NCBI RefSeq assembly: GCF_031178195.1
Contig: NZ_JAPSJL010000004.1
Coordinates: 62,001-126,000, forward strand
Origin: Zhihengliuella sp.
GTDB lineage: Bacteria; Actinomycetota; Actinomycetes; Actinomycetales; Micrococcaceae
DNA: 64,000 nucleotides
Reading direction: 5' to 3'
The translations under genes and the position numbers were made by a program. The notes beneath the pieces were generated by a model, which saw nothing but the letters and a program-made list of their open reading frames with translations, was not told where the DNA came from and did no database searches. Of this stretch, positions 1-64,000 are shown piece after piece (the first letter of the stretch is position 1; the number at the start of each line of letters is the position of its first letter).

Positions 1-303
1 GAACGCCACCAGCGAGTCGAGGAAGTCGGGGACGCCGAAGCCGTCCTGCTCCCAGCGGCGCAGGTCCTGCTGCACCAGCCGCAGGTACTCGTCGTCGTGC
101 GGCAGGTGGGTGCGCAGCTCCTCGAGCGACTCGACGATCGTCTCGACGCAGGCCCGGGCGGTGGCGTGGTCCGCGGCCTCCGGGATGGAGCCGTCCTTGA
201 TCTGGACCTGCTGCAGGGCGGTGGCCGCCGTCTTGAGGTCCTTCCAGGCCGGCAGCGCCGGCAGTTCCTGGGCGGGGATGCGGGTGGTGTCCGTGGTCAA
301 CAT
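1..303 (-). CDS. DUF6421-like protein, N-terminal part (runs off the window)
   Basis: The frame opens at an ATG at 303 and stays open to the window edge, so only about 101 N-terminal residues are present and the C-terminus lies outside. The start is preceded by a GAAGGGAA Shine-Dalgarno. Visible segments include KDGSIPEAADHA, a central LRTHLPHDDEYL and a conserved-looking WEQDGFGVPDFLDSL. These resemble, from memory, the start of the DUF6421 proteins common in Arthrobacter and relatives, whose function is not known. There is no signal peptide or membrane segment in the visible part. Identification is by pattern recall only. Confidence 0.6.
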   Translation of the reverse strand, partial: MLTTDTTRIPAQELPALPAWKDLKTAATALQQVQIKDGSIPEAADHATARACVETIVESLEELRTHLPHDDEYLRLVQQDLRRWEQDGFGVPDFLDSLVAF

Positions 304-362
304 CGTTGTTCCCTTCGGGTCGTATCGTCGCGGCTTCGCGGTGGACGCTGCGTCCGAGGTGC

Positions 363-404
363 TAGTGCAACCTTTTACACCAGCGTAGCTACTTCAGTGC
401 ACTA
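363..404. promoter_or_regulatory. Inverted repeat between divergent genes
   Basis: TAGTGCA (363-369) and TGCACTA (398-404) form 7-bp inverted arms separated by 28 bp. The spacer is AT-rich. The repeat sits in the gap between the truncated minus-strand gene and the FemAB gene, where a regulator of the minus-strand gene could bind. No regulator is identified. Confidence 0.3.
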
Positions 405-453
405 AGGCTAGGGGGTCCCGGCCGGAAGTTGTGCCCGGGCTATGCTGAATGCC

Positions 454-1617
454 GTGCCTGCCACCCAGCTCTCCGTCCGTCCGATCACCGCCGACGAGCA
501 CCGCGCATTCCTCGCCGAACGGCCCGGGGCCAGCTTCCTGCAGCTGCCGGCGTGGGCGCGTGTGAAGCGCGAGTGGCGGCCCGAGTACCTCGGCTGGTTC
601 GCGTCCGGGCAGCAGGTCGGCAGCGCCCAGGTGCTGCACCGCCCCCTGCCCGTCCTCAAGCGCACGCTCGCCTATCTCCCCGAGGGGCCCGTCCTCGACT
701 GGGCCGCCCACACGACGGCGGAGGTCACGGAGCCGCTGCTGGCGCACCTCAGGCGCCACGGCGCATTCCTGGTCCGCATGGGCGTCCCCGGCGTCCGCAA
801 CGTGTGGCGCGCCGCCGACGTCCGCAAGGCCCTCTCCGGCAAGAAGGGCGAGGACGGCCCCGCCCACGCCCTCATGAGCGACCTGCCGCCGCTCCGGAGC
901 GACCAGCAGGCGGAGTTCACCGCCTCCCGGCTGGCCGCCGCCGGCTGGACCAAGCCCGAGGTCAGCGAGGACTTCACCGCCGGCCAGCCCGAGTTCCAGG
1001 CCCGGATCCCGCTGCGCGACGCCGCCGGCGAGCCGCTCGACGTCGACGGGGTCCTCGCCAGCATGAACCAGAACGCCCGCCGCGAGACCCGCAAGGCGGC
1101 CTCGGGGCCCCTGGAGGTCCAGGTGGGCGGGGCGGACGACGTCGACCGCTTCCACGCGCTGTACCGGGAGACGGCCGAGCGGGACGGCTTCACCGGCCGT
1201 CCGGCACAGTACTTCACCACCATGTACAACGAGCTGAACGCCCACGCCCCGGGCACCTGCACCCTGTACTTCGCGGTGCACGAGGGGCGCGACCTCGCCT
1301 CCGCGATCCGCGTGCAGTCCGGCGAGGGGTCCTGGTACGTCTACGGGGCGTCCTCGTCGCAGGAGCGGAAACTGTTCGCGCCCAAGGCGCTCATCCACCG
1401 CATGATCGTCGACTCCCTGGCCGCGGGGTGCGCGTTCCTCGACCACGGCGGCGTCTCCGCCACCCTGGACAGGGAGCACCATCTGGCCGGGCTGACGCTC
1501 TTCAAGACCACGCTGGGGTGCGACGTCGTGCAGACCCTCGGCGAGTGGGACTACCCGCTGAACAAGCCGCTCGCCAAGGCCTTCGACCTCTACATGAAGG
1601 CGCGCGACCGACACTAG
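454..1617 (+). CDS. FemAB-family peptidoglycan bridge aminoacyltransferase
   Basis: A 387-residue protein of the FemA/FemB/FemX family (GNAT fold). These enzymes use aminoacyl-tRNA to add amino acids to the peptide stem of lipid II on the cytoplasmic face of the membrane. Typical features are the N-terminal FLQLPAWARVK, the first-lobe end GPVLDW, the NARRETRKA basic stretch around residue 210, and the C-terminal GLTLFKTTLGCDVVQTLGEWDYPLN block. A -10-like TATGCT (441-446) lies exactly 7 nt before a GTG at 454, which fits a leaderless start. The in-frame ATG at 442 would fall inside that -10, so I prefer 454. Which residue it adds cannot be told from sequence. Confidence 0.85.
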   Translation: MPATQLSVRPITADEHRAFLAERPGASFLQLPAWARVKREWRPEYLGWFASGQQVGSAQVLHRPLPVLKRTLAYLPEGPVLDWAAHTTAEVTEPLLAHLRRHGAFLVRMGVPGVRNVWRAADVRKALSGKKGEDGPAHALMSDLPPLRSDQQAEFTASRLAAAGWTKPEVSEDFTAGQPEFQARIPLRDAAGEPLDVDGVLASMNQNARRETRKAASGPLEVQVGGADDVDRFHALYRETAERDGFTGRPAQYFTTMYNELNAHAPGTCTLYFAVHEGRDLASAIRVQSGEGSWYVYGASSSQERKLFAPKALIHRMIVDSLAAGCAFLDHGGVSATLDREHHLAGLTLFKTTLGCDVVQTLGEWDYPLNKPLAKAFDLYMKARDRH

Positions 1618-1676
1618 ACGGCACAGGCACAGGCACAGGCGCGAGGCCGCAGACGCCGGCCGGGCAGGAGCATTCG

Positions 1677-2555
1677 ATGGGCATCGACTTCGCAGACCCG
1701 GGGAACCGGCGCACCTATGCCGCGCGGAGGGCCAACACGGCCTGGGCTGACTTCGTCGGCGGCCTGGTGGAGCTGCCCGGCGCGCGCGTGGCGGACATCG
1801 GCTGCGGCGGGGGCATCTACTCCACGGCGCTGCTCGATGCCGGGGCCGCTGCGGTCGTCGGGGTCGATGGCTCGGCGGGCATGGTCTCCGGCGCCCGCGA
1901 GCGCGCGGCAGGCCGCGGCCTGCGGGCCGGGCGCGGCGGGACCCTCGACTTCGCCGTCGCGGATGCCGCGGACACCGGACTGGAGGCCGGCTCCTTCGAC
2001 GTGGTGCTCCAGCGCGCGCTCATCCACCACGTGGAGGACCTGCGGGCGGTCTTCGTCGAGGCCCGGCGGATCCTCCGGCCGGACGGGATGCTGATCGTCC
2101 AGGATCGGACCATGGACGACGTCGCCCGGCCGGGGTCGCCCGAGCACCCGCGCGGCTACTTCTTCGAGCGCTACCCGCGACTGCTGGAGGTCGAGCGGGC
2201 GCGGCGCCCGGCCCCGGGCGAGGTGGAGGCCGCCCTCTCCGCGGCCGGATTCGACGACGTCCTGGCGCGCCCGTTCCAGGAGGTCCGCCGGGAGTACGCG
2301 TCCGTGGCGGAACTGGCTGCGGACCTCCGGTCCCGGACCGGGCGGTCGATCCTCCACGAGCTCGACGACGCCGAGCTGGACGACCTGGTCGATTTCATCG
2401 CTGCGGAGTACGGGGAGGCCGGCCGTCCCGGCGGGGCGGGCCGCCCGAGCCGGGCTCCGATCTCCGAGCAGGACCACTGGACCGTCTGGACGGCGTGCAA
2501 CCTCGCGCCCGAGGCCGCCTCGGGGGCGGGCGACGCCGGGCCGGGCCACGCGTAG
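1677..2555 (+). CDS. Class I SAM-dependent methyltransferase
   Basis: A 292-residue protein with a Rossmann methyltransferase domain at about residues 20-160. Motif I is VADIGCGGGIYS, the acidic end of strand 2 is VVGVDGSAGM, and the motif IV region is FDVVLQRALIHH. The substrate is unknown. The family includes small-molecule methyltransferases and UbiE-like enzymes. The ATG at 1677 is chosen because the methyltransferase domain starts right after it; GGGCAGGAG lies just upstream. The C-terminal 60 residues are acidic and low in complexity. It is separated by only 20 bp from the next methyltransferase gene, suggesting co-transcription. Confidence 0.75.
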   Translation: MGIDFADPGNRRTYAARRANTAWADFVGGLVELPGARVADIGCGGGIYSTALLDAGAAAVVGVDGSAGMVSGARERAAGRGLRAGRGGTLDFAVADAADTGLEAGSFDVVLQRALIHHVEDLRAVFVEARRILRPDGMLIVQDRTMDDVARPGSPEHPRGYFFERYPRLLEVERARRPAPGEVEAALSAAGFDDVLARPFQEVRREYASVAELAADLRSRTGRSILHELDDAELDDLVDFIAAEYGEAGRPGGAGRPSRAPISEQDHWTVWTACNLAPEAASGAGDAGPGHA

Positions 2556-2575
2556 CGGGCGACGAGGAGCACACG

Positions 2576-3382
2576 ATGGCTGGACGGAACTGGTTCGAGA
2601 CCGGCGGCGAGGCGTACGCGGCCTACCGCCCCGAGTACCCGCAGGCGCTCGCCGACTGGCTGGCCGAGTCGACGGCGGACGCCGGGGGCGCCCGCGAGCT
2701 CGCCGTCGACGTCGGCTGCGGCAGCGGGCAGCTGACCGCGCTGCTGGCCGAGCGGTTCGAGCGGGTGATCGGCGTCGACCCGAGCTCCGGCCAGATCGCC
2801 AGCGCTCGCCGGCGGGAGGGGGTGGAGTACCGCGTGGGGCCGGCGGAAGCGCTGCCGGTGCCGGACGGGGCCGCCGGCCTCATCACGGCGGCCCAGGCGG
2901 CGCATTGGTTCGACCTGGACCGGTTCTACGCGGAAGCCCGGCGCATCGCCGCACCGGGCGCGCTGGTGGCGCTGATCGGGTACGGCCTCATGCGCTTCGA
3001 CCACGACGGGGACGATCCCGCCGCGCCGGACGCGGTGGAACGACGCCTGGCCGAGCGGTTCGACCGCTTCTACGCCGAGGAGATGGGTCCGTATTGGCCG
3101 CCGGAGCGGAGAATCGTGGAGGCCGGTTACACCACCGTCGACTTCCCCTTCCAGGAGATCGACGGGCCACGACTGCGGATCGAGCTGCGCGTCGCCCTGG
3201 ACGCCTTCCTCGGCTACCTCTCCACGTGGTCCGCGGTCGCCCGCGCCCGCGAGGCGGGTGAGGAGGATCTGCTGGCGGCGTTCCGCGGAGAGCTCGCCGA
3301 ACTCTGGGGCGAGCGCGCCCGGACGCGGCCGATCTCGTGGCCGCTGCACCTGCGCGTCGGGAGCGTCGGCTCCGGATCCTGA
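2576..3382 (+). CDS. Class I SAM-dependent methyltransferase
   Basis: A 268-residue methyltransferase with motif I at VDVGCGSGQLTALLAE, followed by VIGVDPSSGQIASARRR and a motif IV/V region AAQAAHWFDLDRFYAEA. The AHWFD signature and overall layout match the Tam/YcgJ-like Methyltransf_11 group that often methylates small carboxylic or aromatic compounds; the substrate here is not determinable. The start at 2576 is preceded by CGACGAGGAGC, a good ribosome-binding site. It follows the first methyltransferase closely, but the two are clearly divergent in sequence rather than a recent duplication. Confidence 0.75.
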   Translation: MAGRNWFETGGEAYAAYRPEYPQALADWLAESTADAGGARELAVDVGCGSGQLTALLAERFERVIGVDPSSGQIASARRREGVEYRVGPAEALPVPDGAAGLITAAQAAHWFDLDRFYAEARRIAAPGALVALIGYGLMRFDHDGDDPAAPDAVERRLAERFDRFYAEEMGPYWPPERRIVEAGYTTVDFPFQEIDGPRLRIELRVALDAFLGYLSTWSAVARAREAGEEDLLAAFRGELAELWGERARTRPISWPLHLRVGSVGSGS

Positions 3383-3388
3383 GCCTCT

Positions 3389-3412
3389 TTGATTATCAGC
3401 TACGATAATCAA
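3389..3412. promoter_or_regulatory. Palindromic operator overlapping the -10 of the HTH regulator gene
   Basis: TTGATTATC (3389-3397) and GATAATCAA (3404-3412) are perfect 9-bp inverted arms around AGCTAC. The palindrome ends one base before the ATG at 3414. It contains a -10-like TACGAT (3401-3406) placed 7 nt from the start codon. A protein bound here would block both promoter and start, which is typical of a self-repressing winged-helix regulator. Confidence 0.7.
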
Positions 3413-3413
3413 C

Positions 3414-3968
3414 ATGCAGGAGCGAACGAGTCCCACGGAACTGGTCATGCACCCCGTCCGCCTCCAGATCCTGCGGTCCTTCCTGGGTGGTCGCGAGCTC
3501 ACGACGGGCGAGCTGCGTGCGCGGCTGCCGGACGTGCCGCCGGCGAGCCTCTACCGGCACGTGGCGGCCCTGCACGACGGCGGAGCGCTGGCCGTCGCCC
3601 GAGAGCGCCCCGTCCGCGGAGGGGTCGAACGGACCTATCGTCTGGGCCCCGAGGCCGCGCTCCTCTCGGAGGACGGCATGCGCGGCCTGCAGCCCGGCCA
3701 GCGGCGCGCGCTCTTCACGGCATTCCTCGCCGACGTGGCGGCGCGTGTGGACGACCGGATCGAGCACCTGGACGCCGACGAGGTCAGCTTCGGGCACGTC
3801 GCCTTCCGGGCCACGGACGAGGAGCTGCGCGAGCTCAGTCGGCGGATCCAGGCGCTGATCGCGGAGGTCGACGACCGGTCCGCTGGCACCGCGCGCCCCC
3901 GCAGGTCGCTGGCGACCGTCCTCTACACCGATCCGCTCGAGGAGAGCACCGATGAATCCGCTCAGTGA
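3414..3968 (+). CDS. Winged-helix transcriptional regulator (ArsR/HTH_20-like)
   Basis: A 184-residue regulator. The N-terminal winged helix covers about residues 8-80: LVMHPVRLQILRSFLGG, the recognition helix region PASLYRHVAALHDGG and the wing ending GGVERTYRLG. The C-terminal half is mostly helical, with a DDRIEHLDADEV stretch that could bind a ligand or dimerise. There is no Shine-Dalgarno and the -10-like TACGAT is 7 nt from the ATG, so the mRNA is probably leaderless. A perfect palindrome covers that -10, implying autorepression. The next gene (FBP family) overlaps its end by 17 bp and is almost certainly co-regulated. Confidence 0.8.
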   Translation: MQERTSPTELVMHPVRLQILRSFLGGRELTTGELRARLPDVPPASLYRHVAALHDGGALAVARERPVRGGVERTYRLGPEAALLSEDGMRGLQPGQRRALFTAFLADVAARVDDRIEHLDADEVSFGHVAFRATDEELRELSRRIQALIAEVDDRSAGTARPRRSLATVLYTDPLEESTDESAQ

Positions 3969-4443
3969 TCACGAGATCCGTACCTCCTTCGTTAACTGCT
4001 CGCGCAAGGACGCGGCCAGGCTCTCGCTGCCGCCCGGGCTGCGGCAGTTGGACTGGTCTCGCCGGGAGTACCTTGGCTGGAGGGATCGCCAGGATCCCCG
4101 GCGCGGCTTCGCCGTCGTCCCCACGCCCGACGGGCCCGTGGGCTTCGTCCTGCAGACGGGAGCGGTGCCCGGAGGCAGCCCCCGGGCGGCGATGTGCGCG
4201 TGGTGCGAGGACGTCTACCTGGCGGACCCCGCCGTCCTGTACGTGGCACGACGAGCCGGTCAGGCGGGTCGCGATGGCTCCACCGTGGGCACGCTGATCT
4301 GCGAGAACTTCCAGTGCTCGGCCAACGTGCGGAAACGGCCGCCGCTGCCCTACAAGGGCTTCGACCTGGACGCCTTCGTCGCGGAGCGCGTCGAGGGACT
4401 CCGGCACCGGGTCGCCGGCTTCGCCGCCTCCGTGCTCCGATGA
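3952..4443 (+). CDS. FBP-domain protein (EF-G-binding treble-clef zinc finger)
   Basis: A 163-residue protein ending in the treble-clef zinc finger of FusB/Far proteins, which bind elongation factor G and release it from fusidic-acid-stalled ribosomes. The zinc ligands are visible as MCAWCEDV near residue 85 and LICENFQCSANVR near residue 118. The N-terminal helical part is shorter than in FusB (about 213 residues), as in most actinobacterial homologues, so a resistance role is not proven. The ATG at 3952 overlaps the end of the regulator gene by 17 bp, suggesting translational coupling and control by the upstream palindrome. Confidence 0.8.
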   Translation: MNPLSDHEIRTSFVNCSRKDAARLSLPPGLRQLDWSRREYLGWRDRQDPRRGFAVVPTPDGPVGFVLQTGAVPGGSPRAAMCAWCEDVYLADPAVLYVARRAGQAGRDGSTVGTLICENFQCSANVRKRPPLPYKGFDLDAFVAERVEGLRHRVAGFAASVLR

Positions 4444-4531
4444 CCGGGGCCTGGCCCGATGCGGAGGGCGCGGCCCGGCGGACGACGGCGGGCGGGGCCT
4501 GACAGTGGGAGGCGCCGCTGAGAGCATGACG

Positions 4532-4560
4532 AAGGCCCCCAGCCGATGGCTGGGGGCCTT
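4532..4560. terminator. Strong hairpin, likely bidirectional terminator
   Basis: AAGGCCCCCAGCC (4532-4544) pairs perfectly with GGCTGGGGGCCTT (4548-4560) around a 3-nt loop. The A-run/T-run ends suit termination in both directions between the convergent FBP and VOC genes. Confidence 0.85.
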
Positions 4561-4636
4561 CACTCATCACTCGCACCTTCATGAGGTGTCTACGACTCTA
4601 GGCGGTGATGCTGGGACCGAGCTGGGGCTCGGGTGC

Positions 4637-5092
4637 TCATTGGCTGTCCGTCTGGCCGGCCTGCATCGCGGCCATATCCATCCACGCCAGTTCCCACACG
4701 TGCCCGTCCGGATCGGCGAACGCCGCCCCGTACATCCCGGGGATCTCCTCGGTGGCCGGCCGGTACACCGACCCGCCGCCGTTCACGGCACGGGCGACGG
4801 TCTCGTCCACGTCCTCGCGGCTCTCGGCGGAGAGCGCGGTCAGGACCTGCTGGTGGCCCTCTCCGCTGCCCGGCTTGTCCCCGTTGCGCAGGAACGTGGC
4901 GAAGTAGTTCTCCTTGAGGACCATCAGGAAGATGTTCTCGTCGATGATCCACCCGCTGGCGTTCTCGTCAGAGAAGTCGGTGTTCTTGGTGAGGCCGAGC
5001 GTCTCGTAGAAGTGGTCCGAGCGGGCGAGGTCGGCGGTCGGCAGATTGACAAAGATCATGCGGCTCATGGGGGCTACTATGGCACCGGTCAT
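4637..5092 (-). CDS. VOC-family (glyoxalase/bleomycin-resistance fold) protein
   Basis: A 151-residue single-gene VOC protein with the beta-alpha-beta-beta-beta pattern: MIFVNLPTADLARSDHFYETLG at the start and YGAAFADPDGHVWELAWMDM at the end. This resembles the YjdN/PhnB-like lactoylglutathione-lyase relatives of unknown substrate. The start at 5092 is supported by GGGAGCGC just upstream and by an ATGA overlap with the stop of the preceding gene; the internal MSRMIF start has no Shine-Dalgarno. The coupling suggests the two proteins are made together. Confidence 0.8.
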   Translation of the reverse strand: MTGAIVAPMSRMIFVNLPTADLARSDHFYETLGLTKNTDFSDENASGWIIDENIFLMVLKENYFATFLRNGDKPGSGEGHQQVLTALSAESREDVDETVARAVNGGGSVYRPATEEIPGMYGAAFADPDGHVWELAWMDMAAMQAGQTDSQ

Positions 5093-5580
5093 GCGCTCCC
5101 GCTAGACCTTCCGGCGGACTCGTCCTCCGGTGGCAGGGCCTCGTGGTGCCGCCGTCCGTGCGTCCGGCGCGCCTCCTTCATCTCCGCCTCGTACAGGTGC
5201 CGCTTGCCGTCCGCCAGCTCCTGGCGCGCATCCCGCTCCACCGCCTTGAACGCCGCATAGTAGTTGTCGTCGTAGTCCTCGACGATCTGGAAGGTCCACC
5301 GCCCGCGGATGACGTTGCGCCCCAGCACCTCCGTCTCCACGCGCTCGGCCATCTCGTGGTGGCCGGCCTCCCGGAACAGCCGGACGGCGTCGTCCAGTGC
5401 CAGGTCGGCCGTCCCGGTGAGCCGGTGGAACCCGTACAGGAGGCCCCGGGCATGCTCCACGACCTCCAGCGCCTCGGAGAGCTTCCCGAGCGCCTCCACG
5501 GTCGCGTCGTCGACCCCGGCTCCGCGTCGGTGCTGCTCGTCCGGCCCGTGGTCCGTCCTGGGTGTGCTCTGCTCTGCCAT
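5089..5580 (-). CDS. Conserved hypothetical protein, coupled to the VOC gene
   Basis: A 163-residue soluble protein with no recognised family. The middle is helical and amphipathic (VEALGKLSEALEVVEHARGL, then FREAGHHEMAERVETEV). A well-conserved-looking segment RWTFQIVEDYDDNYYAAFK follows, and the C-terminus is highly charged (KRHLYEAEMKEARRTHGRRHH). A -10-like GATGAT (5587-5592) lies 6 nt from the ATG without a Shine-Dalgarno, consistent with leaderless expression. Its stop overlaps the start of the downstream VOC gene (ATGA). I assign no function. Confidence 0.7.
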   Translation of the reverse strand: MAEQSTPRTDHGPDEQHRRGAGVDDATVEALGKLSEALEVVEHARGLLYGFHRLTGTADLALDDAVRLFREAGHHEMAERVETEVLGRNVIRGRWTFQIVEDYDDNYYAAFKAVERDARQELADGKRHLYEAEMKEARRTHGRRHHEALPPEDESAGRSSGSA

Positions 5581-5607
5581 GGGGAGATCATCGCAGGATT
5601 CCCGCGA

Positions 5608-6978
5608 TTAGTGACCCCCTGCCGGACCACCCATCGTGTCCGGCCCGGCCGCCGCCCCGTCGGCGGGCCCGTGGTCCGCGCCCGGGGGTTCGGCGGCGTG
5701 CCGTGCCCGACGGCCGCCCGGCCGCGGCGGTCGTCGCCGCGTCACCGGCGGCGCGTGCTCGGGGCGCAGCCCCACCGCGATCGCCCAAGCGGGCAGCAGC
5801 GACAGCGCCGGGAAGGCGCGGAGGACCCGGGCCGCCGTCGTCGGCAGGGCGAAGTCCCGGCCGCGCCCGAGCGCCGCGTCGAACCCCCGGTGCATCGCCC
5901 GCTGGATACCCTGGGTGAAGACGGTCGGAGGAGTGCGACGGCGTTGCACGGCCGCCACATGGGCGTCGCCGAGGCGGCCCTGGAGCAGGGGGCGCGCGAG
6001 CAGGCGCGCCGCGGCCACGCCGTCCTGGATCGCGAGGTTGATCCCCACGCCGCCGATCGGCGACATCGCGTGGGCGGCGTCGCCGATGCAGAGCAGGCCC
6101 GGTCGGTGCCAGCGCTCGAGCCGGTTCAGCCGCACGTCGAGGACCTTCACGTCGTCGAGCTCCAACCCGTCCACGGCGCCGGCCAGCTCGGGCACGGTCG
6201 CCGCGAGGTCGGCCCGCACCCGTTCGACGCCCTGCGCGCGGAGCCGGGCGTCGGCGCCCTTCGGGATGAGCCGGGCGACCTGCGCGTAGCCGCGGCGGGG
6301 GATGACCACGTAGAAGTTGCCGTTGGAGTTGCGCGGCATGAGCCGGCTGCCGAGTGCGGCCGAGGTCGCCGCGTCGGTGGGGACCCGGAACCACCAGGCG
6401 TCGACCCCCACCGGGAACTCGCGCACCGGCAGCTCCGCAGCAGCGCGCGCCACGGAGGTGCGCCCGTCCGCGGCGAGGGTGAGCAGGGCACGCAGCTCGT
6501 GCCCTTGGCCCGTCGCCCGGTCCCGGTAGCGGACGCCCACCACCTGCCCGTCCTCCCAGGCCAGGCCGGTGACCTCGGTCTCCGTGCGCAGCTCGAAGTT
6601 CGGCTCGCGCTCGCCGGCGGCTGCCAGCAGGTTCAGGAAGTCCCACTGCGGCGCGATCGCGATGTAGGGGTGGGGGAGTGGCAGACGCCGGAGGTCCGCG
6701 AGGCGGACGGTGGTGCCGTCCCGCACGGGCAGGCGGGCCTCCTCGATCCGGCTGTGCGGCAGCGCGGCGAACTCGGGGAAGAGGCCCAACTCGTCGAGCA
6801 GCGTCAGCGTGGTCGGGTGGACGGTGTCACCCCGGAAGTCGCGGAGGAAGTCGGCATGCTTCTCCAGAACGGTGACCCGCACGCCCGAGCGCGCCAGGAG
6901 CAGACCGGCGACCAGCCCGGCGGGACCGCCGCCGATGACGAGGCAGTCGGGGGTCTGCGATGTCGGGGTGTCCTCCAC
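5608..6978 (-). CDS. FAD-dependent monooxygenase (aromatic hydroxylase family)
   Basis: A 456-residue flavoprotein of the p-hydroxybenzoate hydroxylase/UbiH class. The N-terminal ADP-binding motif is CLVIGGGPAGLVAGLLLARS followed by VTVLEKH. RGDTVHPTTLTLLDELG and the second FAD motif LLCIGDAAHAMSPIGGVGIN are typical of FAD hydroxylases that use NAD(P)H and O2. The last 60 residues are a Pro/Arg/Gly-rich tail outside the enzyme fold. I place the start at GTG 6978, where a promoter puts -10 GATAGT 6 nt upstream; a GTG at 7026 would add 16 Cys-rich, unlikely residues. Substrate unknown. Confidence 0.8.
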   Translation of the reverse strand: MEDTPTSQTPDCLVIGGGPAGLVAGLLLARSGVRVTVLEKHADFLRDFRGDTVHPTTLTLLDELGLFPEFAALPHSRIEEARLPVRDGTTVRLADLRRLPLPHPYIAIAPQWDFLNLLAAAGEREPNFELRTETEVTGLAWEDGQVVGVRYRDRATGQGHELRALLTLAADGRTSVARAAAELPVREFPVGVDAWWFRVPTDAATSAALGSRLMPRNSNGNFYVVIPRRGYAQVARLIPKGADARLRAQGVERVRADLAATVPELAGAVDGLELDDVKVLDVRLNRLERWHRPGLLCIGDAAHAMSPIGGVGINLAIQDGVAAARLLARPLLQGRLGDAHVAAVQRRRTPPTVFTQGIQRAMHRGFDAALGRGRDFALPTTAARVLRAFPALSLLPAWAIAVGLRPEHAPPVTRRRPPRPGGRRARHAAEPPGADHGPADGAAAGPDTMGGPAGGH

Positions 6979-7472
6979 GTCGTCACTATCGCATCGGTCG
7001 CAGGAGGCGTAAAGAAAGCACGTCACAGAACACTATTCAGCCGCACCTTCTTAACGGCCTCGCGTTCCTTATTGACGGCGTTCAACGACAAGGAGGCGCG
7101 CAGGTTAAATCTCTGTGCACGCACATCCCTTGACGAGCCCAAAGGTCCATGGTATTGGCGGACGTCCATTCGCTTTAGTTTTCATGTGAAGAGGGATGAC
7201 TCCCTGTCGAGGTGATGCAGTGCCAGCATGCCACCCAGTCACGGCGTCCTGACGAAACCCCTTGTCAGAAGCCCAGGTCTGCCCCGATCGTCGTTTCGCG
7301 CGCGTCGCCCCTCGACTTCACGTGAAGCTTCAATTCTTCTGCGCGAATATTCAGCTTGTTTTGAGCGACCCCTTGAAATCTGTGAACGAGCTGTATTGAG
7401 TAGTGCGCGGGTGGCTTGTGCCACCGGCACGTTCAGCCACCCCGGCATTCCTAGAAAGAGGGGAACAAACTA
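6979..7472. other. Long AT-richer divergent intergenic region
   Basis: This 494-bp gap is noticeably less GC-rich than its surroundings. Facing right it holds a candidate promoter, TTGACG (7130-7135), a 17-bp spacer and TATTGG (7153-7158), about 310 nt before the giant surface protein. It also holds a 12-bp perfect palindrome CTTCACGTGAAG (7316-7327), with a related half-palindrome TTCATGTGAA at 7191-7200, which could be a regulator site. I see no convincing small gene or known riboswitch fold in the long leader. Confidence 0.5.
6985..7013 (-). promoter_or_regulatory. Promoter for leaderless FAD monooxygenase mRNA
   Basis: On the minus strand TTTACG (7013-7008) and GATAGT (6990-6985) are separated by exactly 17 bp, and the GTG start at 6978 follows 6 nt after the -10. 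There is no Shine-Dalgarno. This fits a sigma-A promoter with transcription starting at the start codon. Confidence 0.55.
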
Positions 7473-10400
7473 GTGAGTGAGAACCAACCACGCTCGCACC
7501 GGAAAGGTGTGGGGCTCAAGAAAGGGTTAAGGAGGTCGCTCGCCATCGGCGTCGCTTCGACGCTTGCGATAGCGGGATACGGCCTTCCAGCCTCCGCAGA
7601 CGTGAACACGGCTCCCGAGGAGCCGGCGGAGTCTGCGGCGAGCATCATCGATTCGAGTCTGTTCGAACAGGCCCTCGTGGGGGGCGGGCAGTCGCGCGCG
7701 ACCTTCCCGTCCAACCCCGGCCCGGACAATCAGGCCCTCGATGCCGCGGCACTCGGCAGCGAGGTCGTCTCCCTCGGCAACATCGACATTCCGCTGACCG
7801 ACTTCCTGGACTTCGGCGAAGCCGGCGTCCTGCAGTCCCAGTCTGAGGCGACCTCGCCGAAGGATGCCCGGGCCATCACCTCGGTGGCCGGCGCGGATGG
7901 CTCGCTCACGCTGGACAGCATCGACGGCGCGTCCATGGGCAACGCCCGGCTGGACGTGCTGCAGCTGGCCAACTCCCTCGGATTCGGCGACGTCGCAGCC
8001 CTCATGGACGAGGCCTACCTGGAGATCGGCGCGCTCGGCGCCGAGGTCGAGGCAGTGGACGGGGTCTTCCAGGATCCCGACGGCGTCGGCGGACAGGGCC
8101 AGTACAAGGTCGGCGACCTGATCCTCGCCCTCCGTTCCCAGCAGGTCGCGGACGCCGCGGCCCAGCTGGTCGACACGACGTCGCAGGTCGACGGCGCCAT
8201 CGAGGATTCCGTCAACGGCATCGTCGAGTCGGCGAACCTCCTCGACCCGATCCTCGCCGCGCTGCCGGCCAACGTGTCGGTGACGCCGCGCATCGAGTCG
8301 AATGTCTCCGGTGCCATCCGCGACGCCCTGCTGGCCGAGCCGATCACCACGGAGACCAGCATCATCGATCTCGATCTGGCCACGGGGACCATGTACATCG
8401 ACATGGCCAAGTTCATGGGCAATGACGAGGGCGCCGGCACCAACGCCGAGGGCCTGAACAGCCAGAACCCGAACACCGAGCTGATCGACTCGAACCTGTA
8501 CCCGATGATCGCCGACTCGATCCACGACGTGATCGAAGAGGTCATCCACATCGCGTTCCGCACGTTCAACGCGTCGCTGGGCAGCGTCACGGTGCACCTG
8601 GACGCGCACGCCGAGTCGACCGATCCGATCACGGGCACCAGCACCGCGGACAAGACGTTCTCGGCGAGCCTGGATGGGACCTACACGTCGACGCCGTGTG
8701 CATCGACGGGTGCTGCCGGCACGCTCCTGTGCACCACGCTCGACGGGCTCGAGACGGTCATCGAGCCGCTGGCGACCACGCTGGCGACCACCGTGCGGGA
8801 CACCCTGCTGGCCAACGACGGACAGATCCTCTACGACCTGTTCACGCTGATCAAGACGGACACCATCACCGCTCCGGCGCGTGCCGTCGTCCAGCCGTTC
8901 CTCGAGCAGATCGCAGCGAACGTCCTGTCCGTGCAGCTCAACCGGCAGACCACCGAGGTCTGCGCCCTGCCGGCGGGCGGTGAGACGACCGGAAGCCTCG
9001 AGGTCTCGGCCCTGAGCATCGGCGCCGCACCGGCGATCGGCGGAGCACGCCTGAACTTCGGCACCGCCGGTGCCCGCGTCGACGCCTGCGACCAGTTCGC
9101 AGCCATCGACCCGGCCATCACCGTCGACCCCACCGAGGTTCCGGCCGGCGACTCGACGACCGTCTCCGGTACGGGCTTCACCCCGAACAATGAGGCGAGC
9201 GTTCAGCTGACCGATGCCGACGGCAACCCGGTCGGCGAGGCAGTGACGGTTCCCACCGATGAGAACGGCGACTTCACCACCGATCTCCCGGTTCCCGCGG
9301 ACGCCGCTCCGGGCGATTACATCGTCCAGGCGACCGATGTCGCCACGGAGACCCCGGCCGAGGCACCGCTGACGGTGACCCAGCCCGACGTCCAGGAGCT
9401 GAACATCGGCCTGGATCCACCGACGGTTCCCGCCGGTGAATCCACGACGGCGAACGGTTCGGGCTACACGCCGGACTCGACTGCCACGGTGCAGCTGACC
9501 AGCCCGGCTGGTGAGCCGGTTGGCGACCCGATCCAGGTCACGACCGACCCGGCGGGTGCTTTCACCACTGAGGTTCCGGTTCCCGCTGATGCGGCTCCGG
9601 GCGACTACACGGTCGTCGGCACCGACGACACCACCGGCAACGACGCTTCGGCGGCGCTGACGGTCACCGAGCCGGGCACGGTTGCTCCGGCGATCACGGT
9701 GGATCCGGCGACGGTTCCGGCCGGTACGCCGACCACGGCTGATGGTTCGGGCTACACGCCGGACTCGACTGCCACGGTGCAGCTGACCAGCCCGGCTGGT
9801 GAGCCGGTTGGCGACCCGATCCAGGTCACGACGGACCCGGCGGGTGCTTTCACCACTGAGGTTCCGGTTCCCGCTGATGCGGCTCCGGGCGATTACACGG
9901 TCGTCGGCACCGATGACACCACCGGCAACGACGCTTCGGCGGCGCTGACGGTCACCGAGCCGGGCACGGTGGCTCCGGCGATCACGGTGGATCCGGCGAC
10001 GGTTCCGGCCGGTACGCCGACCACGGCTGATGGTTCGGGCTACACGCCGGACTCGACTGCCACGGTGCAGCTGACCAGCCCGGCTGGTGAGCCGGTTGGC
10101 GACCCGATCCAGGTCACGACGGACCCGGCGGGTGCTTTCACCACCGAGGTTCCGGTTCCCGCTGATGCGGCTTCGGGCGATTACACGGTCGTCGGCACCG
10201 ATGACACCACCGGCAACGACGCTTCGGCGGCGCTGACGGTCACCGAGGCCGGCACCACGACGCCGACGGTTGCTGTTGATCCGGCTGCTGTCGAGCCGGG
10301 CGATTCCACCCAGGTGACCGGTTCGGACTTCGCTCCGAACGACGAGGTCGAGGTCCAGCTGGTCGACTCCGAGGGCAACCCCGTGGGCGATCCGGTGACG

Positions 10401-13400
10401 GTTCCGACCGATGAGAACGGCGGCTTCGTCGCCGAGCTCCCGGTTCCCGAGGGAACCGAGCCGGGCGATTACACGGTCGAGGCCGTGGACGGCCAGGGCA
10501 ACGAGGGCAGCGCGCCGCTCGTGGTCCTCGAGCCGGGCACGGGCCCGGGCCAGCTCGGTGACTTCGTCTGGGACGATGCGAATGCTGATGGCGTGCAGGA
10601 CGAGGGCGAGGCCGGCGTTGCCGGTGTGACCGTCAACCTGCTCGATGCCGAGGGCAACGCCGTGACGGATACCGAGGGCAACCCGGTGACCGCTGCGACG
10701 GACGAGAACGGTATCTACACGTTCTCGGGTCTGGAGCTGGGCGACTACGTCGTCGAGTTCGCCGATCTGGCGGCGGGCAAGGCCTTCTCGCCGCAGGACG
10801 CCTCCGGTGTGGACGCGACGGACTCGGATGCTGATCCGAACAACGGGCGCACCGGCGTGGTGACCCTGACGTCGGAGGCGCCGGTCATGCTCACGATCGA
10901 CGCGGGTCTGATCGATGACGCTGCCGCCGGCGACCCGACGGTTGCTGTCGATCCGGCTGCTGTCGAGCCGGGCGACTCCACCCAGGTGACCGGTTCGGAC
11001 TTCGCTCCGAACGACGAGGTCGAGGTCCAGCTGGTCGACTCCGAGGGCAACCCCGTGGGCGATCCGGTGACGGTCCCGACCGACGAGAACGGTGACTTCA
11101 CCGCCGAGCTCCCGGTTCCCGCTGACGCGGCTCCGGGCGACTACACGGTCGAGGCCGTGGACGGCCAGGGCAACGAGGGCAGCGCGCCCCTCGAGGTCCT
11201 CGAGCCGGGCACGGTCGACCCGACGATCGCTGCCGACCCCGCGGCTGCTGCCCCGGGTGACACCACGGCGATCACCGGAGAGGGCTACACACCCAACGGT
11301 GACGTGACGGTCGAACTGGTCAACGCCGACGGCGACGTGATCGCCACGGTCCCGGCCACGGCCGATGAGAACGGTGCACTCGCCACGGACCTCACGGTCC
11401 CGGCAGACGCCACCGAAGGTGCTGACTACGTGATCCGCGGTACCGACGACGCCACCGAGAGCACGGCCGGGACCCCGTTCGAGGTCCTGCCGCTCGCCGC
11501 CGGTGAGCTGGCGATCTCCGCAGATCCGGTGGCAGCCGCTCCGGAGGACTCGACCGCCGTCACCGGCGCCGGGTACTCCCCGAACGGTGCCGTCACGGTC
11601 GAGCTGCTCGACGCCGACGGCAACGTGGTCGAGACCCTCGAGGTCACGGCCGACGAGAACGGCGGGTTCACCACGGACCTGACGGTCCCGGAGGGCACCG
11701 AGGCAGGGGCTGATTACCTGATCCGCGGTACCGACGCCGAGACCACGAACTCCGCGGAGACGCCGTTCGAGGTCCTCGAGCCCGGAGCGTCGATCATGAC
11801 GCTCAACGCGAACCCGACGTCGGGCGAGCCGGGCGACACCACGAGCGTGACCGGCACGGGCTTCACCCCGGGCGAGACGGCCACGGTCGAACTGGTGGAC
11901 CCCGAGGGCAATGTTGTGGCAACGGTTGAGGCACCTGTCGACGAGAACGGCGAGATCGCCGTCGACGTCGTCGTCCCCGGGGACGCGGTGGCCAGCCCGG
12001 ACTACACGATCCAGGCGACCGACCCCGCAACGGAGCGTTCCATCGACGTTCCCTTCGAGGTCCTCGAGCCGGGCACGGGCACGGGCGAGATCACCCTGGT
12101 GATCGACACCTCCTGCCTCGCCCCGAACGAGCAGCCGACCGCCGAGGGTGCGAACTACACCGCTGACGGCGAGGTCGTCCTCGAGGTCAAGAACCCGGCC
12201 GGCGAGGTCGTCAAGACCGTCGAGACCACGGCGGACGCCGAGGGCAACATCGCCGCCGAGGTGGAGATGCCGGACGACGCCCTGGTCAACGCCGGTTACA
12301 CCGTTCAGGCAACCGACGTCGCGACGGGCGCAACCGTCACCGTGGACGTCACCGCGATGGAGTGCGTGCTCGCCATCGCCGCCGATCCGGCTGCGGTTCC
12401 GGCCGGAGGCACCACCACGGTGACCGGTGAGGGCTTCACGCCCGAGGGCGCTGTGACGGTCGAGCTGGTGGATGCCGACGGCAACGTCGTCACCACCGTC
12501 GAGACCACCGCCGACGAGAACGGCGACATCCAGACGGACCTGACGGTTCCGGAGGATGCCGCGATGGGCGCGGACTACACGATCCGCGGCACCGACGTCG
12601 AGACCGAGGGCACGGCGGAGACGCCGTTCGAGGTCCTGGAGGCGTCGGCCACCGAGCTGACGATCGCCGCCGATCCCGCTGCTGCGCAGCCGGGTGACAC
12701 GACGAGCGTCTCCGGTGAGGGCTACACGCCCGAGGGCGCTGTGACGGTCGAGCTGGTGGACGCCGACGGCAACGTCGTCGCCACCGTCGAGACCATGGCC
12801 GACGAGAACGGTGCGATCCTGACGGATCTCACGGTTCCGGCGGACGCGGTGGCCGGTGCGGATTACACGATCCGCGGCACGGACGTCGAGACCGAGGGCA
12901 CGGCGGAGACGCCGTTCGAGGTTCTGGCGCTCCAGGCAGGCGAGCTCGCACTCACCGTCGACCCGATCGAGGGTCTCCCGGGCGAGGCCACCACGGCGAC
13001 CGGCGCGGGCTTCACCCCGGGCGGCGACGTGACGGTCGAGCTGGTGGACGCAGACGGCAACGTCGTCGCGACCTTCGAGACGACGGCCGACGAGAACGGC
13101 GCCATCGAGGTCGAGGTCGAGGTCCCGGGCGATGCTGCTCCGGGCGAGTACACGGTGCTCGGCACCGATCTCGAGACCGAGCGCACGGCTGAGGCCGCGT
13201 ACCGGGTCCTCGAGGAAGGCGTCTCCGGCACCTGCGGCGTCGAGCCGGAGATCACCGTGGATCCGTCCACGGCGACCGTCGGCGGCACCGTGACGGTCTC
13301 GGGCGTCGGCTTCGCTGCCGGCTCCGAGGTGGAGATCCAGATCGCCAACGCTGACGGGGTGTTCATCTTCACCTCCGCTGCCGGCGTCGCGGCCTCGGCC

Positions 13401-13772
13401 GCACCGGTCGCGACCGTGGGCGATGACTGCACCTTCACCATCGACGTCAAGCTCCCGGCATCGGCCGGCCCCGGTGACTACACCGTGACCGCGACCGACG
13501 ACGAGGGCAACACCGACGAGGCCGACCTGGTCATCGAAGCCGACGGCGCCGGTAACGGCGGCAACGGTGGAAATGGCGGCAACGGTGGCAACGGCGGTGA
13601 CGGTGGCAACGGCGGTTCCGGCAAGACCGGGAACGGCAACGGCAACGGTGGCGGTCTCGCCAACACCGGTGCCACGACGGCCGTCCTGTCGCTGCTGGCG
13701 CTGATGCTGCTGGCCGGTGGCGCGCTGCTGGTTCGCCACAGCCGCCGCAAGAACGGCATCGGCGAAGCGTAA
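7473..13772 (+). CDS. Giant LANTG-anchored cell-surface repeat protein (adhesin-like)
   Basis: A 2,099-residue exported wall protein starting at a GTG behind AAAGAGGGGAAC. It has a signal peptide of about 42 residues (KKGLRR, hydrophobic core, PASA). Residues 43-545 form a globular domain reminiscent of choice-of-anchor G proteins. About 14 Ig-like repeats of 80-95 residues (pattern VDPxxVPAGDSTTVxGxGFTP ... DENGxFxTDLPVPADAAPGDYTV) run from about 548 to 2020. Between repeats 5 and 6 lies one SdrD_B/CnaB-like domain (GDFVWDDANADGVQDEGE, about 1027-1145). A Gly/Asn linker (about 2026-2060), LANTG (2062-2066), a membrane helix and RHSRRK follow. LAxTG is the sortase E-type signal; no sortase gene is present here. 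The protein is extremely acidic and low in Lys. Likely role: adhesion or surface layer. Confidence 0.9.
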   Translation: MSENQPRSHRKGVGLKKGLRRSLAIGVASTLAIAGYGLPASADVNTAPEEPAESAASIIDSSLFEQALVGGGQSRATFPSNPGPDNQALDAAALGSEVVSLGNIDIPLTDFLDFGEAGVLQSQSEATSPKDARAITSVAGADGSLTLDSIDGASMGNARLDVLQLANSLGFGDVAALMDEAYLEIGALGAEVEAVDGVFQDPDGVGGQGQYKVGDLILALRSQQVADAAAQLVDTTSQVDGAIEDSVNGIVESANLLDPILAALPANVSVTPRIESNVSGAIRDALLAEPITTETSIIDLDLATGTMYIDMAKFMGNDEGAGTNAEGLNSQNPNTELIDSNLYPMIADSIHDVIEEVIHIAFRTFNASLGSVTVHLDAHAESTDPITGTSTADKTFSASLDGTYTSTPCASTGAAGTLLCTTLDGLETVIEPLATTLATTVRDTLLANDGQILYDLFTLIKTDTITAPARAVVQPFLEQIAANVLSVQLNRQTTEVCALPAGGETTGSLEVSALSIGAAPAIGGARLNFGTAGARVDACDQFAAIDPAITVDPTEVPAGDSTTVSGTGFTPNNEASVQLTDADGNPVGEAVTVPTDENGDFTTDLPVPADAAPGDYIVQATDVATETPAEAPLTVTQPDVQELNIGLDPPTVPAGESTTANGSGYTPDSTATVQLTSPAGEPVGDPIQVTTDPAGAFTTEVPVPADAAPGDYTVVGTDDTTGNDASAALTVTEPGTVAPAITVDPATVPAGTPTTADGSGYTPDSTATVQLTSPAGEPVGDPIQVTTDPAGAFTTEVPVPADAAPGDYTVVGTDDTTGNDASAALTVTEPGTVAPAITVDPATVPAGTPTTADGSGYTPDSTATVQLTSPAGEPVGDPIQVTTDPAGAFTTEVPVPADAASGDYTVVGTDDTTGNDASAALTVTEAGTTTPTVAVDPAAVEPGDSTQVTGSDFAPNDEVEVQLVDSEGNPVGDPVTVPTDENGGFVAELPVPEGTEPGDYTVEAVDGQGNEGSAPLVVLEPGTGPGQLGDFVWDDANADGVQDEGEAGVAGVTVNLLDAEGNAVTDTEGNPVTAATDENGIYTFSGLELGDYVVEFADLAAGKAFSPQDASGVDATDSDADPNNGRTGVVTLTSEAPVMLTIDAGLIDDAAAGDPTVAVDPAAVEPGDSTQVTGSDFAPNDEVEVQLVDSEGNPVGDPVTVPTDENGDFTAELPVPADAAPGDYTVEAVDGQGNEGSAPLEVLEPGTVDPTIAADPAAAAPGDTTAITGEGYTPNGDVTVELVNADGDVIATVPATADENGALATDLTVPADATEGADYVIRGTDDATESTAGTPFEVLPLAAGELAISADPVAAAPEDSTAVTGAGYSPNGAVTVELLDADGNVVETLEVTADENGGFTTDLTVPEGTEAGADYLIRGTDAETTNSAETPFEVLEPGASIMTLNANPTSGEPGDTTSVTGTGFTPGETATVELVDPEGNVVATVEAPVDENGEIAVDVVVPGDAVASPDYTIQATDPATERSIDVPFEVLEPGTGTGEITLVIDTSCLAPNEQPTAEGANYTADGEVVLEVKNPAGEVVKTVETTADAEGNIAAEVEMPDDALVNAGYTVQATDVATGATVTVDVTAMECVLAIAADPAAVPAGGTTTVTGEGFTPEGAVTVELVDADGNVVTTVETTADENGDIQTDLTVPEDAAMGADYTIRGTDVETEGTAETPFEVLEASATELTIAADPAAAQPGDTTSVSGEGYTPEGAVTVELVDADGNVVATVETMADENGAILTDLTVPADAVAGADYTIRGTDVETEGTAETPFEVLALQAGELALTVDPIEGLPGEATTATGAGFTPGGDVTVELVDADGNVVATFETTADENGAIEVEVEVPGDAAPGEYTVLGTDLETERTAEAAYRVLEEGVSGTCGVEPEITVDPSTATVGGTVTVSGVGFAAGSEVEIQIANADGVFIFTSAAGVAASAAPVATVGDDCTFTIDVKLPASAGPGDYTVTATDDEGNTDEADLVIEADGAGNGGNGGNGGNGGNGGDGGNGGSGKTGNGNGNGGGLANTGATTAVLSLLALMLLAGGALLVRHSRRKNGIGEA
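9456..10250 (+). repeat. 288-bp in-gene tandem repeat, three units
   Basis: The block beginning GGTTCGGGCTACACGCC recurs at 9456, 9744 and 10032, an exact 288-bp (96-codon) period. The second and third units are almost base-for-base identical; a visible difference is GCTCCGGGC versus GCTTCGGGC near 10170, changing Pro to Ser. Such identity means recent duplication or gene conversion and predicts length variation among strains. Confidence 0.9.
10265..11092 (+). repeat. Near-identical repeat pair flanking the SdrD_B-like domain
   Basis: The Ig-like unit beginning GACGGTTGCTGT at 10265 recurs at 10937, 672 bp (224 codons) later, nearly unchanged at DNA level over about 150 bp. The SdrD_B/CnaB-like domain sits between the copies. 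Recombination between them would remove that domain cleanly in frame. Confidence 0.8.
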
Positions 13773-13815
13773 CCCTGTGAAGGATGACGCTCCGCTCTAG
13801 CCGAGCGGTTCGGAG

Positions 13816-13853
13816 CGAGGGCCGTCCTCCCCACCCGGGGAGGGCGGCCCTCG
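13816..13853 (+). terminator. Terminator after the surface protein gene
   Basis: CGAGGGCCGTCCTCCCC (13816-13832) pairs with GGGGAGGGCGGCCCTCG (13837-13853) with a single G-U pair and a 4-nt loop, 44 bp after the stop codon. Confidence 0.85.
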
Positions 13854-13882
13854 TGCGTCGTCAGTGGCGGCGCAATCTCGAC

Positions 13883-13918
13883 AGCAGGACAAGCAGGACA
13901 AGCAGGACAAGCAGGACA
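13883..13918. repeat. Four tandem copies of a 9-bp unit upstream of the amine-oxidase-like gene
   Basis: AGCAGGACA is repeated four times without interruption at 13883-13891, 13892-13900, 13901-13909 and 13910-13918. It lies 37-72 bp before the start codon at 13955, in what should be the promoter or leader. Slippage here could change promoter spacing or leader length. Confidence 0.85.
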
Positions 13919-13954
13919 GCGGGTTGCGCCATGTCCCTCGATAAGGTGGAAACG

Positions 13955-15322
13955 ATGAGAGCACAGCAGCGGATTCTGGTCGGCACGGCGTCAGTCGCGC
14001 TTCTTTCGATGCTTGTGGCCTGCGGCGGCACCGCAGTGGACGGCGCAAACCAGAACGAGACTCCCGCGGCTACCCCGGAATGCGCCGCCGGCGAACCCCT
14101 GATCCACGAGTTCGAGAACGGCGCCGCCTGGACGATGTGCTGGAGCGTCGACGCCGACCGCGGCCTCGTCCTGTCCGACGTCGTCTACTCCTCGCCCGAC
14201 CAGGGTGCCCAGAGGATCATCGACTCCATCGCCCTCGGGCAGCTCGAGGTCCCGTACGACAGCGGGGAGCGGCTCACGAGCGACATCACCGACGCCGGGT
14301 TCGGCGGCACCCGAATGAAGACGCTCACCGAGGAGGAGTGCGCCGGCGAGCGGCACGCCACGGCGATCCCGAACATCGGCGACGGAGAGTACGGGCCGTC
14401 GCCGGAGCGGGAGGTCCTCTGCTCCGCCAGTGCGGAGGCGGGCCTCGGGTACCGCTCGTTCGAGAACGGGACCTTGACCACCGCCCAGACGAGCGAGTGG
14501 AACGTCTACGCCATCTCCAAGGTGGGTTGGTACGAGTACATCAGCCAGTACACCTTCACCGCCTCTGGTGCCATCCGCCCGCAGCTCGGCGCCACCGGCG
14601 ATCTCTCTCCGGTGGACTACGCCGACGAGGAGCACGGCTGGGCCGTGGGCGAAGGCGAGGCTGACTACGCGGCGAGCCACTCGCACAACGCGGTGTGGCG
14701 CGTCGACTGGGGGCTCGGCGACGGCCCGCAGGCCGTCGAGCAGTACGACGCCGTCGACACCGGCGAGGAGGGCGACGAGTCCCGGGTCGTGGAGGGGACG
14801 CTGGCCCGCATCGAGCACCCGGCCGTGGCCAGGAAGGCCGACCGCCGCTGGTGGCGGGTCCTGTCCCCGGAGACGCTCAACGCGGACGGACATCCGATCT
14901 CCTACGAGATCGGCCTGGAGAAGACGGACTCCTTCACCGCGCTGCGCGACGAGCACCACCACGGTCCCGACGCGGGCTACGACGTCGCGTTCACCAACGC
15001 GAAGGACTGCGAGCTCTACGCGACCTACAACCCCGCCGACTGCGGCCGCGGCGTTCTGGACTTCATCGAGAACGGCAAGGACGAGCCGCTCCAGGACGTG
15101 GTGTCCTGGGTCGCCGTCGGGTTCCACCACGTCCCCCGGGACGAGGACCAGTCGCCGATGGAGATGCACTGGCAGGGCTTCTCCCTCACCCCGCGGGACG
15201 TGTTCGCCCAGCGGCCCGGCGTCCCGGACGGGCGCGAGGGTCTCAACGGACAGCCGGAGACGTGGCAGGGCGAGGACGTGGATGACCTCGTCGAGCGCGA
15301 CGCCGGCCAGTTCGGCGGGTAG
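13955..15322 (+). CDS. Lipoprotein with copper amine oxidase catalytic domain (variant cofactor site)
   Basis: A 455-residue lipoprotein: signal peptide with lipobox LVAC, acylated Cys23, start behind AAGGTGGA. From about residue 40 the sequence follows the catalytic beta-sandwich of copper/topaquinone amine oxidases: DRGLVLSDVVY, VPYDSGERLTSD, catalytic-base motif DAG (Asp113), VGWYEYIS (Tyr193 at the topaquinone position), HSH (His242/His244) and HHVPRDED (His392). Spacings match Arthrobacter globiformis amine oxidase (Asp298, TPQ382, His431/433/592): Tyr to the two His is +49/+51 in both. The invariant Asn before the cofactor Tyr is Trp192, and the N-terminal N2/N3 domains of the family are absent. 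It may be a divergent extracellular oxidase or a catalytically altered binding protein. Confidence 0.75.
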   Translation: MRAQQRILVGTASVALLSMLVACGGTAVDGANQNETPAATPECAAGEPLIHEFENGAAWTMCWSVDADRGLVLSDVVYSSPDQGAQRIIDSIALGQLEVPYDSGERLTSDITDAGFGGTRMKTLTEEECAGERHATAIPNIGDGEYGPSPEREVLCSASAEAGLGYRSFENGTLTTAQTSEWNVYAISKVGWYEYISQYTFTASGAIRPQLGATGDLSPVDYADEEHGWAVGEGEADYAASHSHNAVWRVDWGLGDGPQAVEQYDAVDTGEEGDESRVVEGTLARIEHPAVARKADRRWWRVLSPETLNADGHPISYEIGLEKTDSFTALRDEHHHGPDAGYDVAFTNAKDCELYATYNPADCGRGVLDFIENGKDEPLQDVVSWVAVGFHHVPRDEDQSPMEMHWQGFSLTPRDVFAQRPGVPDGREGLNGQPETWQGEDVDDLVERDAGQFGG

Positions 15323-15351
15323 CCGTACCTCCCGGACGGCGGTCTGGACGC

Positions 15352-15987
15352 CTACGACAAGCTGACGACGGCGGCGCAGGCGTGCGCGACGTCCCTCGAA
15401 TGCGTCGCCACGACGACGGCAGCCCCCTCGGAGGCGATCCGCTCGAGTTCACGGAGCACCATGGCCGTGTTGCCTCGATCCAGCGCTCCCGTGGGCTCGT
15501 CGGCGAGCACCACAGCGGGGCGCTTGACGATGAGTCGTGCCAAAGCGACGCGCTGCTGCTCGCCGCCTGAGAGCGTGTAGACCGGCTCACGTCCCCGGCC
15601 TGCGAGGCCCACTCGGTCGAGGGCGCCATCGAAGTCGGCGGTCGCGAGAGCTGCGGACCCTCGGGCGGCCAGGGCCACCTCTAGATTCTCGCGCACCGAG
15701 GCGTTCTCGATCAGCGCGTAGTTCTGGAACATGTACCCCAGCGAATCGCGCCGGAATCGGCGCCTGCGTTCGGGGCCGAAGCGGCTGATGTCCCGACCTC
15801 CGACTTCGATCGAACCGCGGTCCAGCTTCTCCATCAGCCCGATGCAGTTCAGAAGGGTCGACTTGCCCGAACCGGAACGCCCCGTCAAGGCGGTCATCTG
15901 GCCGGCAGGGGCGTCCAGATCCAGACCGTTGAGAATCGCGCGGCGACCGAAGGATTTGGCGGCGCCGGTGACGACGATGTTGCTCAT
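15352..15987 (-). CDS. ABC transporter ATPase, lactococcin 972-type bacteriocin export group
   Basis: A 211-residue MacB/LolD-type ATPase with Walker A GRSGSGKSTL, Q-loop FQNYALIENASVREN, signature LSGGEQQRVALARL, Walker B AVVLADEPTGALD and an H-loop ATHSRD. The YMFQNYALIE stretch and the partner gene point to the putative lactococcin-972 exporter ATPase family. The ATG at 15987 has GAGGAG upstream and overlaps the stop of the membrane partner (ATGA), so the two are translated together. The region is visibly less GC-rich than the flanks, suggesting acquisition. Confidence 0.8.
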   Translation of the reverse strand: MSNIVVTGAAKSFGRRAILNGLDLDAPAGQMTALTGRSGSGKSTLLNCIGLMEKLDRGSIEVGGRDISRFGPERRRRFRRDSLGYMFQNYALIENASVRENLEVALAARGSAALATADFDGALDRVGLAGRGREPVYTLSGGEQQRVALARLIVKRPAVVLADEPTGALDRGNTAMVLRELERIASEGAAVVVATHSRDVAHACAAVVSLS

Positions 15988-18026
15988 GCTGTCTCCTCGG
16001 AGTGGGTGCGGACCATCGACCGGGTCCTGAAGAATACGCAGGCGGTCAGCAGACCGACGTTGAGAATAGCGACGATCAGGACGGCCCAGGGCTGCCAGAC
16101 GGCGACGGCCAAGTCCGCGCCCCGGAGCACGTCGGCCGCGGAGTGCTCTCGGATCGCCAGAGTGGACGCTCGGACCAACGCCCAGCATGTGACGATGCCG
16201 AGGAGTGCGAGCTCCGCGGCGAGCAACCAGCGGTGCGTGCGGATGAAGGTCCACCCGTGGAGATGCCGCACGAGGATCGTCTGGGCGTTGCCGCGGACGT
16301 GCATCTGGGCCAAGCCGATGGCCGTCGCGAGCAGAACACCCAGAGCAACGATGGCGGTCGCGGCCTCTACGCGCAGGGTCGCTACCTTCGCGGCGTACTC
16401 GTCTGCCGCTGACTGGGCCACGGGGATGTACGCGGAGATCCACTGTCCCATCAGCTCGGGCGGGGTGTTCCGCACTGCCTCCGCAGCGTCGGTCACCAGC
16501 ACGCGACCTTGGCTGGCGTATGCCATGTAGTCGTCATCTCGGATGAGCCCGGACTCCGGACCCGCGACAACCACCGCCACGTCGCTGAGGCTGACGGGTC
16601 GCTGCCGGGCATCCGGTCGTGGCTCGTACAGGAAGTGCGACTGCCCGGGGCGGATCGTCTGAATCTCTAGCGAAAGGCGTGTATCGCCTCGACCGAGTGA
16701 CTCCGGCAAGGCGTTCTCGATGTTCTCCACCGACGTGGACGAACCCGCGGGAACCAGGACCTTGGCGGCCTCGGATCCCGCTCCCGCGACCGGCACTCCA
16801 TCCACATCCAGCACGGGGTTCAGTTCGAGGTACTTGTTATTGACGAGAAGCACATCGCCTTCAGCTTGAGCGCCCTCTCCGTCCAACGAGAGCGGGATGG
16901 CTGCGATCGTCCGCCCGGCCAGGTCCTCCTCCTTGAGCCAGGCACCGGACTCGTAAGCCAGCCGGTCCATTTCTTCCGGCGGCACGCTGGCTTCGAAAGT
17001 CATGGTGGCGGCATTGCCAGCCGCCGCCAGATCGGCGCGCGCCTGACCGGCCTCCAGAGCAGCACCGGCTGCTGCGAAGGCGCCGGTGACGAGCGAAACC
17101 GCCAGGAAGAGGCCGGGAAGCCTGATGAAATACGCGCCTGGAACCGCGACGCGAAAGCCGAGGCGACCCTTGATCCCTTCGAGCAGTCGTGTGTCCCAGA
17201 CGATCACGACAGTGGCGACATGGACGACGATCGCCAGCAGCGCGGCTGCAACGAAGATCGCTCCACTGACTCGGATGAACATGCCGAATTGATTGAGTCC
17301 GTTGTACCACCAGAGGCAACCCCAGCTGATCGTGCCGACGCAGATGACGGCCAGCAAGGAGAATGGGGCCAAGCGCCGGAGATCGCGGCAAATTGCCGTT
17401 CGCTTTCGGAATCCGTGCAGTCGTTGGATCGCATATGACTTGACTGACGAGATGACGGAAACGCCGGCCAGGAGCGCGATCAGGAGAACGGCGACCAGTG
17501 TCGCGGAGCCCGCGGGCCCACCGACGAACCAGGCGATGGCCTGGCCGATCGATGCATCGCCATTGTCGCTCGTCGTCGTATAGCCGAGCGACTGGAAGGT
17601 CGACTCCACGGCCGCGATGCTCTCCCGGCCTCCGAGTACGTAGTAGGTACCCCGGGGGTCCAAGCCTTCGAGGTCAGCAGCGGGGTGGACTAGCGTCTCG
17701 ATGCCGGAGGTGAACGACGGGTATCTGTCGGTCAACCAACGCGCCTCCGCGCGTGCCGCATCGTCGAGGACGACGTAGAAGTGCCTCGTCCGCGCATCAT
17801 GCAGGTCGCGTCGGCGTTTGACGATGGTCGCCTCGGAGTCGTCCGAGAGATTCTGGATGAGCTGTGTCAGGCCGACGCCGCCGGTTGTCGCCGACTCGCC
17901 GCTGACTTCCACTCGGGCGGCTCCGGGAATCGTGGACTCGTCGGCCATGCTCGTGAACATGAAACCTGCGAAGGCCGCGTAGAGCCCAGCCACCACCATC
18001 GCCAGGCGGAATCCGGTATTGCGCAT
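15984..18026 (-). CDS. Bacteriocin-associated integral membrane protein (DUF1430 / putative immunity-export permease)
   Basis: A 680-residue membrane protein starting behind GGAAAGGG. It has one N-terminal membrane segment (about 8-28), a 130-residue external region, a block of four segments (about 165-325), a second large external region, and three C-terminal segments. VISSVKSYAIQRLHGF after the second membrane block, and RHLHGWTFIRTHRWL in the last third, are the hallmark repeats of the bacteriocin-associated membrane family found with lactococcin-972 operons, related to MacB/FtsX permeases. With its coupled ATPase it would form an export or self-immunity complex. No lactococcin-972-like precursor gene is found beside it. 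Confidence 0.75.
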   Translation of the reverse strand: MRNTGFRLAMVVAGLYAAFAGFMFTSMADESTIPGAARVEVSGESATTGGVGLTQLIQNLSDDSEATIVKRRRDLHDARTRHFYVVLDDAARAEARWLTDRYPSFTSGIETLVHPAADLEGLDPRGTYYVLGGRESIAAVESTFQSLGYTTTSDNGDASIGQAIAWFVGGPAGSATLVAVLLIALLAGVSVISSVKSYAIQRLHGFRKRTAICRDLRRLAPFSLLAVICVGTISWGCLWWYNGLNQFGMFIRVSGAIFVAAALLAIVVHVATVVIVWDTRLLEGIKGRLGFRVAVPGAYFIRLPGLFLAVSLVTGAFAAAGAALEAGQARADLAAAGNAATMTFEASVPPEEMDRLAYESGAWLKEEDLAGRTIAAIPLSLDGEGAQAEGDVLLVNNKYLELNPVLDVDGVPVAGAGSEAAKVLVPAGSSTSVENIENALPESLGRGDTRLSLEIQTIRPGQSHFLYEPRPDARQRPVSLSDVAVVVAGPESGLIRDDDYMAYASQGRVLVTDAAEAVRNTPPELMGQWISAYIPVAQSAADEYAAKVATLRVEAATAIVALGVLLATAIGLAQMHVRGNAQTILVRHLHGWTFIRTHRWLLAAELALLGIVTCWALVRASTLAIREHSAADVLRGADLAVAVWQPWAVLIVAILNVGLLTACVFFRTRSMVRTHSEETA

Positions 18027-18106
18027 GACGACCCTTTCCGCTCACGACGCCGGGGCCGATTGCAGGCACCCCTCTCACTGCGCTGATCGGGCGCACCGCC
18101 CTACCG

Positions 18107-18162
18107 ATAGTACGGCCGGGGAGGGGGAGCGCCTGCGTAGAATCGCCCCAACAGTTTGGGGC
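18107..18162. promoter_or_regulatory. Divergent promoter region with a small inverted repeat
   Basis: A minus-strand -10-like TACTAT (18112-18107) faces the bacteriocin-type ABC operon, and a plus-strand TAGAAT (18138-18143) faces the CHY zinc finger gene. Immediately after TAGAAT, GCCCCAA (18145-18151) and TTGGGGC (18156-18162) form a 7-bp inverted repeat at the expected transcription start, which could be an operator or a 5' hairpin. Confidence 0.4.
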
Positions 18163-18179
18163 GACGCGAAGGGGAGCCG

Positions 18180-18494
18180 ATGCCGGAGGTTCTCGGCAGC
18201 ACGGTGGACGGGCAGACGCGGTGCGTCCACTACCGCTCGGTGCTCGACGTCGTCGCGATCAAGTTCCACTGCTGCCGCGCGTACTATCCGTGCCACCTCT
18301 GCCATGAGGAGCATGCCGACCACGCGGCCGTTCCGTGGCCGCCGGAGGAACGCGACGTTGCGGCCGTCCTCTGCGGCGTCTGCCGCGCGGAACTGACCAT
18401 CGCCGACTATCTGGCGATCGAGTCCTGCCCGCGCTGCGGTGCCGATTTCAATCCCGGCTGCCGGCTGCACTCCTCGCTCTACTTCGCCGACTGA
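18180..18494 (+). CDS. CHY zinc finger protein
   Basis: A 104-residue CHY-type zinc finger protein (the fold of yeast Hot13 and the N-terminal part of RCHY1). Ligand clusters are visible in order: CVHYRS, FHCC, YPCHLCHEEHADH, LCGVCR and CPRCGADFNPGCRLH. It should bind three zinc ions. In bacteria the role is unclear, possibly metal or redox handling. The ATG at 18180 follows a strong GAAGGGGAG. It is short but complete for the family. Confidence 0.85.
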   Translation: MPEVLGSTVDGQTRCVHYRSVLDVVAIKFHCCRAYYPCHLCHEEHADHAAVPWPPEERDVAAVLCGVCRAELTIADYLAIESCPRCGADFNPGCRLHSSLYFAD

Positions 18495-18564
18495 CCCGAG
18501 GCTGGACTGGGCTAGACTGCCAGCACCGAAAGGTGATGTCCGTCATACGACGAGGGGGTGCGCC

Positions 18565-19920
18565 ATGTCCGTGGCGACGCCGGCCCAGCCGGCCCTCCAG
18601 CGCTCTGCCCTCGCGGCACACGACGTCCTCGGCTCCGCTGCCGGGGGAGCGTTCGAGCTGCTCCGCCCCGTCGTGGGCGAATCCTGGCGCCGTTCCCTCG
18701 GCTTCCTGACCCCTGGCCGGATCGAGCCCTCCGTCGCACTCCAGTCCGCGGATCTCTCCGCGTACCGTCGTGACCACCCGCTCGCCGCCGTCCTGCCCGT
18801 TATCACTCGTCTGCTGGTGGAGCCCGCTCGGGACACCGGCCTGCTCATCGCCGTGGGAGACGCTGAGGGCCGGCTCCTCTGCGTCGAGGGCGACGACGAC
18901 GCCGTCCGCCGCGCCGAGGGCATGGCCTTCGTCCCCGGCGCGGACTGGTCCGAGCGCTCCGTCGGCACCTCGGCGCCCGGCACCGCCCTGGCCACGGGCC
19001 AGGGTGTTCAGGTCAGCGGGGCCGAGCACTTCAGCGAGATCGCCCACCGGTTCAGCTGCACCGCGTCTCCGATCCACGCTCCGGACGGCCAACTCCTCGG
19101 TGTCGTCGACCTCACCGGCGGCTCGGAGGCGGTGGCGGCCCACTCGATGGGGATGGTGCGCGCTGCCGTCGCCGCGGCGGAGGCGGAGCTCCGCCTGCAA
19201 GGCCTCCAGCTGGCCGCTTCGACGGGGACCGTCGGCCGGCGCCCCACCCACGCTCGCCGACCGGCGTCCCCGGCGACCTCCCGTGACGCTCGACCGTCGG
19301 GCCGATCGGTGCTGCGCATTCTGGGGTCCGACGAGGCGGTGCTCGACTGCGCCGCCGGCACGGTCCGGTTCGGCGGCCGCCATGGCGAGATCCTCGCGCT
19401 GCTGGCCTGGCACGGGGAGGCGGGACTGACGGCGGACCGGCTCGCCGTCGAGCTCTTCGGGGATGACGCGCGGACCGTCACGCTCCGGGCCGAACTCGTC
19501 CGGCTGCGCCAGGCCCTCCGTGCGGCACTCCCCGCCGATGCGGCCGAGGGAGCCGCCGTCGGGCTCGTCTCGCGCCCGTACCGGTTCGAGCCCACCCCGG
19601 ACTGCGACGCGCGCCGGGTCCTGGAGCTCATCGGCCGCGGGCACTACCGGCGTGCGCTCGAGACCTACGCCGGCCAGGTCCTCCCGCGGTCCGCCGCACC
19701 CGGCGTCGTCGCGATCCGTGCTGAGCTCTCGGGTGCGCTGCGCGAGGCCATGCTGTCCGACGCCGGACCGGAGGCGCTGATGCAGTACCTGGAGCTGCCC
19801 GAGGCCGCTGAGGACGTCGAGGCGCTGCGGACGGCGCTGCGCATCCTGCCCCCCAGGTCTCCGCGCCGCGCCGTCATCGTCTCCCGGTTGGAGCGGCTGG
19901 ACACCGCCGACGGGGCCTGA
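18565..19920 (+). CDS. GAF-domain transcriptional regulator (AcoR-like) of the aldehyde dehydrogenase
   Basis: A 451-residue regulator starting behind CGAGGGGGTG. The N-terminal half resembles AcoR-type sensor proteins: SWRRSLGFLTPGRIEPS, then a GAF domain (about 85-210: LLIAVGDAEGRLLCVEG, GTSAPGTALATGQGVQV, SPIHAPDGQLLGVVDLTGG). Instead of the AAA+ and Fis domains of true AcoR, the C-terminal half carries a winged-helix-like block (FGGRHGEILALLAWHGEAGL ... TLRAELVRLRQAL, about 265-330). This architecture is typical of actinobacterial regulators next to aldehyde dehydrogenase genes. It is 106 bp upstream of that gene, with a double palindrome in between. Confidence 0.8.
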   Translation: MSVATPAQPALQRSALAAHDVLGSAAGGAFELLRPVVGESWRRSLGFLTPGRIEPSVALQSADLSAYRRDHPLAAVLPVITRLLVEPARDTGLLIAVGDAEGRLLCVEGDDDAVRRAEGMAFVPGADWSERSVGTSAPGTALATGQGVQVSGAEHFSEIAHRFSCTASPIHAPDGQLLGVVDLTGGSEAVAAHSMGMVRAAVAAAEAELRLQGLQLAASTGTVGRRPTHARRPASPATSRDARPSGRSVLRILGSDEAVLDCAAGTVRFGGRHGEILALLAWHGEAGLTADRLAVELFGDDARTVTLRAELVRLRQALRAALPADAAEGAAVGLVSRPYRFEPTPDCDARRVLELIGRGHYRRALETYAGQVLPRSAAPGVVAIRAELSGALREAMLSDAGPEALMQYLELPEAAEDVEALRTALRILPPRSPRRAVIVSRLERLDTADGA

Positions 19921-19939
19921 CCGAGCTCGGAGCGTCATC

Positions 19940-19958
19940 GTTGCAACGTTGTTGCAAC
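19940..19958. promoter_or_regulatory. Double palindrome operator before the aldehyde dehydrogenase
   Basis: GTTGCAAC occurs at 19940-19947 and again at 19951-19958, separated by GTT. Each copy is itself a perfect 8-bp palindrome, and together they make a 19-bp near-symmetric site 69 bp before the dehydrogenase ATG. The likely ligand is the adjacent GAF-domain regulator. Confidence 0.65.
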
Positions 19959-20026
19959 CTGCCCGGGCGTAGCTTCGTCTCCATGGGGCCGTGATGCACG
20001 GCACACCAATCGACGAAGGAGTTGCC

Positions 20027-21550
20027 ATGACCGTCTACGCCAACCCCGGCACCGAGGGATCGCTCGTCACCTTCAAGCCGCGGTACGACCACTACATCGG
20101 CGGCGAGTGGAAGGCCCCCATCAAGGGCGAGTACTTCGAGAACGTCACGCCCGTGACCGGGCAGGGTTTCTGCGAGGTCGGCCGCGGCACGGCCGAGGAC
20201 ATCGAGGCTGCCCTCGACGCCGCCCACGCGGCCGCACCGGCGTGGGGGAAGACGAGCGCGGCCGAGCGCGCCCTGATCCTCCACCGCATCGCGGACCGGA
20301 TGGAGGAGAACCTCGAGATGCTCGCCGTCGCCGAGACCTGGGACAACGGCAAGGCCGTCCGCGAGACGCTCAACGCCGATCTGCCCCTGGCCGTGGACCA
20401 CTTCCGCTACTACGCCGGGGCGATTCGAGCGCAGGAGGGACGCCTGTCCCAGATCGACGACGACACCACGGCCTACCACTTCCACGAGCCGCTCGGCGTG
20501 GTCGGACAGATCATCCCCTGGAACTTCCCGATCCTGATGGCTGTCTGGAAGCTGGCGCCGGCGCTCGCCGCCGGCAACGCCGTCGTTCTCAAGCCCGCGG
20601 AGCAGACACCGACGTCGATCCTCGCCCTGGCCGAGCTGATCGGCGATCTGCTGCCGGCCGGCGTGCTGAACATCGTCAATGGGTTCGGTCTCGAGGCGGG
20701 CAAGCCGCTGGCGGCCAACAAGCGCATCCGGAAGATCGCGTTCACCGGCGAGACCACCACGGGCCGGCTGATCATGCAGTATGCCTCGGAGAACCTCATC
20801 CCCGTCACGCTGGAGCTCGGCGGCAAGAGCCCGAACGTCTTCTTCGAGGACATCGCCGCCGCCGACGACGCGTTCTACGACAAGGCGCAGGAGGGGTTCA
20901 CGCTGTTCGCCCTCAACCAGGGCGAGGTCTGCACGTGCCCGTCACGTGCCCTGGTTCAGGAGTCGATCTACGACAAGTTCCTCGGCGACGTGGTGCCGCG
21001 CACCCAGGCGATTGTCCAGGGCAACCCGCTGGACACGGACACGATGATGGGCGCGCAGGCCTCCAACGACCAGCTGGAGAAGATCCTCAGCTACATCGAC
21101 ATCGGCCGGCAGGAGGGCGCCAAGGTCCTCACCGGCGGCGGCCGCGCCGACCTCGGCGGCGAGCTGTCGGAGGGGTTCTACGTCCAGCCGACGATTTTCG
21201 AGGGACAGAACTCCATGCGGATCTTCCAGGAGGAGATCTTCGGCCCCGTGGTCTCGGTGGCCAGGTTCACGGACTACGACGATGCACTCGCCCTCGCGAA
21301 CGACACCCTCTACGGGCTCGGTGCCGGCGTGTGGTCGCGCGACGGGTCCGTCGCCTACCGGGCCGGCCGCGACATCCAGGCCGGGCGCGTCTGGGTGAAC
21401 AACTACCACGCCTACCCGGCGCACGCCGCGTTCGGCGGGTACAAGTCCTCGGGCATCGGCCGCGAGACGCACCTGATGATGCTGGAGCACTACCAGCAGA
21501 CCAAGAATCTGCTGGTCAGCTACAACCACAACAAGCTCGGCTTCTTCTAG
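20027..21550 (+). CDS. NAD-dependent aldehyde dehydrogenase (acetaldehyde dehydrogenase type)
   Basis: A 507-residue aldehyde dehydrogenase oxidising aldehydes to acids with NAD, probably acetaldehyde from ethanol or similar carbon sources. The fold signature is intact: [29 protein letters not shown], catalytic Glu in [10 protein letters not shown] and catalytic Cys in [14 protein letters not shown], then [10 protein letters not shown] and SGIGRETH near the C-terminus. The [19 protein letters not shown] block and the C-terminal [12 protein letters not shown] are characteristic of the ExaC/AldA subgroup. The ATG has CGAAGGAG upstream. The gene is followed after 2 bp by DUF779, its usual partner. 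Confidence 0.9.
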
Positions 21551-21552
21551 AC

Positions 21553-21984
21553 ATGGGAGCGCACGAGGGCGGATCCGGGGCCGGCGGCGCGCGCCTCGAA
21601 GCGCGCCCGCGGATCGAGGGGGAGGAGGCCTCCCGCGTGGCCCTGAGTCCAGTAGCCGTGGAACTGCTGCGGAGGCTCTGGGCCCGGCACGGACCTCTGA
21701 TGTTCCATCAGTCCGGCGGGTGCTGCGACGGCTCGTCGCCGATGTGTTTCCCGGCGGGGGACTTCAGGACCGGCGACGCGGACGTGCTGCTCGGGACCTT
21801 CGAACTGCCGGACGACGACGGCCGGGTGCTGGGCGAGCTGGACTTCTGGATGTCCGTGGAGCAGTTCGCCTACTGGAAGCACACCCACCTGACGGTGGAC
21901 GTGGTCGACGGCCGCGGAGCCGGTTTTTCGGTCGAGGCACCGGAGGGCAAGCGGTTCCTCATCCGCAGCGAACTATTGAGTTGA
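21553..21984 (+). CDS. DUF779 protein, aldehyde dehydrogenase partner
   Basis: A 143-residue DUF779 protein. The hallmark is the Cys-rich loop SGGCCDGSSPMCFPAGDF at about residues 54-71, followed by ELDFWMSVEQFAYWKHTHLT. The family is strongly associated with acetaldehyde-type dehydrogenases, and its biochemical role is unresolved. The ATG at 21553 begins 2 bp after the dehydrogenase stop. The first 20 residues are Gly/Ala-rich and may be an extension. Confidence 0.85.
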   Translation: MGAHEGGSGAGGARLEARPRIEGEEASRVALSPVAVELLRRLWARHGPLMFHQSGGCCDGSSPMCFPAGDFRTGDADVLLGTFELPDDDGRVLGELDFWMSVEQFAYWKHTHLTVDVVDGRGAGFSVEAPEGKRFLIRSELLS

Positions 21985-21991
21985 CCAGGAA

Positions 21992-22747
21992 CTAGGCCTC
22001 TGACGGCATGATCATCTGGAAGGACACGCCGCTCGGGTCGGCGACGGTCGCGAGCCGCCCGAACGGCGAGTCCTGCGGGCCGTCGAGCACCCGGCCGCCG
22101 AGCTCCAGGAGCCGGGCGACGGCGTCGTCCGTGTTGTCCACGCGGAAGTAGACGCGCCAATAGGACGGTGTGCCGGCGGGCAGGAACTCTGCCGCGTCGC
22201 AGATGCCGGCCGTCGCGGCCTCGCCCGGCCGGTTGGTGGAGTAGCGGACGCCGTCCATCGCGGCCGGCTCCCAGCCCAGGGCCTTCGCGTAGAACTTCAG
22301 ATCGGCGTCGTAGTCCCCGGACATCGTCTCGAACCACACGGGGTGTCCGGAGGCGTCGACGGCATCGAACCCGTCGAACGTCTTCGGCTCCCACAGTCCG
22401 AAGGCGGCGCCGGACGGCGCGGTGGCGATGGCCATGGTGCCGAGCTCGCCGGTCGGCATGGCGTCGAAGAGGACCGTGCCGCCGGCCTCCTTGGCGCGCT
22501 CCAGTGTGCCGGTGAGGTCGTCGGTCGCCAGGTAGACCGTCCAGGCGGGCGGGGTCGGGTCGTCCGGCGCAGCGGCCATGGCGCCGCCGAGCACGCGCCC
22601 GTCCTCGGCCTTGATCATGTGGTAGTGGCCGTACTCCTCGCCCTGGTCCTCGAAGGTCCAGCCGAAGAGGGACGAGTAGAAGTCCTGGGAGGAGCCGACG
22701 TCCGGGAGGGAGACATCGACCCAGGTGGGATTGCCGTTGGCTGCCAT
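21992..22747 (-). CDS. Two-domain VOC-family protein
   Basis: A 251-residue protein made of two VOC (glyoxalase/dioxygenase fold) domains. The first is about residues 8-118 (PTWVDVSLPDVGSSQDFYSS ... APSGAAFGLWEP), the second about 130-248 (VWFETMSGDYDADLKFYAKA ... VADPSGVSFQMIMP). The W-x-D/E-x-x-x-D...FY layout is typical of actinobacterial hydroxylase-like VOC proteins of unknown substrate. It is convergent with DUF779 with only 7 bp between the stops. The start is supported by GACAGGCACC before ATG, a weak site. Confidence 0.8.
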   Translation of the reverse strand: MAANGNPTWVDVSLPDVGSSQDFYSSLFGWTFEDQGEEYGHYHMIKAEDGRVLGGAMAAAPDDPTPPAWTVYLATDDLTGTLERAKEAGGTVLFDAMPTGELGTMAIATAPSGAAFGLWEPKTFDGFDAVDASGHPVWFETMSGDYDADLKFYAKALGWEPAAMDGVRYSTNRPGEAATAGICDAAEFLPAGTPSYWRVYFRVDNTDDAVARLLELGGRVLDGPQDSPFGRLATVADPSGVSFQMIMPSEA

Positions 22748-22908
22748 GGTGCCTGTCCTTGCGTCGCGGGGAGGTCCTCGGGGGTCCGTCAGTCCCCATG
22801 ATGCCCCTGAACGGTCCCGCCGACCAGAGGTCTGCGGACGGTGACCGGGGCCGGTGCCAGCCCGGGTCTCGGCCCGTCCCGGAGTGCGACCGGCCGACGA
22901 AACGAACC

Positions 22909-22937
22909 ATGACACTCCGGCCGGGGCCGACTAGGCT
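22909..22937 (+). promoter_or_regulatory. Sigma-A-type promoter of the sugar kinase gene
   Basis: ATGACA (22909-22914) and TAGGCT (22932-22937) are spaced by exactly 17 bp, giving a leader of about 54 nt before the kinase ATG, which has its own GGAGGT ribosome-binding site. Confidence 0.6.
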
Positions 22938-22997
22938 TCGTGCCGAGCCTGTCCCGGCCCCGAGCCGGCGATCCCTGCACCAATCCCCGGAGGTCCC

Positions 22998-23927
22998 ATG
23001 TCCCGTTTCCTCGTGGTCGGCGAAGCGCTGATCGACGTCGTCCGCTCCACCGACGGTCGCAGCGCCGAGCACCCCGGCGGCAGCCCGGCGAACGTGGCGC
23101 TCGGCCTCGGCCGCCTCGGGCAGCGGGTCGAGTTGGTCACCTGGATCGGCGAGGACGCGCGCGGCCAGGCGATCCGCGCCCACCTGGAGGAGTCCGGGGT
23201 GGGCGTGCACCCGGCGTCGTACTCCTCGGAGTCCACCTCGGTGGCGATCGCCACCCTGAACGACGGCGGCGCGGCCGACTACGAGTTCGACGTGCGGTAC
23301 CAGCTGCCGCGGGTCGAGATCGGGAACGACGTCGGCTGGGTGCACACCGGGTCGATCGCCGCGGTGGACGGCCCCAGCTTCGAGGCGACGGCGGACCTGC
23401 TGGAGCGAGCCCAGGTCGCCGGCGCCGTCATCACGTACGACCCGAACCTGCGGCCCAGCCTCATGGGCGAGCCCGCGGACGTGCGGCCGCGCGTCGAGCG
23501 GCTGGTGGGGATCGCGGACGTGGTGAAGGTCAGCGACGAGGACCTCGAGTGGCTGCGCCCCGGGCAGGACCCGGCGGCGGTGGCGGCCGAGTGGGCCGAC
23601 GGCGGGCGGATCGTGGTGGTCACGCGCGGCGGCGACGGCGTGCTGGCGGTGCACCGCGACGGGACCCGGCTGGAGGTCCCGGCGCCGCGGGTCGACGTGG
23701 TGGACACGGTCGGTGCCGGCGACTCCTTCATGGGCGGGCTGCTGGACGGCTTGGCCCGGCACGCCGGTGTGCGGGCCGGCGAGGGGGAGGCCGAGGCGCG
23801 GTCGGCGCTGGAGCGCCTGGGCGTCGACGACCTGCGGGCCATTCTGGAGCGCTGCGTCCGCATCGCTGCGATCACCGTGAGCCGGGCCGGCGCGAACCCG
23901 CCGGGGCTGGGCGAGCTCGAGGGTTGA
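22998..23927 (+). CDS. PfkB-family carbohydrate kinase (fructokinase-like)
   Basis: A 309-residue ribokinase/PfkB-family kinase that phosphorylates a sugar with ATP. The N-terminal signature is EALIDVV followed by EHPGGSPANVALGLGRLG; the C-terminal catalytic signature is DTVGAGDSFMGGLLDGL with the catalytic Asp in GAGD. The short VRSTDGRSAEHPGG lead and overall length fit fructokinases (ScrK-like), but substrate cannot be fixed. GGAGGTCCC precedes the ATG. It is a single-gene unit with its own promoter. Confidence 0.85.
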   Translation: MSRFLVVGEALIDVVRSTDGRSAEHPGGSPANVALGLGRLGQRVELVTWIGEDARGQAIRAHLEESGVGVHPASYSSESTSVAIATLNDGGAADYEFDVRYQLPRVEIGNDVGWVHTGSIAAVDGPSFEATADLLERAQVAGAVITYDPNLRPSLMGEPADVRPRVERLVGIADVVKVSDEDLEWLRPGQDPAAVAAEWADGGRIVVVTRGGDGVLAVHRDGTRLEVPAPRVDVVDTVGAGDSFMGGLLDGLARHAGVRAGEGEAEARSALERLGVDDLRAILERCVRIAAITVSRAGANPPGLGELEG

Positions 23928-23968
23928 GCGCCCTCGGGGCTGAGTGACGGGCGGGGCGAGGGCCCGAA

Positions 23969-24108
23969 CCGGCAGTATTGTGTCGATTCCTCCTCAAGGG
24001 AGACGCTGGATCCGCCCAAGCGAACCGAATCGGCAGGATCTTGCCGGAAGGCGATCTCTAGAGCAGAATTGCCTCGGGGAGAACTGGAATCGGCAGGATC
24101 CTGCCGAT
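23969..24108. promoter_or_regulatory. Three spaced palindromic operators before hipBA
   Basis: The best site is a perfect 20-bp palindrome ATCGGCAGGATCCTGCCGAT (24089-24108). A second, imperfect copy ATCGGCAGGATCTTGCCG starts at 24029, exactly 60 bp upstream. A degenerate copy CGGCAGTATTGTGTCGAT starts at 23970, about 60 bp further. Regularly spaced sites suit cooperative HipB binding and DNA bending, as known for the E. coli hip operators. Confidence 0.75.
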
Positions 24109-24134
24109 CCGTCGGACGAGGGCGGGGAGTCTCG

Positions 24135-24332
24135 ATGGACGATATGCAGCGCATCGGAGACCGGATCCGTCACGCCCGGAAGGGCTACGGTTTGACCCAG
24201 CGCGACCTGGCCGAGCTGATCGGCGCCTCGGAGCGCACCGTGCGCGAGATCGAACGGGGGACCGGCGGACAGGCGCTCCGGATCGTCGTCGCGGCGGCCA
24301 ATGCCGTCGGGTTGAACGTGGTGGCGTCGTGA
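24135..24332 (+). CDS. hipB: HipB-like antitoxin / Xre-family repressor
   Basis: A 65-residue Xre-family DNA-binding protein: IRHARKGYGLTQRDLAELIG (helices 1-2) followed by SERTVREIERG (recognition helix and capping) covers residues 10-45. The size and position match HipB, which represses its own operon and neutralises HipA. It lacks the longer C-terminal tail of E. coli HipB (88 residues). Its TGA stop overlaps the GTG start of hipA (GTGA), a tight coupling normal for these modules. Three palindromes upstream are its likely operators. Confidence 0.85.
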   Translation: MDDMQRIGDRIRHARKGYGLTQRDLAELIGASERTVREIERGTGGQALRIVVAAANAVGLNVVAS

Positions 24333-25540
24333 CCCGGACGGCTGCCTCCCTCTCCGGCCTCCGGCAGGTCGAGGCCGCGGACGTCTACAAGGGAGACACC
24401 CCCGCAGCCCGTCTGGAACGTGCGGACAACGGTGCCGTTTCCTTCGAGTACCTCCCGAAGTACGCGGGACCGCCGATCGCCACGACTCTTCCGCTCGGGG
24501 AGGAGCCCGTCCGCACCCCGGGCGGAGGACTGCCGGCCTTCTTCGCCGGACTTCTGCCCGAGGGGCACCGGCTCACGGTCCTCCGGCGCGCGGCACGCAC
24601 CAGCCTGGACGACGAATTGACCCTGCTGCTGGCCGTTGGCGCCGATACGCCGGGTGATGTGCGGGTGGTCCCGGCCGGCGAGGCCCCCGAAGCTCCTCCC
24701 TCCGCGGCGTCCGGGCCGATCGGGGAGCTCGACTTCGCCGATCTGGCCGACGCCGTCGACCTCCACGCCCTGCCCGGTGTGCAGCGCAAGGCGAGCGCGG
24801 TGATGCTCACGCGACCGCTCCGGCTGGGCGAGCGGGACGCGATCCTCAAGATGGATCCGCCCGAGTACCCCGGCCTGGTCCGCAACGAGGCAGCCCACCT
24901 GCTGGCGGCACGGTCCCTGAAGGTGCCGACCGCCCACGCGGAGGTCGTCCGGGATCGGCACGGAACGGACGGGCTCCTGGTCGAGCGCTTCGACCGGGCC
25001 ACGGCGGACGGCCGCCCCGTGCGCCGGGCCATGGAGGACGCGGCGCAGCTGCTCGGTATCCTGCCGGCGGCGAAGTACCGGGTGACCGCGGAGGAGATCG
25101 CCTCGTCTGTGGCGGAGGTCTGCCGGGCGAGACCGGTGGCGGCCCGCAACGTCTTCCTGCAGTTCCTCTTCGCCTGGCTCACCGGCAATGGCGACCTCCA
25201 CGCCAAGAACATCTCGGTGCTCGACGACGGCGAGGGCGTCTGGCGGGTGGCGCCCCTCTACGACGTCCTGTCGACCGCGCCCTACCCGGACCTCGACCTC
25301 GATCTGGCGGTGCCGGTCTCCGGCAGGACGAGTAGGCTGCGCTGGCGTCACTGGACCGAGTTCGCCGACGCGATCGGCCTTCCGGAGACCGCTGTGCCGG
25401 CTGCGGCACGCGCGGCCGCAACGGCCGCCGGCAGCATCGATCTGGCGGCACTCGGTTACACGGGGTCGCCGCTCAACCGGGCGGAGCGCGAGCTGCGGCA
25501 CCGGCGTTCTGAGCTCCCGGACCACATCGCAGGCAGCTGA
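24329..25540 (+). CDS. hipA: HipA-like serine/threonine kinase toxin
   Basis: A 403-residue HipA kinase; the E. coli protein phosphorylates glutamyl-tRNA synthetase and causes persistence, though targets vary among homologues. Visible are the N-terminal FEYLPKYAGPPIATTLPL, the nucleotide-loop region LPGVQRKASAVML, the catalytic loop NGDLHAKNIS with Asp289, and the metal-binding Asp312 in PLYDVLSTAPY. The spacing Asp289-Asp312 (23) equals that of E. coli Asp309-Asp332. All key residues are present, so it is probably active. The GTG start overlaps the hipB stop. The C-terminal domain is complete though slightly shorter than in E. coli (440). Confidence 0.85.
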   Translation: MTRTAASLSGLRQVEAADVYKGDTPAARLERADNGAVSFEYLPKYAGPPIATTLPLGEEPVRTPGGGLPAFFAGLLPEGHRLTVLRRAARTSLDDELTLLLAVGADTPGDVRVVPAGEAPEAPPSAASGPIGELDFADLADAVDLHALPGVQRKASAVMLTRPLRLGERDAILKMDPPEYPGLVRNEAAHLLAARSLKVPTAHAEVVRDRHGTDGLLVERFDRATADGRPVRRAMEDAAQLLGILPAAKYRVTAEEIASSVAEVCRARPVAARNVFLQFLFAWLTGNGDLHAKNISVLDDGEGVWRVAPLYDVLSTAPYPDLDLDLAVPVSGRTSRLRWRHWTEFADAIGLPETAVPAAARAAATAAGSIDLAALGYTGSPLNRAERELRHRRSELPDHIAGS

Positions 25541-25594
25541 CCTCGGCGTCCCCTCTCCGGGCCAGTTCCGACTTTTCGTGAGTAGGATCGGCCC

Positions 25595-26473
25595 ATGGTG
25601 ACCGAGTCCACTACGCAGCAGTCCGAAGCAACTCCGACCCTCCCCGGCCCGCTCGTCGACACCGACTGGCTCGCCGCCCACCTGGGCAGCGTCGTGGTGC
25701 TCGACGCCTCCATCGCCCCGCACCTGCCCGACGGCGAGGCCATCCCCGGCGCGCGCCCCTTCGACCTCGACGGCGCCTTCTCCGCGCCCGGCGACCTCCC
25801 GCACACCATGCCCGGGGCCGAGCAGTTCTCCGAGGCGCTGCGCTCGCTGGGCATCGACGACGGCGACGCGCTGGTGGTGTACGACGCCGCCGGCCTCTAC
25901 TCCGCGCCGCGCGCCTGGTGGATGCTGCGCGCCGCAGGTCTCGCCGTGGCCGTGCTCGACGGCGGTCTGCCCGCCTGGAAGACCGCCGGGCACCCCGTCC
26001 AGGACACGGCGCCGACCTACGACGGCCCGTCCGGCAATGTGAGCGTCGAGCTCGACCCCGACGCCTTCGTCGATGCCGACACCGTGGCAATGCTCCTCGC
26101 CGACCCGGGCACCGCCGTTGTGGACGCCCGCAGCCGCGACCGGTTCGCCGGCGAGGCGCCCGAGCCGCGTCCCGGCCTGCGCGCCGGCCACATGCCCGGC
26201 TCGCGGAATCTCCCGTTCACCGAGCTCCAGCGCGACGGCCGGTTCCTGCCGGTCGAGGAGCTCCGCCGGGTGTTCGACGCCGAGATCGGCGACCGTCGCC
26301 TGGTCACCAGCTGCGGCTCCGGCGTGACCGCGAGCGTGGTGGCGCTGGCCGCGACCCTCACCGGGAATCGCGAGGTGGCGGTCTACGACGGCTCCTGGGC
26401 TGAGTGGGGCCGCCCAGATGCGCCTGAAGTCGAGAGGCCGGTCGAGACCGGTGCGGAGGGAACGGGCGCATGA
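25595..26473 (+). CDS. sseA: Sulfurtransferase (two rhodanese domains, mercaptopyruvate type)
   Basis: A 292-residue tandem rhodanese. The inactive N-terminal domain covers about residues 15-135 (DTDWLAAHLGSVVVLDAS ... VVYDAAGLYSAPRAWWML). The catalytic C-terminal domain ends in SCGSGVTASVVALA with active Cys240. The CGSGVTA loop is the form typical of 3-mercaptopyruvate sulfurtransferases rather than thiosulfate rhodaneses (CRKGVTA). A -10-like TAGGAT (25583-25588) is 6 nt from the ATG with no Shine-Dalgarno, so it is probably leaderless. It overlaps the IPP isomerase gene by ATGA. Confidence 0.85.
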   Translation: MVTESTTQQSEATPTLPGPLVDTDWLAAHLGSVVVLDASIAPHLPDGEAIPGARPFDLDGAFSAPGDLPHTMPGAEQFSEALRSLGIDDGDALVVYDAAGLYSAPRAWWMLRAAGLAVAVLDGGLPAWKTAGHPVQDTAPTYDGPSGNVSVELDPDAFVDADTVAMLLADPGTAVVDARSRDRFAGEAPEPRPGLRAGHMPGSRNLPFTELQRDGRFLPVEELRRVFDAEIGDRRLVTSCGSGVTASVVALAATLTGNREVAVYDGSWAEWGRPDAPEVERPVETGAEGTGA

Positions 26474-27027
26474 CGGAGCTGGTGGTCCTGCTGGACCAGG
26501 ACGGGACGCCCACCGGGACATACCCCAAGGCGCTGGTGCACGGTCAGGACACCCCGCTGCACCAGGCGTTCTCCTGCCACGTGTTCGACGCCGACGGCCG
26601 CGTCCTGATGACCCGCCGGTCCCTGGACAAGGTTGCCTGGCCTGGCGTCTGGACCAACGCGTTCTGCGGGCACCCCGGGCCCGGGGAGCCGTTCGAGGAC
26701 GCGCTGGCGCGCCGTGCGGAGTACGAGCTCGGCCTGGAGCTCGGGGCGATCGAGCCCGTGCTGCCCGACTTCCGCTACTGGGCCCGCGACGCCAGTGGGA
26801 TCGTGGAGAACGAGGTCTGCCCGGTGTTCACCGCCGTCGCGGCCCGCGACCCGGAACCGCGCCCGGACGAGGTGGCCGAGTGGTCCTGGGTGGCCCCGGC
26901 CGAGGCCCGCCGCGCCGTGCTCGCCGCCCCCTTCGCTTTCAGCCCGTGGCTGGTCCTGCAGGTCCGGCAGGGCGTCTGGGGCGCCCCGGAGACGCAGGAC
27001 GACGGCGGTGCCGGGGTGCCGTCGTGA
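26470..27027 (+). CDS. idi: Isopentenyl-diphosphate delta-isomerase, type 1
   Basis: A 185-residue type 1 IPP isomerase interconverting isopentenyl and dimethylallyl diphosphate for isoprenoid synthesis. It is a Nudix-fold enzyme with catalytic Cys66 in TNAFCGHP and Glu115 in ENEVCPVF, near the E. coli positions Cys67/Glu116. The metal-binding HQAFSCHVFD and WSWVAPAEA motifs are intact. It overlaps the upstream sulfurtransferase by 4 bp. It is 27 kb from the polyprenyl synthase and UbiA genes in this window but would feed the same precursor pool. Confidence 0.9.
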   Translation: MTELVVLLDQDGTPTGTYPKALVHGQDTPLHQAFSCHVFDADGRVLMTRRSLDKVAWPGVWTNAFCGHPGPGEPFEDALARRAEYELGLELGAIEPVLPDFRYWARDASGIVENEVCPVFTAVAARDPEPRPDEVAEWSWVAPAEARRAVLAAPFAFSPWLVLQVRQGVWGAPETQDDGGAGVPS

Positions 27028-27068
27028 GTGGGGCGCCGTCGTGAGCGGCACGCCGTCGTCGGCTGGGC
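27018..27068 (+). repeat. 17-bp tandem repeat spanning the idi stop and next start
   Basis: GCCGTCGTGAGTGGGGC (27018-27034), GCCGTCGTGAGCGGCAC (27035-27051) and GCCGTCGTCGGCTGGGC (27052-27068) are diverged copies of one 17-bp unit. The first holds the idi stop, the second the GTG start of the next gene. Because 17 is not a multiple of three, gain or loss of a unit changes the reading-frame relation of the two genes. Confidence 0.7.
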
Positions 27069-28267
27069 CGTCGCCGTCAGCTGAGCCGCCGAGCGGGGCG
27101 GGTGGTCCCACCCGTTTGGATGCCGAGGCGCTGCTCGCCGGCCCGCGCGGGCGACGGTTCGTGATGGAGGCGGTCCTGCGCGCCGGAATTCCGGCCGAGC
27201 CCGAGGCGCCGGGCGGGCCAGAGGCCGCGCCGGCGACGTTCGGGTGGCAGCTCGGACCGCTCGAGCCGTTCGCCGGCCGCCCGGCGACCGCGAAGCCCGC
27301 CGCCCTGCGCGGCCTGTCTGAGGCGGACGTGATGGGCAGCCTCGTGGACTCGGTGTTCTCGGCGATGTACTGGCAGCCGCCGCACCCGGAGGACGTGCTC
27401 CTCGCCGAGCCGGGCAAGGCTGATGAGCTGCGTCCGGCCGCCGAGGCGCTGCTGGAGCATCCGTTCCTCGCTGCCCTGGACCGGCCGTTGCTCGCCGGGC
27501 CCGGGCGGTTGACCTACCCGGCCGCGCACATCGACTGGATCGATGAGCTCAATCCCGAACGTCGCGTCCCTCCGCACCTGTCCCGCACCGACGCGCAGGG
27601 CCGGGACAAGCTCGAGCGCTGGCGGCGCCACGTGGACGCGGACGTGCGCCGCGCCCGCAATGACCGGCCCCGGGACGTGTGTGCGAACTTCGGCGGCGAC
27701 TGGTGGGCGACACCGGCGATGGTCGATCTGCTGGTGACGACTCCGCTGCCCGGTGCCGACGCGCTCGCGCCGGGCGCCGAGATCGGCATCCCCCTGCTGC
27801 TGCACGGCATCGAGGACTCCTTCGAACTGACGGCGGGCACGGTCACCGTTCTGGATCTGGCACCCGCGGCGGCCCCGCGGGTCTACGAGATCGACTCGCC
27901 GGACGCGTGGGCGCGCCTGGTCGCGGCGTTCCCGCTCGACGTCACGCCGGCCCGCCGCCACGAGTACTACCAGGTCACCGGGCTCGATGTCGCGTGGTTC
28001 ATGCCCGACTGGCAGCAGGTGGCCGATCAGTACGACGCCGTGCATGTCACCGTGGGCGGGTACCTCGCCACGGCGACGCACCCGATCCCGCTCGCCGGCC
28101 ACGGGCTGCCCGGTGCCCACACCATGCTGGCGGGCTGGGACCCGGACCAGACGTACTGGTTCGACGCACCGCTGCGGCTGATCGACCGGTTCGAGGTCGA
28201 GCTCTTCGAGCGCGGCCCGGATGGCGACCCCGCGCTCGAGGACGTCTGGCGGCGCGCGGCGACCTGA
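27041..28267 (+). CDS. Conserved hypothetical protein
   Basis: A 408-residue soluble protein that I cannot place in a family. The first 30 residues are Ser/Pro/Gly-rich and come from the 17-bp repeat; the body starts at TRLDAEALLAGPRGRRFVME. Conserved-looking segments are LVDSVFSAMYWQPPHPEDVLL, ANFGGDWWATPAMVDLL, EYYQVTGLDVAWFMPDW and YDAVHVTVGGYLATATHPIPL. A DADVRRARND stretch and many Trp/Asp residues suggest an enzyme or binding protein rather than a regulator. GTG 27041 is the furthest start that keeps the frame without running deep into idi. It is 13 bp after the idi stop. Confidence 0.65.
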   Translation: MSGTPSSAGPSPSAEPPSGAGGPTRLDAEALLAGPRGRRFVMEAVLRAGIPAEPEAPGGPEAAPATFGWQLGPLEPFAGRPATAKPAALRGLSEADVMGSLVDSVFSAMYWQPPHPEDVLLAEPGKADELRPAAEALLEHPFLAALDRPLLAGPGRLTYPAAHIDWIDELNPERRVPPHLSRTDAQGRDKLERWRRHVDADVRRARNDRPRDVCANFGGDWWATPAMVDLLVTTPLPGADALAPGAEIGIPLLLHGIEDSFELTAGTVTVLDLAPAAAPRVYEIDSPDAWARLVAAFPLDVTPARRHEYYQVTGLDVAWFMPDWQQVADQYDAVHVTVGGYLATATHPIPLAGHGLPGAHTMLAGWDPDQTYWFDAPLRLIDRFEVELFERGPDGDPALEDVWRRAAT

Positions 28268-28280
28268 CGTCGTCGTATCT

Positions 28281-28925
28281 CTACTTCCGCCAGAAGAGGT
28301 GGTGGACGATCCCGCTGGGGCTCGGCACGACCTCGAGGTGGAAGCGGTCGGTGAGCTCCTCCGGGCTGCGCCAGAGCCGTTCGCCGCGCTCGAGCTCGAC
28401 CGGCGCCATCGCCACGTGCATGGTGTCGACGAGGTCAGCGTCGAGGAACTCCAGGACGGTCGCGACGCCGCCGCCGATGCGCACGTCTTGGCCATCCGCC
28501 GCCTGGAAGGCCTCCTCCAGCACCTCCTGTGGTGAGCCGTCCCGGAAGTGGAAGGTCGTGTCGGAGAGGGAGAAGGACGGCCGCGGGTAGTGCGTCAGGA
28601 CGAAGACCGGCGTGCGGAAGGGCGGATCGTCGCCCCACCAGCCCTGCCAGTCCTCGTTCTCCCACGGGCCGCGCTGCGGGCCGAACTTGTTGCGGCCCAT
28701 GATCTCGGCGCCGATGTTGTTGTGGAAGTCGCGCGTGAAGTAGTCGTCGAGGCCGTAGGTCCCGCCAGGGTCGGTCCGATTCGGCCAGTGCGCGGTGGCG
28801 CCGGCCCAGGAAGCGAGCTGCGCCGGGGCCGCGTGGCCGAAGGGGCGCTCGAGGCTCTGACCCTCGCCGGAGCCGAAGCCGTCGCGGGAGAGCATGAAGT
28901 TCTGGACGCGCACCAGTTGAGGCAT
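28281..28925 (-). CDS. Dihydrofolate reductase / RibD C-terminal-like protein
   Basis: A 214-residue member of the RibD_C (dihydrofolate-reductase-fold) family: VRVQNFMLSRDGFGSGEGQSLE at the N-terminus, AEIMGRNKFGPQRGPW in the middle, TPVFVLTHYPRPSFSL, and DVRIGGGVATVLEFLDADLVD as the NADPH-binding loop. These stand-alone proteins are NADPH-dependent reductases of mostly unknown substrate, not the folate enzyme. GGAAGGACC lies upstream of the ATG. It is convergent with the preceding hypothetical gene, 13 bp between stops. Confidence 0.8.
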   Translation of the reverse strand: MPQLVRVQNFMLSRDGFGSGEGQSLERPFGHAAPAQLASWAGATAHWPNRTDPGGTYGLDDYFTRDFHNNIGAEIMGRNKFGPQRGPWENEDWQGWWGDDPPFRTPVFVLTHYPRPSFSLSDTTFHFRDGSPQEVLEEAFQAADGQDVRIGGGVATVLEFLDADLVDTMHVAMAPVELERGERLWRSPEELTDRFHLEVVPSPSGIVHHLFWRK

Positions 28926-29105
28926 CGCCGGTCCTTCCCATCCGAGTCGGTACGGCGGAATCTACCGCTCGATGGGCAGGGGGTAAATGGCGTCCAGAAC
29001 CACGGAGCGCGCCGCGTTGGCCAGCTGTCGGGGCAAAGGATCGTGGACGACCCCTCTCGCCTCGCGGCCACATCGAGCGTGCCGGCCTATTTTTTGACCG
29101 GTTAG

Positions 29106-30221
29106 CTATCGCTCCCTGAAGTATGCGTAGAGGTCGCTTTCACGAATGGTGGCGGCGCGCGTAGCGGCTCCGAGGAGAACACCGGCGACCAATGCGGTGG
29201 CAGCCTTGATCCCCTTCAGGACTGGTAACGCGGTCGAGGGGTCAGGCACGCCGTCGAATGCGAGATAGATGACGACGGGGGCAGCGAGAATAGCTCCGAG
29301 GACCATAATGGTGGCCGCTTCGATGAGGTGCTGCTGGATTAGATCCGGGCGGCGGACTCCCGAGTGCAGCGCTGAGGCGAGCTCGAGTCGCCGCGTGTGG
29401 ACCATGCCCGCGCCTACAGTCACCCCGACGACGAAGGCGAGAAGCAGCAGCCCGGCGCTGGCTGCATAACTGGTCTTGTGGGGCCCGGGCGCGGCGTCTC
29501 CGAGCCGACCGTTCAACTGGCTGATCTGACTCTGTCCTGCGTCCAGTCCGAGGAGTGCAGTCCGGGCGAGCGCCAGCACCGGGGAGTTCGGGTGCGCGGC
29601 TGCGGTCCTCACTCGTAGCCAGCAGGCATCGAACGTTCCGCTGGACGGAACGGTGCTGATGGCTGCATAGCCGAGGACGGGTACTGAGGAGCCGTCTGGG
29701 AAGTCGTAGACCTGGTCGACGGTGATCGTCCGGATGGTGCCGTCCGAGTTGACCACATCAAGATGATCCCCGCTGTCGAGTCCGAGGGTCAGGGCTGCGT
29801 CAGCAGAGAGGGCGAACCCGCTCGGTCGGCGCGCCGACTCGGAATCGAGCGCGCCCGGGGAGCCGAATATGTCGACGAAACCTGGACCGGCCTCGAACGC
29901 TGGAAGCGGGGTCGAGGGCAGGAATCGCGCACGGACTCCGTCGGCACGGTCGCGGAGAGCTGACGAAGCGACGACGTCGGGGTGAGTCGCCAGTGCCCGG
30001 CAAGCCGTTCCGCTGACCGCCCCCTCGGCTTCAAGGACGTACGTGGCCCCACCGTCGCGGACGAACGCGTCGGCGGCCCGGAGTTGTGCTGCCGATTGGT
30101 GGGCTGCATAGCCTGCCAGGACTGCGATGAGAGCTGCGGCGAGGAGTGACCATGCAGCGAGCCGGCTCGTGCCGCCCACCAGATTGCGAGTCGCTTCGCC
30201 GCAGATCGAGCTGAACTTCAT
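29106..30221 (-). CDS. FtsX/MacB-like ABC transporter permease
   Basis: A 371-residue permease-like protein, last gene of a six-gene minus-strand operon. It has one N-terminal membrane segment (LAAWSLLAAALIAVLAGYAA, about 19-38), an extracytoplasmic region of roughly 200 residues, and three C-terminal segments (about 253-275, 302-322, 339-357) ending YAYFRER. This is half a MacB/FtsX layout. The ATG at 30221 has CAGGA directly adjacent, an unusually close site. It follows its ATPase gene by 25 bp. GC content is visibly lower than that of genes to the left. Confidence 0.7.
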   Translation of the reverse strand: MKFSSICGEATRNLVGGTSRLAAWSLLAAALIAVLAGYAAHQSAAQLRAADAFVRDGGATYVLEAEGAVSGTACRALATHPDVVASSALRDRADGVRARFLPSTPLPAFEAGPGFVDIFGSPGALDSESARRPSGFALSADAALTLGLDSGDHLDVVNSDGTIRTITVDQVYDFPDGSSVPVLGYAAISTVPSSGTFDACWLRVRTAAAHPNSPVLALARTALLGLDAGQSQISQLNGRLGDAAPGPHKTSYAASAGLLLLAFVVGVTVGAGMVHTRRLELASALHSGVRRPDLIQQHLIEAATIMVLGAILAAPVVIYLAFDGVPDPSTALPVLKGIKAATALVAGVLLGAATRAATIRESDLYAYFRER

Positions 30222-30246
30222 TCCTGAGGGCTGTGGGCCCGTTTGC

Positions 30247-30876
30247 TCACGAGGTGCCATCGCGCTCCCCGAGGATGAGACGCTGTGTGGCCCGGTCGGC
30301 GACCCGTGGATCATGCGTCGCGATGAGGACCGTGCGGTCCTCGCCCGCGAGTTCCTGCAGGACATCGATGACCATGGTGGCATTGACGGGATCGAGCTGC
30401 GAGGTGGGTTCGTCGACGAGGATCAGCGTCGGCTCAGCCGCCAGTGCGCGGGCCAGCATGAGGCGTTGCGCCTGCCCGCCGGAGAGCGTGCGGAACGGGG
30501 TCGCTGAGGACTCTGAAAGATTGAACCTCTCGAGCAGCCGTTGCACCTCTGGTTCTGCCTCGGCACGGCTCATGCCGCGTGCGAGGAATGGCAGGGCGAC
30601 GTGGTCGGCAGCGCTTCGATGCGCGCTCCCATAGGGGTTCTGGAAGATCCACTGCAGGCGGCCCCTGCTGCGCTCGATCGTTCCCTCGGTAGGCGCCCCT
30701 CCGGCGACAAGGGAGAGGAGAGTGCTCTTTCCACTACCGGAAGGACCGGTGACGGCGACCAGATCGCCGGCAACGAACGTGCTGTCGACCCCGCGGAACA
30801 GCCAGGGGCCCTCCCCGAAACGATGCCCGACACCCCGGAGCGAGATCTGGATCGTCGAATGATCCCCCGCGGTCAT
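30247..30876 (-). CDS. ABC transporter ATPase (MacB/LolD type)
   Basis: A 209-residue ATPase with Walker A TGPSGSGKSTLLSLVAGG, Q-loop QWIFQNPYGS, signature RTLSGGQAQRLMLARALA, Walker B LILVDEPTSQLD and switch ATHDPRVAD. It energises the exporter formed with the neighbouring FtsX-like permease and membrane fusion protein. The start at 30876 is chosen because its ATG overlaps the preceding stop (ATGA) and follows CCAGGG; an ATG three codons earlier is possible. Confidence 0.85.
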   Translation of the reverse strand: MTAGDHSTIQISLRGVGHRFGEGPWLFRGVDSTFVAGDLVAVTGPSGSGKSTLLSLVAGGAPTEGTIERSRGRLQWIFQNPYGSAHRSAADHVALPFLARGMSRAEAEPEVQRLLERFNLSESSATPFRTLSGGQAQRLMLARALAAEPTLILVDEPTSQLDPVNATMVIDVLQELAGEDRTVLIATHDPRVADRATQRLILGERDGTS

Positions 30877-31940
30877 CCCTGGCATGGCGTTCTGGGATCC
30901 GGTTCGGTCCGCACAGCCGTCGGGGCTGGCTCCGAGAAGGTCACATAGGTGCGTCCGAGCTCGGAACTGAGGACATCGACAGCATGTGCAGCCCCGTCCG
31001 GGTCGATGACGCAGGTAGACCCGCCGTCGCCAAGAAGGGCCGAAGGTGGGAGCGGCGCGGCTCGAACAGGCTCCGCCAACCGCCAAGTCACGGTGAGGGG
31101 AACGCCAGCTTCCGAGTCTAGCGCCGCCTTGACCACGGGCGCGTCGCGCAGTTCAGCGATCTGCTCGGCATTGGGCTTCAAGCTCCCGTCCGGGCTTGCA
31201 GGGATCTCGAGATCGCCGAGGACGGCGACGCGTTCACCGGGGACGCCGTCCTCAGGGACCGCAGCGAGATTCAGATTCTCGAGCGTATCGGGCGACACAG
31301 CGAGCGGTTCGCCGGCCGTGACGCGCTGTCCGGTCTGAGCTGGGCACTCCGATATGGGGGTGTCCGGTTCGGAGAGCCAGATAGAGGTTTGCGGATCGAG
31401 GGTCCCTGTAGTCTGCGCGTTCGCGTTGGCCTGCACCTGAGAGAGCGCGCCCGCAGACTTCTCCGTGAAGAGCGGTCCCTCCGGTGGCTCGGTGCCCAGT
31501 CGGCGCAGCTCTGCGTGCAGCGCCTCGACGTCTGCGCCCGTTGTCCCGGGTGAGATGCTGCGGTAGGGCGGAACGCTCGTGGATAGAGCGAGCAGGGGAG
31601 ATCCGTCGATAGCGACTGGCGCCCTCCCGGAGGTCCACGTCCCGCCTGGAGCACAGTCGATCCGCGTGATCGTCCCGTCGATCGGCGAACGTACGATCTG
31701 GCCGGGCAGCCTGGTGACTTCCACGCGTAGCTCGCGAGCGTCGTCGAACGGTTCCGCCACGACGTCGATGGTGGGATCGACGCTCTGCTTGAACCCGTTC
31801 GGCAAGGGCGCCGGGGCGAAGGCGAATCCCAGAAGGGCGCCGAGCACCAGGGACACGACGATGCAGAGGGCCCAGATCGATCTGGATCCCGGTGAGGGCA
31901 GTGCCTCGCGGAATCGATGTGAGGGCTGCGGGTCCGTCAT
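30873..31940 (-). CDS. Membrane fusion (HlyD/MacA-like) adaptor with peptidoglycan-binding-like segment
   Basis: A 355-residue single-pass protein: membrane anchor at about 22-43 (WALCIVVSLVLGALLGFAFA), then a lipoyl/barrel-sandwich region (VRSPIDGTITRIDCAPGGTW), a PG_binding_1-like helical piece (SPGTTGADVEALHAELRRLG), and a second lipoyl half (AQTGQRVTAGEPLAVSP). This is the usual actinobacterial adaptor in ABC exporters of peptides or small molecules, linking the permease to the wall. It overlaps the lipoprotein gene by TGATG and the ATPase by ATGA. Confidence 0.8.
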   Translation of the reverse strand: MTDPQPSHRFREALPSPGSRSIWALCIVVSLVLGALLGFAFAPAPLPNGFKQSVDPTIDVVAEPFDDARELRVEVTRLPGQIVRSPIDGTITRIDCAPGGTWTSGRAPVAIDGSPLLALSTSVPPYRSISPGTTGADVEALHAELRRLGTEPPEGPLFTEKSAGALSQVQANANAQTTGTLDPQTSIWLSEPDTPISECPAQTGQRVTAGEPLAVSPDTLENLNLAAVPEDGVPGERVAVLGDLEIPASPDGSLKPNAEQIAELRDAPVVKAALDSEAGVPLTVTWRLAEPVRAAPLPPSALLGDGGSTCVIDPDGAAHAVDVLSSELGRTYVTFSEPAPTAVRTEPDPRTPCQG

Positions 31941-32509
31941 CAGCCAGTGGCCGCGCTGTCGGTATTCAGGGGGTCCTCGCTACAGGCTCGTTGGGCGGGA
32001 TCGTCGTAGTCCCACTCCCAATTGGACATGTCTTCAACAGTCATGGATTCCTCAACGACCCCGCTCGCTTGCAGGCATTCCAGATAGGCCTCGTCCCAGG
32101 GAACGTTCTCTGGATTGGCGAGGGGATCGAGGTAGAGCGCCTCAACATAGTCCAATGTCTCGGCGCTGCACGACTCCGCTATCGACTCGCCCTCCTGCTG
32201 GTTCGGGTGGCTGAAAGAGAATCCACCTTCTTGGTGAGTCTTCACTTCGAGGCCAGACGCGGCGGCGCATTCTCGGAATCGTTGCTGTGCCTCCGCGTAC
32301 TCGGCCGGCGAGACCTCCCCGTTCGACAGGACTTCGCGCTGAAAATCAGAGGAGACGGAGTCCAGTGCCTGCTCGAACTCCTGAGCCCAAGGGCCCTCCA
32401 GCTCCGAAGCAGCGGGGGGCGTGCACCCGACGAGGACCGGAGTGCAAGCCATGAGGGCGAGGAGAGGCGCGCGAGTAACGATCACTGCGCATCGGTTTGT
32501 TTCTGCCAT
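31940..32509 (-). CDS. Lipoprotein of the exporter operon
   Basis: A 189-residue lipoprotein with signal LLALMACTPVLVGC and lipobox LVGC (acylated Cys near residue 29). The mature part is acidic and helical (SEVSPAEYAEAQQRFRECAA-like pattern, with ECAAASG and CLQASG Cys pairs), as in many short actinobacterial lipoproteins of unknown role encoded with MacAB-type exporters. It may be a substrate-capturing or regulatory subunit. Its start overlaps the preceding stop (TAATG) and its stop overlaps the next start (TGATG). Confidence 0.75.
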   Translation of the reverse strand: MAETNRCAVIVTRAPLLALMACTPVLVGCTPPAASELEGPWAQEFEQALDSVSSDFQREVLSNGEVSPAEYAEAQQRFRECAAASGLEVKTHQEGGFSFSHPNQQEGESIAESCSAETLDYVEALYLDPLANPENVPWDEAYLECLQASGVVEESMTVEDMSNWEWDYDDPAQRACSEDPLNTDSAATG

Positions 32510-33105
32510 TAATGGTCAGTTCTCACGCGCTGGACGGAGCCCGCCTTGGTGCCGTCGGGAAAGGACGACATGCCCCGGGAGTCTCCTGTCCTTGTGCCCG
32601 CCCCCAAATATCTAGAGAGAAACGTCGCGAGGATCAGCGACAGGGGTGCGAGTATTCCTAGCTGAAGCGCAAGCACAGGCTCGTGGGATAACCAGAATGC
32701 CGCCGAGGGGGCACCGAAATTGAAGACGGCGGCAATCGCGAGAAGCGCTGATCTGAAGAGGAACGCCCACAGGATCAGAGATAGCCCGAAGAACGCGCTG
32801 TAGACAACGAAGCCGCCCGCCTCGAAGACTCCACACAGTGCGGCGATCAGCAGGCTCCCCAAGGCGCCGATTCGAGCCTTTTTAGAGCCGTTGATGTAGA
32901 GAAGCAGCAGTGCGGAGACGGCCACGGAAACGCCCATGAGTAGGGGCCACCAGCCGGTAAGTGAGAAGACGGTCGGGCGTATCGATTGAAACTCGATCAG
33001 CCAGATTGCGTAGGCGATGAGAGCACCGATCGCGTGAATGAAGCCTACACGCGAAATTGTGTTCTGTTGGCTCATGGCTGACCCCGAGAGGACTGTCGTT
33101 CCCAT
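32509..33105 (-). CDS. Polytopic membrane protein, exporter operon
   Basis: A 198-residue membrane protein with about five or six hydrophobic segments (around 20-36, 50-70, 80-100, 103-120, 122-138, 146-164) and a short hydrophilic C-terminus. I recognise no family. AGGGTG six bases before the ATG at 33105 supports this start; a second ATG ten codons in is possible. Its stop overlaps the lipoprotein start. The position suggests an accessory or immunity-type subunit of the exporter, which is inference. Confidence 0.65.
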   Translation of the reverse strand: MGTTVLSGSAMSQQNTISRVGFIHAIGALIAYAIWLIEFQSIRPTVFSLTGWWPLLMGVSVAVSALLLLYINGSKKARIGALGSLLIAALCGVFEAGGFVVYSAFFGLSLILWAFLFRSALLAIAAVFNFGAPSAAFWLSHEPVLALQLGILAPLSLILATFLSRYLGAGTRTGDSRGMSSFPDGTKAGSVQRVRTDH

Positions 33106-33150
33106 AATGACACCCTAGCTTATGTGGTTTAGATCGCTACCCCACACGGG

Positions 33151-33588
33151 TTATGAATTGTGGATACGACTAGCGGTTGCGATTGAGCTCCGGCGCCGGA
33201 GGAGTACCCCTCCCAGGAGAGCCCCGAGGAGGACTGTCGGGAGAGGGGTCCAAGCCCCGTATCCGAGCAGATTGCCCGTGTCGAGGAGAACATTGCCGGC
33301 GACCGGCGAAACTTCGGTCGAGAGGCCGACAGCCATGAGGAGGAGCAAGGCCGCTGCGCAGGCAGCCGCCGCGGAGATGGCATGTCCGGCCAAGTAGACG
33401 AGCGCTGCGACCAGACCCAATAGCAACATCGACGCCGCGACCCGCATCCAGACCAGAGAGGAGCCGGAGATCCAGAGGAACATCTGGTTCCCCAGCCAGA
33501 AAGCGATGACTCCCGACACCAGGCCCACGGGAATCGCTGTGATCGACTTCGGGGAAGAGAGCACACCGTTCGCTGTCATTGAACTCAC
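33151..33588 (-). CDS. Small membrane protein, first gene of the exporter operon
   Basis: A 145-residue protein with four predicted membrane segments (about 18-38, 45-70, 72-90, 110-130) and a basic C-terminus LLRRRSSIATASR. No family is recognised. The GTG start at 33588 has AGGGAG upstream. A 45-bp gap separates it from the next gene. It resembles in size the small hydrophobic immunity or accessory proteins of bacteriocin exporters, but no direct homology is claimed. Confidence 0.6.
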   Translation of the reverse strand: MSSMTANGVLSSPKSITAIPVGLVSGVIAFWLGNQMFLWISGSSLVWMRVAASMLLLGLVAALVYLAGHAISAAAACAAALLLLMAVGLSTEVSPVAGNVLLDTGNLLGYGAWTPLPTVLLGALLGGVLLRRRSSIATASRIHNS

Positions 33589-33786
33589 TACAACTCCCTG
33601 CTCTTCGAAGTAGGCCGGTAGTGGCCCTGAGGCCTCTCGCTTGCTTTGGAGGCTACGCCCTTGACCTCCGGGTGACTAGGAGTGCCGCTTGCGGCGCCAC
33701 GTGCGAGCGTCCAAAAGAGTGCTTGCAGGACTTGGCTGTCAGCAGTTCAGAACCTGTATGCACAGGCGGTCGCCCCCGACTGAAAA

Positions 33787-33807
33787 CTTGAGCGGAAGAT
33801 ACTCAAG
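33787..33807. promoter_or_regulatory. HAIR element (HspR operator) upstream of hsp20
   Basis: CTTGAGC (33787-33793), 7 bp, then ACTCAAG (33801-33807): this matches the HspR-associated inverted repeat CTTGAGT-N7-ACTCAAG at 13 of 14 positions. It lies 104 bp before the hsp20 start and overlaps a possible -35. The rest of the 323-bp gap at 33589-33911 shows no gene or other strong signal. Confidence 0.88.
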
Positions 33808-33911
33808 TCCGGGAATAGGAGCCGCGCAGGAGCCGTTCGAATAATCGACTGCGCAAGGACCGCGCAGGTCGCCCGAAACGAGAATCGTCGAAGATGACGG
33901 AGGTGGAAATC

Positions 33912-34367
33912 ATGGCACTGCCCGTACTGCGATCCAACAGCACGCCGGAGCGCTGGGATCCGTTCCGTGAGATCGAGGACCTCTACACCCAGATGGGTCA
34001 CTGGATGGACTCGACCTTCGGCCGTTCGGACCAGTCGACGGCCGGCTGGGCCCCGCTGGCGGATGTCAGCGAGACCGACGACGCCTACCTGGTCGAGGTC
34101 GAGCTCCCCGGAGTGAAGCGCGAGGATGTCTCGATCGAGCTGTCCGGCCCGGATCTGGTGGTCGCCGGCGAGTTGAAGGAGCAGGAGCGTGAGGGGACGC
34201 TCCGGCACCGCACGCGCCGCACCGGCCGCTTCAGCTACCGGGTCCGTCTGGCCGAGGCCGTGGACGCCGACGCAGTGAGTGCCACACTGAACGACGGCGT
34301 GCTGCGGATCCGCGTGCCGAAGAGCGAGGCGGTCAAGCCGCGCCGCATCGCGATCACGGAGGGATAG
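33912..34367 (+). CDS. Small heat shock protein, Hsp20/alpha-crystallin family
   Basis: A 151-residue Hsp20 that holds unfolding proteins in the cytoplasm without ATP. The alpha-crystallin domain covers about residues 45-140 (APLADVSETDDAYLVEVELPGV ... LRHRTRRTGRFSYRVRL), and the C-terminal anchor is GVLRIRVPKSEAVKPRRI, containing the IRV motif. The N-terminal arm (DPFREIEDLYTQMGHWMD) is as in other actinobacterial Hsp18/20 proteins. The ATG at 33912 follows GGAGGTGG; the earlier in-frame ATG overlaps that site. A HAIR element upstream predicts repression by HspR and heat induction. Confidence 0.92.
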   Translation: MALPVLRSNSTPERWDPFREIEDLYTQMGHWMDSTFGRSDQSTAGWAPLADVSETDDAYLVEVELPGVKREDVSIELSGPDLVVAGELKEQEREGTLRHRTRRTGRFSYRVRLAEAVDADAVSATLNDGVLRIRVPKSEAVKPRRIAITEG

Positions 34368-34378
34368 GGCACTTTCCC

Positions 34379-34420
34379 GGGGAGGCCCCGGCTCGCGATC
34401 GCGCGGGCCGGGGCCTCCCC
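34379..34420 (+). terminator. Terminator after hsp20
   Basis: GGGGAGGCCCCGGC (34379-34392) and GCCGGGGCCTCCCC (34407-34420) are perfect 14-bp arms around a 14-nt loop. It starts 12 bp after the hsp20 stop and separates it from the convergent fic gene. Confidence 0.85.
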
Positions 34421-34448
34421 TGCTGTCGTGCGACGCCTCCCGTCAAGG

Positions 34449-35654
34449 TCACCTGGTATTGATGATCACGTCAACTACTTCGGGAGCGAAGAAGCGTCGT
34501 GTTGGACCGCCGGAAAACGATTCACTCAGGATGCCCAGATCGACCAATTGCTGCACCAGAGTATTGGCCCTGCCGTAGGAAACTTCGAGAGCCGATTCGA
34601 CCTGACGCACAGAGAACGACGTGTTCGCGACCGCGAAATCGACTAGCAGGTGCGCAGTGTCAGCCCGGAGTTTCGAAGCACGAACACGTTCTCGGAAGGA
34701 GTTCTGGAGCTCGACGAGCGCCAGCATCTGTCGGTGGGTGAGGTCTGCCGATTCCCGTATGCCTGTGGCGAAGAAAGCCACGTAGTCGTCCCAATTTCCC
34801 CCGCAACTGACATCGAGCAACCGGTCATAGTAGATCTTTCGACGGGACTCGAACCAGGGTGAAACGGTCAGAGTTGGTTCACTGAGAACGCCGTGTAGAT
34901 ACAACTGCAGAACTATCAGCAACCGGCCAAGTCGACCGTTCCCATCGTGGAAGGGGTGAAGGGTTTCGAACTGATAGTGAGCCATAGCCGCGGCTACTAC
35001 GGGGTCGATGGCGTCAGAGTGATCCGCCGTGAGCCAATCGACGAAGTCCCGCACGTTGGCTTCTAGGTCCTGACCTGGTGGAGAGGGTATAAATCGGGCG
35101 GCCCGAACCGGGAGCTCATCGAAACTGGCTTCTGCTCGGCGCCCGACTGCAACTTGTGTCCTACGGATCCGACCCGTCTCCGGACCTTCATTTTTGGTAC
35201 CGAGTACGAGTGTCCGTTGCATGTCGCAGAGGAAGCCCACGGTGAGTGGCCATCCGCTGTCGGTCCTCGAGAACGCCAGACTCGCCATGGAAACGTAGTT
35301 GAGGATTTCACGCATGTTGGAGCCATATGGCTGGTCGTCAGCCGCGGTGAGTACTTCCGCGAGTGGTGCGTAAGTTCCTTCGAGGGCGGACGTGCTCTGC
35401 GCTTCGCGCTGGAGGGTCGGGCGCCGGAGAAGCTGGGGGTTGGGCAGTTGTCGAGCAGTTGCGTCGAGAGCGGCAAGAGCAGCCCGCGCATTCGCGACGG
35501 CGAGGTAGGTCTTGCCGGAGAGGGCCGGGGGCCCGATTTCAGTGAGGGGAGCAGGCACGAACGCCATGTGCTCCCAGGGGCCGGCCTTGGGATCGGTTCC
35601 CTGGATCGGTACGACCGAACCAGTACTGGCGTTTACGAACATGTCCACGTCCAT
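34449..35654 (-). CDS. Fic-domain AMPylase, class II, with C-terminal winged helix
   Basis: A 401-residue Fic protein that would transfer AMP (or another nucleotide part) to target hydroxyls. The active loop HPFHDGNGRLGR starts at His233. The autoinhibitory motif (S/T)xxxE(G/N) is present before it as TSALEG (Thr88-Gly93), which makes it class II. A C-terminal winged-helix (SVRQVESALEVSYGRANTLVQQLVDLG, about 345-375) is typical of Fic proteins that also bind DNA. A perfect palindrome abuts the ATG and covers the -10 TAGACT, suggesting autorepression of a leaderless mRNA. Lower GC than its neighbours suggests transfer. Confidence 0.88.
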   Translation of the reverse strand: MDVDMFVNASTGSVVPIQGTDPKAGPWEHMAFVPAPLTEIGPPALSGKTYLAVANARAALAALDATARQLPNPQLLRRPTLQREAQSTSALEGTYAPLAEVLTAADDQPYGSNMREILNYVSMASLAFSRTDSGWPLTVGFLCDMQRTLVLGTKNEGPETGRIRRTQVAVGRRAEASFDELPVRAARFIPSPPGQDLEANVRDFVDWLTADHSDAIDPVVAAAMAHYQFETLHPFHDGNGRLGRLLIVLQLYLHGVLSEPTLTVSPWFESRRKIYYDRLLDVSCGGNWDDYVAFFATGIRESADLTHRQMLALVELQNSFRERVRASKLRADTAHLLVDFAVANTSFSVRQVESALEVSYGRANTLVQQLVDLGILSESFSGGPTRRFFAPEVVDVIINTR

Positions 35655-35685
35655 GATTTCAGTCTAGGGGCTGTTGACTGAAATC
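35655..35685. promoter_or_regulatory. Perfect palindromic operator abutting the fic start codon
   Basis: GATTTCAGTC (35655-35664) and GACTGAAATC (35676-35685) are perfect 10-bp inverted arms with an 11-bp spacer. The first arm begins at the base next to the fic ATG, and the minus-strand -10-like TAGACT (35666-35661) sits inside it, 6 nt from the start. Confidence 0.75.
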
Positions 35686-35883
35686 GCACTGAGTCGCATT
35701 GCATAAGACTGACATGACTTGTCGGGCCGTCTCCCTGAACTGCCCGGACACTGAAAGGGGGCCCTGCAGCCGTGGCGGTGAACAAGCCTCGTCCAAGCGT
35801 GGTGACACGCCTACCACGGCGTCGCACTGGATGTCGGGGAGAACACGTGGGATGTGCTAAGGATGCGTGGGACAATGAGAAGG

Positions 35884-37107
35884 ATGACTTCTCAAACCCC
35901 CTCCACGGCCGGACCCAACCGCGCCCGTCCGCAGGTCCGCCCCACCCCCGAGGGGTGGAAGCAGCCAATGGGTCCCGACGGGCGCCCGCAGCTGCAGTTC
36001 GCCCAGAAGCCGCGCGTCTCCCAGCCGCCCGTGCACCTGGCCGACCTGACGCTGGCCGAGCGGCAGGAGAAGCTCAAGGGAATGGGCCTGCAGGGCTTCC
36101 GCGCCAAGCAGCTCTCCGTGCACTACTTCCAGCACTTCACCACGGACCCGGCGAAGATGACGGACCTCCCGGCGGCGCAGCGCGAGGAGCTGGCCGAGGC
36201 CATGTTCCCGACCCTTCTGACCGAGGTGAAGCGCCTGGTCACGGACAACGGCGACACCATCAAGTTCCTCTGGCGCCTGTTCGACGGCTCGCTGGTCGAG
36301 TCCGTGCTGATGCGCTACCCGGGGCGCGTGACCCTGTGCGTGTCCAGTCAGTGCGGCTGCGGCATGAACTGCCCGTTCTGCGCCACGGGCCAGAACGGCC
36401 TCACCCGCAACATGTCCGCCGCGGAGATCCTGGACCAGATTGTCCAGGCCAACCGCGTGATCGCCGAGGGCGGGCTCAAGGGCAGCGGCCGCGACGGGGT
36501 GCACGACGCCGAGCGCGTCACCAACATCGTCTTCATGGGCATGGGCGAGCCGCTGGCCAACTACAAGCGCGTCATGAGCGCCGTGCACCGCATGATCGAC
36601 GAGGCGCCCGAGGGCCTGGGCATGAGCGCCCGTGGCATCACCGTCTCCACGGTCGGACTGGTGCCGGCGATCAACAAGCTCGCCGACGAGGACATCCCGA
36701 TCACGTTCGCGCTGTCCCTGCACGCGCCGGACGACGAGCTGCGCGACGATCTCATCCCGGTCAACTCCCGCTGGAAGGCGGACGAGGCGATCGACGCCGC
36801 GTACAACTACTACCGGAAGACCGGGCGCCGCGTCTCGATCGAGTACGCGCTGATCAAGGACATGAACGACCACCCCTGGCGCGCCGCCCTGCTGGCGAAG
36901 AAGCTCAACGCGCGCGGCCGCGGCTGGGTGCACGTGAACCCGATCCCGCTGAACCCGACGCCCGGGTCCATCTGGACATCGTCGGAGCCGGAGGTCATGC
37001 AGGAGTTCCTGGACATCCTGAACGACGCCGGCGTGCCCACCACCCTGCGCGACACCCGCGGCAAGGAGATCGACGGCGCCTGCGGTCAGCTCGCCGCCGC
37101 GGAGTAG
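35884..37107 (+). CDS. rlmN: 23S rRNA (adenine2503-C2)-methyltransferase / tRNA m2A37 methyltransferase
   Basis: A 407-residue radical-SAM RlmN, which methylates A2503 of 23S rRNA and A37 of some tRNAs. The [4Fe-4S] motif CxxxCxxC is Cys159, Cys163 and Cys166 in CGCGMNCPFCATG; the methyl-carrying C-terminal Cys is Cys400 in GACGQL. An extra Cys157 replaces the usual Ala before GCGMNC. MGMGEPLANY and ALSLHAPDDELR are intact. The start is uncertain: ATG 35884 lies 7 nt after a -10-like GACAAT, while upstream ATGs at 35875 and 35863 and a GTG at 35854 are in frame. The first 45 residues are the usual actinobacterial extension. Confidence 0.92.
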   Translation: MTSQTPSTAGPNRARPQVRPTPEGWKQPMGPDGRPQLQFAQKPRVSQPPVHLADLTLAERQEKLKGMGLQGFRAKQLSVHYFQHFTTDPAKMTDLPAAQREELAEAMFPTLLTEVKRLVTDNGDTIKFLWRLFDGSLVESVLMRYPGRVTLCVSSQCGCGMNCPFCATGQNGLTRNMSAAEILDQIVQANRVIAEGGLKGSGRDGVHDAERVTNIVFMGMGEPLANYKRVMSAVHRMIDEAPEGLGMSARGITVSTVGLVPAINKLADEDIPITFALSLHAPDDELRDDLIPVNSRWKADEAIDAAYNYYRKTGRRVSIEYALIKDMNDHPWRAALLAKKLNARGRGWVHVNPIPLNPTPGSIWTSSEPEVMQEFLDILNDAGVPTTLRDTRGKEIDGACGQLAAAE

Positions 37108-37170
37108 TAGGCGCCGCGTCGCAGCCGGCGCGCGGCAGCCGTTGTAGGAGTTGCCGGGTGCACCCAGCGC

Positions 37171-37760
37171 CTATTCGTCGATAGCGCGGTGCCGTCCTTG
37201 TCGACCGCGCCACGTCGCCCAGAGGCCCGCCCGGTTCCCGAGTTCCTCCGCCAGTCGGGCCAGCCGGGTCTGCTCGGCGCGGTGCTCGTCCTGCAGCTGT
37301 CGAAGTAGCTCGCGGAGGGCGGTGGTGTACTCGTTGCGGTCGAACGTATACGGGCCCAACCCTTCGATGATGTCGTCCGTGTCCAAGGTCCACCCTTGGA
37401 TCCTTCCCACTTCGGGGCCCAGATCATGGGCAAAGTCGTGCCACACGACACAGTCAGCGTGGAAGTCGATGGCAACGTTGGACCCGCCGCAGTCTTCGTC
37501 GCCACAGGCAGGGCAGAAGTAGAGCCACACTCGATCGGAATGAATTCCCCTGGCAATTCCTTGAGTAGCTGACGGGTCTGCTCCTCGCCCCGGGTCAGGG
37601 CATGCTGAACGCTCAACAGGGTTACGTCAGCGCCAGTCGCATCATCAGGACCGTAGATTTGCCCGCGAAGTCTGACGCCGTCGATCACGAAGTCGTAGGA
37701 GCCGCTGTCGTCGAGTTGCAGCGCGAAGCGGTTCACTTGATTCGACGGCCGGTCATCCAT
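37171..37760 (-). pseudogene. Hypothetical protein gene interrupted by a frameshift
   Basis: From ATG 37760 one frame reads 75 sensible residues (VNRFALQLDDSGSYDFVIDG ... LTRGEEQTRQLLKELPGEF) and then becomes Ser/Thr/Arg-rich nonsense. The adjacent frame, entering at about 37540 as HSDRVWLYFCPACGDEDCGG, continues with DFHADCVVWHDFAHDLG and a coiled-coil-like LRELLRQLQDEHRAEQTRLA to a stop at 37171. Joining the two needs one extra base near 37540-37550. The CPACGDEDCGG motif occurs in hypothetical proteins I recall as RVxLYVCPECGDLGCG. Either the gene is decayed or the base is a sequencing error. It overlaps nothing else. Confidence 0.65.
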
Positions 37761-37999
37761 GGCATTCTTTCAATGGTTTCGGTCACCTGCGTTTGGCCCA
37801 CCACATGGTCCGCCTTCCCCGCCGCCGACGTGTTGTTGTGGCGGTAGACAGAATTCTACGGCCAGGCTTCGTTCACACGCGCGGCCGTAGTGAACTGACG
37901 TCATCGTGCTGAGGTTGCCTGAGGGTACTTGGACGCCCCTACTCTGACTGGCCCATGGGGGTCACTTTTGATGGTTAGGTCGTCGTCTATCACGACGCC

Positions 38000-38329
38000 T
38001 CAGTGGGGCAACAACGATGCGATCAGGACGTGGACCGCGGTACCGCCGAGCACGCTCAACGTCGCGTTGCGCCTCCAGAGGTGGAGTCCGGTGGTGGCGA
38101 TCAGCCCCGCTGTCACCGCGACTGTGGTGCTGGTGAGAGCGATAGGGGTCTCGCGCACCGTGTACAGGACAAGGATCGCGATGACGCCCGGGGGCATGTA
38201 GTCGTTCAAATATGGAAGCAATGCGCTGCGGCGCATGGGGCCCAGGAAGGCGAACGGCAGTGCCCGCAGGGCCCAGGTGATGCCGGAACTGATCAGGATC
38301 GCGGCGAGAATGTAGGGGGTTTCAGGCAT
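38000..38329 (-). CDS. azlD: AzlD-family branched-chain amino acid transport subunit
   Basis: A 109-residue membrane protein with three or four segments (ILAAILISSGITWALRALPF, GVIAILVLYTV, VAVTAGLIATTGLHLW, LGGTAVHVLIASLL). It is the small partner of AzlC in an exporter of branched-chain amino acids and analogues. The RALPFAFLGPMRRS loop and YMPPGVIAILVLY match the AzlD family. The ATG at 38329 overlaps the azlC stop by 8 bp (ATGCCTGA). A weak hairpin at 37981-37997 follows the stop. Confidence 0.85.
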   Translation of the reverse strand: MPETPYILAAILISSGITWALRALPFAFLGPMRRSALLPYLNDYMPPGVIAILVLYTVRETPIALTSTTVAVTAGLIATTGLHLWRRNATLSVLGGTAVHVLIASLLPH

Positions 38330-39053
38330 CTGGCTGGGCTTTCCGGATGAAGTAGTAGTGGGCCAGCAGGAGGGCAACGTACAGGAGCATCCCGCCGACG
38401 AGCATCGCATCGCCCAGGAGGGAGCCGGCGGCGACCGCACATCCGAGAGCGACAAGTGGGAAACCGACGGTCCGGCGGGCGCGGCACATGTCGATGCACA
38501 GGACGAGGAAGAATGCCGTGAGCGCGAAGTCCAGGCCCACAACGCTGCTGGGGATCAACGTCCCGCCCAGGGCTCCGGCCGTTACGCTCCCCGCCCAGGC
38601 CACCTGGAAGCTAGCCTGAACGGCCAGAATGCGGCGACGGGACCAGCTCTGCGCCTCGGGAGACGCGGTCAGCGCCCACGCCGAATCCGTCAGCGTGAAC
38701 GTGCTGTAGAGCTTCGCGCCGACCCCATGGACTCTGTGCATGGGAAACGTCAGAGCGTAGAACACGTGCCGGAAGTTCACGAGGACCGCGGCGAGCGCGA
38801 CGGTCGCCAGCGGCGCCACCGCCAGGACCAGGCCGAGCAGAATGAATTCCAGCGAGCCCGCGAAGATGACTGTCGAGAACACCGGCGCCCACCACCACGC
38901 CAGCGGGGACTGTGCGACGGCGACGCCGAACGCCACGCCCATCGGCATGAGCCCGAGGACGGCGGGGAGGCAGAGGCGGATCGCGGAAGTGACCTCCCCG
39001 CGCGGCGCGGGCGGCCGTCCAGCTAATTTGGGTGGCGAACATTCGGAGCGCAT
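38322..39053 (-). CDS. azlC: AzlC-family branched-chain amino acid exporter
   Basis: A 243-residue AzlC permease with six or seven membrane segments starting at about residue 28. Signature blocks are LPAVLGLMPMGVAFGVAV, STVIFAGSLEFILLGL, VNFRHVFYALTFPMH and TDSAWALTASPE. With AzlD it exports branched-chain amino acids and azaleucine-like analogues. A -10-like TATCAT (39065-39060) lies 6 nt from the ATG with no Shine-Dalgarno, so the mRNA is probably leaderless. The divergent Lrp-type gene is 62 bp away and is the obvious regulator. Confidence 0.88.
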   Translation of the reverse strand: MRSECSPPKLAGRPPAPRGEVTSAIRLCLPAVLGLMPMGVAFGVAVAQSPLAWWWAPVFSTVIFAGSLEFILLGLVLAVAPLATVALAAVLVNFRHVFYALTFPMHRVHGVGAKLYSTFTLTDSAWALTASPEAQSWSRRRILAVQASFQVAWAGSVTAGALGGTLIPSSVVGLDFALTAFFLVLCIDMCRARRTVGFPLVALGCAVAAGSLLGDAMLVGGMLLYVALLLAHYYFIRKAQPDA

Positions 39054-39115
39054 AGGACAATGATATGAAAATAAGCGCGGAATATGATTGCCAGATACTG
39101 CTGAGACAGGACCTT

Positions 39116-39574
39116 ATGAACAACAAACGCGCACTGGATGAGCTTGATCGAGAAATTTTATTCCAATTGAGTCAAGACGGCCGGTTGACCAACCTGGAGC
39201 TCGCCCGACGGGTGGGGCTCACGCCTGCGCCCTGCTTGCGGCGGGTCCAGCGACTCGAAGCTGAGGGAGTGATCGCCGGTTACCGAGCGGTCATCGACCC
39301 GAAGGCCGTCGGTCGCGGCTTCAGCGTGGTCATGAACGTCGAGATCACCATGACGGACCGGCAGACGGTAGAGGACTTCGAGACGGCCGTCGCAGCGCTC
39401 GAGGAAGTCACGGAGGTACGACGCGTCTACGGAGTCCCGGACTACATCATCCGAGTCGATGTCGCCGACGGCAACGAGTACGAACGGTTCCAGACCGAGA
39501 AGATGACGAAACTCCCTGGAGTGCGCCACATCGACTCGCGGCTCACGATGAAGCTCATTAAAAGCGCCCATTAG
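39116..39574 (+). CDS. Lrp/AsnC-family regulator (AzlB-like)
   Basis: A 152-residue Lrp/AsnC protein. The winged helix covers about residues 5-60 (LDELDREILFQLSQDGRLTNLELARRVGLTPAPCLRRVQRL) and the RAM ligand-binding domain about 68-148 (FSVVMNVEITMTD ... VYGVPDYIIRVDVAD ... LPGVRHIDSRLTMKLIK). Divergence from azlCD predicts that it controls export in response to leucine or another branched-chain amino acid. The ATG at 39116 has CAGGACC upstream; an in-frame start 17 codons earlier lacks one. The shared gap is AT-rich. Confidence 0.88.
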   Translation: MNNKRALDELDREILFQLSQDGRLTNLELARRVGLTPAPCLRRVQRLEAEGVIAGYRAVIDPKAVGRGFSVVMNVEITMTDRQTVEDFETAVAALEEVTEVRRVYGVPDYIIRVDVADGNEYERFQTEKMTKLPGVRHIDSRLTMKLIKSAH

Positions 39575-39623
39575 CGGCCGACTCGGCCCTGCGCGGCCGT
39601 GCCGCGTCGCCGGAACCATGAAG

Positions 39624-39664
39624 ACGCCGGGCGTGCTCCTCGTGATGAGGAGCACGCCCGGCGT
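39624..39664. terminator. Bidirectional terminator between lrp-type and isomerase genes
   Basis: ACGCCGGGCGTGCTCCTC (39624-39641) and GAGGAGCACGCCCGGCGT (39647-39664) are perfect 18-bp arms with a 5-nt loop, centred between two convergent genes. Confidence 0.9.
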
Positions 39665-39682
39665 TCGGCGTCTCGAGAGGTC

Positions 39683-40618
39683 CTAGAAGCGCAGGTTCCG
39701 GAGGTAGTCGATTCCGACCTCCGCGGTCTGCAGCGGGGTGACGTCCGGCTGGTCGTTCTCCACGATGAACTCCTTGGGCCGGTGGGCCGCGAAGATCCGG
39801 GCGAAGTCGATGGTGCCGGTACCCAGGTCCGCGAAGTCGCCCGCGGCGTCGCGGTCCTTCACGTGGTACTGCAGCACCTTCTGGGGTGCCTGGAGGATGG
39901 TGTCGATCGCGAACTGCACCGGGTCGGCCGCACCGACGCCGACGCCGCCCGTGACCGCCCAGAAGAGGTCGATCTCGAAGTGCACGAGCTTCGGGTCCAG
40001 GCGCTCCGTGAAGATGTCCCACGGCGTGACGCCGCCGCCGAGGTCCGTCGTGAACTCGTGCGCGTGGTTGTGGTAGCCGTACTTGAGGCCGGCTGCCTGT
40101 GCGACGGCGGCCTCGGCGTTCATCTGGTCCGCCCACTGCCGCCAGTCGTCCGCGTTGCCCGAGTTCAGCCACGGGACGTTGATGTGCGTCTGGCCGAGGG
40201 TGAGGGCGTTGGCGATCTTCGTCTCCAGCGCCGCGGAGTCCCGGCTGATGCCCTCATGGCTCGACGACGGGCGGATGCCCAGCGAGTCGAGGGTCGCCCG
40301 CAGGCTCTCGGCGGTGCGGCCGTACAGCCCGGCCAGCTCGACCTTCTGGTAGCCGTACTCCGCCAGGCTGGCGAGCGTGGCGTCCACTCCCTCGCCCCGC
40401 ATGATCGAGCGGAGCGTATAGAGCTGGATGCTGATCAATCCCGGGGGCACGGGCCGACCCGCGCCACCGGGGGCGGCGAAGGCCGCAGCGCCTCCGACCG
40501 TCGCGAGGCCGGCACCGAGGCCGAGGGCAGCGGCACCGCGCAGGAAGCCGCGCCGGTCGACGCCCTTCTGCTCGAGCGACTTGTTGAGGGCGGCGGGGGC
40601 GTTGAATCCGAAGCACAT
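39683..40618 (-). CDS. Exported (Tat) sugar phosphate isomerase/epimerase-fold protein
   Basis: A 311-residue xylose-isomerase-like TIM barrel with a twin-arginine signal: VDRRGFLRG at about 20-28, a hydrophobic core and AFAAPGG near 50. Barrel landmarks are LISIQLYTLRS, YGYQKVELAGLYGRT, LKYGYHNHAHEF, VHFEIDLFWA (metal-site Glu/Asp), QYHVKD and EFIVENDQ. Tat export suits a protein that folds with its metal before secretion. These exported relatives are often found with sugar oxidoreductases acting on 3-keto sugars; the substrate is unknown. AGGAAGG precedes the ATG, and a TTGACA promoter lies upstream. Confidence 0.82.
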   Translation of the reverse strand: MCFGFNAPAALNKSLEQKGVDRRGFLRGAAALGLGAGLATVGGAAAFAAPGGAGRPVPPGLISIQLYTLRSIMRGEGVDATLASLAEYGYQKVELAGLYGRTAESLRATLDSLGIRPSSSHEGISRDSAALETKIANALTLGQTHINVPWLNSGNADDWRQWADQMNAEAAVAQAAGLKYGYHNHAHEFTTDLGGGVTPWDIFTERLDPKLVHFEIDLFWAVTGGVGVGAADPVQFAIDTILQAPQKVLQYHVKDRDAAGDFADLGTGTIDFARIFAAHRPKEFIVENDQPDVTPLQTAEVGIDYLRNLRF

Positions 40619-40695
40619 GGTGGTTGCCTTCCTGGCAATTCTGGAGAACGCCCGGCTCGGGAGAGCTCCGGCGTCCGGATGATGTGACCACCGTT

Positions 40696-40725
40696 ACACT
40701 ATTTGCGGCTTTTGTTGTCTGTCAA
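40696..40725 (-). promoter_or_regulatory. Promoter of the Tat-exported isomerase
   Basis: On the minus strand TTGACA (40725-40720) is a perfect -35, followed after 18 bp by TAGTGT (40701-40696). The leader is about 70 nt. The surrounding AT-rich sequence, TTTTGCTTGACAGAC and CAACAAAAGC, could hold the operator of the adjacent ROK repressor. Confidence 0.65.
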
Positions 40726-40760
40726 GCAAAACTCGTCGGCGATCCTCGAAAGGCCGTCGG

Positions 40761-41966
40761 TTACTTCGTCGCCCCGGAGAGGCCGTTGACCATCTCGTCG
40801 ATCCGCTGCGGGGACATGGCGTGATGGATGGCCAGCATGCTCGCACCCAGGACGCCCGCGTCGAGGCCGGAGCCGGACTGGACGATGCGCAGGTGCTGGG
40901 TCGCCAGCGGAATGGTGCGTGAGTAGACCATCTCCCGGATCCCGGCGATGAAGTGCTCCCCGGTGAGCGTCATCGAGCCGCCCACCACGATCACCGAGGG
41001 GTTGATCAGGCTGACGCAGGCGGAGAGGACCTCGCCGACGTCGCGCCCGGCCTGGCGGACGGCGTGCACGGCGTCGGTGTTCCCGGCGCCCACGAGCCGG
41101 ACCACGTCCTCGCCGGTCTGGGCGTCGAGGCCGAGAGCGCGCAGCTTGGTGGCGACCGCCGGGCCCGACGCCACGGCCTCGAGGCAGTCCTGATTCCCGC
41201 AGTGGCAGGGGACCCCGTTGCCGCTGTGCACCCGGATGTGCCCGATGTCGCCGGCGACGCCGTCGGCTCCGCGCTGCAGCATGCCGCTGGAGACGATGCC
41301 CGCACCGATGCCCGTGGCGATCTTGACGAAGAGCAGGTTGTCGACGTCGGGCCAGGCCACGTTGCGCTCGCCGAGCGCCATGATGTTGACGTCGTTGTCC
41401 ACGAGGACGGGGACGTGGAAGTGGTCCTGCAGGAATCCCGGCACGTCGAAGCCGTTCCAGCCGGGCATGATCGGCGGGTTGATGGGCCGGCCCGTCCGGT
41501 GCTCGACGGGTCCGGGGACCCCGACGCCGATGGCGAGCAGGTCGTCGGTCGCGCGGTCGGACTCCTCCATCAGTTCATTGCACAACTCCACGACGGCCTT
41601 CAGCACGACCTCGGGTCCCTGGCTGACCTCCAGCGTCCTGCCGGCCTCGCGGAGGCGGTGGCCGGCGAGGTCCGTCAGGGCGACGCGCAGGTGGGAGGCT
41701 CCGATGTCCACGCCGAGGACCGCCTTGCTGCCGGCCCGGAGTGCGATCCGGGAGGAGGGTCGGCCGCCCGTGGAGACGGCCTCGTCGACGAAGCCCACGA
41801 GGCCCAGTTCCATGAGGGCCTCGATCCGGAGGGTCACGGTGGACCGGGCCAGGCCCATCTGCTCGGCCAGTTCTGTCCGGGTCCGGGGCCGTCCGTCGCG
41901 GAGGAGCTGGAAGAGTTCGCTGGCACCTGCGCCGCCGAGGCCGCTGAAATTGCTTATGTCACTCAC
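40761..41966 (-). CDS. ROK-family transcriptional repressor
   Basis: A 401-residue ROK regulator: an N-terminal winged helix (about 10-75, TRTELAEQMGLARSTVTLRIEAL) followed by a sugar-kinase-fold domain with VLGVDIGASHLRVAL, GVGVPGPVEHRTG and the zinc-binding ROK signature GHIRVHSGNGVPCHCGNQDCLE. It should bind a sugar or sugar phosphate and repress nearby genes. GTG 41966 is preferred: a -10-like TGTAAT (41978-41973) is 6 nt upstream, and upstream residues do not look like the family. It lies next to, and probably controls, the two exported isomerase genes. Confidence 0.88.
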   Translation of the reverse strand: MSDISNFSGLGGAGASELFQLLRDGRPRTRTELAEQMGLARSTVTLRIEALMELGLVGFVDEAVSTGGRPSSRIALRAGSKAVLGVDIGASHLRVALTDLAGHRLREAGRTLEVSQGPEVVLKAVVELCNELMEESDRATDDLLAIGVGVPGPVEHRTGRPINPPIMPGWNGFDVPGFLQDHFHVPVLVDNDVNIMALGERNVAWPDVDNLLFVKIATGIGAGIVSSGMLQRGADGVAGDIGHIRVHSGNGVPCHCGNQDCLEAVASGPAVATKLRALGLDAQTGEDVVRLVGAGNTDAVHAVRQAGRDVGEVLSACVSLINPSVIVVGGSMTLTGEHFIAGIREMVYSRTIPLATQHLRIVQSGSGLDAGVLGASMLAIHHAMSPQRIDEMVNGLSGATK

Positions 41967-42297
41967 CGACTCATTACAGCACAGGAATCGACGAAACACC
42001 CGTGGCTTTGGTTGACGTTCAGGAGCACCGGTGTCGAGGGCGTCGGCAGGGGCCGATTGAATCACAAGGATGCTCCTCGCCGGCGGGCTCATCGTTTCAA
42101 TTCGCTGTAATCATGCGACGCTCCGGGCGCGAATATATCGCCGCATGCCGGAGATTCGTTGTTGGCCGTCATTACTCGTGCTACGTTCTGTGATCAACGT
42201 CTCGTTCCCTCGTGGGTTCTCCGGTGGACCGTTCACGCCGGGTGCCGTCCGATGCGGCCCCAGCCCAGCAGGGACGTACTTCGAGGAGGAAGTCTTG
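41967..42297. other. AT-richer divergent intergenic region
   Basis: This 331-bp gap between the ROK gene and the secreted isomerase contains AT-rich patches (GCGAATATATCGCC near 42130, TTCAATTCGCTGTAATCATG near 42095). It holds the leaderless ROK promoter at its left end and the isomerase promoter described separately. I see no credible gene in it. Confidence 0.5.
42159..42187 (+). promoter_or_regulatory. Promoter of the Sec-secreted isomerase and possibly the ebo-type operon
   Basis: TTGTTG (42159-42164) and TACGTT (42182-42187) are spaced by exactly 17 bp, about 110 nt before the ATG at 42298. No other promoter as good is seen before the inositol-phosphate-synthase-like gene 64 bp further downstream of that gene, so this may drive the whole operon. 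Confidence 0.55.
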
Positions 42298-43251
42298 ATG
42301 CACCACGCCAACCCCAGCACCGGGTCCGCACGCCGGCCGGCAGGCCGCCGGCTGGCGACTCTCGCCTCGCTCGCCCTGGTGGCCGGTGCCGCTCTCGCGG
42401 GTCAGCCAGCAGCAGCCGCGCCCGCGGCACCCGCCGGCGACGCGGCCGCGCAGTGCCCTGGCCGCGGCATCCCGGCCAGCAAGATCTCGATCCAGATGTT
42501 CAGCTACTTCGGCTGGACCCGCGAGGTCGGCACGGAGGCCGTTCTCGCCGAGCTGGCCGAGATCGGGTATCGGAACGTGGAGCCATTCGGCGGCACCTAC
42601 GAGGCCCGCACGGCCGAGGAGTTCAGTGCTCTCCTGGACCAGTACGAGCTGAAGGCGCCGACCTCGCACGGCAGCACCGACGAGGAGCGCTTCGACGAGA
42701 CGATCGCCTTCGCCAAGACGATCGGGCAGAAGTACATGGGCTCGGGCGGGTCGGCCTCCCCGGGGATCGGGAGCCTCGAGGACACGCTCGCCACGGCCGA
42801 GGCGCTTGACCGCCTCGGCGAGCGGTCGAAGAAGTCCGGCACCGGCAAGATCTTCGTGCACAACCACCAGAGCGAGTTCACCACCCAGTACGTCGACCCC
42901 GGCACGGGCGAGACCAAGAGCGCGTGGGAACTGCTCGTCGAGAACACCGACCCGCGCTACGTCACGTTCCAGCTGGACGTCCTCTGGGCCGCGGACGCCG
43001 GCATCGACGTCGCGCAGCTGATCGAGGAACACGGTGACCGCATCGAGCTCCTCCACGTGAAGGACGGATTCCTCAACGGCGACGAGCGCGCGACTCCGAC
43101 CGATGTCGGGGAGGGCGAGCTCGACTGGGCGCCGATCCTCGACGCGGCCCAGGGCAAGGTCAAGTACTACGTCGTCGAACGGGACTGGGCGCCCGCCACC
43201 GCAGAGTTCGCACAGGACAGCTTCGACTTCCTGACCTGCTACACGTACTGA
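42298..43251 (+). CDS. Secreted sugar phosphate isomerase/epimerase-fold protein
   Basis: A 317-residue TIM barrel with an N-terminal signal peptide (RRPAGRRLATLASLALVAG, cleavage near AAAAPAAPA, about residue 42). Landmarks are ISIQMFSYFGWTR, IGYRNVEPFGGTY, KIFVHNHQSEF, VTFQLDVLWAADAG, ELLHVKDG and YYVVERDW. It is a distant paralogue of the Tat-exported protein 2 kb away: NHQSEF, QLDVLWA and HVKD align with NHAHEF, EIDLFWA and HVKD. Strong GAGGAGGA precedes the ATG. It begins the plus-strand run leading into the ebo-type operon. Substrate unknown. Confidence 0.82.
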   Translation: MHHANPSTGSARRPAGRRLATLASLALVAGAALAGQPAAAAPAAPAGDAAAQCPGRGIPASKISIQMFSYFGWTREVGTEAVLAELAEIGYRNVEPFGGTYEARTAEEFSALLDQYELKAPTSHGSTDEERFDETIAFAKTIGQKYMGSGGSASPGIGSLEDTLATAEALDRLGERSKKSGTGKIFVHNHQSEFTTQYVDPGTGETKSAWELLVENTDPRYVTFQLDVLWAADAGIDVAQLIEEHGDRIELLHVKDGFLNGDERATPTDVGEGELDWAPILDAAQGKVKYYVVERDWAPATAEFAQDSFDFLTCYTY

Positions 43252-43315
43252 CCCGCATCACGCACCGACCCCTGTTCCTCTGCAGGGCTCCACCCACCGC
43301 GAAAGGAAGAACCAC

Positions 43316-44587
43316 GTGGGCATCACAGCCGAAGAGAGGCCCGGAGGGGCCGCGCCCGGAAGCGCGCTGGCGCCGGGGCGGACCGGCCTCTGGCTCATCG
43401 GCGCGAGGGGCTCCGTGGCGACGACCGCCACGGCGGGCCTCGCGGCGATCGCCGGCGGGCTGGCCCCTGCCACCGGGTGCGTCACGGAGCAGGGACTGCT
43501 CGGCGCGCTGCCGCTGCCCGCCTTCGGCGACCTCGTCGTCGGCGGGCACGACATCAGCGAGGTCTCCGTCGCCAAACGCGCGGAGCTCCTGGTGGAGGCG
43601 GGCATGCTGCCGCTGCGCCTGGTGGAGTCGGTCCGCGAGGAGCTGGACGAGGCGGACGCGCGCGTCCGCCCGGGCTACTACCCCGCAGCCCCGGGGACGG
43701 CGGAGGAACCCGCGGCCGCGACGGGCTCCCAGGCGGATGCCGCGCGCCGGCTCGCCCGGGACATCACCGCGTTCCGCGAGGCGCACGGCCTCGACCGCGT
43801 GGTCGTCATCGACGTCGCCTCCACGGAGCCACCCATCGAGGACCTGCCCGAGTTCGCCGACCCGGCGCTGCTCCTCGAGGCACTCGAGGACCCGACGCGG
43901 CGGGTCCTCCCGCCGAGTTCGATCGGCGCCTACGCCGCCATCCTGGCCGGGGCGCCGTACGCCTGCTTCACCCCGTCGACCGCCCTCGGCATCCCCGCCC
44001 TGCGCCAGCTCGCCGAGGAGCGGGGCCTCCCGACCGCCGGGCAGGACGGCAAGACCGGCCAGACCTGGCTTCGCTCCGTCCTCGCCCCGGCCTTCGCCGC
44101 GCGCGGGCTGCGCGTCCTGTCCTGGGCCGGCGCGAACCTCCTCGGCGGGGGCGACGGGGCCACCCTCGCCGACCCGCAGGCCGTGGCCGGAAAGCTGCAG
44201 TCCAAGAACCGCGGCCTGCAGCAGCTGACCGGCGGCGCCGCGACGCCCCTGCACATTGACAACGTCCAGGACCTCGGCGAGACCAAGGTCGCCTGGGACC
44301 ACATCAACGTGGAGGGCTTCCTCGGCTCCCGGCTCTCCCTCCAGACCACCTGGACCGCGTTCGACTCCATGCTCGCCGCGCCCATGCTCCTGGACCTCGC
44401 CCGGCTCCTGGCCCTCGCCGACGCGGCGGGGGAGCGCGGCCATATCGCGCCGCTCGGCTTCTTCTTCAAGGATCCGTGGGGCAGCGACGAGCACTCGTTC
44501 GCCGAGCAGACCCGCCTCCTCGCCGAGTGGGCGGAGGCCGCCAGCGCCCGGGTCGCTGCCGGCGCCGGCGGCGGAGCCCATCCGTGA
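43316..44587 (+). CDS. Inositol-3-phosphate synthase family protein (ebo-type cluster)
   Basis: A 423-residue myo-inositol-1-phosphate synthase-family enzyme; the family converts glucose 6-phosphate to a cyclitol phosphate with NAD. Visible are the Rossmann loop LIGARGSVATTATAG, VVIDVASTEPP, FTPSTALGIPALRQLAEERG, the catalytic Lys-rich block GQDGKTGQTWLRSVLAPAF, GANLLGGGDGATL, SKNRGLQQL, and HINVEGFLGSRLSLQTTW. It is longer and more divergent than the housekeeping actinobacterial Ino1 (about 360). It occupies the place of the dehydroquinate-synthase-like EboD of other ebo clusters. GTG start behind GAAAGGAAG; GTGA overlap with the UbiA gene. Confidence 0.85.
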   Translation: MGITAEERPGGAAPGSALAPGRTGLWLIGARGSVATTATAGLAAIAGGLAPATGCVTEQGLLGALPLPAFGDLVVGGHDISEVSVAKRAELLVEAGMLPLRLVESVREELDEADARVRPGYYPAAPGTAEEPAAATGSQADAARRLARDITAFREAHGLDRVVVIDVASTEPPIEDLPEFADPALLLEALEDPTRRVLPPSSIGAYAAILAGAPYACFTPSTALGIPALRQLAEERGLPTAGQDGKTGQTWLRSVLAPAFAARGLRVLSWAGANLLGGGDGATLADPQAVAGKLQSKNRGLQQLTGGAATPLHIDNVQDLGETKVAWDHINVEGFLGSRLSLQTTWTAFDSMLAAPMLLDLARLLALADAAGERGHIAPLGFFFKDPWGSDEHSFAEQTRLLAEWAEAASARVAAGAGGGAHP

Positions 44588-45489
44588 GCGGCGCCTCCGC
44601 GGGCACGCTGCGCGCCTACTTCGAGCTCGTGCGCGCCCCCGCGGTCCTCACGGTCCTCGGGGACACCCTGGCCGGCGGCGCGGCCGCCGGGCACCCGGTC
44701 GGCGGCCGCCGGCTCGCGCTGCCGCTGGCGAGCGCCTGCCTGTACGCCGGGGGCATGGCCCTGAACGACTACGCCGATCGCGGCATCGACGCCGTCGAGC
44801 GACCCGAGCGGCCCATCCCCTCCGGCCGCATCAGCCCCGAGCGGGCCCTGGGCGCGGCGGCCGCTCTGACCGTGCTCGGCCTCGCGCTGAGCGTCGTCGG
44901 CGGCGGCCGCCGGTCGCTCGCGGTGGGTGCGCCGCTCGCCGCGGCGATCTGGTCCTACGACCTCGCGGCCAAGCGGCACCCCGTCCCCGCGGTCCTGACG
45001 ATGGGCGCCTGCCGGGCCCTCGACGTCCTCATGGGCGCCGGCACCGCAGACCTCCGCCGCGCGTTGCCCGCGGCGGCGGCCCTGGGGGGCCACACCGTGG
45101 CCGTCACGGCCCTGTCCCGCGGCGAGGTCAACGGCACCAGCACGACGACGGCGGCCGGCGCCGCGGCCGCGACCGCCCTGGTCTCGGCGTCGGTCCTGGC
45201 CGGAGCGCCTCGCTCCTGGCGGGGCGGGCTCCCGGTCCTGGCGGCCGTGGGGGCCTACGCCGCTCGCTGCGCACCCGCGCAGGTGGAGGCGGCGCTGGAC
45301 CCCGCCGCGCGGAACGCCCTCGAGGCGACGAAACGCGGTATCCGCGCGATGGTGCCGCTCCAGGCGGCCCTCGCGTTCCGCCACGGCAGCACCGCGGCCG
45401 GGCTGGCGATCGCCGCCGTCGACGTGTTGGGGAAGGTCCTCCGCGCGCGTTCCGCCCGCGGCACCGAGAGGGAGATGAGCGAGTCGTGA
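44584..45489 (+). CDS. UbiA-family prenyltransferase (EboC / SCO3242-like)
   Basis: A 301-residue membrane prenyltransferase with about eight hydrophobic segments. The first Asp-rich motif is NDYADRGID (residues 61-69) followed by ERPERPIPSGRIS, which is the signature of UbiA enzymes of this subgroup; the second region is SYDLAAKRHPVPAVLTMGACRALD. It should transfer a prenyl chain from a prenyl diphosphate to an acceptor, here plausibly the cyclitol made by the neighbour. GTG start and stop both overlap adjacent genes (GTGA), so it is fully coupled. A polyprenyl diphosphate synthase is encoded 10 kb away in the same island. Confidence 0.85.
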   Translation: MSGASAGTLRAYFELVRAPAVLTVLGDTLAGGAAAGHPVGGRRLALPLASACLYAGGMALNDYADRGIDAVERPERPIPSGRISPERALGAAAALTVLGLALSVVGGGRRSLAVGAPLAAAIWSYDLAAKRHPVPAVLTMGACRALDVLMGAGTADLRRALPAAAALGGHTVAVTALSRGEVNGTSTTTAAGAAAATALVSASVLAGAPRSWRGGLPVLAAVGAYAARCAPAQVEAALDPAARNALEATKRGIRAMVPLQAALAFRHGSTAAGLAIAAVDVLGKVLRARSARGTEREMSES

Positions 45490-47054
45490 GCACCGAGACG
45501 ATCAACGGGGGAACCACCGCCGCGGCCACCCGCACGGGTGCCGACGACGCCTGGGCGGGCGGGACCGGCCTCCCCTTCGCCCTCGGGTACGGGACCAACG
45601 GGTTCACCGACCACTCGCTCCCGGTGGCGCTGGAGCTGCTGGCCGAGCAGGGGTACGACGCCGTGGCGCTGACCCTCGGCCACCCGCACCTGGACCCCTT
45701 CGCCGACGACCTCGACGCCCGGCTGCGGGATCTGCGGTCACGGCTCGACGAGCTCGGCCTCCGCGTGGTGGTCGAGACCGGCACCCGGTTCCTGCTCGAC
45801 CCCCGGCGCAAGCACCGCCCGACGCTCGTGGACGAGCACGCCGACGCGCGCGTCGACTTCCTTCGCCGCGCCGTGGACGTCGCCCGCGCCCTCGACGCCG
45901 AGTGCGTCTCCTTCTTCTCGGGCGTCCTCCCCGAGGGCGTCTCCGCCGGGGCCGGCTGGGAGCGGCTGACCCGCCGCCTGCCCGCCGTCGTCGAGCACGC
46001 GCGCGCCAGCGGCGTGGTCCTCTCCCTCGAGCCCGAGCCGGGCATGCTCGTGGAGACCGTCGCCGACGCCCTGCGCCTGCGCGCGGCCCTCGGCGACCCC
46101 GACTGCCTGCGCCTGACCGTGGACATCGGCCACTGCGTGGTGGTGGAGCCGGGCGGGGTCCGCGGGGCGCTGCTGCAGGCCGGGGATCTGCTGGCCAACG
46201 TCCAACTGGACGACATGCGCCCCCATGCCCACGAGCACCTGCCCTTCGGCGAGGGCGTCGTGGACCTCCCGCTGGCGCTCGCCACGCTCGCGGAGCTCGA
46301 CTTCCGGGGTGTGGCCGCCGTCGAGCTGCCCCGGCACTCGTTCGACGCGCCGGGCCTGGCCGAGCGCAGCCTGGCCGCGCTCCGCACCGCCTGGGCCGAC
46401 GGTGCCCCGCAGCGCCGTTGCGCCCAGTGGGTGGGCGAGAGCGCCGCGGCCATCTCCGCCGACCCGTCCGTGCTGGCGCGGGTCTTCGCGTCCGCGGGGC
46501 GGAAGGTCGGCCGCTCGCCCCTGGACCCCGACGTCGACCCCGCCGGGGTCCTCCACGGCACGGCGGACGACCGCGCCCGGGCCGAGCTGATCCTCCGCCT
46601 CGGCGACACCCTGGCGCCCGCGGACCTCTCCGCGGCGCTGCAGGAGCTCTACACCCGCGGCGACTCGGCCGAGCGGCGCGGCGTCCTCCGCGGCCTCGGC
46701 GCACTCGCCGGGGCAGGCCGGACGCTGGACGACGCCGTCGTCGACGCCGGGCTCGCCGTCACCGCGGACGCACTGCGCACCAACGAGACGAGCCTGGTCG
46801 CCGCGGCCGTCGGACCCTTCGCCGCCGCCCACCTGGACCAGCACGCCTGGCGGCACGCGGTCCTCAAGCTCGTCTTCATGGGCGTCGGGCTCGAGGCCGT
46901 CGCCGGCCTCCGCGACCGGGCGGACGCCGAGCTCGCGCGGATGGCGGAGGATTTCGCGGCCGAGCGCCGCGCGGCCGGCCGCCCCGTCCCCGCGGACCTG
47001 GACCTGATCCGGCGGGCCGACGCCCGCCCCGCCGCCCGTACGACGTCGTCCTAG
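45486..47054 (+). CDS. Fusion: sugar isomerase-like TIM barrel + EboA domain
   Basis: A 522-residue two-domain protein. Residues about 28-300 are a xylose-isomerase-like TIM barrel (FALGYGTNGFTDHSL, HPHLDPFADD, VVVETGTRFLLDP, VVLSLEPEPGMLVET, RLTVDIGHCVVVEPGG, ANVQLDDMRPHAHEHLPFG, VAAVELPRHSFDAPG). Residues about 305-515 are an EboA domain, ending with LRTNETSLVAAAVGPFAAAH, LDQHAWRHAVLKLVFMGV and MAEDFAAERRAAGRPVPADL. Elsewhere EboA is a separate protein. The fusion ties EboA physically to a sugar or cyclitol isomerase step. GTG start overlaps the UbiA stop; 11 bp to the next gene. Confidence 0.82.
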   Translation: MSTETINGGTTAAATRTGADDAWAGGTGLPFALGYGTNGFTDHSLPVALELLAEQGYDAVALTLGHPHLDPFADDLDARLRDLRSRLDELGLRVVVETGTRFLLDPRRKHRPTLVDEHADARVDFLRRAVDVARALDAECVSFFSGVLPEGVSAGAGWERLTRRLPAVVEHARASGVVLSLEPEPGMLVETVADALRLRAALGDPDCLRLTVDIGHCVVVEPGGVRGALLQAGDLLANVQLDDMRPHAHEHLPFGEGVVDLPLALATLAELDFRGVAAVELPRHSFDAPGLAERSLAALRTAWADGAPQRRCAQWVGESAAAISADPSVLARVFASAGRKVGRSPLDPDVDPAGVLHGTADDRARAELILRLGDTLAPADLSAALQELYTRGDSAERRGVLRGLGALAGAGRTLDDAVVDAGLAVTADALRTNETSLVAAAVGPFAAAHLDQHAWRHAVLKLVFMGVGLEAVAGLRDRADAELARMAEDFAAERRAAGRPVPADLDLIRRADARPAARTTSS

Positions 47055-47065
47055 GAAGGACCACC

Positions 47066-47944
47066 ATGCGCATCTTCGACCCGCACATCCACATGACCAG
47101 CCGCACCACGGGCGACTACGAGGCCATGTACGCCGCCGGCGTCCGCGCCCTCGTGGAGCCCGCGTTCTGGCTGGGCCAGCCGCGCACCAGCGTCGGCTCG
47201 TTCATCGACTACTTCGACGCCCTGCTGGGCTGGGAGCGCTTCCGGGCCGCGCAGTTCGGCATCCGCCACCACGCGACCATCGCCCTGAACCCCAAGGAGG
47301 CCAATGACCCGCGCTGCGTCCCGGTGCTCGACGAGCTGCCGCGCTACCTGGTCAAGGAGGGCGTGGTCGCCGTCGGCGAGATCGGCTACGACTCCATGAC
47401 CCCCGCCGAGGACACGGCGTTCAGCCGCCAGCTCGAGCTGGCGCGCGAGTACGAGCTGCCCGTCATGGTCCACACCCCGCACCGCGAGAAGCTCGCCGGC
47501 ACCCACCGGACCCTCGACGTCGTCCGCGAGTCCGGCATCGCCCCGGAGACCGTCCTGGTGGACCACCTCAACGAGACCAACATCGGGATCGTCAAGGACG
47601 CCGGCGCCTGGATGGGCTTCTCCATCTACCCGGACACCAAGATGGACGAGGACCGCATGGTCGCCCTGCTGCAGCAGTACGGGACCGAGCGGATCCTCGT
47701 GAACTCCGCGGCCGACTGGGGCCGCTCCGACCCGCTGAAGACCCGGCGCACCGCCGACGCCATGCTGGCCGCCGGCTTCTCCGACGACGACGTCGACCAG
47801 GTGCTCTGGCGGAACCCGGTGGAGTTCTACGGGCAGAGCGGCCAGCTGATCCTCGACCCGATCCCCGGCTTCGACGCCGCCGGCCACCCGGACCCGGCCG
47901 CCGGCTTCGAGGGAAACTCCGTCCTGCGCGGGGCGCGCGTCTGA
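47066..47944 (+). CDS. TatD-family metal-dependent hydrolase (EboB)
   Basis: A 292-residue TatD/amidohydrolase-fold protein starting behind AGGAAGG. Metal-ligand motifs are FDPHIHMTSRTTGDYEAM at the N-terminus, the carboxylate VGEIGYDSMTP near residue 115, PVMVHTPHREK with its His pair, VDHLNETNIG and the C-terminal NSAADWGRSDPLKT. The FDPHIHMTSRTTDDY-type start and the AFWLGQPRTSVGSF segment are characteristic of the EboB group rather than of TatD DNases. Its hydrolytic target is unknown. The stop overlaps the next start (TGATG). Confidence 0.85.
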   Translation: MRIFDPHIHMTSRTTGDYEAMYAAGVRALVEPAFWLGQPRTSVGSFIDYFDALLGWERFRAAQFGIRHHATIALNPKEANDPRCVPVLDELPRYLVKEGVVAVGEIGYDSMTPAEDTAFSRQLELAREYELPVMVHTPHREKLAGTHRTLDVVRESGIAPETVLVDHLNETNIGIVKDAGAWMGFSIYPDTKMDEDRMVALLQQYGTERILVNSAADWGRSDPLKTRRTADAMLAAGFSDDDVDQVLWRNPVEFYGQSGQLILDPIPGFDAAGHPDPAAGFEGNSVLRGARV

Positions 47945-49077
47945 TGCTCCTGTCCTACTGCACCAACGTCCACCCCGCCGAGGATCTCGACGGCGTGGTC
48001 CGCCAGCTCCGCGAGTACGCCGGGCCGATCCGCCGCGCCGCGGGGCGGGAGACGCTCGGCGTCGGGCTCTGGCTCCCCGCCGGCCTCGCCGCCCGGCTCG
48101 CCGGCAGCCCCGAGGACCGGGCCGTGCTCCGCGGCGTGCTGGAGGAGGAGGGACTGGTCCTGGCCACGGTCAACGCGTTCCCCTACGGCGGCTTCCACGA
48201 CGACGTCGTCAAGCACGCCGTCTATCGGCCCACGTGGGCCGAGCGGTCCCGACTCGAGTACACGCTGGACTGCGCCGCGGCCACCGCCGCGCTGCTGCCC
48301 GCGGGCGCCGCCGGGTCCATCTCCACCGTTCCGCTGGCGTGGCGGGAGCCGTGGACCGAGGACGACGACGCCGCGGCCACCGCCGCGTTCGCCGAGCTGT
48401 CCGCGGGGCTGCGCGCCCTGCGCGAGCGCACCGGGCGGACCGTCCGCGTGGCGGTCGAGCCCGAGCCCGGGTGCGTGCTGGACACGGTGTCCGACGTTGT
48501 CGGCTGGCTCGGCGCCCGCGTGGACCGCGGGATCGACCCCGAATTCGTGGGGCTCTGCGTGGATGCCTGCCACCTGGCCGTCTCCTTCGCCGACCCCGCG
48601 GAGGCCGTCGCGGAGATCGACGCCGCCGGACTGCGGATCGTCAAGGTGCAGGCCTCGGCCGCGCTGCACGTGGCCGACCCGCGCGACCCGGACGCCCGGT
48701 CCGCGCTCGAGCGGTTCGTGGAGCCCCGCTACCTGCACCAGGTACGGGAGTCCGGCGCGTCCGGCGTCCTCGCCGCCGACGACCTGGACGCGGCGCTCGC
48801 CGACCTCCCCGGGGCGGGACCGTGGCGGGTGCACTTCCACATCCCGCTGCACCACGTGCCGGCGGACCCGCTGGAGACCACCGCCGACGTGCTGCGCCGC
48901 ACCGTCGCGGCTGTGGACCGGCTGCCCTACGCCGACGACGTCCACCTCGACGTCGAGACCTACACCTGGGGCGTCCTGCCCGGTGCCGCCGTCGGACTCG
49001 TCGACGGCGTCGCGGCGGAGCTGGAGTGGGCGCAGTCCCATCTGCTCGCCCCCGCACCCGCCCGTACCGCTCTCTGA
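47944..49077 (+). CDS. eboE: Metabolite traffic protein EboE (TIM-barrel)
   Basis: A 377-residue xylose-isomerase-like TIM barrel of the EboE type: LSYCTNVHPAEDLDGVV at the start, GLWLPAGLAARL, NAFPYGGFHDDVVKHAVYRP, VAVEPEPGCVLDTVSDVV, VGLCVDACHLAVSFADP, QASAALHVADP and a C-terminal VHLDVETYTWGVLPG. The YCTNVHPxEDL opening and the TYTWxVLP ending are the family hallmarks. EboE acts in the ebo pathway, which has been implicated in moving a natural-product precursor to the periplasm in scytonemin-producing cyanobacteria. It is translationally coupled to EboB. Confidence 0.88.
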   Translation: MLLSYCTNVHPAEDLDGVVRQLREYAGPIRRAAGRETLGVGLWLPAGLAARLAGSPEDRAVLRGVLEEEGLVLATVNAFPYGGFHDDVVKHAVYRPTWAERSRLEYTLDCAAATAALLPAGAAGSISTVPLAWREPWTEDDDAAATAAFAELSAGLRALRERTGRTVRVAVEPEPGCVLDTVSDVVGWLGARVDRGIDPEFVGLCVDACHLAVSFADPAEAVAEIDAAGLRIVKVQASAALHVADPRDPDARSALERFVEPRYLHQVRESGASGVLAADDLDAALADLPGAGPWRVHFHIPLHHVPADPLETTADVLRRTVAAVDRLPYADDVHLDVETYTWGVLPGAAVGLVDGVAAELEWAQSHLLAPAPARTAL

Positions 49078-49136
49078 CCCGCCCGCCGACCCGCTCGCCC
49101 GCCGACCCGCTCGACCGCCGACCCCGGAGGAGATCC

Positions 49137-50564
49137 GTGAAACCCGTACTGCTGCTCAACGTCGTCGGGCTGACCGCCCGCGCCCTGACCTCGATGCCGC
49201 GGCTGTCCCGGGTCGCCGCCCAGGGCTGGTCCGCCGAGATGGCGACCGTCCTGCCGGCGGTGACGTGCTCGGTGCAGTCCACGATGCTCACCGGGCTGTC
49301 CCCGGCGCAGCACGGGATCGTCGGCAACGGCTGGTACTTCCGGGACCTGGGCGAGGTCTTCCTCTGGCGGCAGCACAACCGGCTGGTCGGCGGCGAGAAG
49401 CTCTGGGAGGCCGCCCGGAGCCAGGACCCCTCCTACCGCTCCGCCAACCTCTGCTGGTGGTACGCGATGGGCATGACTACCGACCTGACCGTCACGCCGC
49501 GGCCGATCTACCACGCGGACGGCCGCAAGTCCCCGGACGCCTACATGCGCCCGCCCGAGCTGCACGACGAGCTGGTGGGGCACTTCGGCGAGTTCCCGCT
49601 CTTCCAGTACTGGGGCCCCACCGCGGCCATCCGTTCCAGCCGGTGGATCGCCGAGTCCACCCGGCACGTCCTGCGGACGCAGGCCCCCGACCTGCTCATG
49701 GCCTACGTGCCGCACCTGGACTACGACCTGCAGCGATTCGGTCCCCGCTCGCCGCAGGCGACGCAGGCCGCCGCGGAGCTCGACGCCGCGCTGACGCCGC
49801 TGCTCGACGAGGCGGAGGCCCGCGGCTACGCCGTCGTCGCCGTCGCGGAGTACGGCATCGAGGACGCCCGGAGGCCCGTGGACGTCAACCGGGTCCTGCG
49901 GAGCGAGGGGCTGCTGGAGGTCTACGTCCAGGACGGGCGGGAGCAGCTGGACCCGTGGACCTCGCGCGCGTTCGCGGTCGCGGACCACCAGGTGGCCCAC
50001 GTGTACGTTGCGGACCCGGCGGACGTGGACCGGGTGGCCGCGCTCCTGCGATCGGTCGACGGCGTGGACGAGGTCCTGGACCGTGAGGCGCAGGCCCGGT
50101 ACGGGCTGGACCACGAGCGCTCGGGTGAGCTGGTGGTGGTGGCCGAGCCCGGCGCCTGGTTCACCTACTACTTCTGGCTCGACGACGACGCCGCGCCCGA
50201 GTACGCCCGCGGCGTCGACATCCACCGCAAGCCGGGCTACGACCCGGCCGAGCTGTTCTTCGATCCCGCGGACCGGCTCGCCAAGGCCAAGGCCGGGCTG
50301 AACCTGGTCAAGAAGAAGGCCGGGCTCCGCTACGCCATGAGCACTGTGCCGCTCGACCCCTCGCACGTGCGGGGCACCCACGGCCGGCTGCCCGACTCCG
50401 CCGAGGGCACGCCGCTGATCCTCGCCTCCGACCACCGCATCCCCGCCTCGGTCGCGGGGCTCGTCGAGGCCGGGCGCCAGGTCCCGGCGGCGGCCGTGAA
50501 GGGGCTCGTCCTCGAGACCCAGGGGCTCCTGGACTACTCCGGCAGGACCGGCGCGCACCTCTGA
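49137..50564 (+). CDS. Alkaline phosphatase / nucleotide pyrophosphatase family protein (EboF-like)
   Basis: A 475-residue phosphodiesterase/nucleotide-pyrophosphatase superfamily protein. The metal-site Thr nucleophile region is VLPAVTCSVQSTMLTGLSPA, followed by HGIVGNGWYFRD, AYVPHLDYDLQRFGP and VVAVAEYGIEDA. Near the C-terminus VRGTHGRLP and ILASDHRIP complete the usual binuclear zinc ligands. No signal peptide, so it is cytoplasmic. It would hydrolyse a phosphate or pyrophosphate ester of the pathway. The GTG start has CGGAGGAG upstream; the 59-bp gap before it consists of a CCGCCGACCCGCTCG-type repeat. Last gene of the core operon. Confidence 0.82.
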   Translation: MKPVLLLNVVGLTARALTSMPRLSRVAAQGWSAEMATVLPAVTCSVQSTMLTGLSPAQHGIVGNGWYFRDLGEVFLWRQHNRLVGGEKLWEAARSQDPSYRSANLCWWYAMGMTTDLTVTPRPIYHADGRKSPDAYMRPPELHDELVGHFGEFPLFQYWGPTAAIRSSRWIAESTRHVLRTQAPDLLMAYVPHLDYDLQRFGPRSPQATQAAAELDAALTPLLDEAEARGYAVVAVAEYGIEDARRPVDVNRVLRSEGLLEVYVQDGREQLDPWTSRAFAVADHQVAHVYVADPADVDRVAALLRSVDGVDEVLDREAQARYGLDHERSGELVVVAEPGAWFTYYFWLDDDAAPEYARGVDIHRKPGYDPAELFFDPADRLAKAKAGLNLVKKKAGLRYAMSTVPLDPSHVRGTHGRLPDSAEGTPLILASDHRIPASVAGLVEAGRQVPAAAVKGLVLETQGLLDYSGRTGAHL

Positions 50565-50611
50565 GTGCGTGTCGGTCGAGCCGTTTACGCGATTGAAACA
50601 ACATATGGAGT

Positions 50612-50638
50612 GGGCGTGTTCCTGCGATGCACGCGCCC
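50612..50638 (+). terminator. Possible terminator after the ebo-type operon
   Basis: GGGCGTG (50612-50618) can pair with the CACGCGCCC stretch (50630-50638) with a small bulge, 48 bp after the operon's last stop. It is weaker than the other hairpins in the window. Confidence 0.4.
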
Positions 50639-50684
50639 TCAAAGTCGCGCCTTTGGGCGACGGGCGGCGGGTGGCCCTCTGGTC

Positions 50685-50699
50685 ACAAACCGAGTTTGT
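50685..50699. promoter_or_regulatory. Inverted repeat upstream of the secreted sugar dehydrogenase
   Basis: ACAAAC (50685-50690) and GTTTGT (50694-50699) form a perfect inverted repeat about 100 bp before the dehydrogenase start, within GGTCACAAAC...GTTCTGTGAAACC, which extends the dyad imperfectly. It is the kind of AT-rich palindrome ROK repressors bind. Confidence 0.45.
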
Positions 50700-50799
50700 T
50701 CTGTGAAACCACTAGTAATTTGTGAGCTGCCCCACTAGCGTGACGAGTGGCCCCGAACCCGGCGAGACCGGGTCCTCGACGACGAGAAGGAAGCGAACG

Positions 50800-52998
50800 A
50801 TGACAGTCAAGAGACAAGGGAAAGCAGAGTCCCGCCGGCATCGCACCGATGCCGCGGGCTCCACCAGGCGACGCGCGGTCCGGACGGGCGCCGGCCTGGC
50901 GATGGCGGCCCTGGTCGCCAGCACCTTCGCCGTCGTGCCCGCCCAGGCCCAGCCCGGCGCCGGCACGGCCGAGACGGCCCCGCCGGACTCCGCCTTCCAG
51001 AAGGTGACCCTCAACGACGGCCCGGGCGAACCCGTCGACCTGGCCGTTCTGCCCAACAACGACGTGCTGCACACCACCCGCGACGGCGAGGTCTGGCTGA
51101 ACGACGCGGAGACCGGCCTGAACACGCTGGCCGCGACGCTAGACGTCTACGAGCACGACGAGGAGGGCCTGCAGAGTATCGCCCTGGACCCAGAGTTCGG
51201 GGCGAAGGGCAACAACTGGGTCTACCTGTACTACTCCCCGCCGCTGGACACGCCGGTCGACGACCCGGCGACCACCGACGTCAACGAGGGCGACGCGCCG
51301 ACCACGGGCACCGCCGAGGACTTCGCCCCGTTCGCGGGCCACCTCACCCTCTCGCGCTTCCAGTTCGACGGCACCACGATCGACCTCTCGACCGAGCAGG
51401 AGATCATCGACGTGCCGGTCGACCGCGGCCTGTGCTGCCACGTCGGCGGCGACATCGTGTTCGACGCCGACGGCAACCTCTACCTCTCCACCGGCGACGA
51501 CACGAACCCGTTCGTCTCCGGCGGCTACACCCCGATCGACGAGCGCCCGGACAGCAACCCGGCGTTCGACGCCCAGCGCACGTCCGCCAACACCAACGAC
51601 CTGCGCGGCAAGGTCCTGCGCATCACGCCCAAGGACGGCGGCGGCTACACCATCCCGGAGGGCAACCTCTTCGCACCGGGTACGGAGCAGACCCGCCCCG
51701 AGATCTTCGTCATGGGCCTGCGCAACCCCTTCCGGATCGAACTGAACCAGAGCAGCGGCGAGCTCTACATCGCCGACTACTCCCCGGACGCGCGGTCCGC
51801 GAACCCCGACCGCGGCCCGGCCGGCACGGGCAAGTGGGCCGTGACCACGGAGCCGGCGAACTACGGCTGGCCGTACTGCGCCACCGCCGAGCTGCCGTAC
51901 AACGACTACGACTTCGCGACCGACACCGCCGGTGAGCCCTTCGACTGTGCGGCACCCGTGAACGAGTCGCCGAACAACACCGGCCTGACCGAGCTCCCCC
52001 CGGTGGACCAGCCCGAGGTCTGGTACTCCTACGGCCAGTCCTCCGAGTTCCCGGAGCTGGAGACCGGCGGCATCGGCCCCATGGCCGGACCGGCCTACGA
52101 CTTCGACGCGAAGGCCACCCGGGGCAACGCCTCCGTCGCCTGGCCCGAGTACTACGCGGACAAGCCGCTCTTCTACGAGTGGACCCGCGACTACATCAAG
52201 GGCTTCAGCCTGGAGGACGGCGAGCTCGCCTCCATCGAGAGCGTCGTCGACTCCGTGGTGACGGACAACCCGATCGACATGGAGTTCGGCCCGAACGGCG
52301 CCCTGTACGTCCTCGAGTACGGCGACGGCTACTTCGGCGAGAACGAGGACGCCCAGCTCTCGCGCATCGACTACATCGGCACCGGGGGCAACCACAGCCC
52401 CGTGGCCGTCGCCTCCGGCACCCCCACGGTGGGGGCCGCGCCGCTGACCGTGGAGTTCTCCAGCGAGGGCACCGCGGACGCCGACGGCGACAAGCTGAAG
52501 TACGCCTGGGACTTCGACTCCGACGGCGTCGTGGACTCCAAGGAGGCGAACCCGACGTTCACCTACGAGGCGGTCGGCACCTACACCGCGAGCCTGAAGG
52601 TCACGGACCTCGGCGGCAAGGACCGCGGCCGTCACTCCTCGGCCGAGGTCGCGATCGAGGTCGGCAACCAGGCGCCGGTGGTCGAGTTCATCAGTCCGGT
52701 CGAGGGCCAGGACTTCCAGTTCGGCGACACCGTGAGCTACGAGGTCGTCGTGACGGACGACCAGCCGGTCGACTGCGCGCGGGTCGAGGTCACCTACATC
52801 CTCGGCCACCACACGCACGGCCACCCGCAGACCACGACGTCGGGCTGCACCGGCACGCTGACGACCACCGTCCCCGAGGGCCACGATCCGGCCGTCGACG
52901 ATCTCTCGGCCGTCTTCAACGCGAGCTACACGGACCTCGGCGACGAGACCTCCGCGCCGCTGACCGGCACCGCCGAGGTGGTGCTGTACCAGGACTGA
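50800..52998 (+). CDS. Secreted PQQ-dependent sugar dehydrogenase-like protein with PKD domain
   Basis: A 732-residue exported protein. The signal peptide (TRRRAVRTGAGLAMAALVAS, cleavage near AQAQP, about 51) has twin arginines and may use Tat. Residues about 65-545 form a glucose/sorbosone dehydrogenase beta-propeller: EPVDLAVLPNNDVLHTTRDG, EEGLQSIALDPEF, CCHVGGDIVFDADGNLYLSTGDDTNP-type blades, EIFVMGLRNPFRI, NYGWPYC. A PKD domain follows (NHSPVAVASGTPTVGAAPLT ... YAWDFDSDGVVDSKEANP, about 550-640), then a C-terminal beta domain (NQAPVVEFISPVEGQDF). It probably oxidises a sugar at the cell surface. ATG behind GAGAAGGAAG. Confidence 0.82.
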   Translation: MTVKRQGKAESRRHRTDAAGSTRRRAVRTGAGLAMAALVASTFAVVPAQAQPGAGTAETAPPDSAFQKVTLNDGPGEPVDLAVLPNNDVLHTTRDGEVWLNDAETGLNTLAATLDVYEHDEEGLQSIALDPEFGAKGNNWVYLYYSPPLDTPVDDPATTDVNEGDAPTTGTAEDFAPFAGHLTLSRFQFDGTTIDLSTEQEIIDVPVDRGLCCHVGGDIVFDADGNLYLSTGDDTNPFVSGGYTPIDERPDSNPAFDAQRTSANTNDLRGKVLRITPKDGGGYTIPEGNLFAPGTEQTRPEIFVMGLRNPFRIELNQSSGELYIADYSPDARSANPDRGPAGTGKWAVTTEPANYGWPYCATAELPYNDYDFATDTAGEPFDCAAPVNESPNNTGLTELPPVDQPEVWYSYGQSSEFPELETGGIGPMAGPAYDFDAKATRGNASVAWPEYYADKPLFYEWTRDYIKGFSLEDGELASIESVVDSVVTDNPIDMEFGPNGALYVLEYGDGYFGENEDAQLSRIDYIGTGGNHSPVAVASGTPTVGAAPLTVEFSSEGTADADGDKLKYAWDFDSDGVVDSKEANPTFTYEAVGTYTASLKVTDLGGKDRGRHSSAEVAIEVGNQAPVVEFISPVEGQDFQFGDTVSYEVVVTDDQPVDCARVEVTYILGHHTHGHPQTTTSGCTGTLTTTVPEGHDPAVDDLSAVFNASYTDLGDETSAPLTGTAEVVLYQD

Positions 52999-53047
52999 TG
53001 CCCTGAGGGATCGGCCCGGGATCTTCCGGGCGGACGATCAGCATGCT

Positions 53048-53085
53048 GCGGGCCCCGCACCAGCTCAGGCTGGGGCGGGGCCCGC
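53048..53085. terminator. Bidirectional terminator between dehydrogenase and ROK gene
   Basis: GCGGGCCCCGCACCAGC (53048-53064) pairs with GCTGGGGCGGGGCCCGC (53069-53085), one mismatch, loop of 4 nt. It overlaps the last codons of the convergent ROK gene. Confidence 0.85.
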
Positions 53086-54315
53086 TGCGTAGCCGGCCGG
53101 ATCGGCGAGGAGCGGCTCGAAGGCCAGTTCCGCGGCGCCGACCAGGATCGAGTCGGCGCCGAGCGGCGCCAGCTCGATCGCCACGTTCTCGCGGGGGCCC
53201 CGGCCGCCGCCGGCGCGCAGCGCGTCGTCGAGCACGCCGGGGACGGCCCGGGCGAGGATCCGCAGGAACCCGCCGAGGACGATCATCGACGGGTTGAGGT
53301 GGTTGACGACGCTGCGCAGGCCCACGCCGAGCAGCGCCGCCTGTCGCTCGACGACGTCGCGGAGCGGTCCGGTCCCGGCCCCGCCGGAGCGCAGCCGCTC
53401 GAGGACGACCTCCTCGAGGTCCTCCACCTCGCCCGAGGGCAGGCCGGCGGCCTCCAGCAGCGCGACGCGGGTGACCTCCGCCTCGAGGCAGCCGCGGGAG
53501 CCGCAGGAGCACTCCGCGCCGTCGGTGCGGACCAGAGTGTGGCCGAGCTGGCCCGCGAAGCCGGTGGCGCCGCGGAGCAGGCGTCCGCCGCTGACCAGAC
53601 CGCCGCCGATGCCGCTGCCGCCGCCGAAGACGTACGCGAAGTCGGGGACGTCGCGGCCGGCCCCGAAGGCCGCCTGCGCGCGGGCGCCGACGACGGCGTC
53701 GTTCGCGGCGCTGACCGGCAGTCCCAGCGCCTCGGCCAGCCGGGCGGAGAGCGGCTCCCCGCGCCAGTCGAGCTGCGGTGCCTCGATGACCGAGCCGTCG
53801 GCGGGGTCCACCAGCCCCGGCACCGCGAGGCCGGCGCCGAGGACCCGGCGCCCGGGCGGCAGGGAGGTGCGCATGCCCGTGTAGACGGCGGAGACGATGT
53901 TCACGACCTCGGCAGCCGACGGCGGGTTGGACGTGTGGAAGCGGACGGGGCTGACGATCCGCCCGCCGAGGCCCACGAGCGCGACGCTCACCGCGTCGAC
54001 GTCCGGGTTGATCGCCAGGACGAGCGCGTCGGGGCTCGGCTCGATCATGATGCTGGGCCGGCCGTGCTGCTGCGTCTGGTCGAGATCGCTCTCCACCACC
54101 AGGCCGAGCTGGACGAGCTCGCCGACGAGCGCCGCGATGGTCGAGCGGTTCAGGCCGGTGGCCCGGGTGAGCTGCGCCCGGGACAGTCCGGAGGTGGAGT
54201 GGACCAGGCCCAGGACGGCCGCGAGGTTGTGCTGGCGGGTGGAGTCCCGGTTGCTGCCCAGGCGGGGCCCGGTGGGGGAGGGGGGCGCGACCCGCTCCGA
54301 CGCTCGCTCTTGCAC
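53065..54315 (-). CDS. ROK-family transcriptional repressor (second copy)
   Basis: A 416-residue ROK regulator: winged helix at about 30-90 (HNLAAVLGLVHSTSGLSRAQ, TGLNRSTIAALVGELV) and a sugar-kinase-fold domain with LGAGLAVPGLVDPADG, VFGGGSGIGGGLVSGG and the zinc motif GHTLVRTDGAECSCGSRGCLE. It is clearly divergent from the ROK protein at 41 kb. GTG 54315 is chosen because AAAGGA lies upstream and the body of the protein starts just after; a TTG at 54372 is the longest possibility. It lies between the secreted dehydrogenase and the importer genes, its likely targets. Confidence 0.85.
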   Translation of the reverse strand: MQERASERVAPPSPTGPRLGSNRDSTRQHNLAAVLGLVHSTSGLSRAQLTRATGLNRSTIAALVGELVQLGLVVESDLDQTQQHGRPSIMIEPSPDALVLAINPDVDAVSVALVGLGGRIVSPVRFHTSNPPSAAEVVNIVSAVYTGMRTSLPPGRRVLGAGLAVPGLVDPADGSVIEAPQLDWRGEPLSARLAEALGLPVSAANDAVVGARAQAAFGAGRDVPDFAYVFGGGSGIGGGLVSGGRLLRGATGFAGQLGHTLVRTDGAECSCGSRGCLEAEVTRVALLEAAGLPSGEVEDLEEVVLERLRSGGAGTGPLRDVVERQAALLGVGLRSVVNHLNPSMIVLGGFLRILARAVPGVLDDALRAGGGRGPRENVAIELAPLGADSILVGAAELAFEPLLADPAGYAAGPAPA

Positions 54316-54402
54316 CCGGATAGGTCCTTTCTGGCCGGTCTCCCCGTGCTGGTCGTTCCATCGTAGCCGCAAGGATCCGGGGCCCCCGGGCCGCGGCGGC
54401 CG

Positions 54403-55530
54403 TCAGCGGGGACGGACGCGGGAGACGACGGCGAGCAGCAGGTCGCGGAGCCGATCCCGCAGGGGCGCGGGGACGCAGTCGGACTCCAGGGCGGCGAGGG
54501 CGCGTTCGGCGTGCCCGGCGGCGAGGTCGACGGCGTAGTCCCGGGCACCGCACTCGGTCAGGAGGCGGCGGATGCGCGCGGCGTCGGCCGGGCCCAGGCC
54601 GGGGCTCCCCACCAGATGGGCGACGCCGGCCCACTCGGGGCGGGAGGCCGCGTAGGCCAGGAGCACGGTGCGTTTGCCCTCGCGGAGGTCGCTGCAGCCC
54701 GCCTTGCCGGTGCTGGCCGGGTCGCCGAAGACGCCGAGGACGTCGTCGACCAGCTGGTAGGCGATGCCGGCATCGCGCCCGAAGCGCTGCAGCGCGTCCG
54801 TGGTGCGGGCCGGTGCCCCCGCCAGGACGACGCCGGCGCGCAGGGGCGCCTCGAAGGAGTAGACGGAGGTCTTGCGGTGCGCCGTCTTGGCGAGGTCCTC
54901 CACGGACGGCGTCGCCGACGCGTGGCTGAGCTCGACGTCGTAGACCTCGCCGCCGACGGACGAGAACAGGGCGTCGTCCAGGATGTCGTGGAGGCGGTCC
55001 TCGACGTCCCGGGTCGCCTCGATCCGGCGCAGGAGGCGGTATGCCCCCGCCAGGGCGAGGTCACCGGCCAGGAGGCCGGCCGAGGCGCCGGCGTGGTCCG
55101 CGGCCGCGGGGTCGGCGCCGGCGCGCAGTGCGCGGCCCCGGTACCGGCCGGAGACGTTGGGGACGCCCCGGCGGACGAGGTCGCGATCGATGACGTCGTC
55201 GTGGACGAGCAGCGCCGTGTGGAGGAGCTCGTAGGAGGCGGCGAGCAGGGCCGCCGCCCGCTCGTCCCCGCCGCCGAGGTGGTGGTAGGCGAGCAGGACC
55301 AGCCGCGGCCGGGCACGGCCGCCGCCGTCGGCCGCCCGCTCGAGGGCCTCCCAGAGCCGCAGGTACGGCGGTCCGATGGAGGCCGCGCGCAGCTTCGCGT
55401 CGGCGAAGAACCGCGCCAGCTCCTCCTCCACCAGGCCCAGCCCGCGCTGTCCGTCCCCACCGGGGCACGGGCGGGGACCGACAGCGACGTCGTGGCCTCG
55501 GTCGGCGGTCACGTCCGCGGCGAAGTCCAT
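54403..55530 (-). CDS. Polyprenyl diphosphate synthase (geranylgeranyl-type or longer)
   Basis: A 375-residue trans-prenyltransferase of the IspA/CrtE family, condensing IPP with allylic diphosphates. The first Asp-rich motif is HDDVIDRD (Asp111-Asp115), the second QLVDDVLGVFGD (Asp262-Asp270). GGGRARPRLVLLAY replaces the usual GGKxxRP motif, and KTSVYSFEAPLRAG is typical of actinobacterial GGPP-like synthases. Leu113-adjacent residues before the first motif (ELLHTALLV) do not fix chain length. The ATG lies 8 bp after the importer permease stop, so it appears to be in the transporter operon, supplying a prenyl donor for the UbiA enzyme. Confidence 0.88.
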   Translation of the reverse strand: MDFAADVTADRGHDVAVGPRPCPGGDGQRGLGLVEEELARFFADAKLRAASIGPPYLRLWEALERAADGGGRARPRLVLLAYHHLGGGDERAAALLAASYELLHTALLVHDDVIDRDLVRRGVPNVSGRYRGRALRAGADPAAADHAGASAGLLAGDLALAGAYRLLRRIEATRDVEDRLHDILDDALFSSVGGEVYDVELSHASATPSVEDLAKTAHRKTSVYSFEAPLRAGVVLAGAPARTTDALQRFGRDAGIAYQLVDDVLGVFGDPASTGKAGCSDLREGKRTVLLAYAASRPEWAGVAHLVGSPGLGPADAARIRRLLTECGARDYAVDLAAGHAERALAALESDCVPAPLRDRLRDLLLAVVSRVRPR

Positions 55531-55538
55531 CGGTCGGC

Positions 55539-56606
55539 CTACGCCCTGACGGGTTTCGCCTTGGCCTTGCGCTCCTTGCGGACCGCGAACCGCTGCTGCA
55601 GCAGGACCGCGAGGACGATGATGGCGCCCTTGATCAGCGCCTGGACCGAGGTGTCCATGTTGTTCTGCGTGAACACGTTGGTCAGGGTGCTGAAGATCAG
55701 CACGCCCAGGATGGTGCCGACGATGGTGCCGCGACCGCCGGCCAGCAGGGTGCCGCCGACCACGACGATGGCGATCGCGTCGAGCTCGTAGAGCAGGCCG
55801 TGCGTGGACGTGCCCGACGTGGTGCGGCCCATCATCATGAGGCCCGCGATGGCGGCCGTGACCCCGGCCAGGACGTAGAGAGCGACGAGGTGACGCTTGA
55901 CCTTGATGCCGGCCAGCCGGGACGCCTCGAGGTTGCCACCGATGGCGACGGTGCGGCGGCCGAAGGTGGTGCGGTTCAGGAGGAACCAGCCGGCGGCGGC
56001 CACGAGCGCGAAGATCCACACGAGCACCGGGATGCCGAGGACGTCGGCGCGGAGCACGCCGGTGAAGTCCGTGTTGGTGACCAGGAGCGTCCGGCGGCCG
56101 GAGACGATCTCGGCGAGGCCGCGGGCCCCCACCAGCATGGCGAGCGTGGCGATGAAGGCCACCACGTTGCCGTAGGCGATGATCACACCGTTGATGAGGC
56201 CAGCGAGCGCGCCGACGGCCAGGGCGACGACCACCATGAGCAGCCAGCTCGACTGGCTCGCCGCCATCTGGACGCTCGCCAGGCTGGCGACCACGGTGGT
56301 CAGGCCCATGACGGAGCCGACGGAGAGGTCGATGCCGCCGGCGGTGATGACGAACGTGACGCCGATGCTGATCACGCCGATGATCGACGCGTGCCGGAGG
56401 ATGACGAGCATGTTGTCGCCCGAGAGGAACCGGTCGCCGGTGGTGACGATGCCGATGGCGAAGATGGCCGCCAGGGCGATGACGAGCCCGACGCTGCGGG
56501 CGGCGGAGCCGTGGAAGAGCCTCTGCACGGCGCTGCCGCCGGAGGCGCTCGGCGCGGGGGTCTGGACCGAGGGCTTCTCGGCCACCGGGGTCTTCTGCTC
56601 GCTCAC
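55539..56606 (-). CDS. Ribose-type sugar ABC transporter permease
   Basis: A 355-residue RbsC-family permease with about nine or ten membrane segments. Family marks are GVTFVITAGGIDLSVGSVMGL, VAFIATLAMLVGARGLAEIVSG, TTFGRRTVAIGGNLEASRLAGI and DAIAIVVVGGTLLAGGRGTI. It forms the channel of a CUT2-class importer. The first 35 residues are a hydrophilic Pro/Ser-rich tail. The GTG start overlaps the ATPase stop (GTGA), with AAGGGAAG upstream. Confidence 0.9.
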   Translation of the reverse strand: MSEQKTPVAEKPSVQTPAPSASGGSAVQRLFHGSAARSVGLVIALAAIFAIGIVTTGDRFLSGDNMLVILRHASIIGVISIGVTFVITAGGIDLSVGSVMGLTTVVASLASVQMAASQSSWLLMVVVALAVGALAGLINGVIIAYGNVVAFIATLAMLVGARGLAEIVSGRRTLLVTNTDFTGVLRADVLGIPVLVWIFALVAAAGWFLLNRTTFGRRTVAIGGNLEASRLAGIKVKRHLVALYVLAGVTAAIAGLMMMGRTTSGTSTHGLLYELDAIAIVVVGGTLLAGGRGTIVGTILGVLIFSTLTNVFTQNNMDTSVQALIKGAIIVLAVLLQQRFAVRKERKAKAKPVRA

Positions 56607-58123
56607 GCGGCACTTCCCTTCATGACGAGGTCGAGCACACCGTGCTCGTCGATATCGCTTGCTGTGGTCTGGGTGAGGACATTGCCGTCGTCGATGACGA
56701 GGACGTTGTCCGCGAGGCCGAGGACTTCCTCGATCTCGCTGGAGATGACGACGATGGCGGTGCCGGCCGCCGCGAGGCGGCGGATGAGCGTGTAGATCTC
56801 CGCGCGGGCGCCGACGTCCACGCCGCGGGTCGGCTCGTCGAGCAGGAGGACCGAGGTCCCGTGGACCAGCCAGCGGGCGAGGAGGATCTTCTGCTGGTTG
56901 CCGCCGGAGAGGGTGCGCGCGGGGCGGTCGGGGTCGGCCGGCCGCAGCTCCAGCGCGTCGATCTGCTCGCGTGCCGCCTGGCGCTCGGCCCGCTCGTCGA
57001 GCAGGCCGGCCTTGGCGAAGCGCTCGAACGTCGACAGGCTCACGTTCCTGTAGATCGGCTCGTCGAGGATGAGGCCCTGGCTCTTGCGCTCCTCCGGGGA
57101 GAGGCCGATGCCGGCGTCGACCGCCGCGGTGACCGAGCCGGGCGTCAGGGCCTTCCCGTTCACGGACACCCGCCCGGACGTGGCCTTCCGGGCACCGTAG
57201 ATGGTCTCCATGATCTCGGAGCGCTGCGAGCCGACCAGCCCGGCGAATCCGAGGATCTCCCCGGCCCGGACCGTGAAGCTGAGCTTCTCGAAGTGGCCCT
57301 CGAGCTCGAGGCCGTCGACGTCGAGCACCACGGGGGCGTCGGCCGGGACGGGCGTCCGCTCGGGGAACACGTTGGCGACCTCGCGCCCGGTCATGAGCCG
57401 GATCAGCTCGGCCTTGGGCGTCTCGGTGACGTGCAGCCCGTTGGCCGTGCTCCGTCCGTCCTTGATGACGGAGATGCGGTCGCCGATCTGCCGGATCTCC
57501 TCGAGCCGGTGGGAGATGTAGACGACGGCGATGCCCTGCGCCGTGAGCTCCCGGACCACGCGGAAGAGGTTCTCGACCTCGCCGGCGTCCAGGATGGCGC
57601 TCGGCTCGTCCATGATGATCAGCTTCGTGTCGCGCGAGAGGGCGCGGGCCATGCTGACGATCTGCTTGTTGGCGGCCGAGAGGGAGCCCACCTCCCGCGA
57701 CGGCGACAGGCTGCCGTGCCCGAGCCGCTCGAGGAGGGTGCGGGCCGTTGCGTTCGCCTGCTTCACGTGGAGCACGCCCCGGGTCGCGCGCTCGTGCCCC
57801 AGGAAGATGTTCTCCGCGACGGTCAGCCCGTCGACGACGTCGAGCTCCTGGTACATGGTGGCGATGCCGAGGTCCAGCGCCGCGGTGGGGCTGTGGAGCT
57901 CGACCTTCTCGCCCTCCCAGAAGATCTCGCCCTCGTCGGGCTGGTGCACCCCGGAGAGCGTCTTGATGAGCGTGGACTTGCCGGCGCCGTTCTGGCCCAT
58001 CACGCAGTGGACCTCCCCGGCGCGCACGTCGAGGTCCACGCCCTTGAGGGCCTGGACGGCGGCGAAACGCTTGGAGATCCCCCGGACTTCGAGCAGTGGG
58101 CGTTGCTGTTCGTCTTCCAACAT
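56603..58123 (-). CDS. Ribose-type sugar ABC transporter ATPase (duplicated)
   Basis: A 506-residue RbsA/XylG-type ATPase with two nucleotide-binding domains. The N-terminal one has Walker A GQNGAGKSTL, signature region VGSLSAANKQIVSMARAL and Walker B LIIMDEPSAILD; the C-terminal one has a degenerate Walker A (GLVGSQRSEI), signature LSGGNQQKILLARWL and LLLDEPTRGVD. This asymmetry is normal for CUT2 importers. Signature LSAANKQ in the first half is the usual variant. It is transcribed divergently from the binding-protein gene, an uncommon split of the usual operon. Confidence 0.9.
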   Translation of the reverse strand: MLEDEQQRPLLEVRGISKRFAAVQALKGVDLDVRAGEVHCVMGQNGAGKSTLIKTLSGVHQPDEGEIFWEGEKVELHSPTAALDLGIATMYQELDVVDGLTVAENIFLGHERATRGVLHVKQANATARTLLERLGHGSLSPSREVGSLSAANKQIVSMARALSRDTKLIIMDEPSAILDAGEVENLFRVVRELTAQGIAVVYISHRLEEIRQIGDRISVIKDGRSTANGLHVTETPKAELIRLMTGREVANVFPERTPVPADAPVVLDVDGLELEGHFEKLSFTVRAGEILGFAGLVGSQRSEIMETIYGARKATSGRVSVNGKALTPGSVTAAVDAGIGLSPEERKSQGLILDEPIYRNVSLSTFERFAKAGLLDERAERQAAREQIDALELRPADPDRPARTLSGGNQQKILLARWLVHGTSVLLLDEPTRGVDVGARAEIYTLIRRLAAAGTAIVVISSEIEEVLGLADNVLVIDDGNVLTQTTASDIDEHGVLDLVMKGSAA

Positions 58124-58191
58124 GTGGTGAACCTAACACATTATGTCGGCAATCGGTACAAGGGCGTCGATTTCCCCCGAAGTTCTGTTAT

Positions 58192-58207
58192 TGTGACAGC
58201 AGTCACG
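58192..58207. promoter_or_regulatory. CRP/GlxR-like site in the divergent importer promoter region
   Basis: TGTGA (58192-58196), 6 bp, TCACG (58203-58207) matches the CRP/GlxR consensus TGTGA-N6-TCACA at 9 of 10 arm positions. It lies between the divergent importer ATPase and binding-protein genes, suggesting cAMP-type carbon control of both. Confidence 0.55.
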
Positions 58208-58276
58208 CACTCGTCGGCCTCGTGGACACCGGGCTCGAATCTGGCGTAGACGCACCAATTCACTGAGGAGAGACAC

Positions 58277-59320
58277 ATGCTTGCAGTTCGAACGGGACGG
58301 AAAATGCTCGTCACCACCGGCGCCCTCCTGGCCGTCGGGGCGCTCGTCACCGGTTGCTCGTCGGCGGCCGGCGGCGACAGCGCGCAGCCGACCAACGCGA
58401 CGGTCGACGGCAACGCCGCCGAGGGCGAGACCGTGGTCATCGGCTTCTCCGGCCCTGCGGCCGACCACGGCTGGCTCGGCGCCATCAACTCCGCGGCCAT
58501 CGCCGAGGGCGAGAACTTCCCCGACGTGGATCTCCGGGTCGCCGAGGGCACCAACGACGCCAACCTTCAGATCAGCCAGGTCGAGCAGTTCATCAACGAC
58601 GGCGTCGACGCCATCGTCCTTCTGCCGACAGACGGCGCCGCACTGACGGCCGTCGCCACCAAGGCGATGGAGGCCGGCATCCCGGTGGTCAACGTCGACC
58701 GCGAGTTCTCGAGCCCGGCCGCGGCGCGCACCACGATCCTCGGCGACAACTACGGCATGGGTCAGAGCGCCGGCAACTACATCTGCGAGCGGCTCGGGGA
58801 CAACCCGGATGCCGTCGTCGCCGAGATCGCCGGCGTCGACTCCCTGCCGCTGACCACGGAGCGCAGCGAGGGCTTCGCCGACGCGCTCGAGACCTGCGGG
58901 CTCGACGTCGACAACCGCGTCGCCGCCGACTTCACGGTCGCCGGTGGCGAGGCGGCGGCCTCCCAGCTGCTCGCGGCGGCCCCCGAGATCGACGCGATCT
59001 GGAACCACGACGACGACCAGGGCCACGGCGTCCTGTCCGCGATCGACACGGCCGGACGCGACGAGTTCTTCATGGTCGGCGGCGCGGGCTCGGCCAACGC
59101 CATGGAGCTGATCAAGGGCGGGGAGAGCGTCCTCGAGGCCACGGTCGTCTACCCGTCGACGCAGGCCGCCGACGGAGTCCGCCTCGCCCGCCTCATCGCC
59201 CAGGACAAGGCGATGAGCGATCTGGTGGAGGTCGAGGTGCCCAAGCGCATCGTCCTGAACGCCCCGGTCGTCACCAGCGAGAACGTCGACCAGTACCTGC
59301 CGACCGCCTTCGCGTCCTAG
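58277..59320 (+). CDS. Sugar ABC transporter substrate-binding lipoprotein (RbsB-like)
   Basis: A 347-residue lipoprotein: signal peptide with lipobox LVTGC (acylated Cys27), start behind GAGGAGAGAC. The mature part is a type 1 periplasmic binding fold: VVIGFSGPAADHGWLGAINS, INDGVDAIVLLPTDGAAL, GIPVVNVDREFSS, DNYGMGQSAGNYICERL, IDAIWNHDDDQGHGVLSAI and GGESVLEATVVYPSTQAADG. It delivers the ligand to the divergently encoded ATPase/permease. The ligand could be a pentose, inositol or another cyclitol. A strong terminator follows. Confidence 0.88.
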   Translation: MLAVRTGRKMLVTTGALLAVGALVTGCSSAAGGDSAQPTNATVDGNAAEGETVVIGFSGPAADHGWLGAINSAAIAEGENFPDVDLRVAEGTNDANLQISQVEQFINDGVDAIVLLPTDGAALTAVATKAMEAGIPVVNVDREFSSPAAARTTILGDNYGMGQSAGNYICERLGDNPDAVVAEIAGVDSLPLTTERSEGFADALETCGLDVDNRVAADFTVAGGEAAASQLLAAAPEIDAIWNHDDDQGHGVLSAIDTAGRDEFFMVGGAGSANAMELIKGGESVLEATVVYPSTQAADGVRLARLIAQDKAMSDLVEVEVPKRIVLNAPVVTSENVDQYLPTAFAS

Positions 59321-59327
59321 CGATCAC

Positions 59328-59365
59328 GGGAGCGCGGCGCCCCCCCGGCGGGGCGCCGCGCTCCC
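59328..59365 (+). terminator. Terminator after the binding-protein gene
   Basis: GGGAGCGCGGCGCCCC (59328-59343) and GGGGCGCCGCGCTCCC (59350-59365) are perfect 16-bp arms with a 6-nt loop, 8 bp after the stop. It may attenuate rather than end transcription into the oxidoreductase gene, 72 bp further on. Confidence 0.85.
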
Positions 59366-59437
59366 GTCGATCCGTCCCGCCGTCGCCCCACGAACAGCTC
59401 CGCCAACAACCAGCCCCCCACGGGTGCAGGAGGAAAA

Positions 59438-60586
59438 ATGCCGAACGAAGTACCGCCGCTGAGAGTCGCCATGATCGGAAACGGATTCATGGGGGCGGCC
59501 CATTCGCAGGGATGGCGGGTCGCGCCGCGGTTCTTCGACTTACCGGCATGGCCGGAGATGACGCTGCTCGTGGGCCGCGATGCCGGCCGCGCCGAGGCGG
59601 CGGCCGCCAGATGGGGGTGGCAGGAGAGCGCTGACGACTGGCGCAGCGCGATCGAGCGCGACGACATCGACGTCATCGACATCGTGACGCCCGGCGGCTC
59701 CCATGCGGAGATCGCCATTGCAGCCCTCGAGGCCGGCAAGCACGTCCTCTGCGAGAAGCCGCTGGCCAACACGCTCGAGGAGGCCGCCGCCATGGCCGAG
59801 GCCGCGGAGCGGGCCGGCCGGGACGTGTACGCCATGGTCGGTTTCACCTACCGCCGCGTCCCCGCCGCCACATTCGCCCGCGACCTCGTGCGGTCCGGCG
59901 CGATCGGAGAGGTCCGCCAGGTCCGCGCCGCCTATCTCCAGGACTGGTTGGTCGACGCGGAGGCGCCCCTGACCTGGCGGCTCGAGAAGGAGCACGCGGG
60001 CTCGGGCGCGCTGGGGGACCTCGGCGCGCACGCCGTCGACCTCTCGCAGTTCATCACCGGCCAGCGCGTCACCGGCGTCAGCGGCATCCTCAACACGTTC
60101 GTCGACGAGCGCCCGGTCCTCGGTGCCGAGTCGGAGCGCGGCGCGGTCACCGTGGACGACGCGGCCCTCTTCACGGGCCGCTTCGACGGCGGGGCCGTCG
60201 GCTCCTTCGAGGCGACCCGCATGGCGACCGGCCGCAAGAACTCCCTGCGGATCGAGGTGTCCGGGTCCGCCGGCGCCCTCTCCTTCGACCTGGAGGACTA
60301 CAACTCGCTCGGCTTCTACGACGCCACCGCGCCCGGCACGCGGCAGGGCTTCACCGACATCATGGTGACCGAGCCCGAGCACCCCTACATGTCCGCGTGG
60401 TGGCCGACCGGCCACGCGCTCGGCTACGAGCACGGGTTCGTGCACCAGGCCAAGGACTTCGTCGAGGCCGTCGCCGCGGGCCGCCAGCCCGAGCCCTCCT
60501 TCGCCGACGGCTACCAGGTCCAGCGCGTGCTCGACGCCGTCGAGCGCAGCGCCGGCCAGGGCAGCGCCTGGACCACCGCCGGCTAG
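59438..60586 (+). CDS. Gfo/Idh/MocA-family oxidoreductase
   Basis: A 382-residue NAD(P)-dependent oxidoreductase of the glucose-fructose oxidoreductase/inositol dehydrogenase family. The Rossmann loop is [17 protein letters not shown], the catalytic Lys is in [11 protein letters not shown], and [16 protein letters not shown] holds the Asp/His active-site pair. These enzymes oxidise a ring hydroxyl of a sugar or cyclitol to a keto group. AGGAGG lies before the ATG. It is followed by an isomerase-fold gene 71 bp downstream, the usual pairing for keto-sugar or inositol catabolism. Confidence 0.88.
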
Positions 60587-60657
60587 CCCTCCACCGGACA
60601 CCACCCCAGTCACCCGGACGACAGCTATCAGGATCCACCGACGCGAGGAGCAACCGC

Positions 60658-61659
<1,002 letters not shown>

Positions 61660-61694
61660 GCGAGGACCGTCCGTGCGACAGTAGGCTCGGGTCC

Positions 61695-62168
61695 ATGGAG
61701 ACTGCGCCGCGCACACATTCCGCATCGATGCTGATCCAGGCCTCGCCGGAGGAGCTCTACGCGATGCTCTCCGACGTCACCCGGACCGGTGAATGGTCGC
61801 CGATCTGCCGCGAATGCTGGTGGGACGAGGGCGGCGGGCCCCGCGAGGGCGCCTGGTTCACCGGCCGGAACGTCCTCCCGGAGCGGACCTGGGAGACGCG
61901 CTCGCAGGTGGTCGTGGCCGAGCCCGGGCGGGAGTTCGCCTGGACGGTCGGGCAGGGGTTCGTCCGCTGGGGGTACGTCTTCGAGCCGGGCGAGCAGCCC
62001 GGGACGACCCGCCTGACGGAGACCTGGGAGTTCACGACCGCCGGGCTCGAGCGCTTCGCGGAGCGCTACGGCGACGAGGCGCCGGCGCAGATCGAGCAGC
62101 GGACCCGGGACGCCCTCGCGGGGATCCCGGAGACGCTCGCGGCCATCAAGCGCATCGCCGAGGGGTGA
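61695..62168 (+). CDS. SRPBCC-family (polyketide cyclase-like) protein
   Basis: A 157-residue START/SRPBCC-fold protein: HSASMLIQASPEELYAMLSDVTRTGEWSP-type opening (helix-grip fold, residues 8-37), the CRECWWDEGGGPREGAWFTGRN strands, and a long C-terminal helix GIPETLAAIKRIAEG. The fold binds hydrophobic ligands; function is unknown. A -10-like TAGGCT (61682-61687) lies 7 nt from the ATG without a Shine-Dalgarno, so it is probably leaderless and independent of the upstream isomerase gene. Confidence 0.8.
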   Translation: METAPRTHSASMLIQASPEELYAMLSDVTRTGEWSPICRECWWDEGGGPREGAWFTGRNVLPERTWETRSQVVVAEPGREFAWTVGQGFVRWGYVFEPGEQPGTTRLTETWEFTTAGLERFAERYGDEAPAQIEQRTRDALAGIPETLAAIKRIAEG

Positions 62169-62204
62169 CCGGGGCGCCCCCAGCGGAGCCGGACCTGTCA
62201 AGGC

Positions 62205-62253
62205 GGCGGACCGGCCGGGTGGCCTTCGTCTCCGCAGGCCGCGCCGGTCCGCC
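62205..62253. terminator. Possible bidirectional terminator
   Basis: GGCGGACCGGC (62205-62215) pairs perfectly with GCCGGTCCGCC (62243-62253) between the convergent SRPBCC and secreted-protein genes; the loop of 27 nt is long. Confidence 0.6.
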
Positions 62254-62265
62254 TCGCGCGGGAGG

Positions 62266-62742
62266 TCAGCCCGTGTACGGGTTGTCGATGAGACGCGACG
62301 TGCCCGTGTCCTTGTTGTAGTTCCTCTCGGCATCGATCTCGTGGACGAGGACCTGCACCCAGCGGATCCTCTTCCCGAACTGGTGGTACTTCTTGTTCCA
62401 GACGAAGGCGGTGCCGCAGCCGTTGGTGTCCTTTGCCCCATACACGGCGAACTGCGTCCCGTCCATGAACCGGATCCGAACATCCGTGTAGGCACCGAAA
62501 CCGTCGCCTTTGCCGTTCGGTGCGCAGAGGTCCCGGACGCCGATATTGGCGGTGAAGGCGTTCCTCCCGTGGAAGGTGATTGTTCCCTTGGCGTGGGCAT
62601 TGCCGTCGTTGGGCACGTATTCCGAATAGCCCGTCGACACGTTGAATCCGTACGTCTGGCTGGCGTGGGCCGGCACGCTGGCGCCGACCAGGAGGCCAGC
62701 GCTCATGAGCCCGACCAGGCCGACCTTCAGAAGTTTCCTCAT
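62266..62742 (-). CDS. Secreted protein of unknown function
   Basis: A 158-residue exported protein: signal peptide MRKLLKVGLVGLMSAGLLVG with cleavage near AHA-SQ (about 27), start behind GAGGAG. The mature 130-residue part has two Cys (RDLCAPN and NGCGTAF), which could form one disulfide, many aromatic and Gly residues (YGFNVSTGYSEYVPNDG, FGAYTDVRIRFMDG) and a basic KKYHQFGKRIRW stretch, suggesting a small beta-rich secreted domain. It might be a toxin, inhibitor or cell-wall-binding protein. I recognise no family. Codon use is less GC-biased than that of its neighbours. Confidence 0.7.
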   Translation of the reverse strand: MRKLLKVGLVGLMSAGLLVGASVPAHASQTYGFNVSTGYSEYVPNDGNAHAKGTITFHGRNAFTANIGVRDLCAPNGKGDGFGAYTDVRIRFMDGTQFAVYGAKDTNGCGTAFVWNKKYHQFGKRIRWVQVLVHEIDAERNYNKDTGTSRLIDNPYTG

Positions 62743-62970
62743 GATGACTCCTCGATGTGATGCAGCGGTGCGGTGCACTGCTTCTGATACACCGAAAATT
62801 AGTCCCCTGGACGAAGGAAGGCCATGGGGAGGACTCCCCGCCGGAATGCGCCTGCGCTCGCACACGCGGCCTGTCACGCCGTGGGCTGGCGCGAGCGTTG
62901 AGCGCAGACCGTCCGGGTCCGAGGGGTCTTGATCGCCTTCACGGTCGTCTGCCGGCCGGGCGGGTCCTGA

Positions 62971-63249
62971 TCAGCCGTCAGTCTCCAGATGCTCGGCGGC
63001 AGCCTCCTGCTCCGTCTGCGTGGCCGCATGGTCGAAGAAGAACCAGCAGAGTGCGCCGAGCACGGGGACGCACAGCACGACGACGACCCAGCCGAGCGTG
63101 CCCGTCGCGTCGCGGCGGTGCCGCGTTTTCTCGATCCGCACCATCGCGACGACGACGGCGACCACCCAGGCGGCGATGGCCGCCGTCAGCAGCCACTCGA
63201 GGGCCGGGTTGCCGGCAGGGGCGGCCGCAGCGGCGGAGTCGGTGAGCAT
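62971..63249 (-). CDS. PLDc_N-domain membrane protein
   Basis: A 92-residue membrane protein with two hydrophobic helices (LLTAAIAAWVVAVVVAMV, about 20-37, and LGWVVVVLCVPVLGALCWFFF, about 52-72) separated by the basic RIEKTRHRRDATG loop. The W-x5-P-x3-G pattern in the second helix is the phospholipase D-nuclease N-terminal (PLDc_N) signature; such small proteins carry no nuclease. The acidic tail ends EAAAEHLETDG. No strong Shine-Dalgarno is seen. Confidence 0.75.
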   Translation of the reverse strand: MLTDSAAAAAPAGNPALEWLLTAAIAAWVVAVVVAMVRIEKTRHRRDATGTLGWVVVVLCVPVLGALCWFFFDHAATQTEQEAAAEHLETDG

Positions 63250-63264
63250 CCCCGTAGTCTACGG

Positions 63265-64000
63265 TCAGCGCCGGCGCGGGTGGCGCCCCAGGACGTGCCG
63301 CAGCGCGGGCTCCAGCTCCGGCGTCCGGAACCGATGACCCGCCTGCCGCAACCGCAGCGGCGCCACGTGCTGGCTCGCCAGCGCGAGCTCCTCCGCCCCC
63401 TCGCGTCCCAGTACTACGGCCGGTGCCACGCCCGGCACCGGCACCAGGGCCGGGCGCCGCAGCACCCGGGCCAGGACCCGCGTGTACTCGCGGTTGCGGA
63501 CCGCATCCGGTGCCACGGCGTTCACCGGGCCCGCGAGCTCCTCGTCCCACAGGGCGCGGTGGTAGACGTCCACCAGATCGTCCAGTCCGATCCAGGAGAG
63601 CCAGTGCATGCCCCCGGCGATCGGCCCGCCGAGACCGGCCGCGAAGAGCGGCCTCAGCACCGCGAGCTGGCCGCCCGCCGGGCTCTGTACCACTCCGGTC
63701 CGGACCGTCACCACGCGCAGACCGTCCCCGCCGGCGCCGCGCGCGGCGCCGGAGTGGGCGGCCGCCTCCCAGTCGGCCACCACGTCGGCGAGGAAGTCGG
63801 ACTCCTCGGGGCCGCCGCTGTCCTCGGTCAGCAGCTTCTCGCCGCGGTCCGCGCCGTAGACGCCGATCGCGGACGCGCTGACGAACGTCCGCACGCCCGT
63901 GGCGGCCGCGAGGTCGGACAGGCGCCGGGTGGGATCCACCCGGCTGTTGCGGATGGCCTCCTTGCGCTCGGGAGTGAAGCGCCCGAAGAGCGTCGCCCCG
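63265..64000 (-). CDS. TIGR01777-family NAD-dependent epimerase (N-terminus outside window)
   Basis: The frame is open to the window edge, so the N-terminal nucleotide-binding part (GxxGxxG) is missing and about 244 C-terminal residues are visible. GRFTPERKEAIRNSRVDPTR at the edge, VRTFVSASAIGVYGADRGEK (with the Tyr of the SDR active site), VVTVRTGVVQSP, GGPIAGGMHWLSWIGLDDLVD and PVNAVAPDAVRNREYTRVLA are the conserved blocks of the TIGR01777/YfcH epimerase family, whose substrate is unknown. The C-terminal DUF1731-like part is complete. Confidence 0.87.
   Translation of the reverse strand, partial: GATLFGRFTPERKEAIRNSRVDPTRRLSDLAAATGVRTFVSASAIGVYGADRGEKLLTEDSGGPEESDFLADVVADWEAAAHSGAARGAGGDGLRVVTVRTGVVQSPAGGQLAVLRPLFAAGLGGPIAGGMHWLSWIGLDDLVDVYHRALWDEELAGPVNAVAPDAVRNREYTRVLARVLRRPALVPVPGVAPAVVLGREGAEELALASQHVAPLRLRQAGHRFRTPELEPALRHVLGRHPRRR

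Follow-up and report, generated by a model that had tools for sequence, protein, structure and literature searches.

A single reading frame in the window (the whole 64,000-nucleotide stretch of Zhihengliuella sp. DNA that was analysed) joins a sugar-isomerase-like TIM barrel to an EboA domain. This raises the question of what such a fusion says about EboA, and of which protein the barrel actually depends on for company. The preliminary description treated the fusion as direct evidence for EboA acting on the substrate of a sugar or cyclitol isomerase or being a subunit of it. The locus was therefore compared with its relatives at the level of the protein, the operon and the genome.

The fusion protein and its operon

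The reading frame lies in a tightly packed operon running in one direction, with the order MIPS–UbiA–[TIM::EboA]–TatD–EboE–PDE, which is conserved among the loci of relatives. The features are as follows.

43316..44587, plus strand: MIPS-like gene (myo-inositol-1-phosphate synthase family), 423 aa, in the place of EboD (PF07994, E 1.7e-53; PF01658, E 2.9e-26)
44584..45489, plus strand: UbiA-family prenyltransferase of the SCO3242 family, counterpart of EboC (NF045897, 313 bits over a cut-off of 260)
45486..47054, plus strand: fusion of a TIM-barrel isomerase domain and an EboA domain (522 aa from a GTG start, without internal stop codons)
45582..46391, plus strand: TIM-barrel domain of the fusion, residues 33-302 (PF01261; Hyi / ketose-3-epimerase-like)
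46392..47051, plus strand: EboA domain of the fusion, residues 303-522 (NF035938; predicted all-helical, perhaps HEAT/ARM-like)
47066..47944, plus strand: TatD-like metal hydrolase, counterpart of EboB (PF01026, E 1.8e-13; same operon place in relatives)
47944..49077, plus strand: EboE, a second TIM barrel in the operon, unlike that of the fusion (NF035939 TIM_EboE, 419 bits over a cut-off of 250)
49137..50564, plus strand: type I phosphodiesterase / nucleotide pyrophosphatase, counterpart of EboF (PF01663, E 1e-63)
54403..55530, minus strand: polyprenyl diphosphate synthase, outside the operon (PF00348, E 7.6e-46)

That one 522-residue protein carries both an isomerase barrel and EboA, as initially described, is borne out by the uninterrupted frame and by profile matches to both parts. 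Residues 49-301 match the xylose-isomerase-like barrel PF01261 of Pfam (E 6e-37) and residues 361-506 match the NCBIfam EboA_domain NF035938 (144.9 bits, E 1.8e-42; cut-off 50 bits), a profile with no matches in 14 control genomes. Against the stand-alone EboA family NF035937 the fusion scores 57.4 bits, below the cut-off of 320, as does the stand-alone EboA of Roseivivax at 214.3 bits. The proposed domain border at ~300/305 also agrees with an AlphaFold model of the full-length protein (mean pLDDT 91.5, pTM 0.83), because the barrel of strands and helices spans ~32-305 and only helices follow from ~307, the two domains being joined without a disordered segment. The input alignment for this model consisted of 82 chosen rows from the loci, omitting near-copies and L085, L086 and L110.

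A frameshift or mis-assembly as the source of the fusion is ruled out, since genomes independent of this one have the two parts joined in the same frame. The counterpart in Zhihengliuella salsuginis is 87% identical and likewise fused, and the same fused frame occurs in 12 more Micrococcaceae loci and in other families. The fusion is also already in print. EboA homologues of various Actinobacteria were described as hybrids of an N-terminal xylose-isomerase-like region and a C-terminal EboA, as "data not shown", in the available portion of Yurchenko et al. 2016 (PMC5133447).

The EboA domain modelled alone is all-helical (pLDDT 93.1, pTM 0.88). A known enzyme fold was considered and rejected for it, as the best PDB sequence match has E 0.25 and Foldseek with the model returned no solved structure at E <= 0.001 (best E 0.063). 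The best VIA match is to the HEAT repeats of SF3B1 (7q4p_A, Z 13.0, rmsd 3.7 over 189 residues), a kind of match that helical repeats can give by common arrangement only. The model thus hints at a HEAT/ARM-like helical solenoid, and because of this predicted fold EboA may be a scaffold rather than a catalyst. This idea is not new either: in the part of Klicki et al. 2018 (PMC6282210) that is available, repeated helices are predicted for EboA, and it is proposed to aid in building a membrane-bound EboC-A-B complex.

Around the fusion, counterparts of eboA, eboB, eboC, eboE and eboF are all present together in the operon. The UbiA gene overlaps both the preceding and the following gene by 4 bases and reaches 163 bits with the EboC profile NF035940, below its cut-off of 250. 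No EboD-like ORF was found in loci L023-L121 at E 1e-4, and the one DHQ_synthase-family gene of the host genome is on a different contig from the operon. A promoter scan of 43000-50900 found no sigma-70-like site. The polyprenyl diphosphate synthase is found in 10 of the 13 fetched stretches of Micrococcaceae loci (L042-L054) and is a possible source of the prenyl donor.

Joined and separate barrel and EboA genes

The comparison covered 99 loci besides the window, comprising 18 stretches of the phylum sample, 80 named contigs and one plasmid. Barrel and EboA are fused in 37 of these, separate neighbours in 60 and partial in two, a ratio that is not a census because the named contigs were the 80 top-ranking ones among 126 relatives listed by a capped scan. 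The barrel tree, built from 109 sequences without L024 (fragmented) and L039 (no barrel), places fused copies in the Micrococcaceae, a mainly Pseudonocardiaceae clade, Rathayibacter, one Streptomyces and one genome of another family. At least five changes between the fused and separate states occur on this tree, and starred branches force five; when five long rows are removed, four changes are counted and starred branches force three. The deepest ebo branches are unfused, and gain and loss are not distinguishable from the tree.

Because the fusion state changed repeatedly, at least 3-5 times, barrel and EboA are probably in physical contact. This contact is probably without a fixed geometry. 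The spacing between the barrel motif and the EboA motif is 76-126 residues in 36 of the 37 fused loci (L092 lacks the motif), and is constant at 108 in all 13 Micrococcaceae loci; because the junction length varies, a rigid fused geometry is not conserved across the fused loci.

The fusion could also be a by-product of packed, overlapping genes, in which a lost stop codon was tolerated with no functional meaning. This reading fits the 4-base overlaps within the operon, the many loci with separate genes, 56 of the 60 of which have barrel and EboA in different frames, and the Kibdelosporangium locus (L063), where a stop splits the same frame within an otherwise fused clade. It does not fit the repeated changes of state, nor the retention of the fusion over whole groups, namely 14 Micrococcaceae rows (window included) and 20 of the 21 rows of the mainly Pseudonocardiaceae clade. 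When all pairs of operon genes were compared across the 99 loci as a control, any pair other than barrel and EboA shared a frame in at most one locus, against 37 for these two. A fusion of no consequence is therefore considered unlikely.

Partners of the barrel

Among 396 genomes of the phylum EboA was found in 18, EboE in 19 and the barrel in 24 (E <= 1e-25), and all 18 EboA genomes are contained in the 24 barrel genomes. In the six barrel genomes lacking EboA, MIPS and the barrel sit in an unrelated cluster. As assigned on the Roseomonas copy, with not every gene found at every locus, this cluster consists of MIPS, an HD-domain-like protein, a methyltransferase, a Gfo/Idh/MocA oxidoreductase, an MBL-fold protein, YcaO, the barrel, GT4 and PIG-L. 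The literature search found no paper on such a second MIPS-barrel cluster with YcaO.

MIPS, rather than EboA, appears to be the steady partner of the barrel. It is present in the fetched stretch of the barrel in all 24 barrel genomes (the window plus 16 plus 7 genomes), and 17 of the 19 EboE-bearing genomes of the same sample have MIPS in the operon. One of the 18 EboA genomes (G279) carries barrel and MIPS side by side on a separate contig, apart from EboA, and its EboA operon looks damaged, with EboE in two pieces. Another (G381) has an EboD–EboG–TatD–EboE–UbiA–PDE operon from which barrel and MIPS are both absent.

Across the 99 compared loci, MIPS lies within the fetched stretch at 89. Four of the ten remaining loci are contig ends (L057, L086, L110, L115), and in four more (three from Lentzea and one from Nocardia sp. 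NRRL S-836) the same contig carries MIPS 21-23 kb further upstream. A further one, L039, belongs to G279, whose MIPS and barrel share a different contig. Only L029, a second operon copy in its genome (G128), has a barrel with no adjoining MIPS and is, as far as the operon goes, a genuine exception.

Outside the phylum the search covered plasmid records, which do not show the chromosomes and whose many near-copies inflate the counts. MIPS lies at most 5.4 kb from the barrel in all 33 plasmid records that contain one. EboE occurs in 48 plasmid records. MIPS and barrel accompany it in 29 of them and a close EboD homologue in 15; four records from Streptomyces have neither, one of these being a partial match. 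A close homologue here means at least 44% identity to the query from Azospirillum, which is counted among the 15, within the best 40 of 115 matches, the others being weaker. A sugar isomerase encoded next to the ebo operon of Ketogulonicigenium was considered as a counterpart of the barrel and rejected, since the barrel has no match in that record (E <= 1e-20) and the two do not match each other.

A further search covered 12 chosen plasmid records from outside the actinobacteria. Six of them contain EboA but not the barrel, five contain the barrel but no EboA domain (Gemmatirosa, Hymenobacter, two Methylobacterium and Roseomonas), and one, a Deinococcus record of the EboG type, contains neither. 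The Gemmatirosa record holds MIPS, barrel, UbiA, PDE, TatD and EboE, together with an ORF that is weakly EboG-like (42 bits). Because both MIPS and barrel are present there beside the EboG-like ORF, with the EboA domain absent from the record, the barrel accompanies MIPS even where the operon has no EboA.

These patterns bear on the possibility that EboA is a functional subunit of a sugar or cyclitol isomerase and acts on its substrate. Repeated fusion, the steady adjacency of the two genes and the presence of the barrel in every EboA genome of the phylum sample speak for this, as does the high confidence with which the full chain was modelled, its linker not being disordered. Against it stand the six barrel genomes without EboA and the plasmid records in which either occurs without the other. 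The model adds that the final barrel helix runs directly into EboA. In the usual TIM-barrel topology, the last helix ends on the face opposite the active site, so that EboA would be expected on the face away from it. A role as isomerase subunit is therefore judged improbable. The claim of direct evidence is not upheld, because EboA without barrel and barrel without EboA both occur and MIPS is the steady partner; what stands of it is that a physical association is likely, given the repeated fusion.

A putative cyclitol entry module

Solved relatives of the barrel are ketose 3-epimerases, with VIA Z scores of 31.3 to 3wqo and 29.8 to UlaE (3cqi) at ~20% identity. E182, D213 and E280, the candidate metal ligands of the barrel, align with three metal ligands of UlaE. 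The fourth metal-ligand position is occupied by Gln in 96 of 98 ebo barrels and Ala or Ser in nine of 11 others. E182, E184, D213, E280, H68, K109, H110, R122, D243, H249 and H251 are invariant in all 98 ebo and 11 other barrels, and R283 is retained in 97 of the 98 and in all of the 11. Because these site residues are invariant across both sets, the barrel is probably active, with related chemistry in ebo and non-ebo settings. The barrel falls below all equivalog cut-offs, the best being TIGR03234 (41.8 of 353 bits), while the IolE family TIGR04379 gives 16.8 of 290 bits. A plain hydroxypyruvate isomerase, ribulose-phosphate epimerase or inosose dehydratase was rejected on these scores, which are far under the cut-offs. 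Isomerase and epimerase barrels of this kind normally need a ketone, and the operon contains no oxidoreductase to supply it, which speaks against the entry module proposed below.

The operon MIPS has both Pfam domains of its family, and its closest solved relative is Archaeoglobus fulgidus Ino1 (1u1i, E 5e-58). D225, N255, D261, K274, K278, K306 and K367 (A. fulgidus numbering, counted on the alignment), which are presumably the catalytic residues, are all present. The literature search found nothing on the catalytic lysines of MIPS. In a tree of the window and 31 chosen ebo loci, out of 89 with MIPS, the operon copy clusters with other barrel-linked MIPSs. That it is simply the ordinary inositol source of the cell, merely adjoined by the ebo operon, would suit its family and intact active-site residues, but is very improbable given this clustering, its identity of only 25% over 226 residues to the canonical Ino1 of the same genome, and the presence of that Ino1 on another contig (C9), where it shares 69-88% identity with its counterparts in 12 further genomes examined.

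It is therefore considered moderately likely that this is a MIPS-type ebo operon, in which MIPS and barrel form a swappable cyclitol-entry module in the place of EboD and EboA is a HEAT-like scaffold. The analysis shows the operon make-up, the swap pattern, the repeated fusion, the conserved active sites and the predicted folds, whereas the chemistry, product and scaffold role that follow are inferred. The dedicated MIPS-family enzyme, going by its family and conserved active-site residues, would make an inositol-type cyclitol phosphate. The barrel, an active-looking isomerase or epimerase whose substrate is guessed from its family, would reshape this cyclitol or a keto form of it. MIPS and barrel would thereby replace the sugar-phosphate cyclase EboD and supply the shared later steps of UbiA prenylation, the TatD-like hydrolase, EboE and the phosphodiesterase, and EboA (or EboG) would stand apart from the entry chemistry. 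EboA may keep these enzymes together as a helical scaffold, and loss of the stop between the neighbouring genes would covalently dock the entry isomerase on it.

A broader proposal, credible but held with more reserve, is that the first ebo step was built twice, by EboD in many lineages and by an enzyme unrelated to it, a dedicated archaeal-like MIPS, plus barrel in actinobacteria with ebo genes and in Gemmatirosa. The barrel would turn the inositol product of MIPS, or a keto intermediate, into a substrate acceptable to the shared later enzymes. The product would be a prenylated cyclitol whose ring is obtainable from glucose 6-phosphate, with EboA as the receiving scaffold.

The fusion was known before, and the proposed swappable MIPS and barrel entry module is the more interesting result. 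An entry enzyme of the MIPS family would restrict the starting compound of the pathway to a cyclitol. The MIPS-type lineage also gives a testable route in harmless hosts that are easy to work with, Arthrobacter and Streptomyces coelicolor among them, and the barrel additionally marks the second cluster with the YcaO protein. The exchange of EboD for MIPS was not found in the literature searched, which covered few subscription journals, and "inositol" has no occurrence in the main text of the ebo papers PMC5133447, PMC9235831, PMC6282210 and PMC6092422.

Several known systems can be set beside this one. The ketose 3-epimerases and Hyi proteins (UlaE, D-tagatose 3-epimerase) share the fold and three metal positions with the barrel, but differ in the fourth ligand position, in an identity of ~20% and in that the barrel reaches no equivalog cut-off. 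The actinobacterial hybrids of Yurchenko et al. 2016 have the same architecture as the fusion here, with the barrel N-terminal and EboA C-terminal, and the available portion of that paper makes no mention of MIPS, unfused pairs or repeated fusion. SCO3242 of S. coelicolor is the namesake of the NCBIfam family of the UbiA in the window. Its neighbour in numbering, SCO3243, is annotated as a myo-inositol phosphate synthase, and both are treated as genes of the CDA antibiotic cluster in the part of PMC3610822 that is available. From the family name and the numbering, we infer that the two belong to a MIPS-type ebo operon.

The ebo operon eboA-F itself, as far as the available text of PMC5133447 and PMC6282210 describes it, is known from cyanobacteria, Bacteroidetes, algal plastids and pseudomonads. 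It is required for export of the scytonemin precursor, and hits in ebo genes abolish a nematode-repelling phenotype. The operon in the window shares with it the EboA domain, TatD-like EboB, UbiA-like EboC, EboE, the phosphodiesterase EboF and the tight packing. It differs in that EboD is replaced by a MIPS-family gene and in having an extra TIM barrel, fused to EboA.

Surroundings of the window operon

The MIPS-type ebo operon of the window, named for its myo-inositol-1-phosphate synthase family gene, lies in a sugar or cyclitol catabolism neighbourhood. Its two flanks together hold three extra barrels resembling xylose isomerase and two ROK regulators, as well as an ABC transporter and a Gfo/Idh oxidoreductase.

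Features flanking the operon in the window
39683-40618 (-), xylose-isomerase-like barrel, further copy
40761-42092 (-), ROK regulator
42298-43251 (+), xylose-isomerase-like barrel, further copy
53065-54372 (-), ROK regulator
54403-55530 (-), polyprenyl diphosphate synthase
55539-60586, ABC transporter with sugar-type binding protein, and Gfo/Idh oxidoreductase
60694-61659 (+), xylose-isomerase-like barrel, further copy

The polyprenyl diphosphate synthase, which has a ROK regulator on one side and a sugar-type ABC permease on the other, is a possible source of the prenyl donor. Such a synthase is present in 10 of the 13 Micrococcaceae loci, as fetched.

Gene spacing and reading frames in related loci

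In four of four genomes, three of Lentzea and that of Nocardia sp. NRRL S-836 (L209-L213), the ebo-type MIPS and UbiA are separated by ~21-23 kb, and in L. flava this gap holds an ORF weakly similar to polyprenyl synthases (83 bits). One genome of the phylum sample (G128) carries two copies of the ebo operon, L026 and L029, the latter with barrel and EboA and without an adjacent MIPS.

In Kibdelosporangium banguiense (L063, 10882-10886), a stop codon divides the barrel from EboA with the frame unchanged, within a clade whose other members are fused. This stop represents a recent split, a pseudogene or a sequence error. Single open frames also span barrel and TatD in Cellulosimicrobium sp. Marseille-Q4280 (L085, 8024-12475) and UbiA and barrel in Isoptericola halalbus (L100, 7829-10876), which may be frameshifts or other fusions.

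Plasmid loci and likeness to known gene sets

On a plasmid of Streptomyces sp. NBC_01244 (L161, 8965-10143), EboE stands alone among aromatic-polyketide-type genes, with no other ebo genes found within the 9 kb fetched on each side. A plasmid of Streptomyces camelliae (L127, 3185-4387) carries an annotated ScyD/ScyE family protein gene immediately upstream of a MIPS-type ebo operon, recalling the link of scytonemin genes with ebo.

A second cluster, MIPS, HD-like, methyltransferase, Gfo/Idh, MBL-fold, YcaO, barrel, GT4 and PIG-L, recurs in genomes of the phylum sample (L195-L199, L201/L202) and on plasmids of Hymenobacter, Methylobacterium and Roseomonas (L158, L159, L160, L167), the gene set being incomplete in some loci. 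A literature search found no paper on this cluster. It resembles thiol-type (mycothiol/bacillithiol) gene sets and has a YcaO protein.
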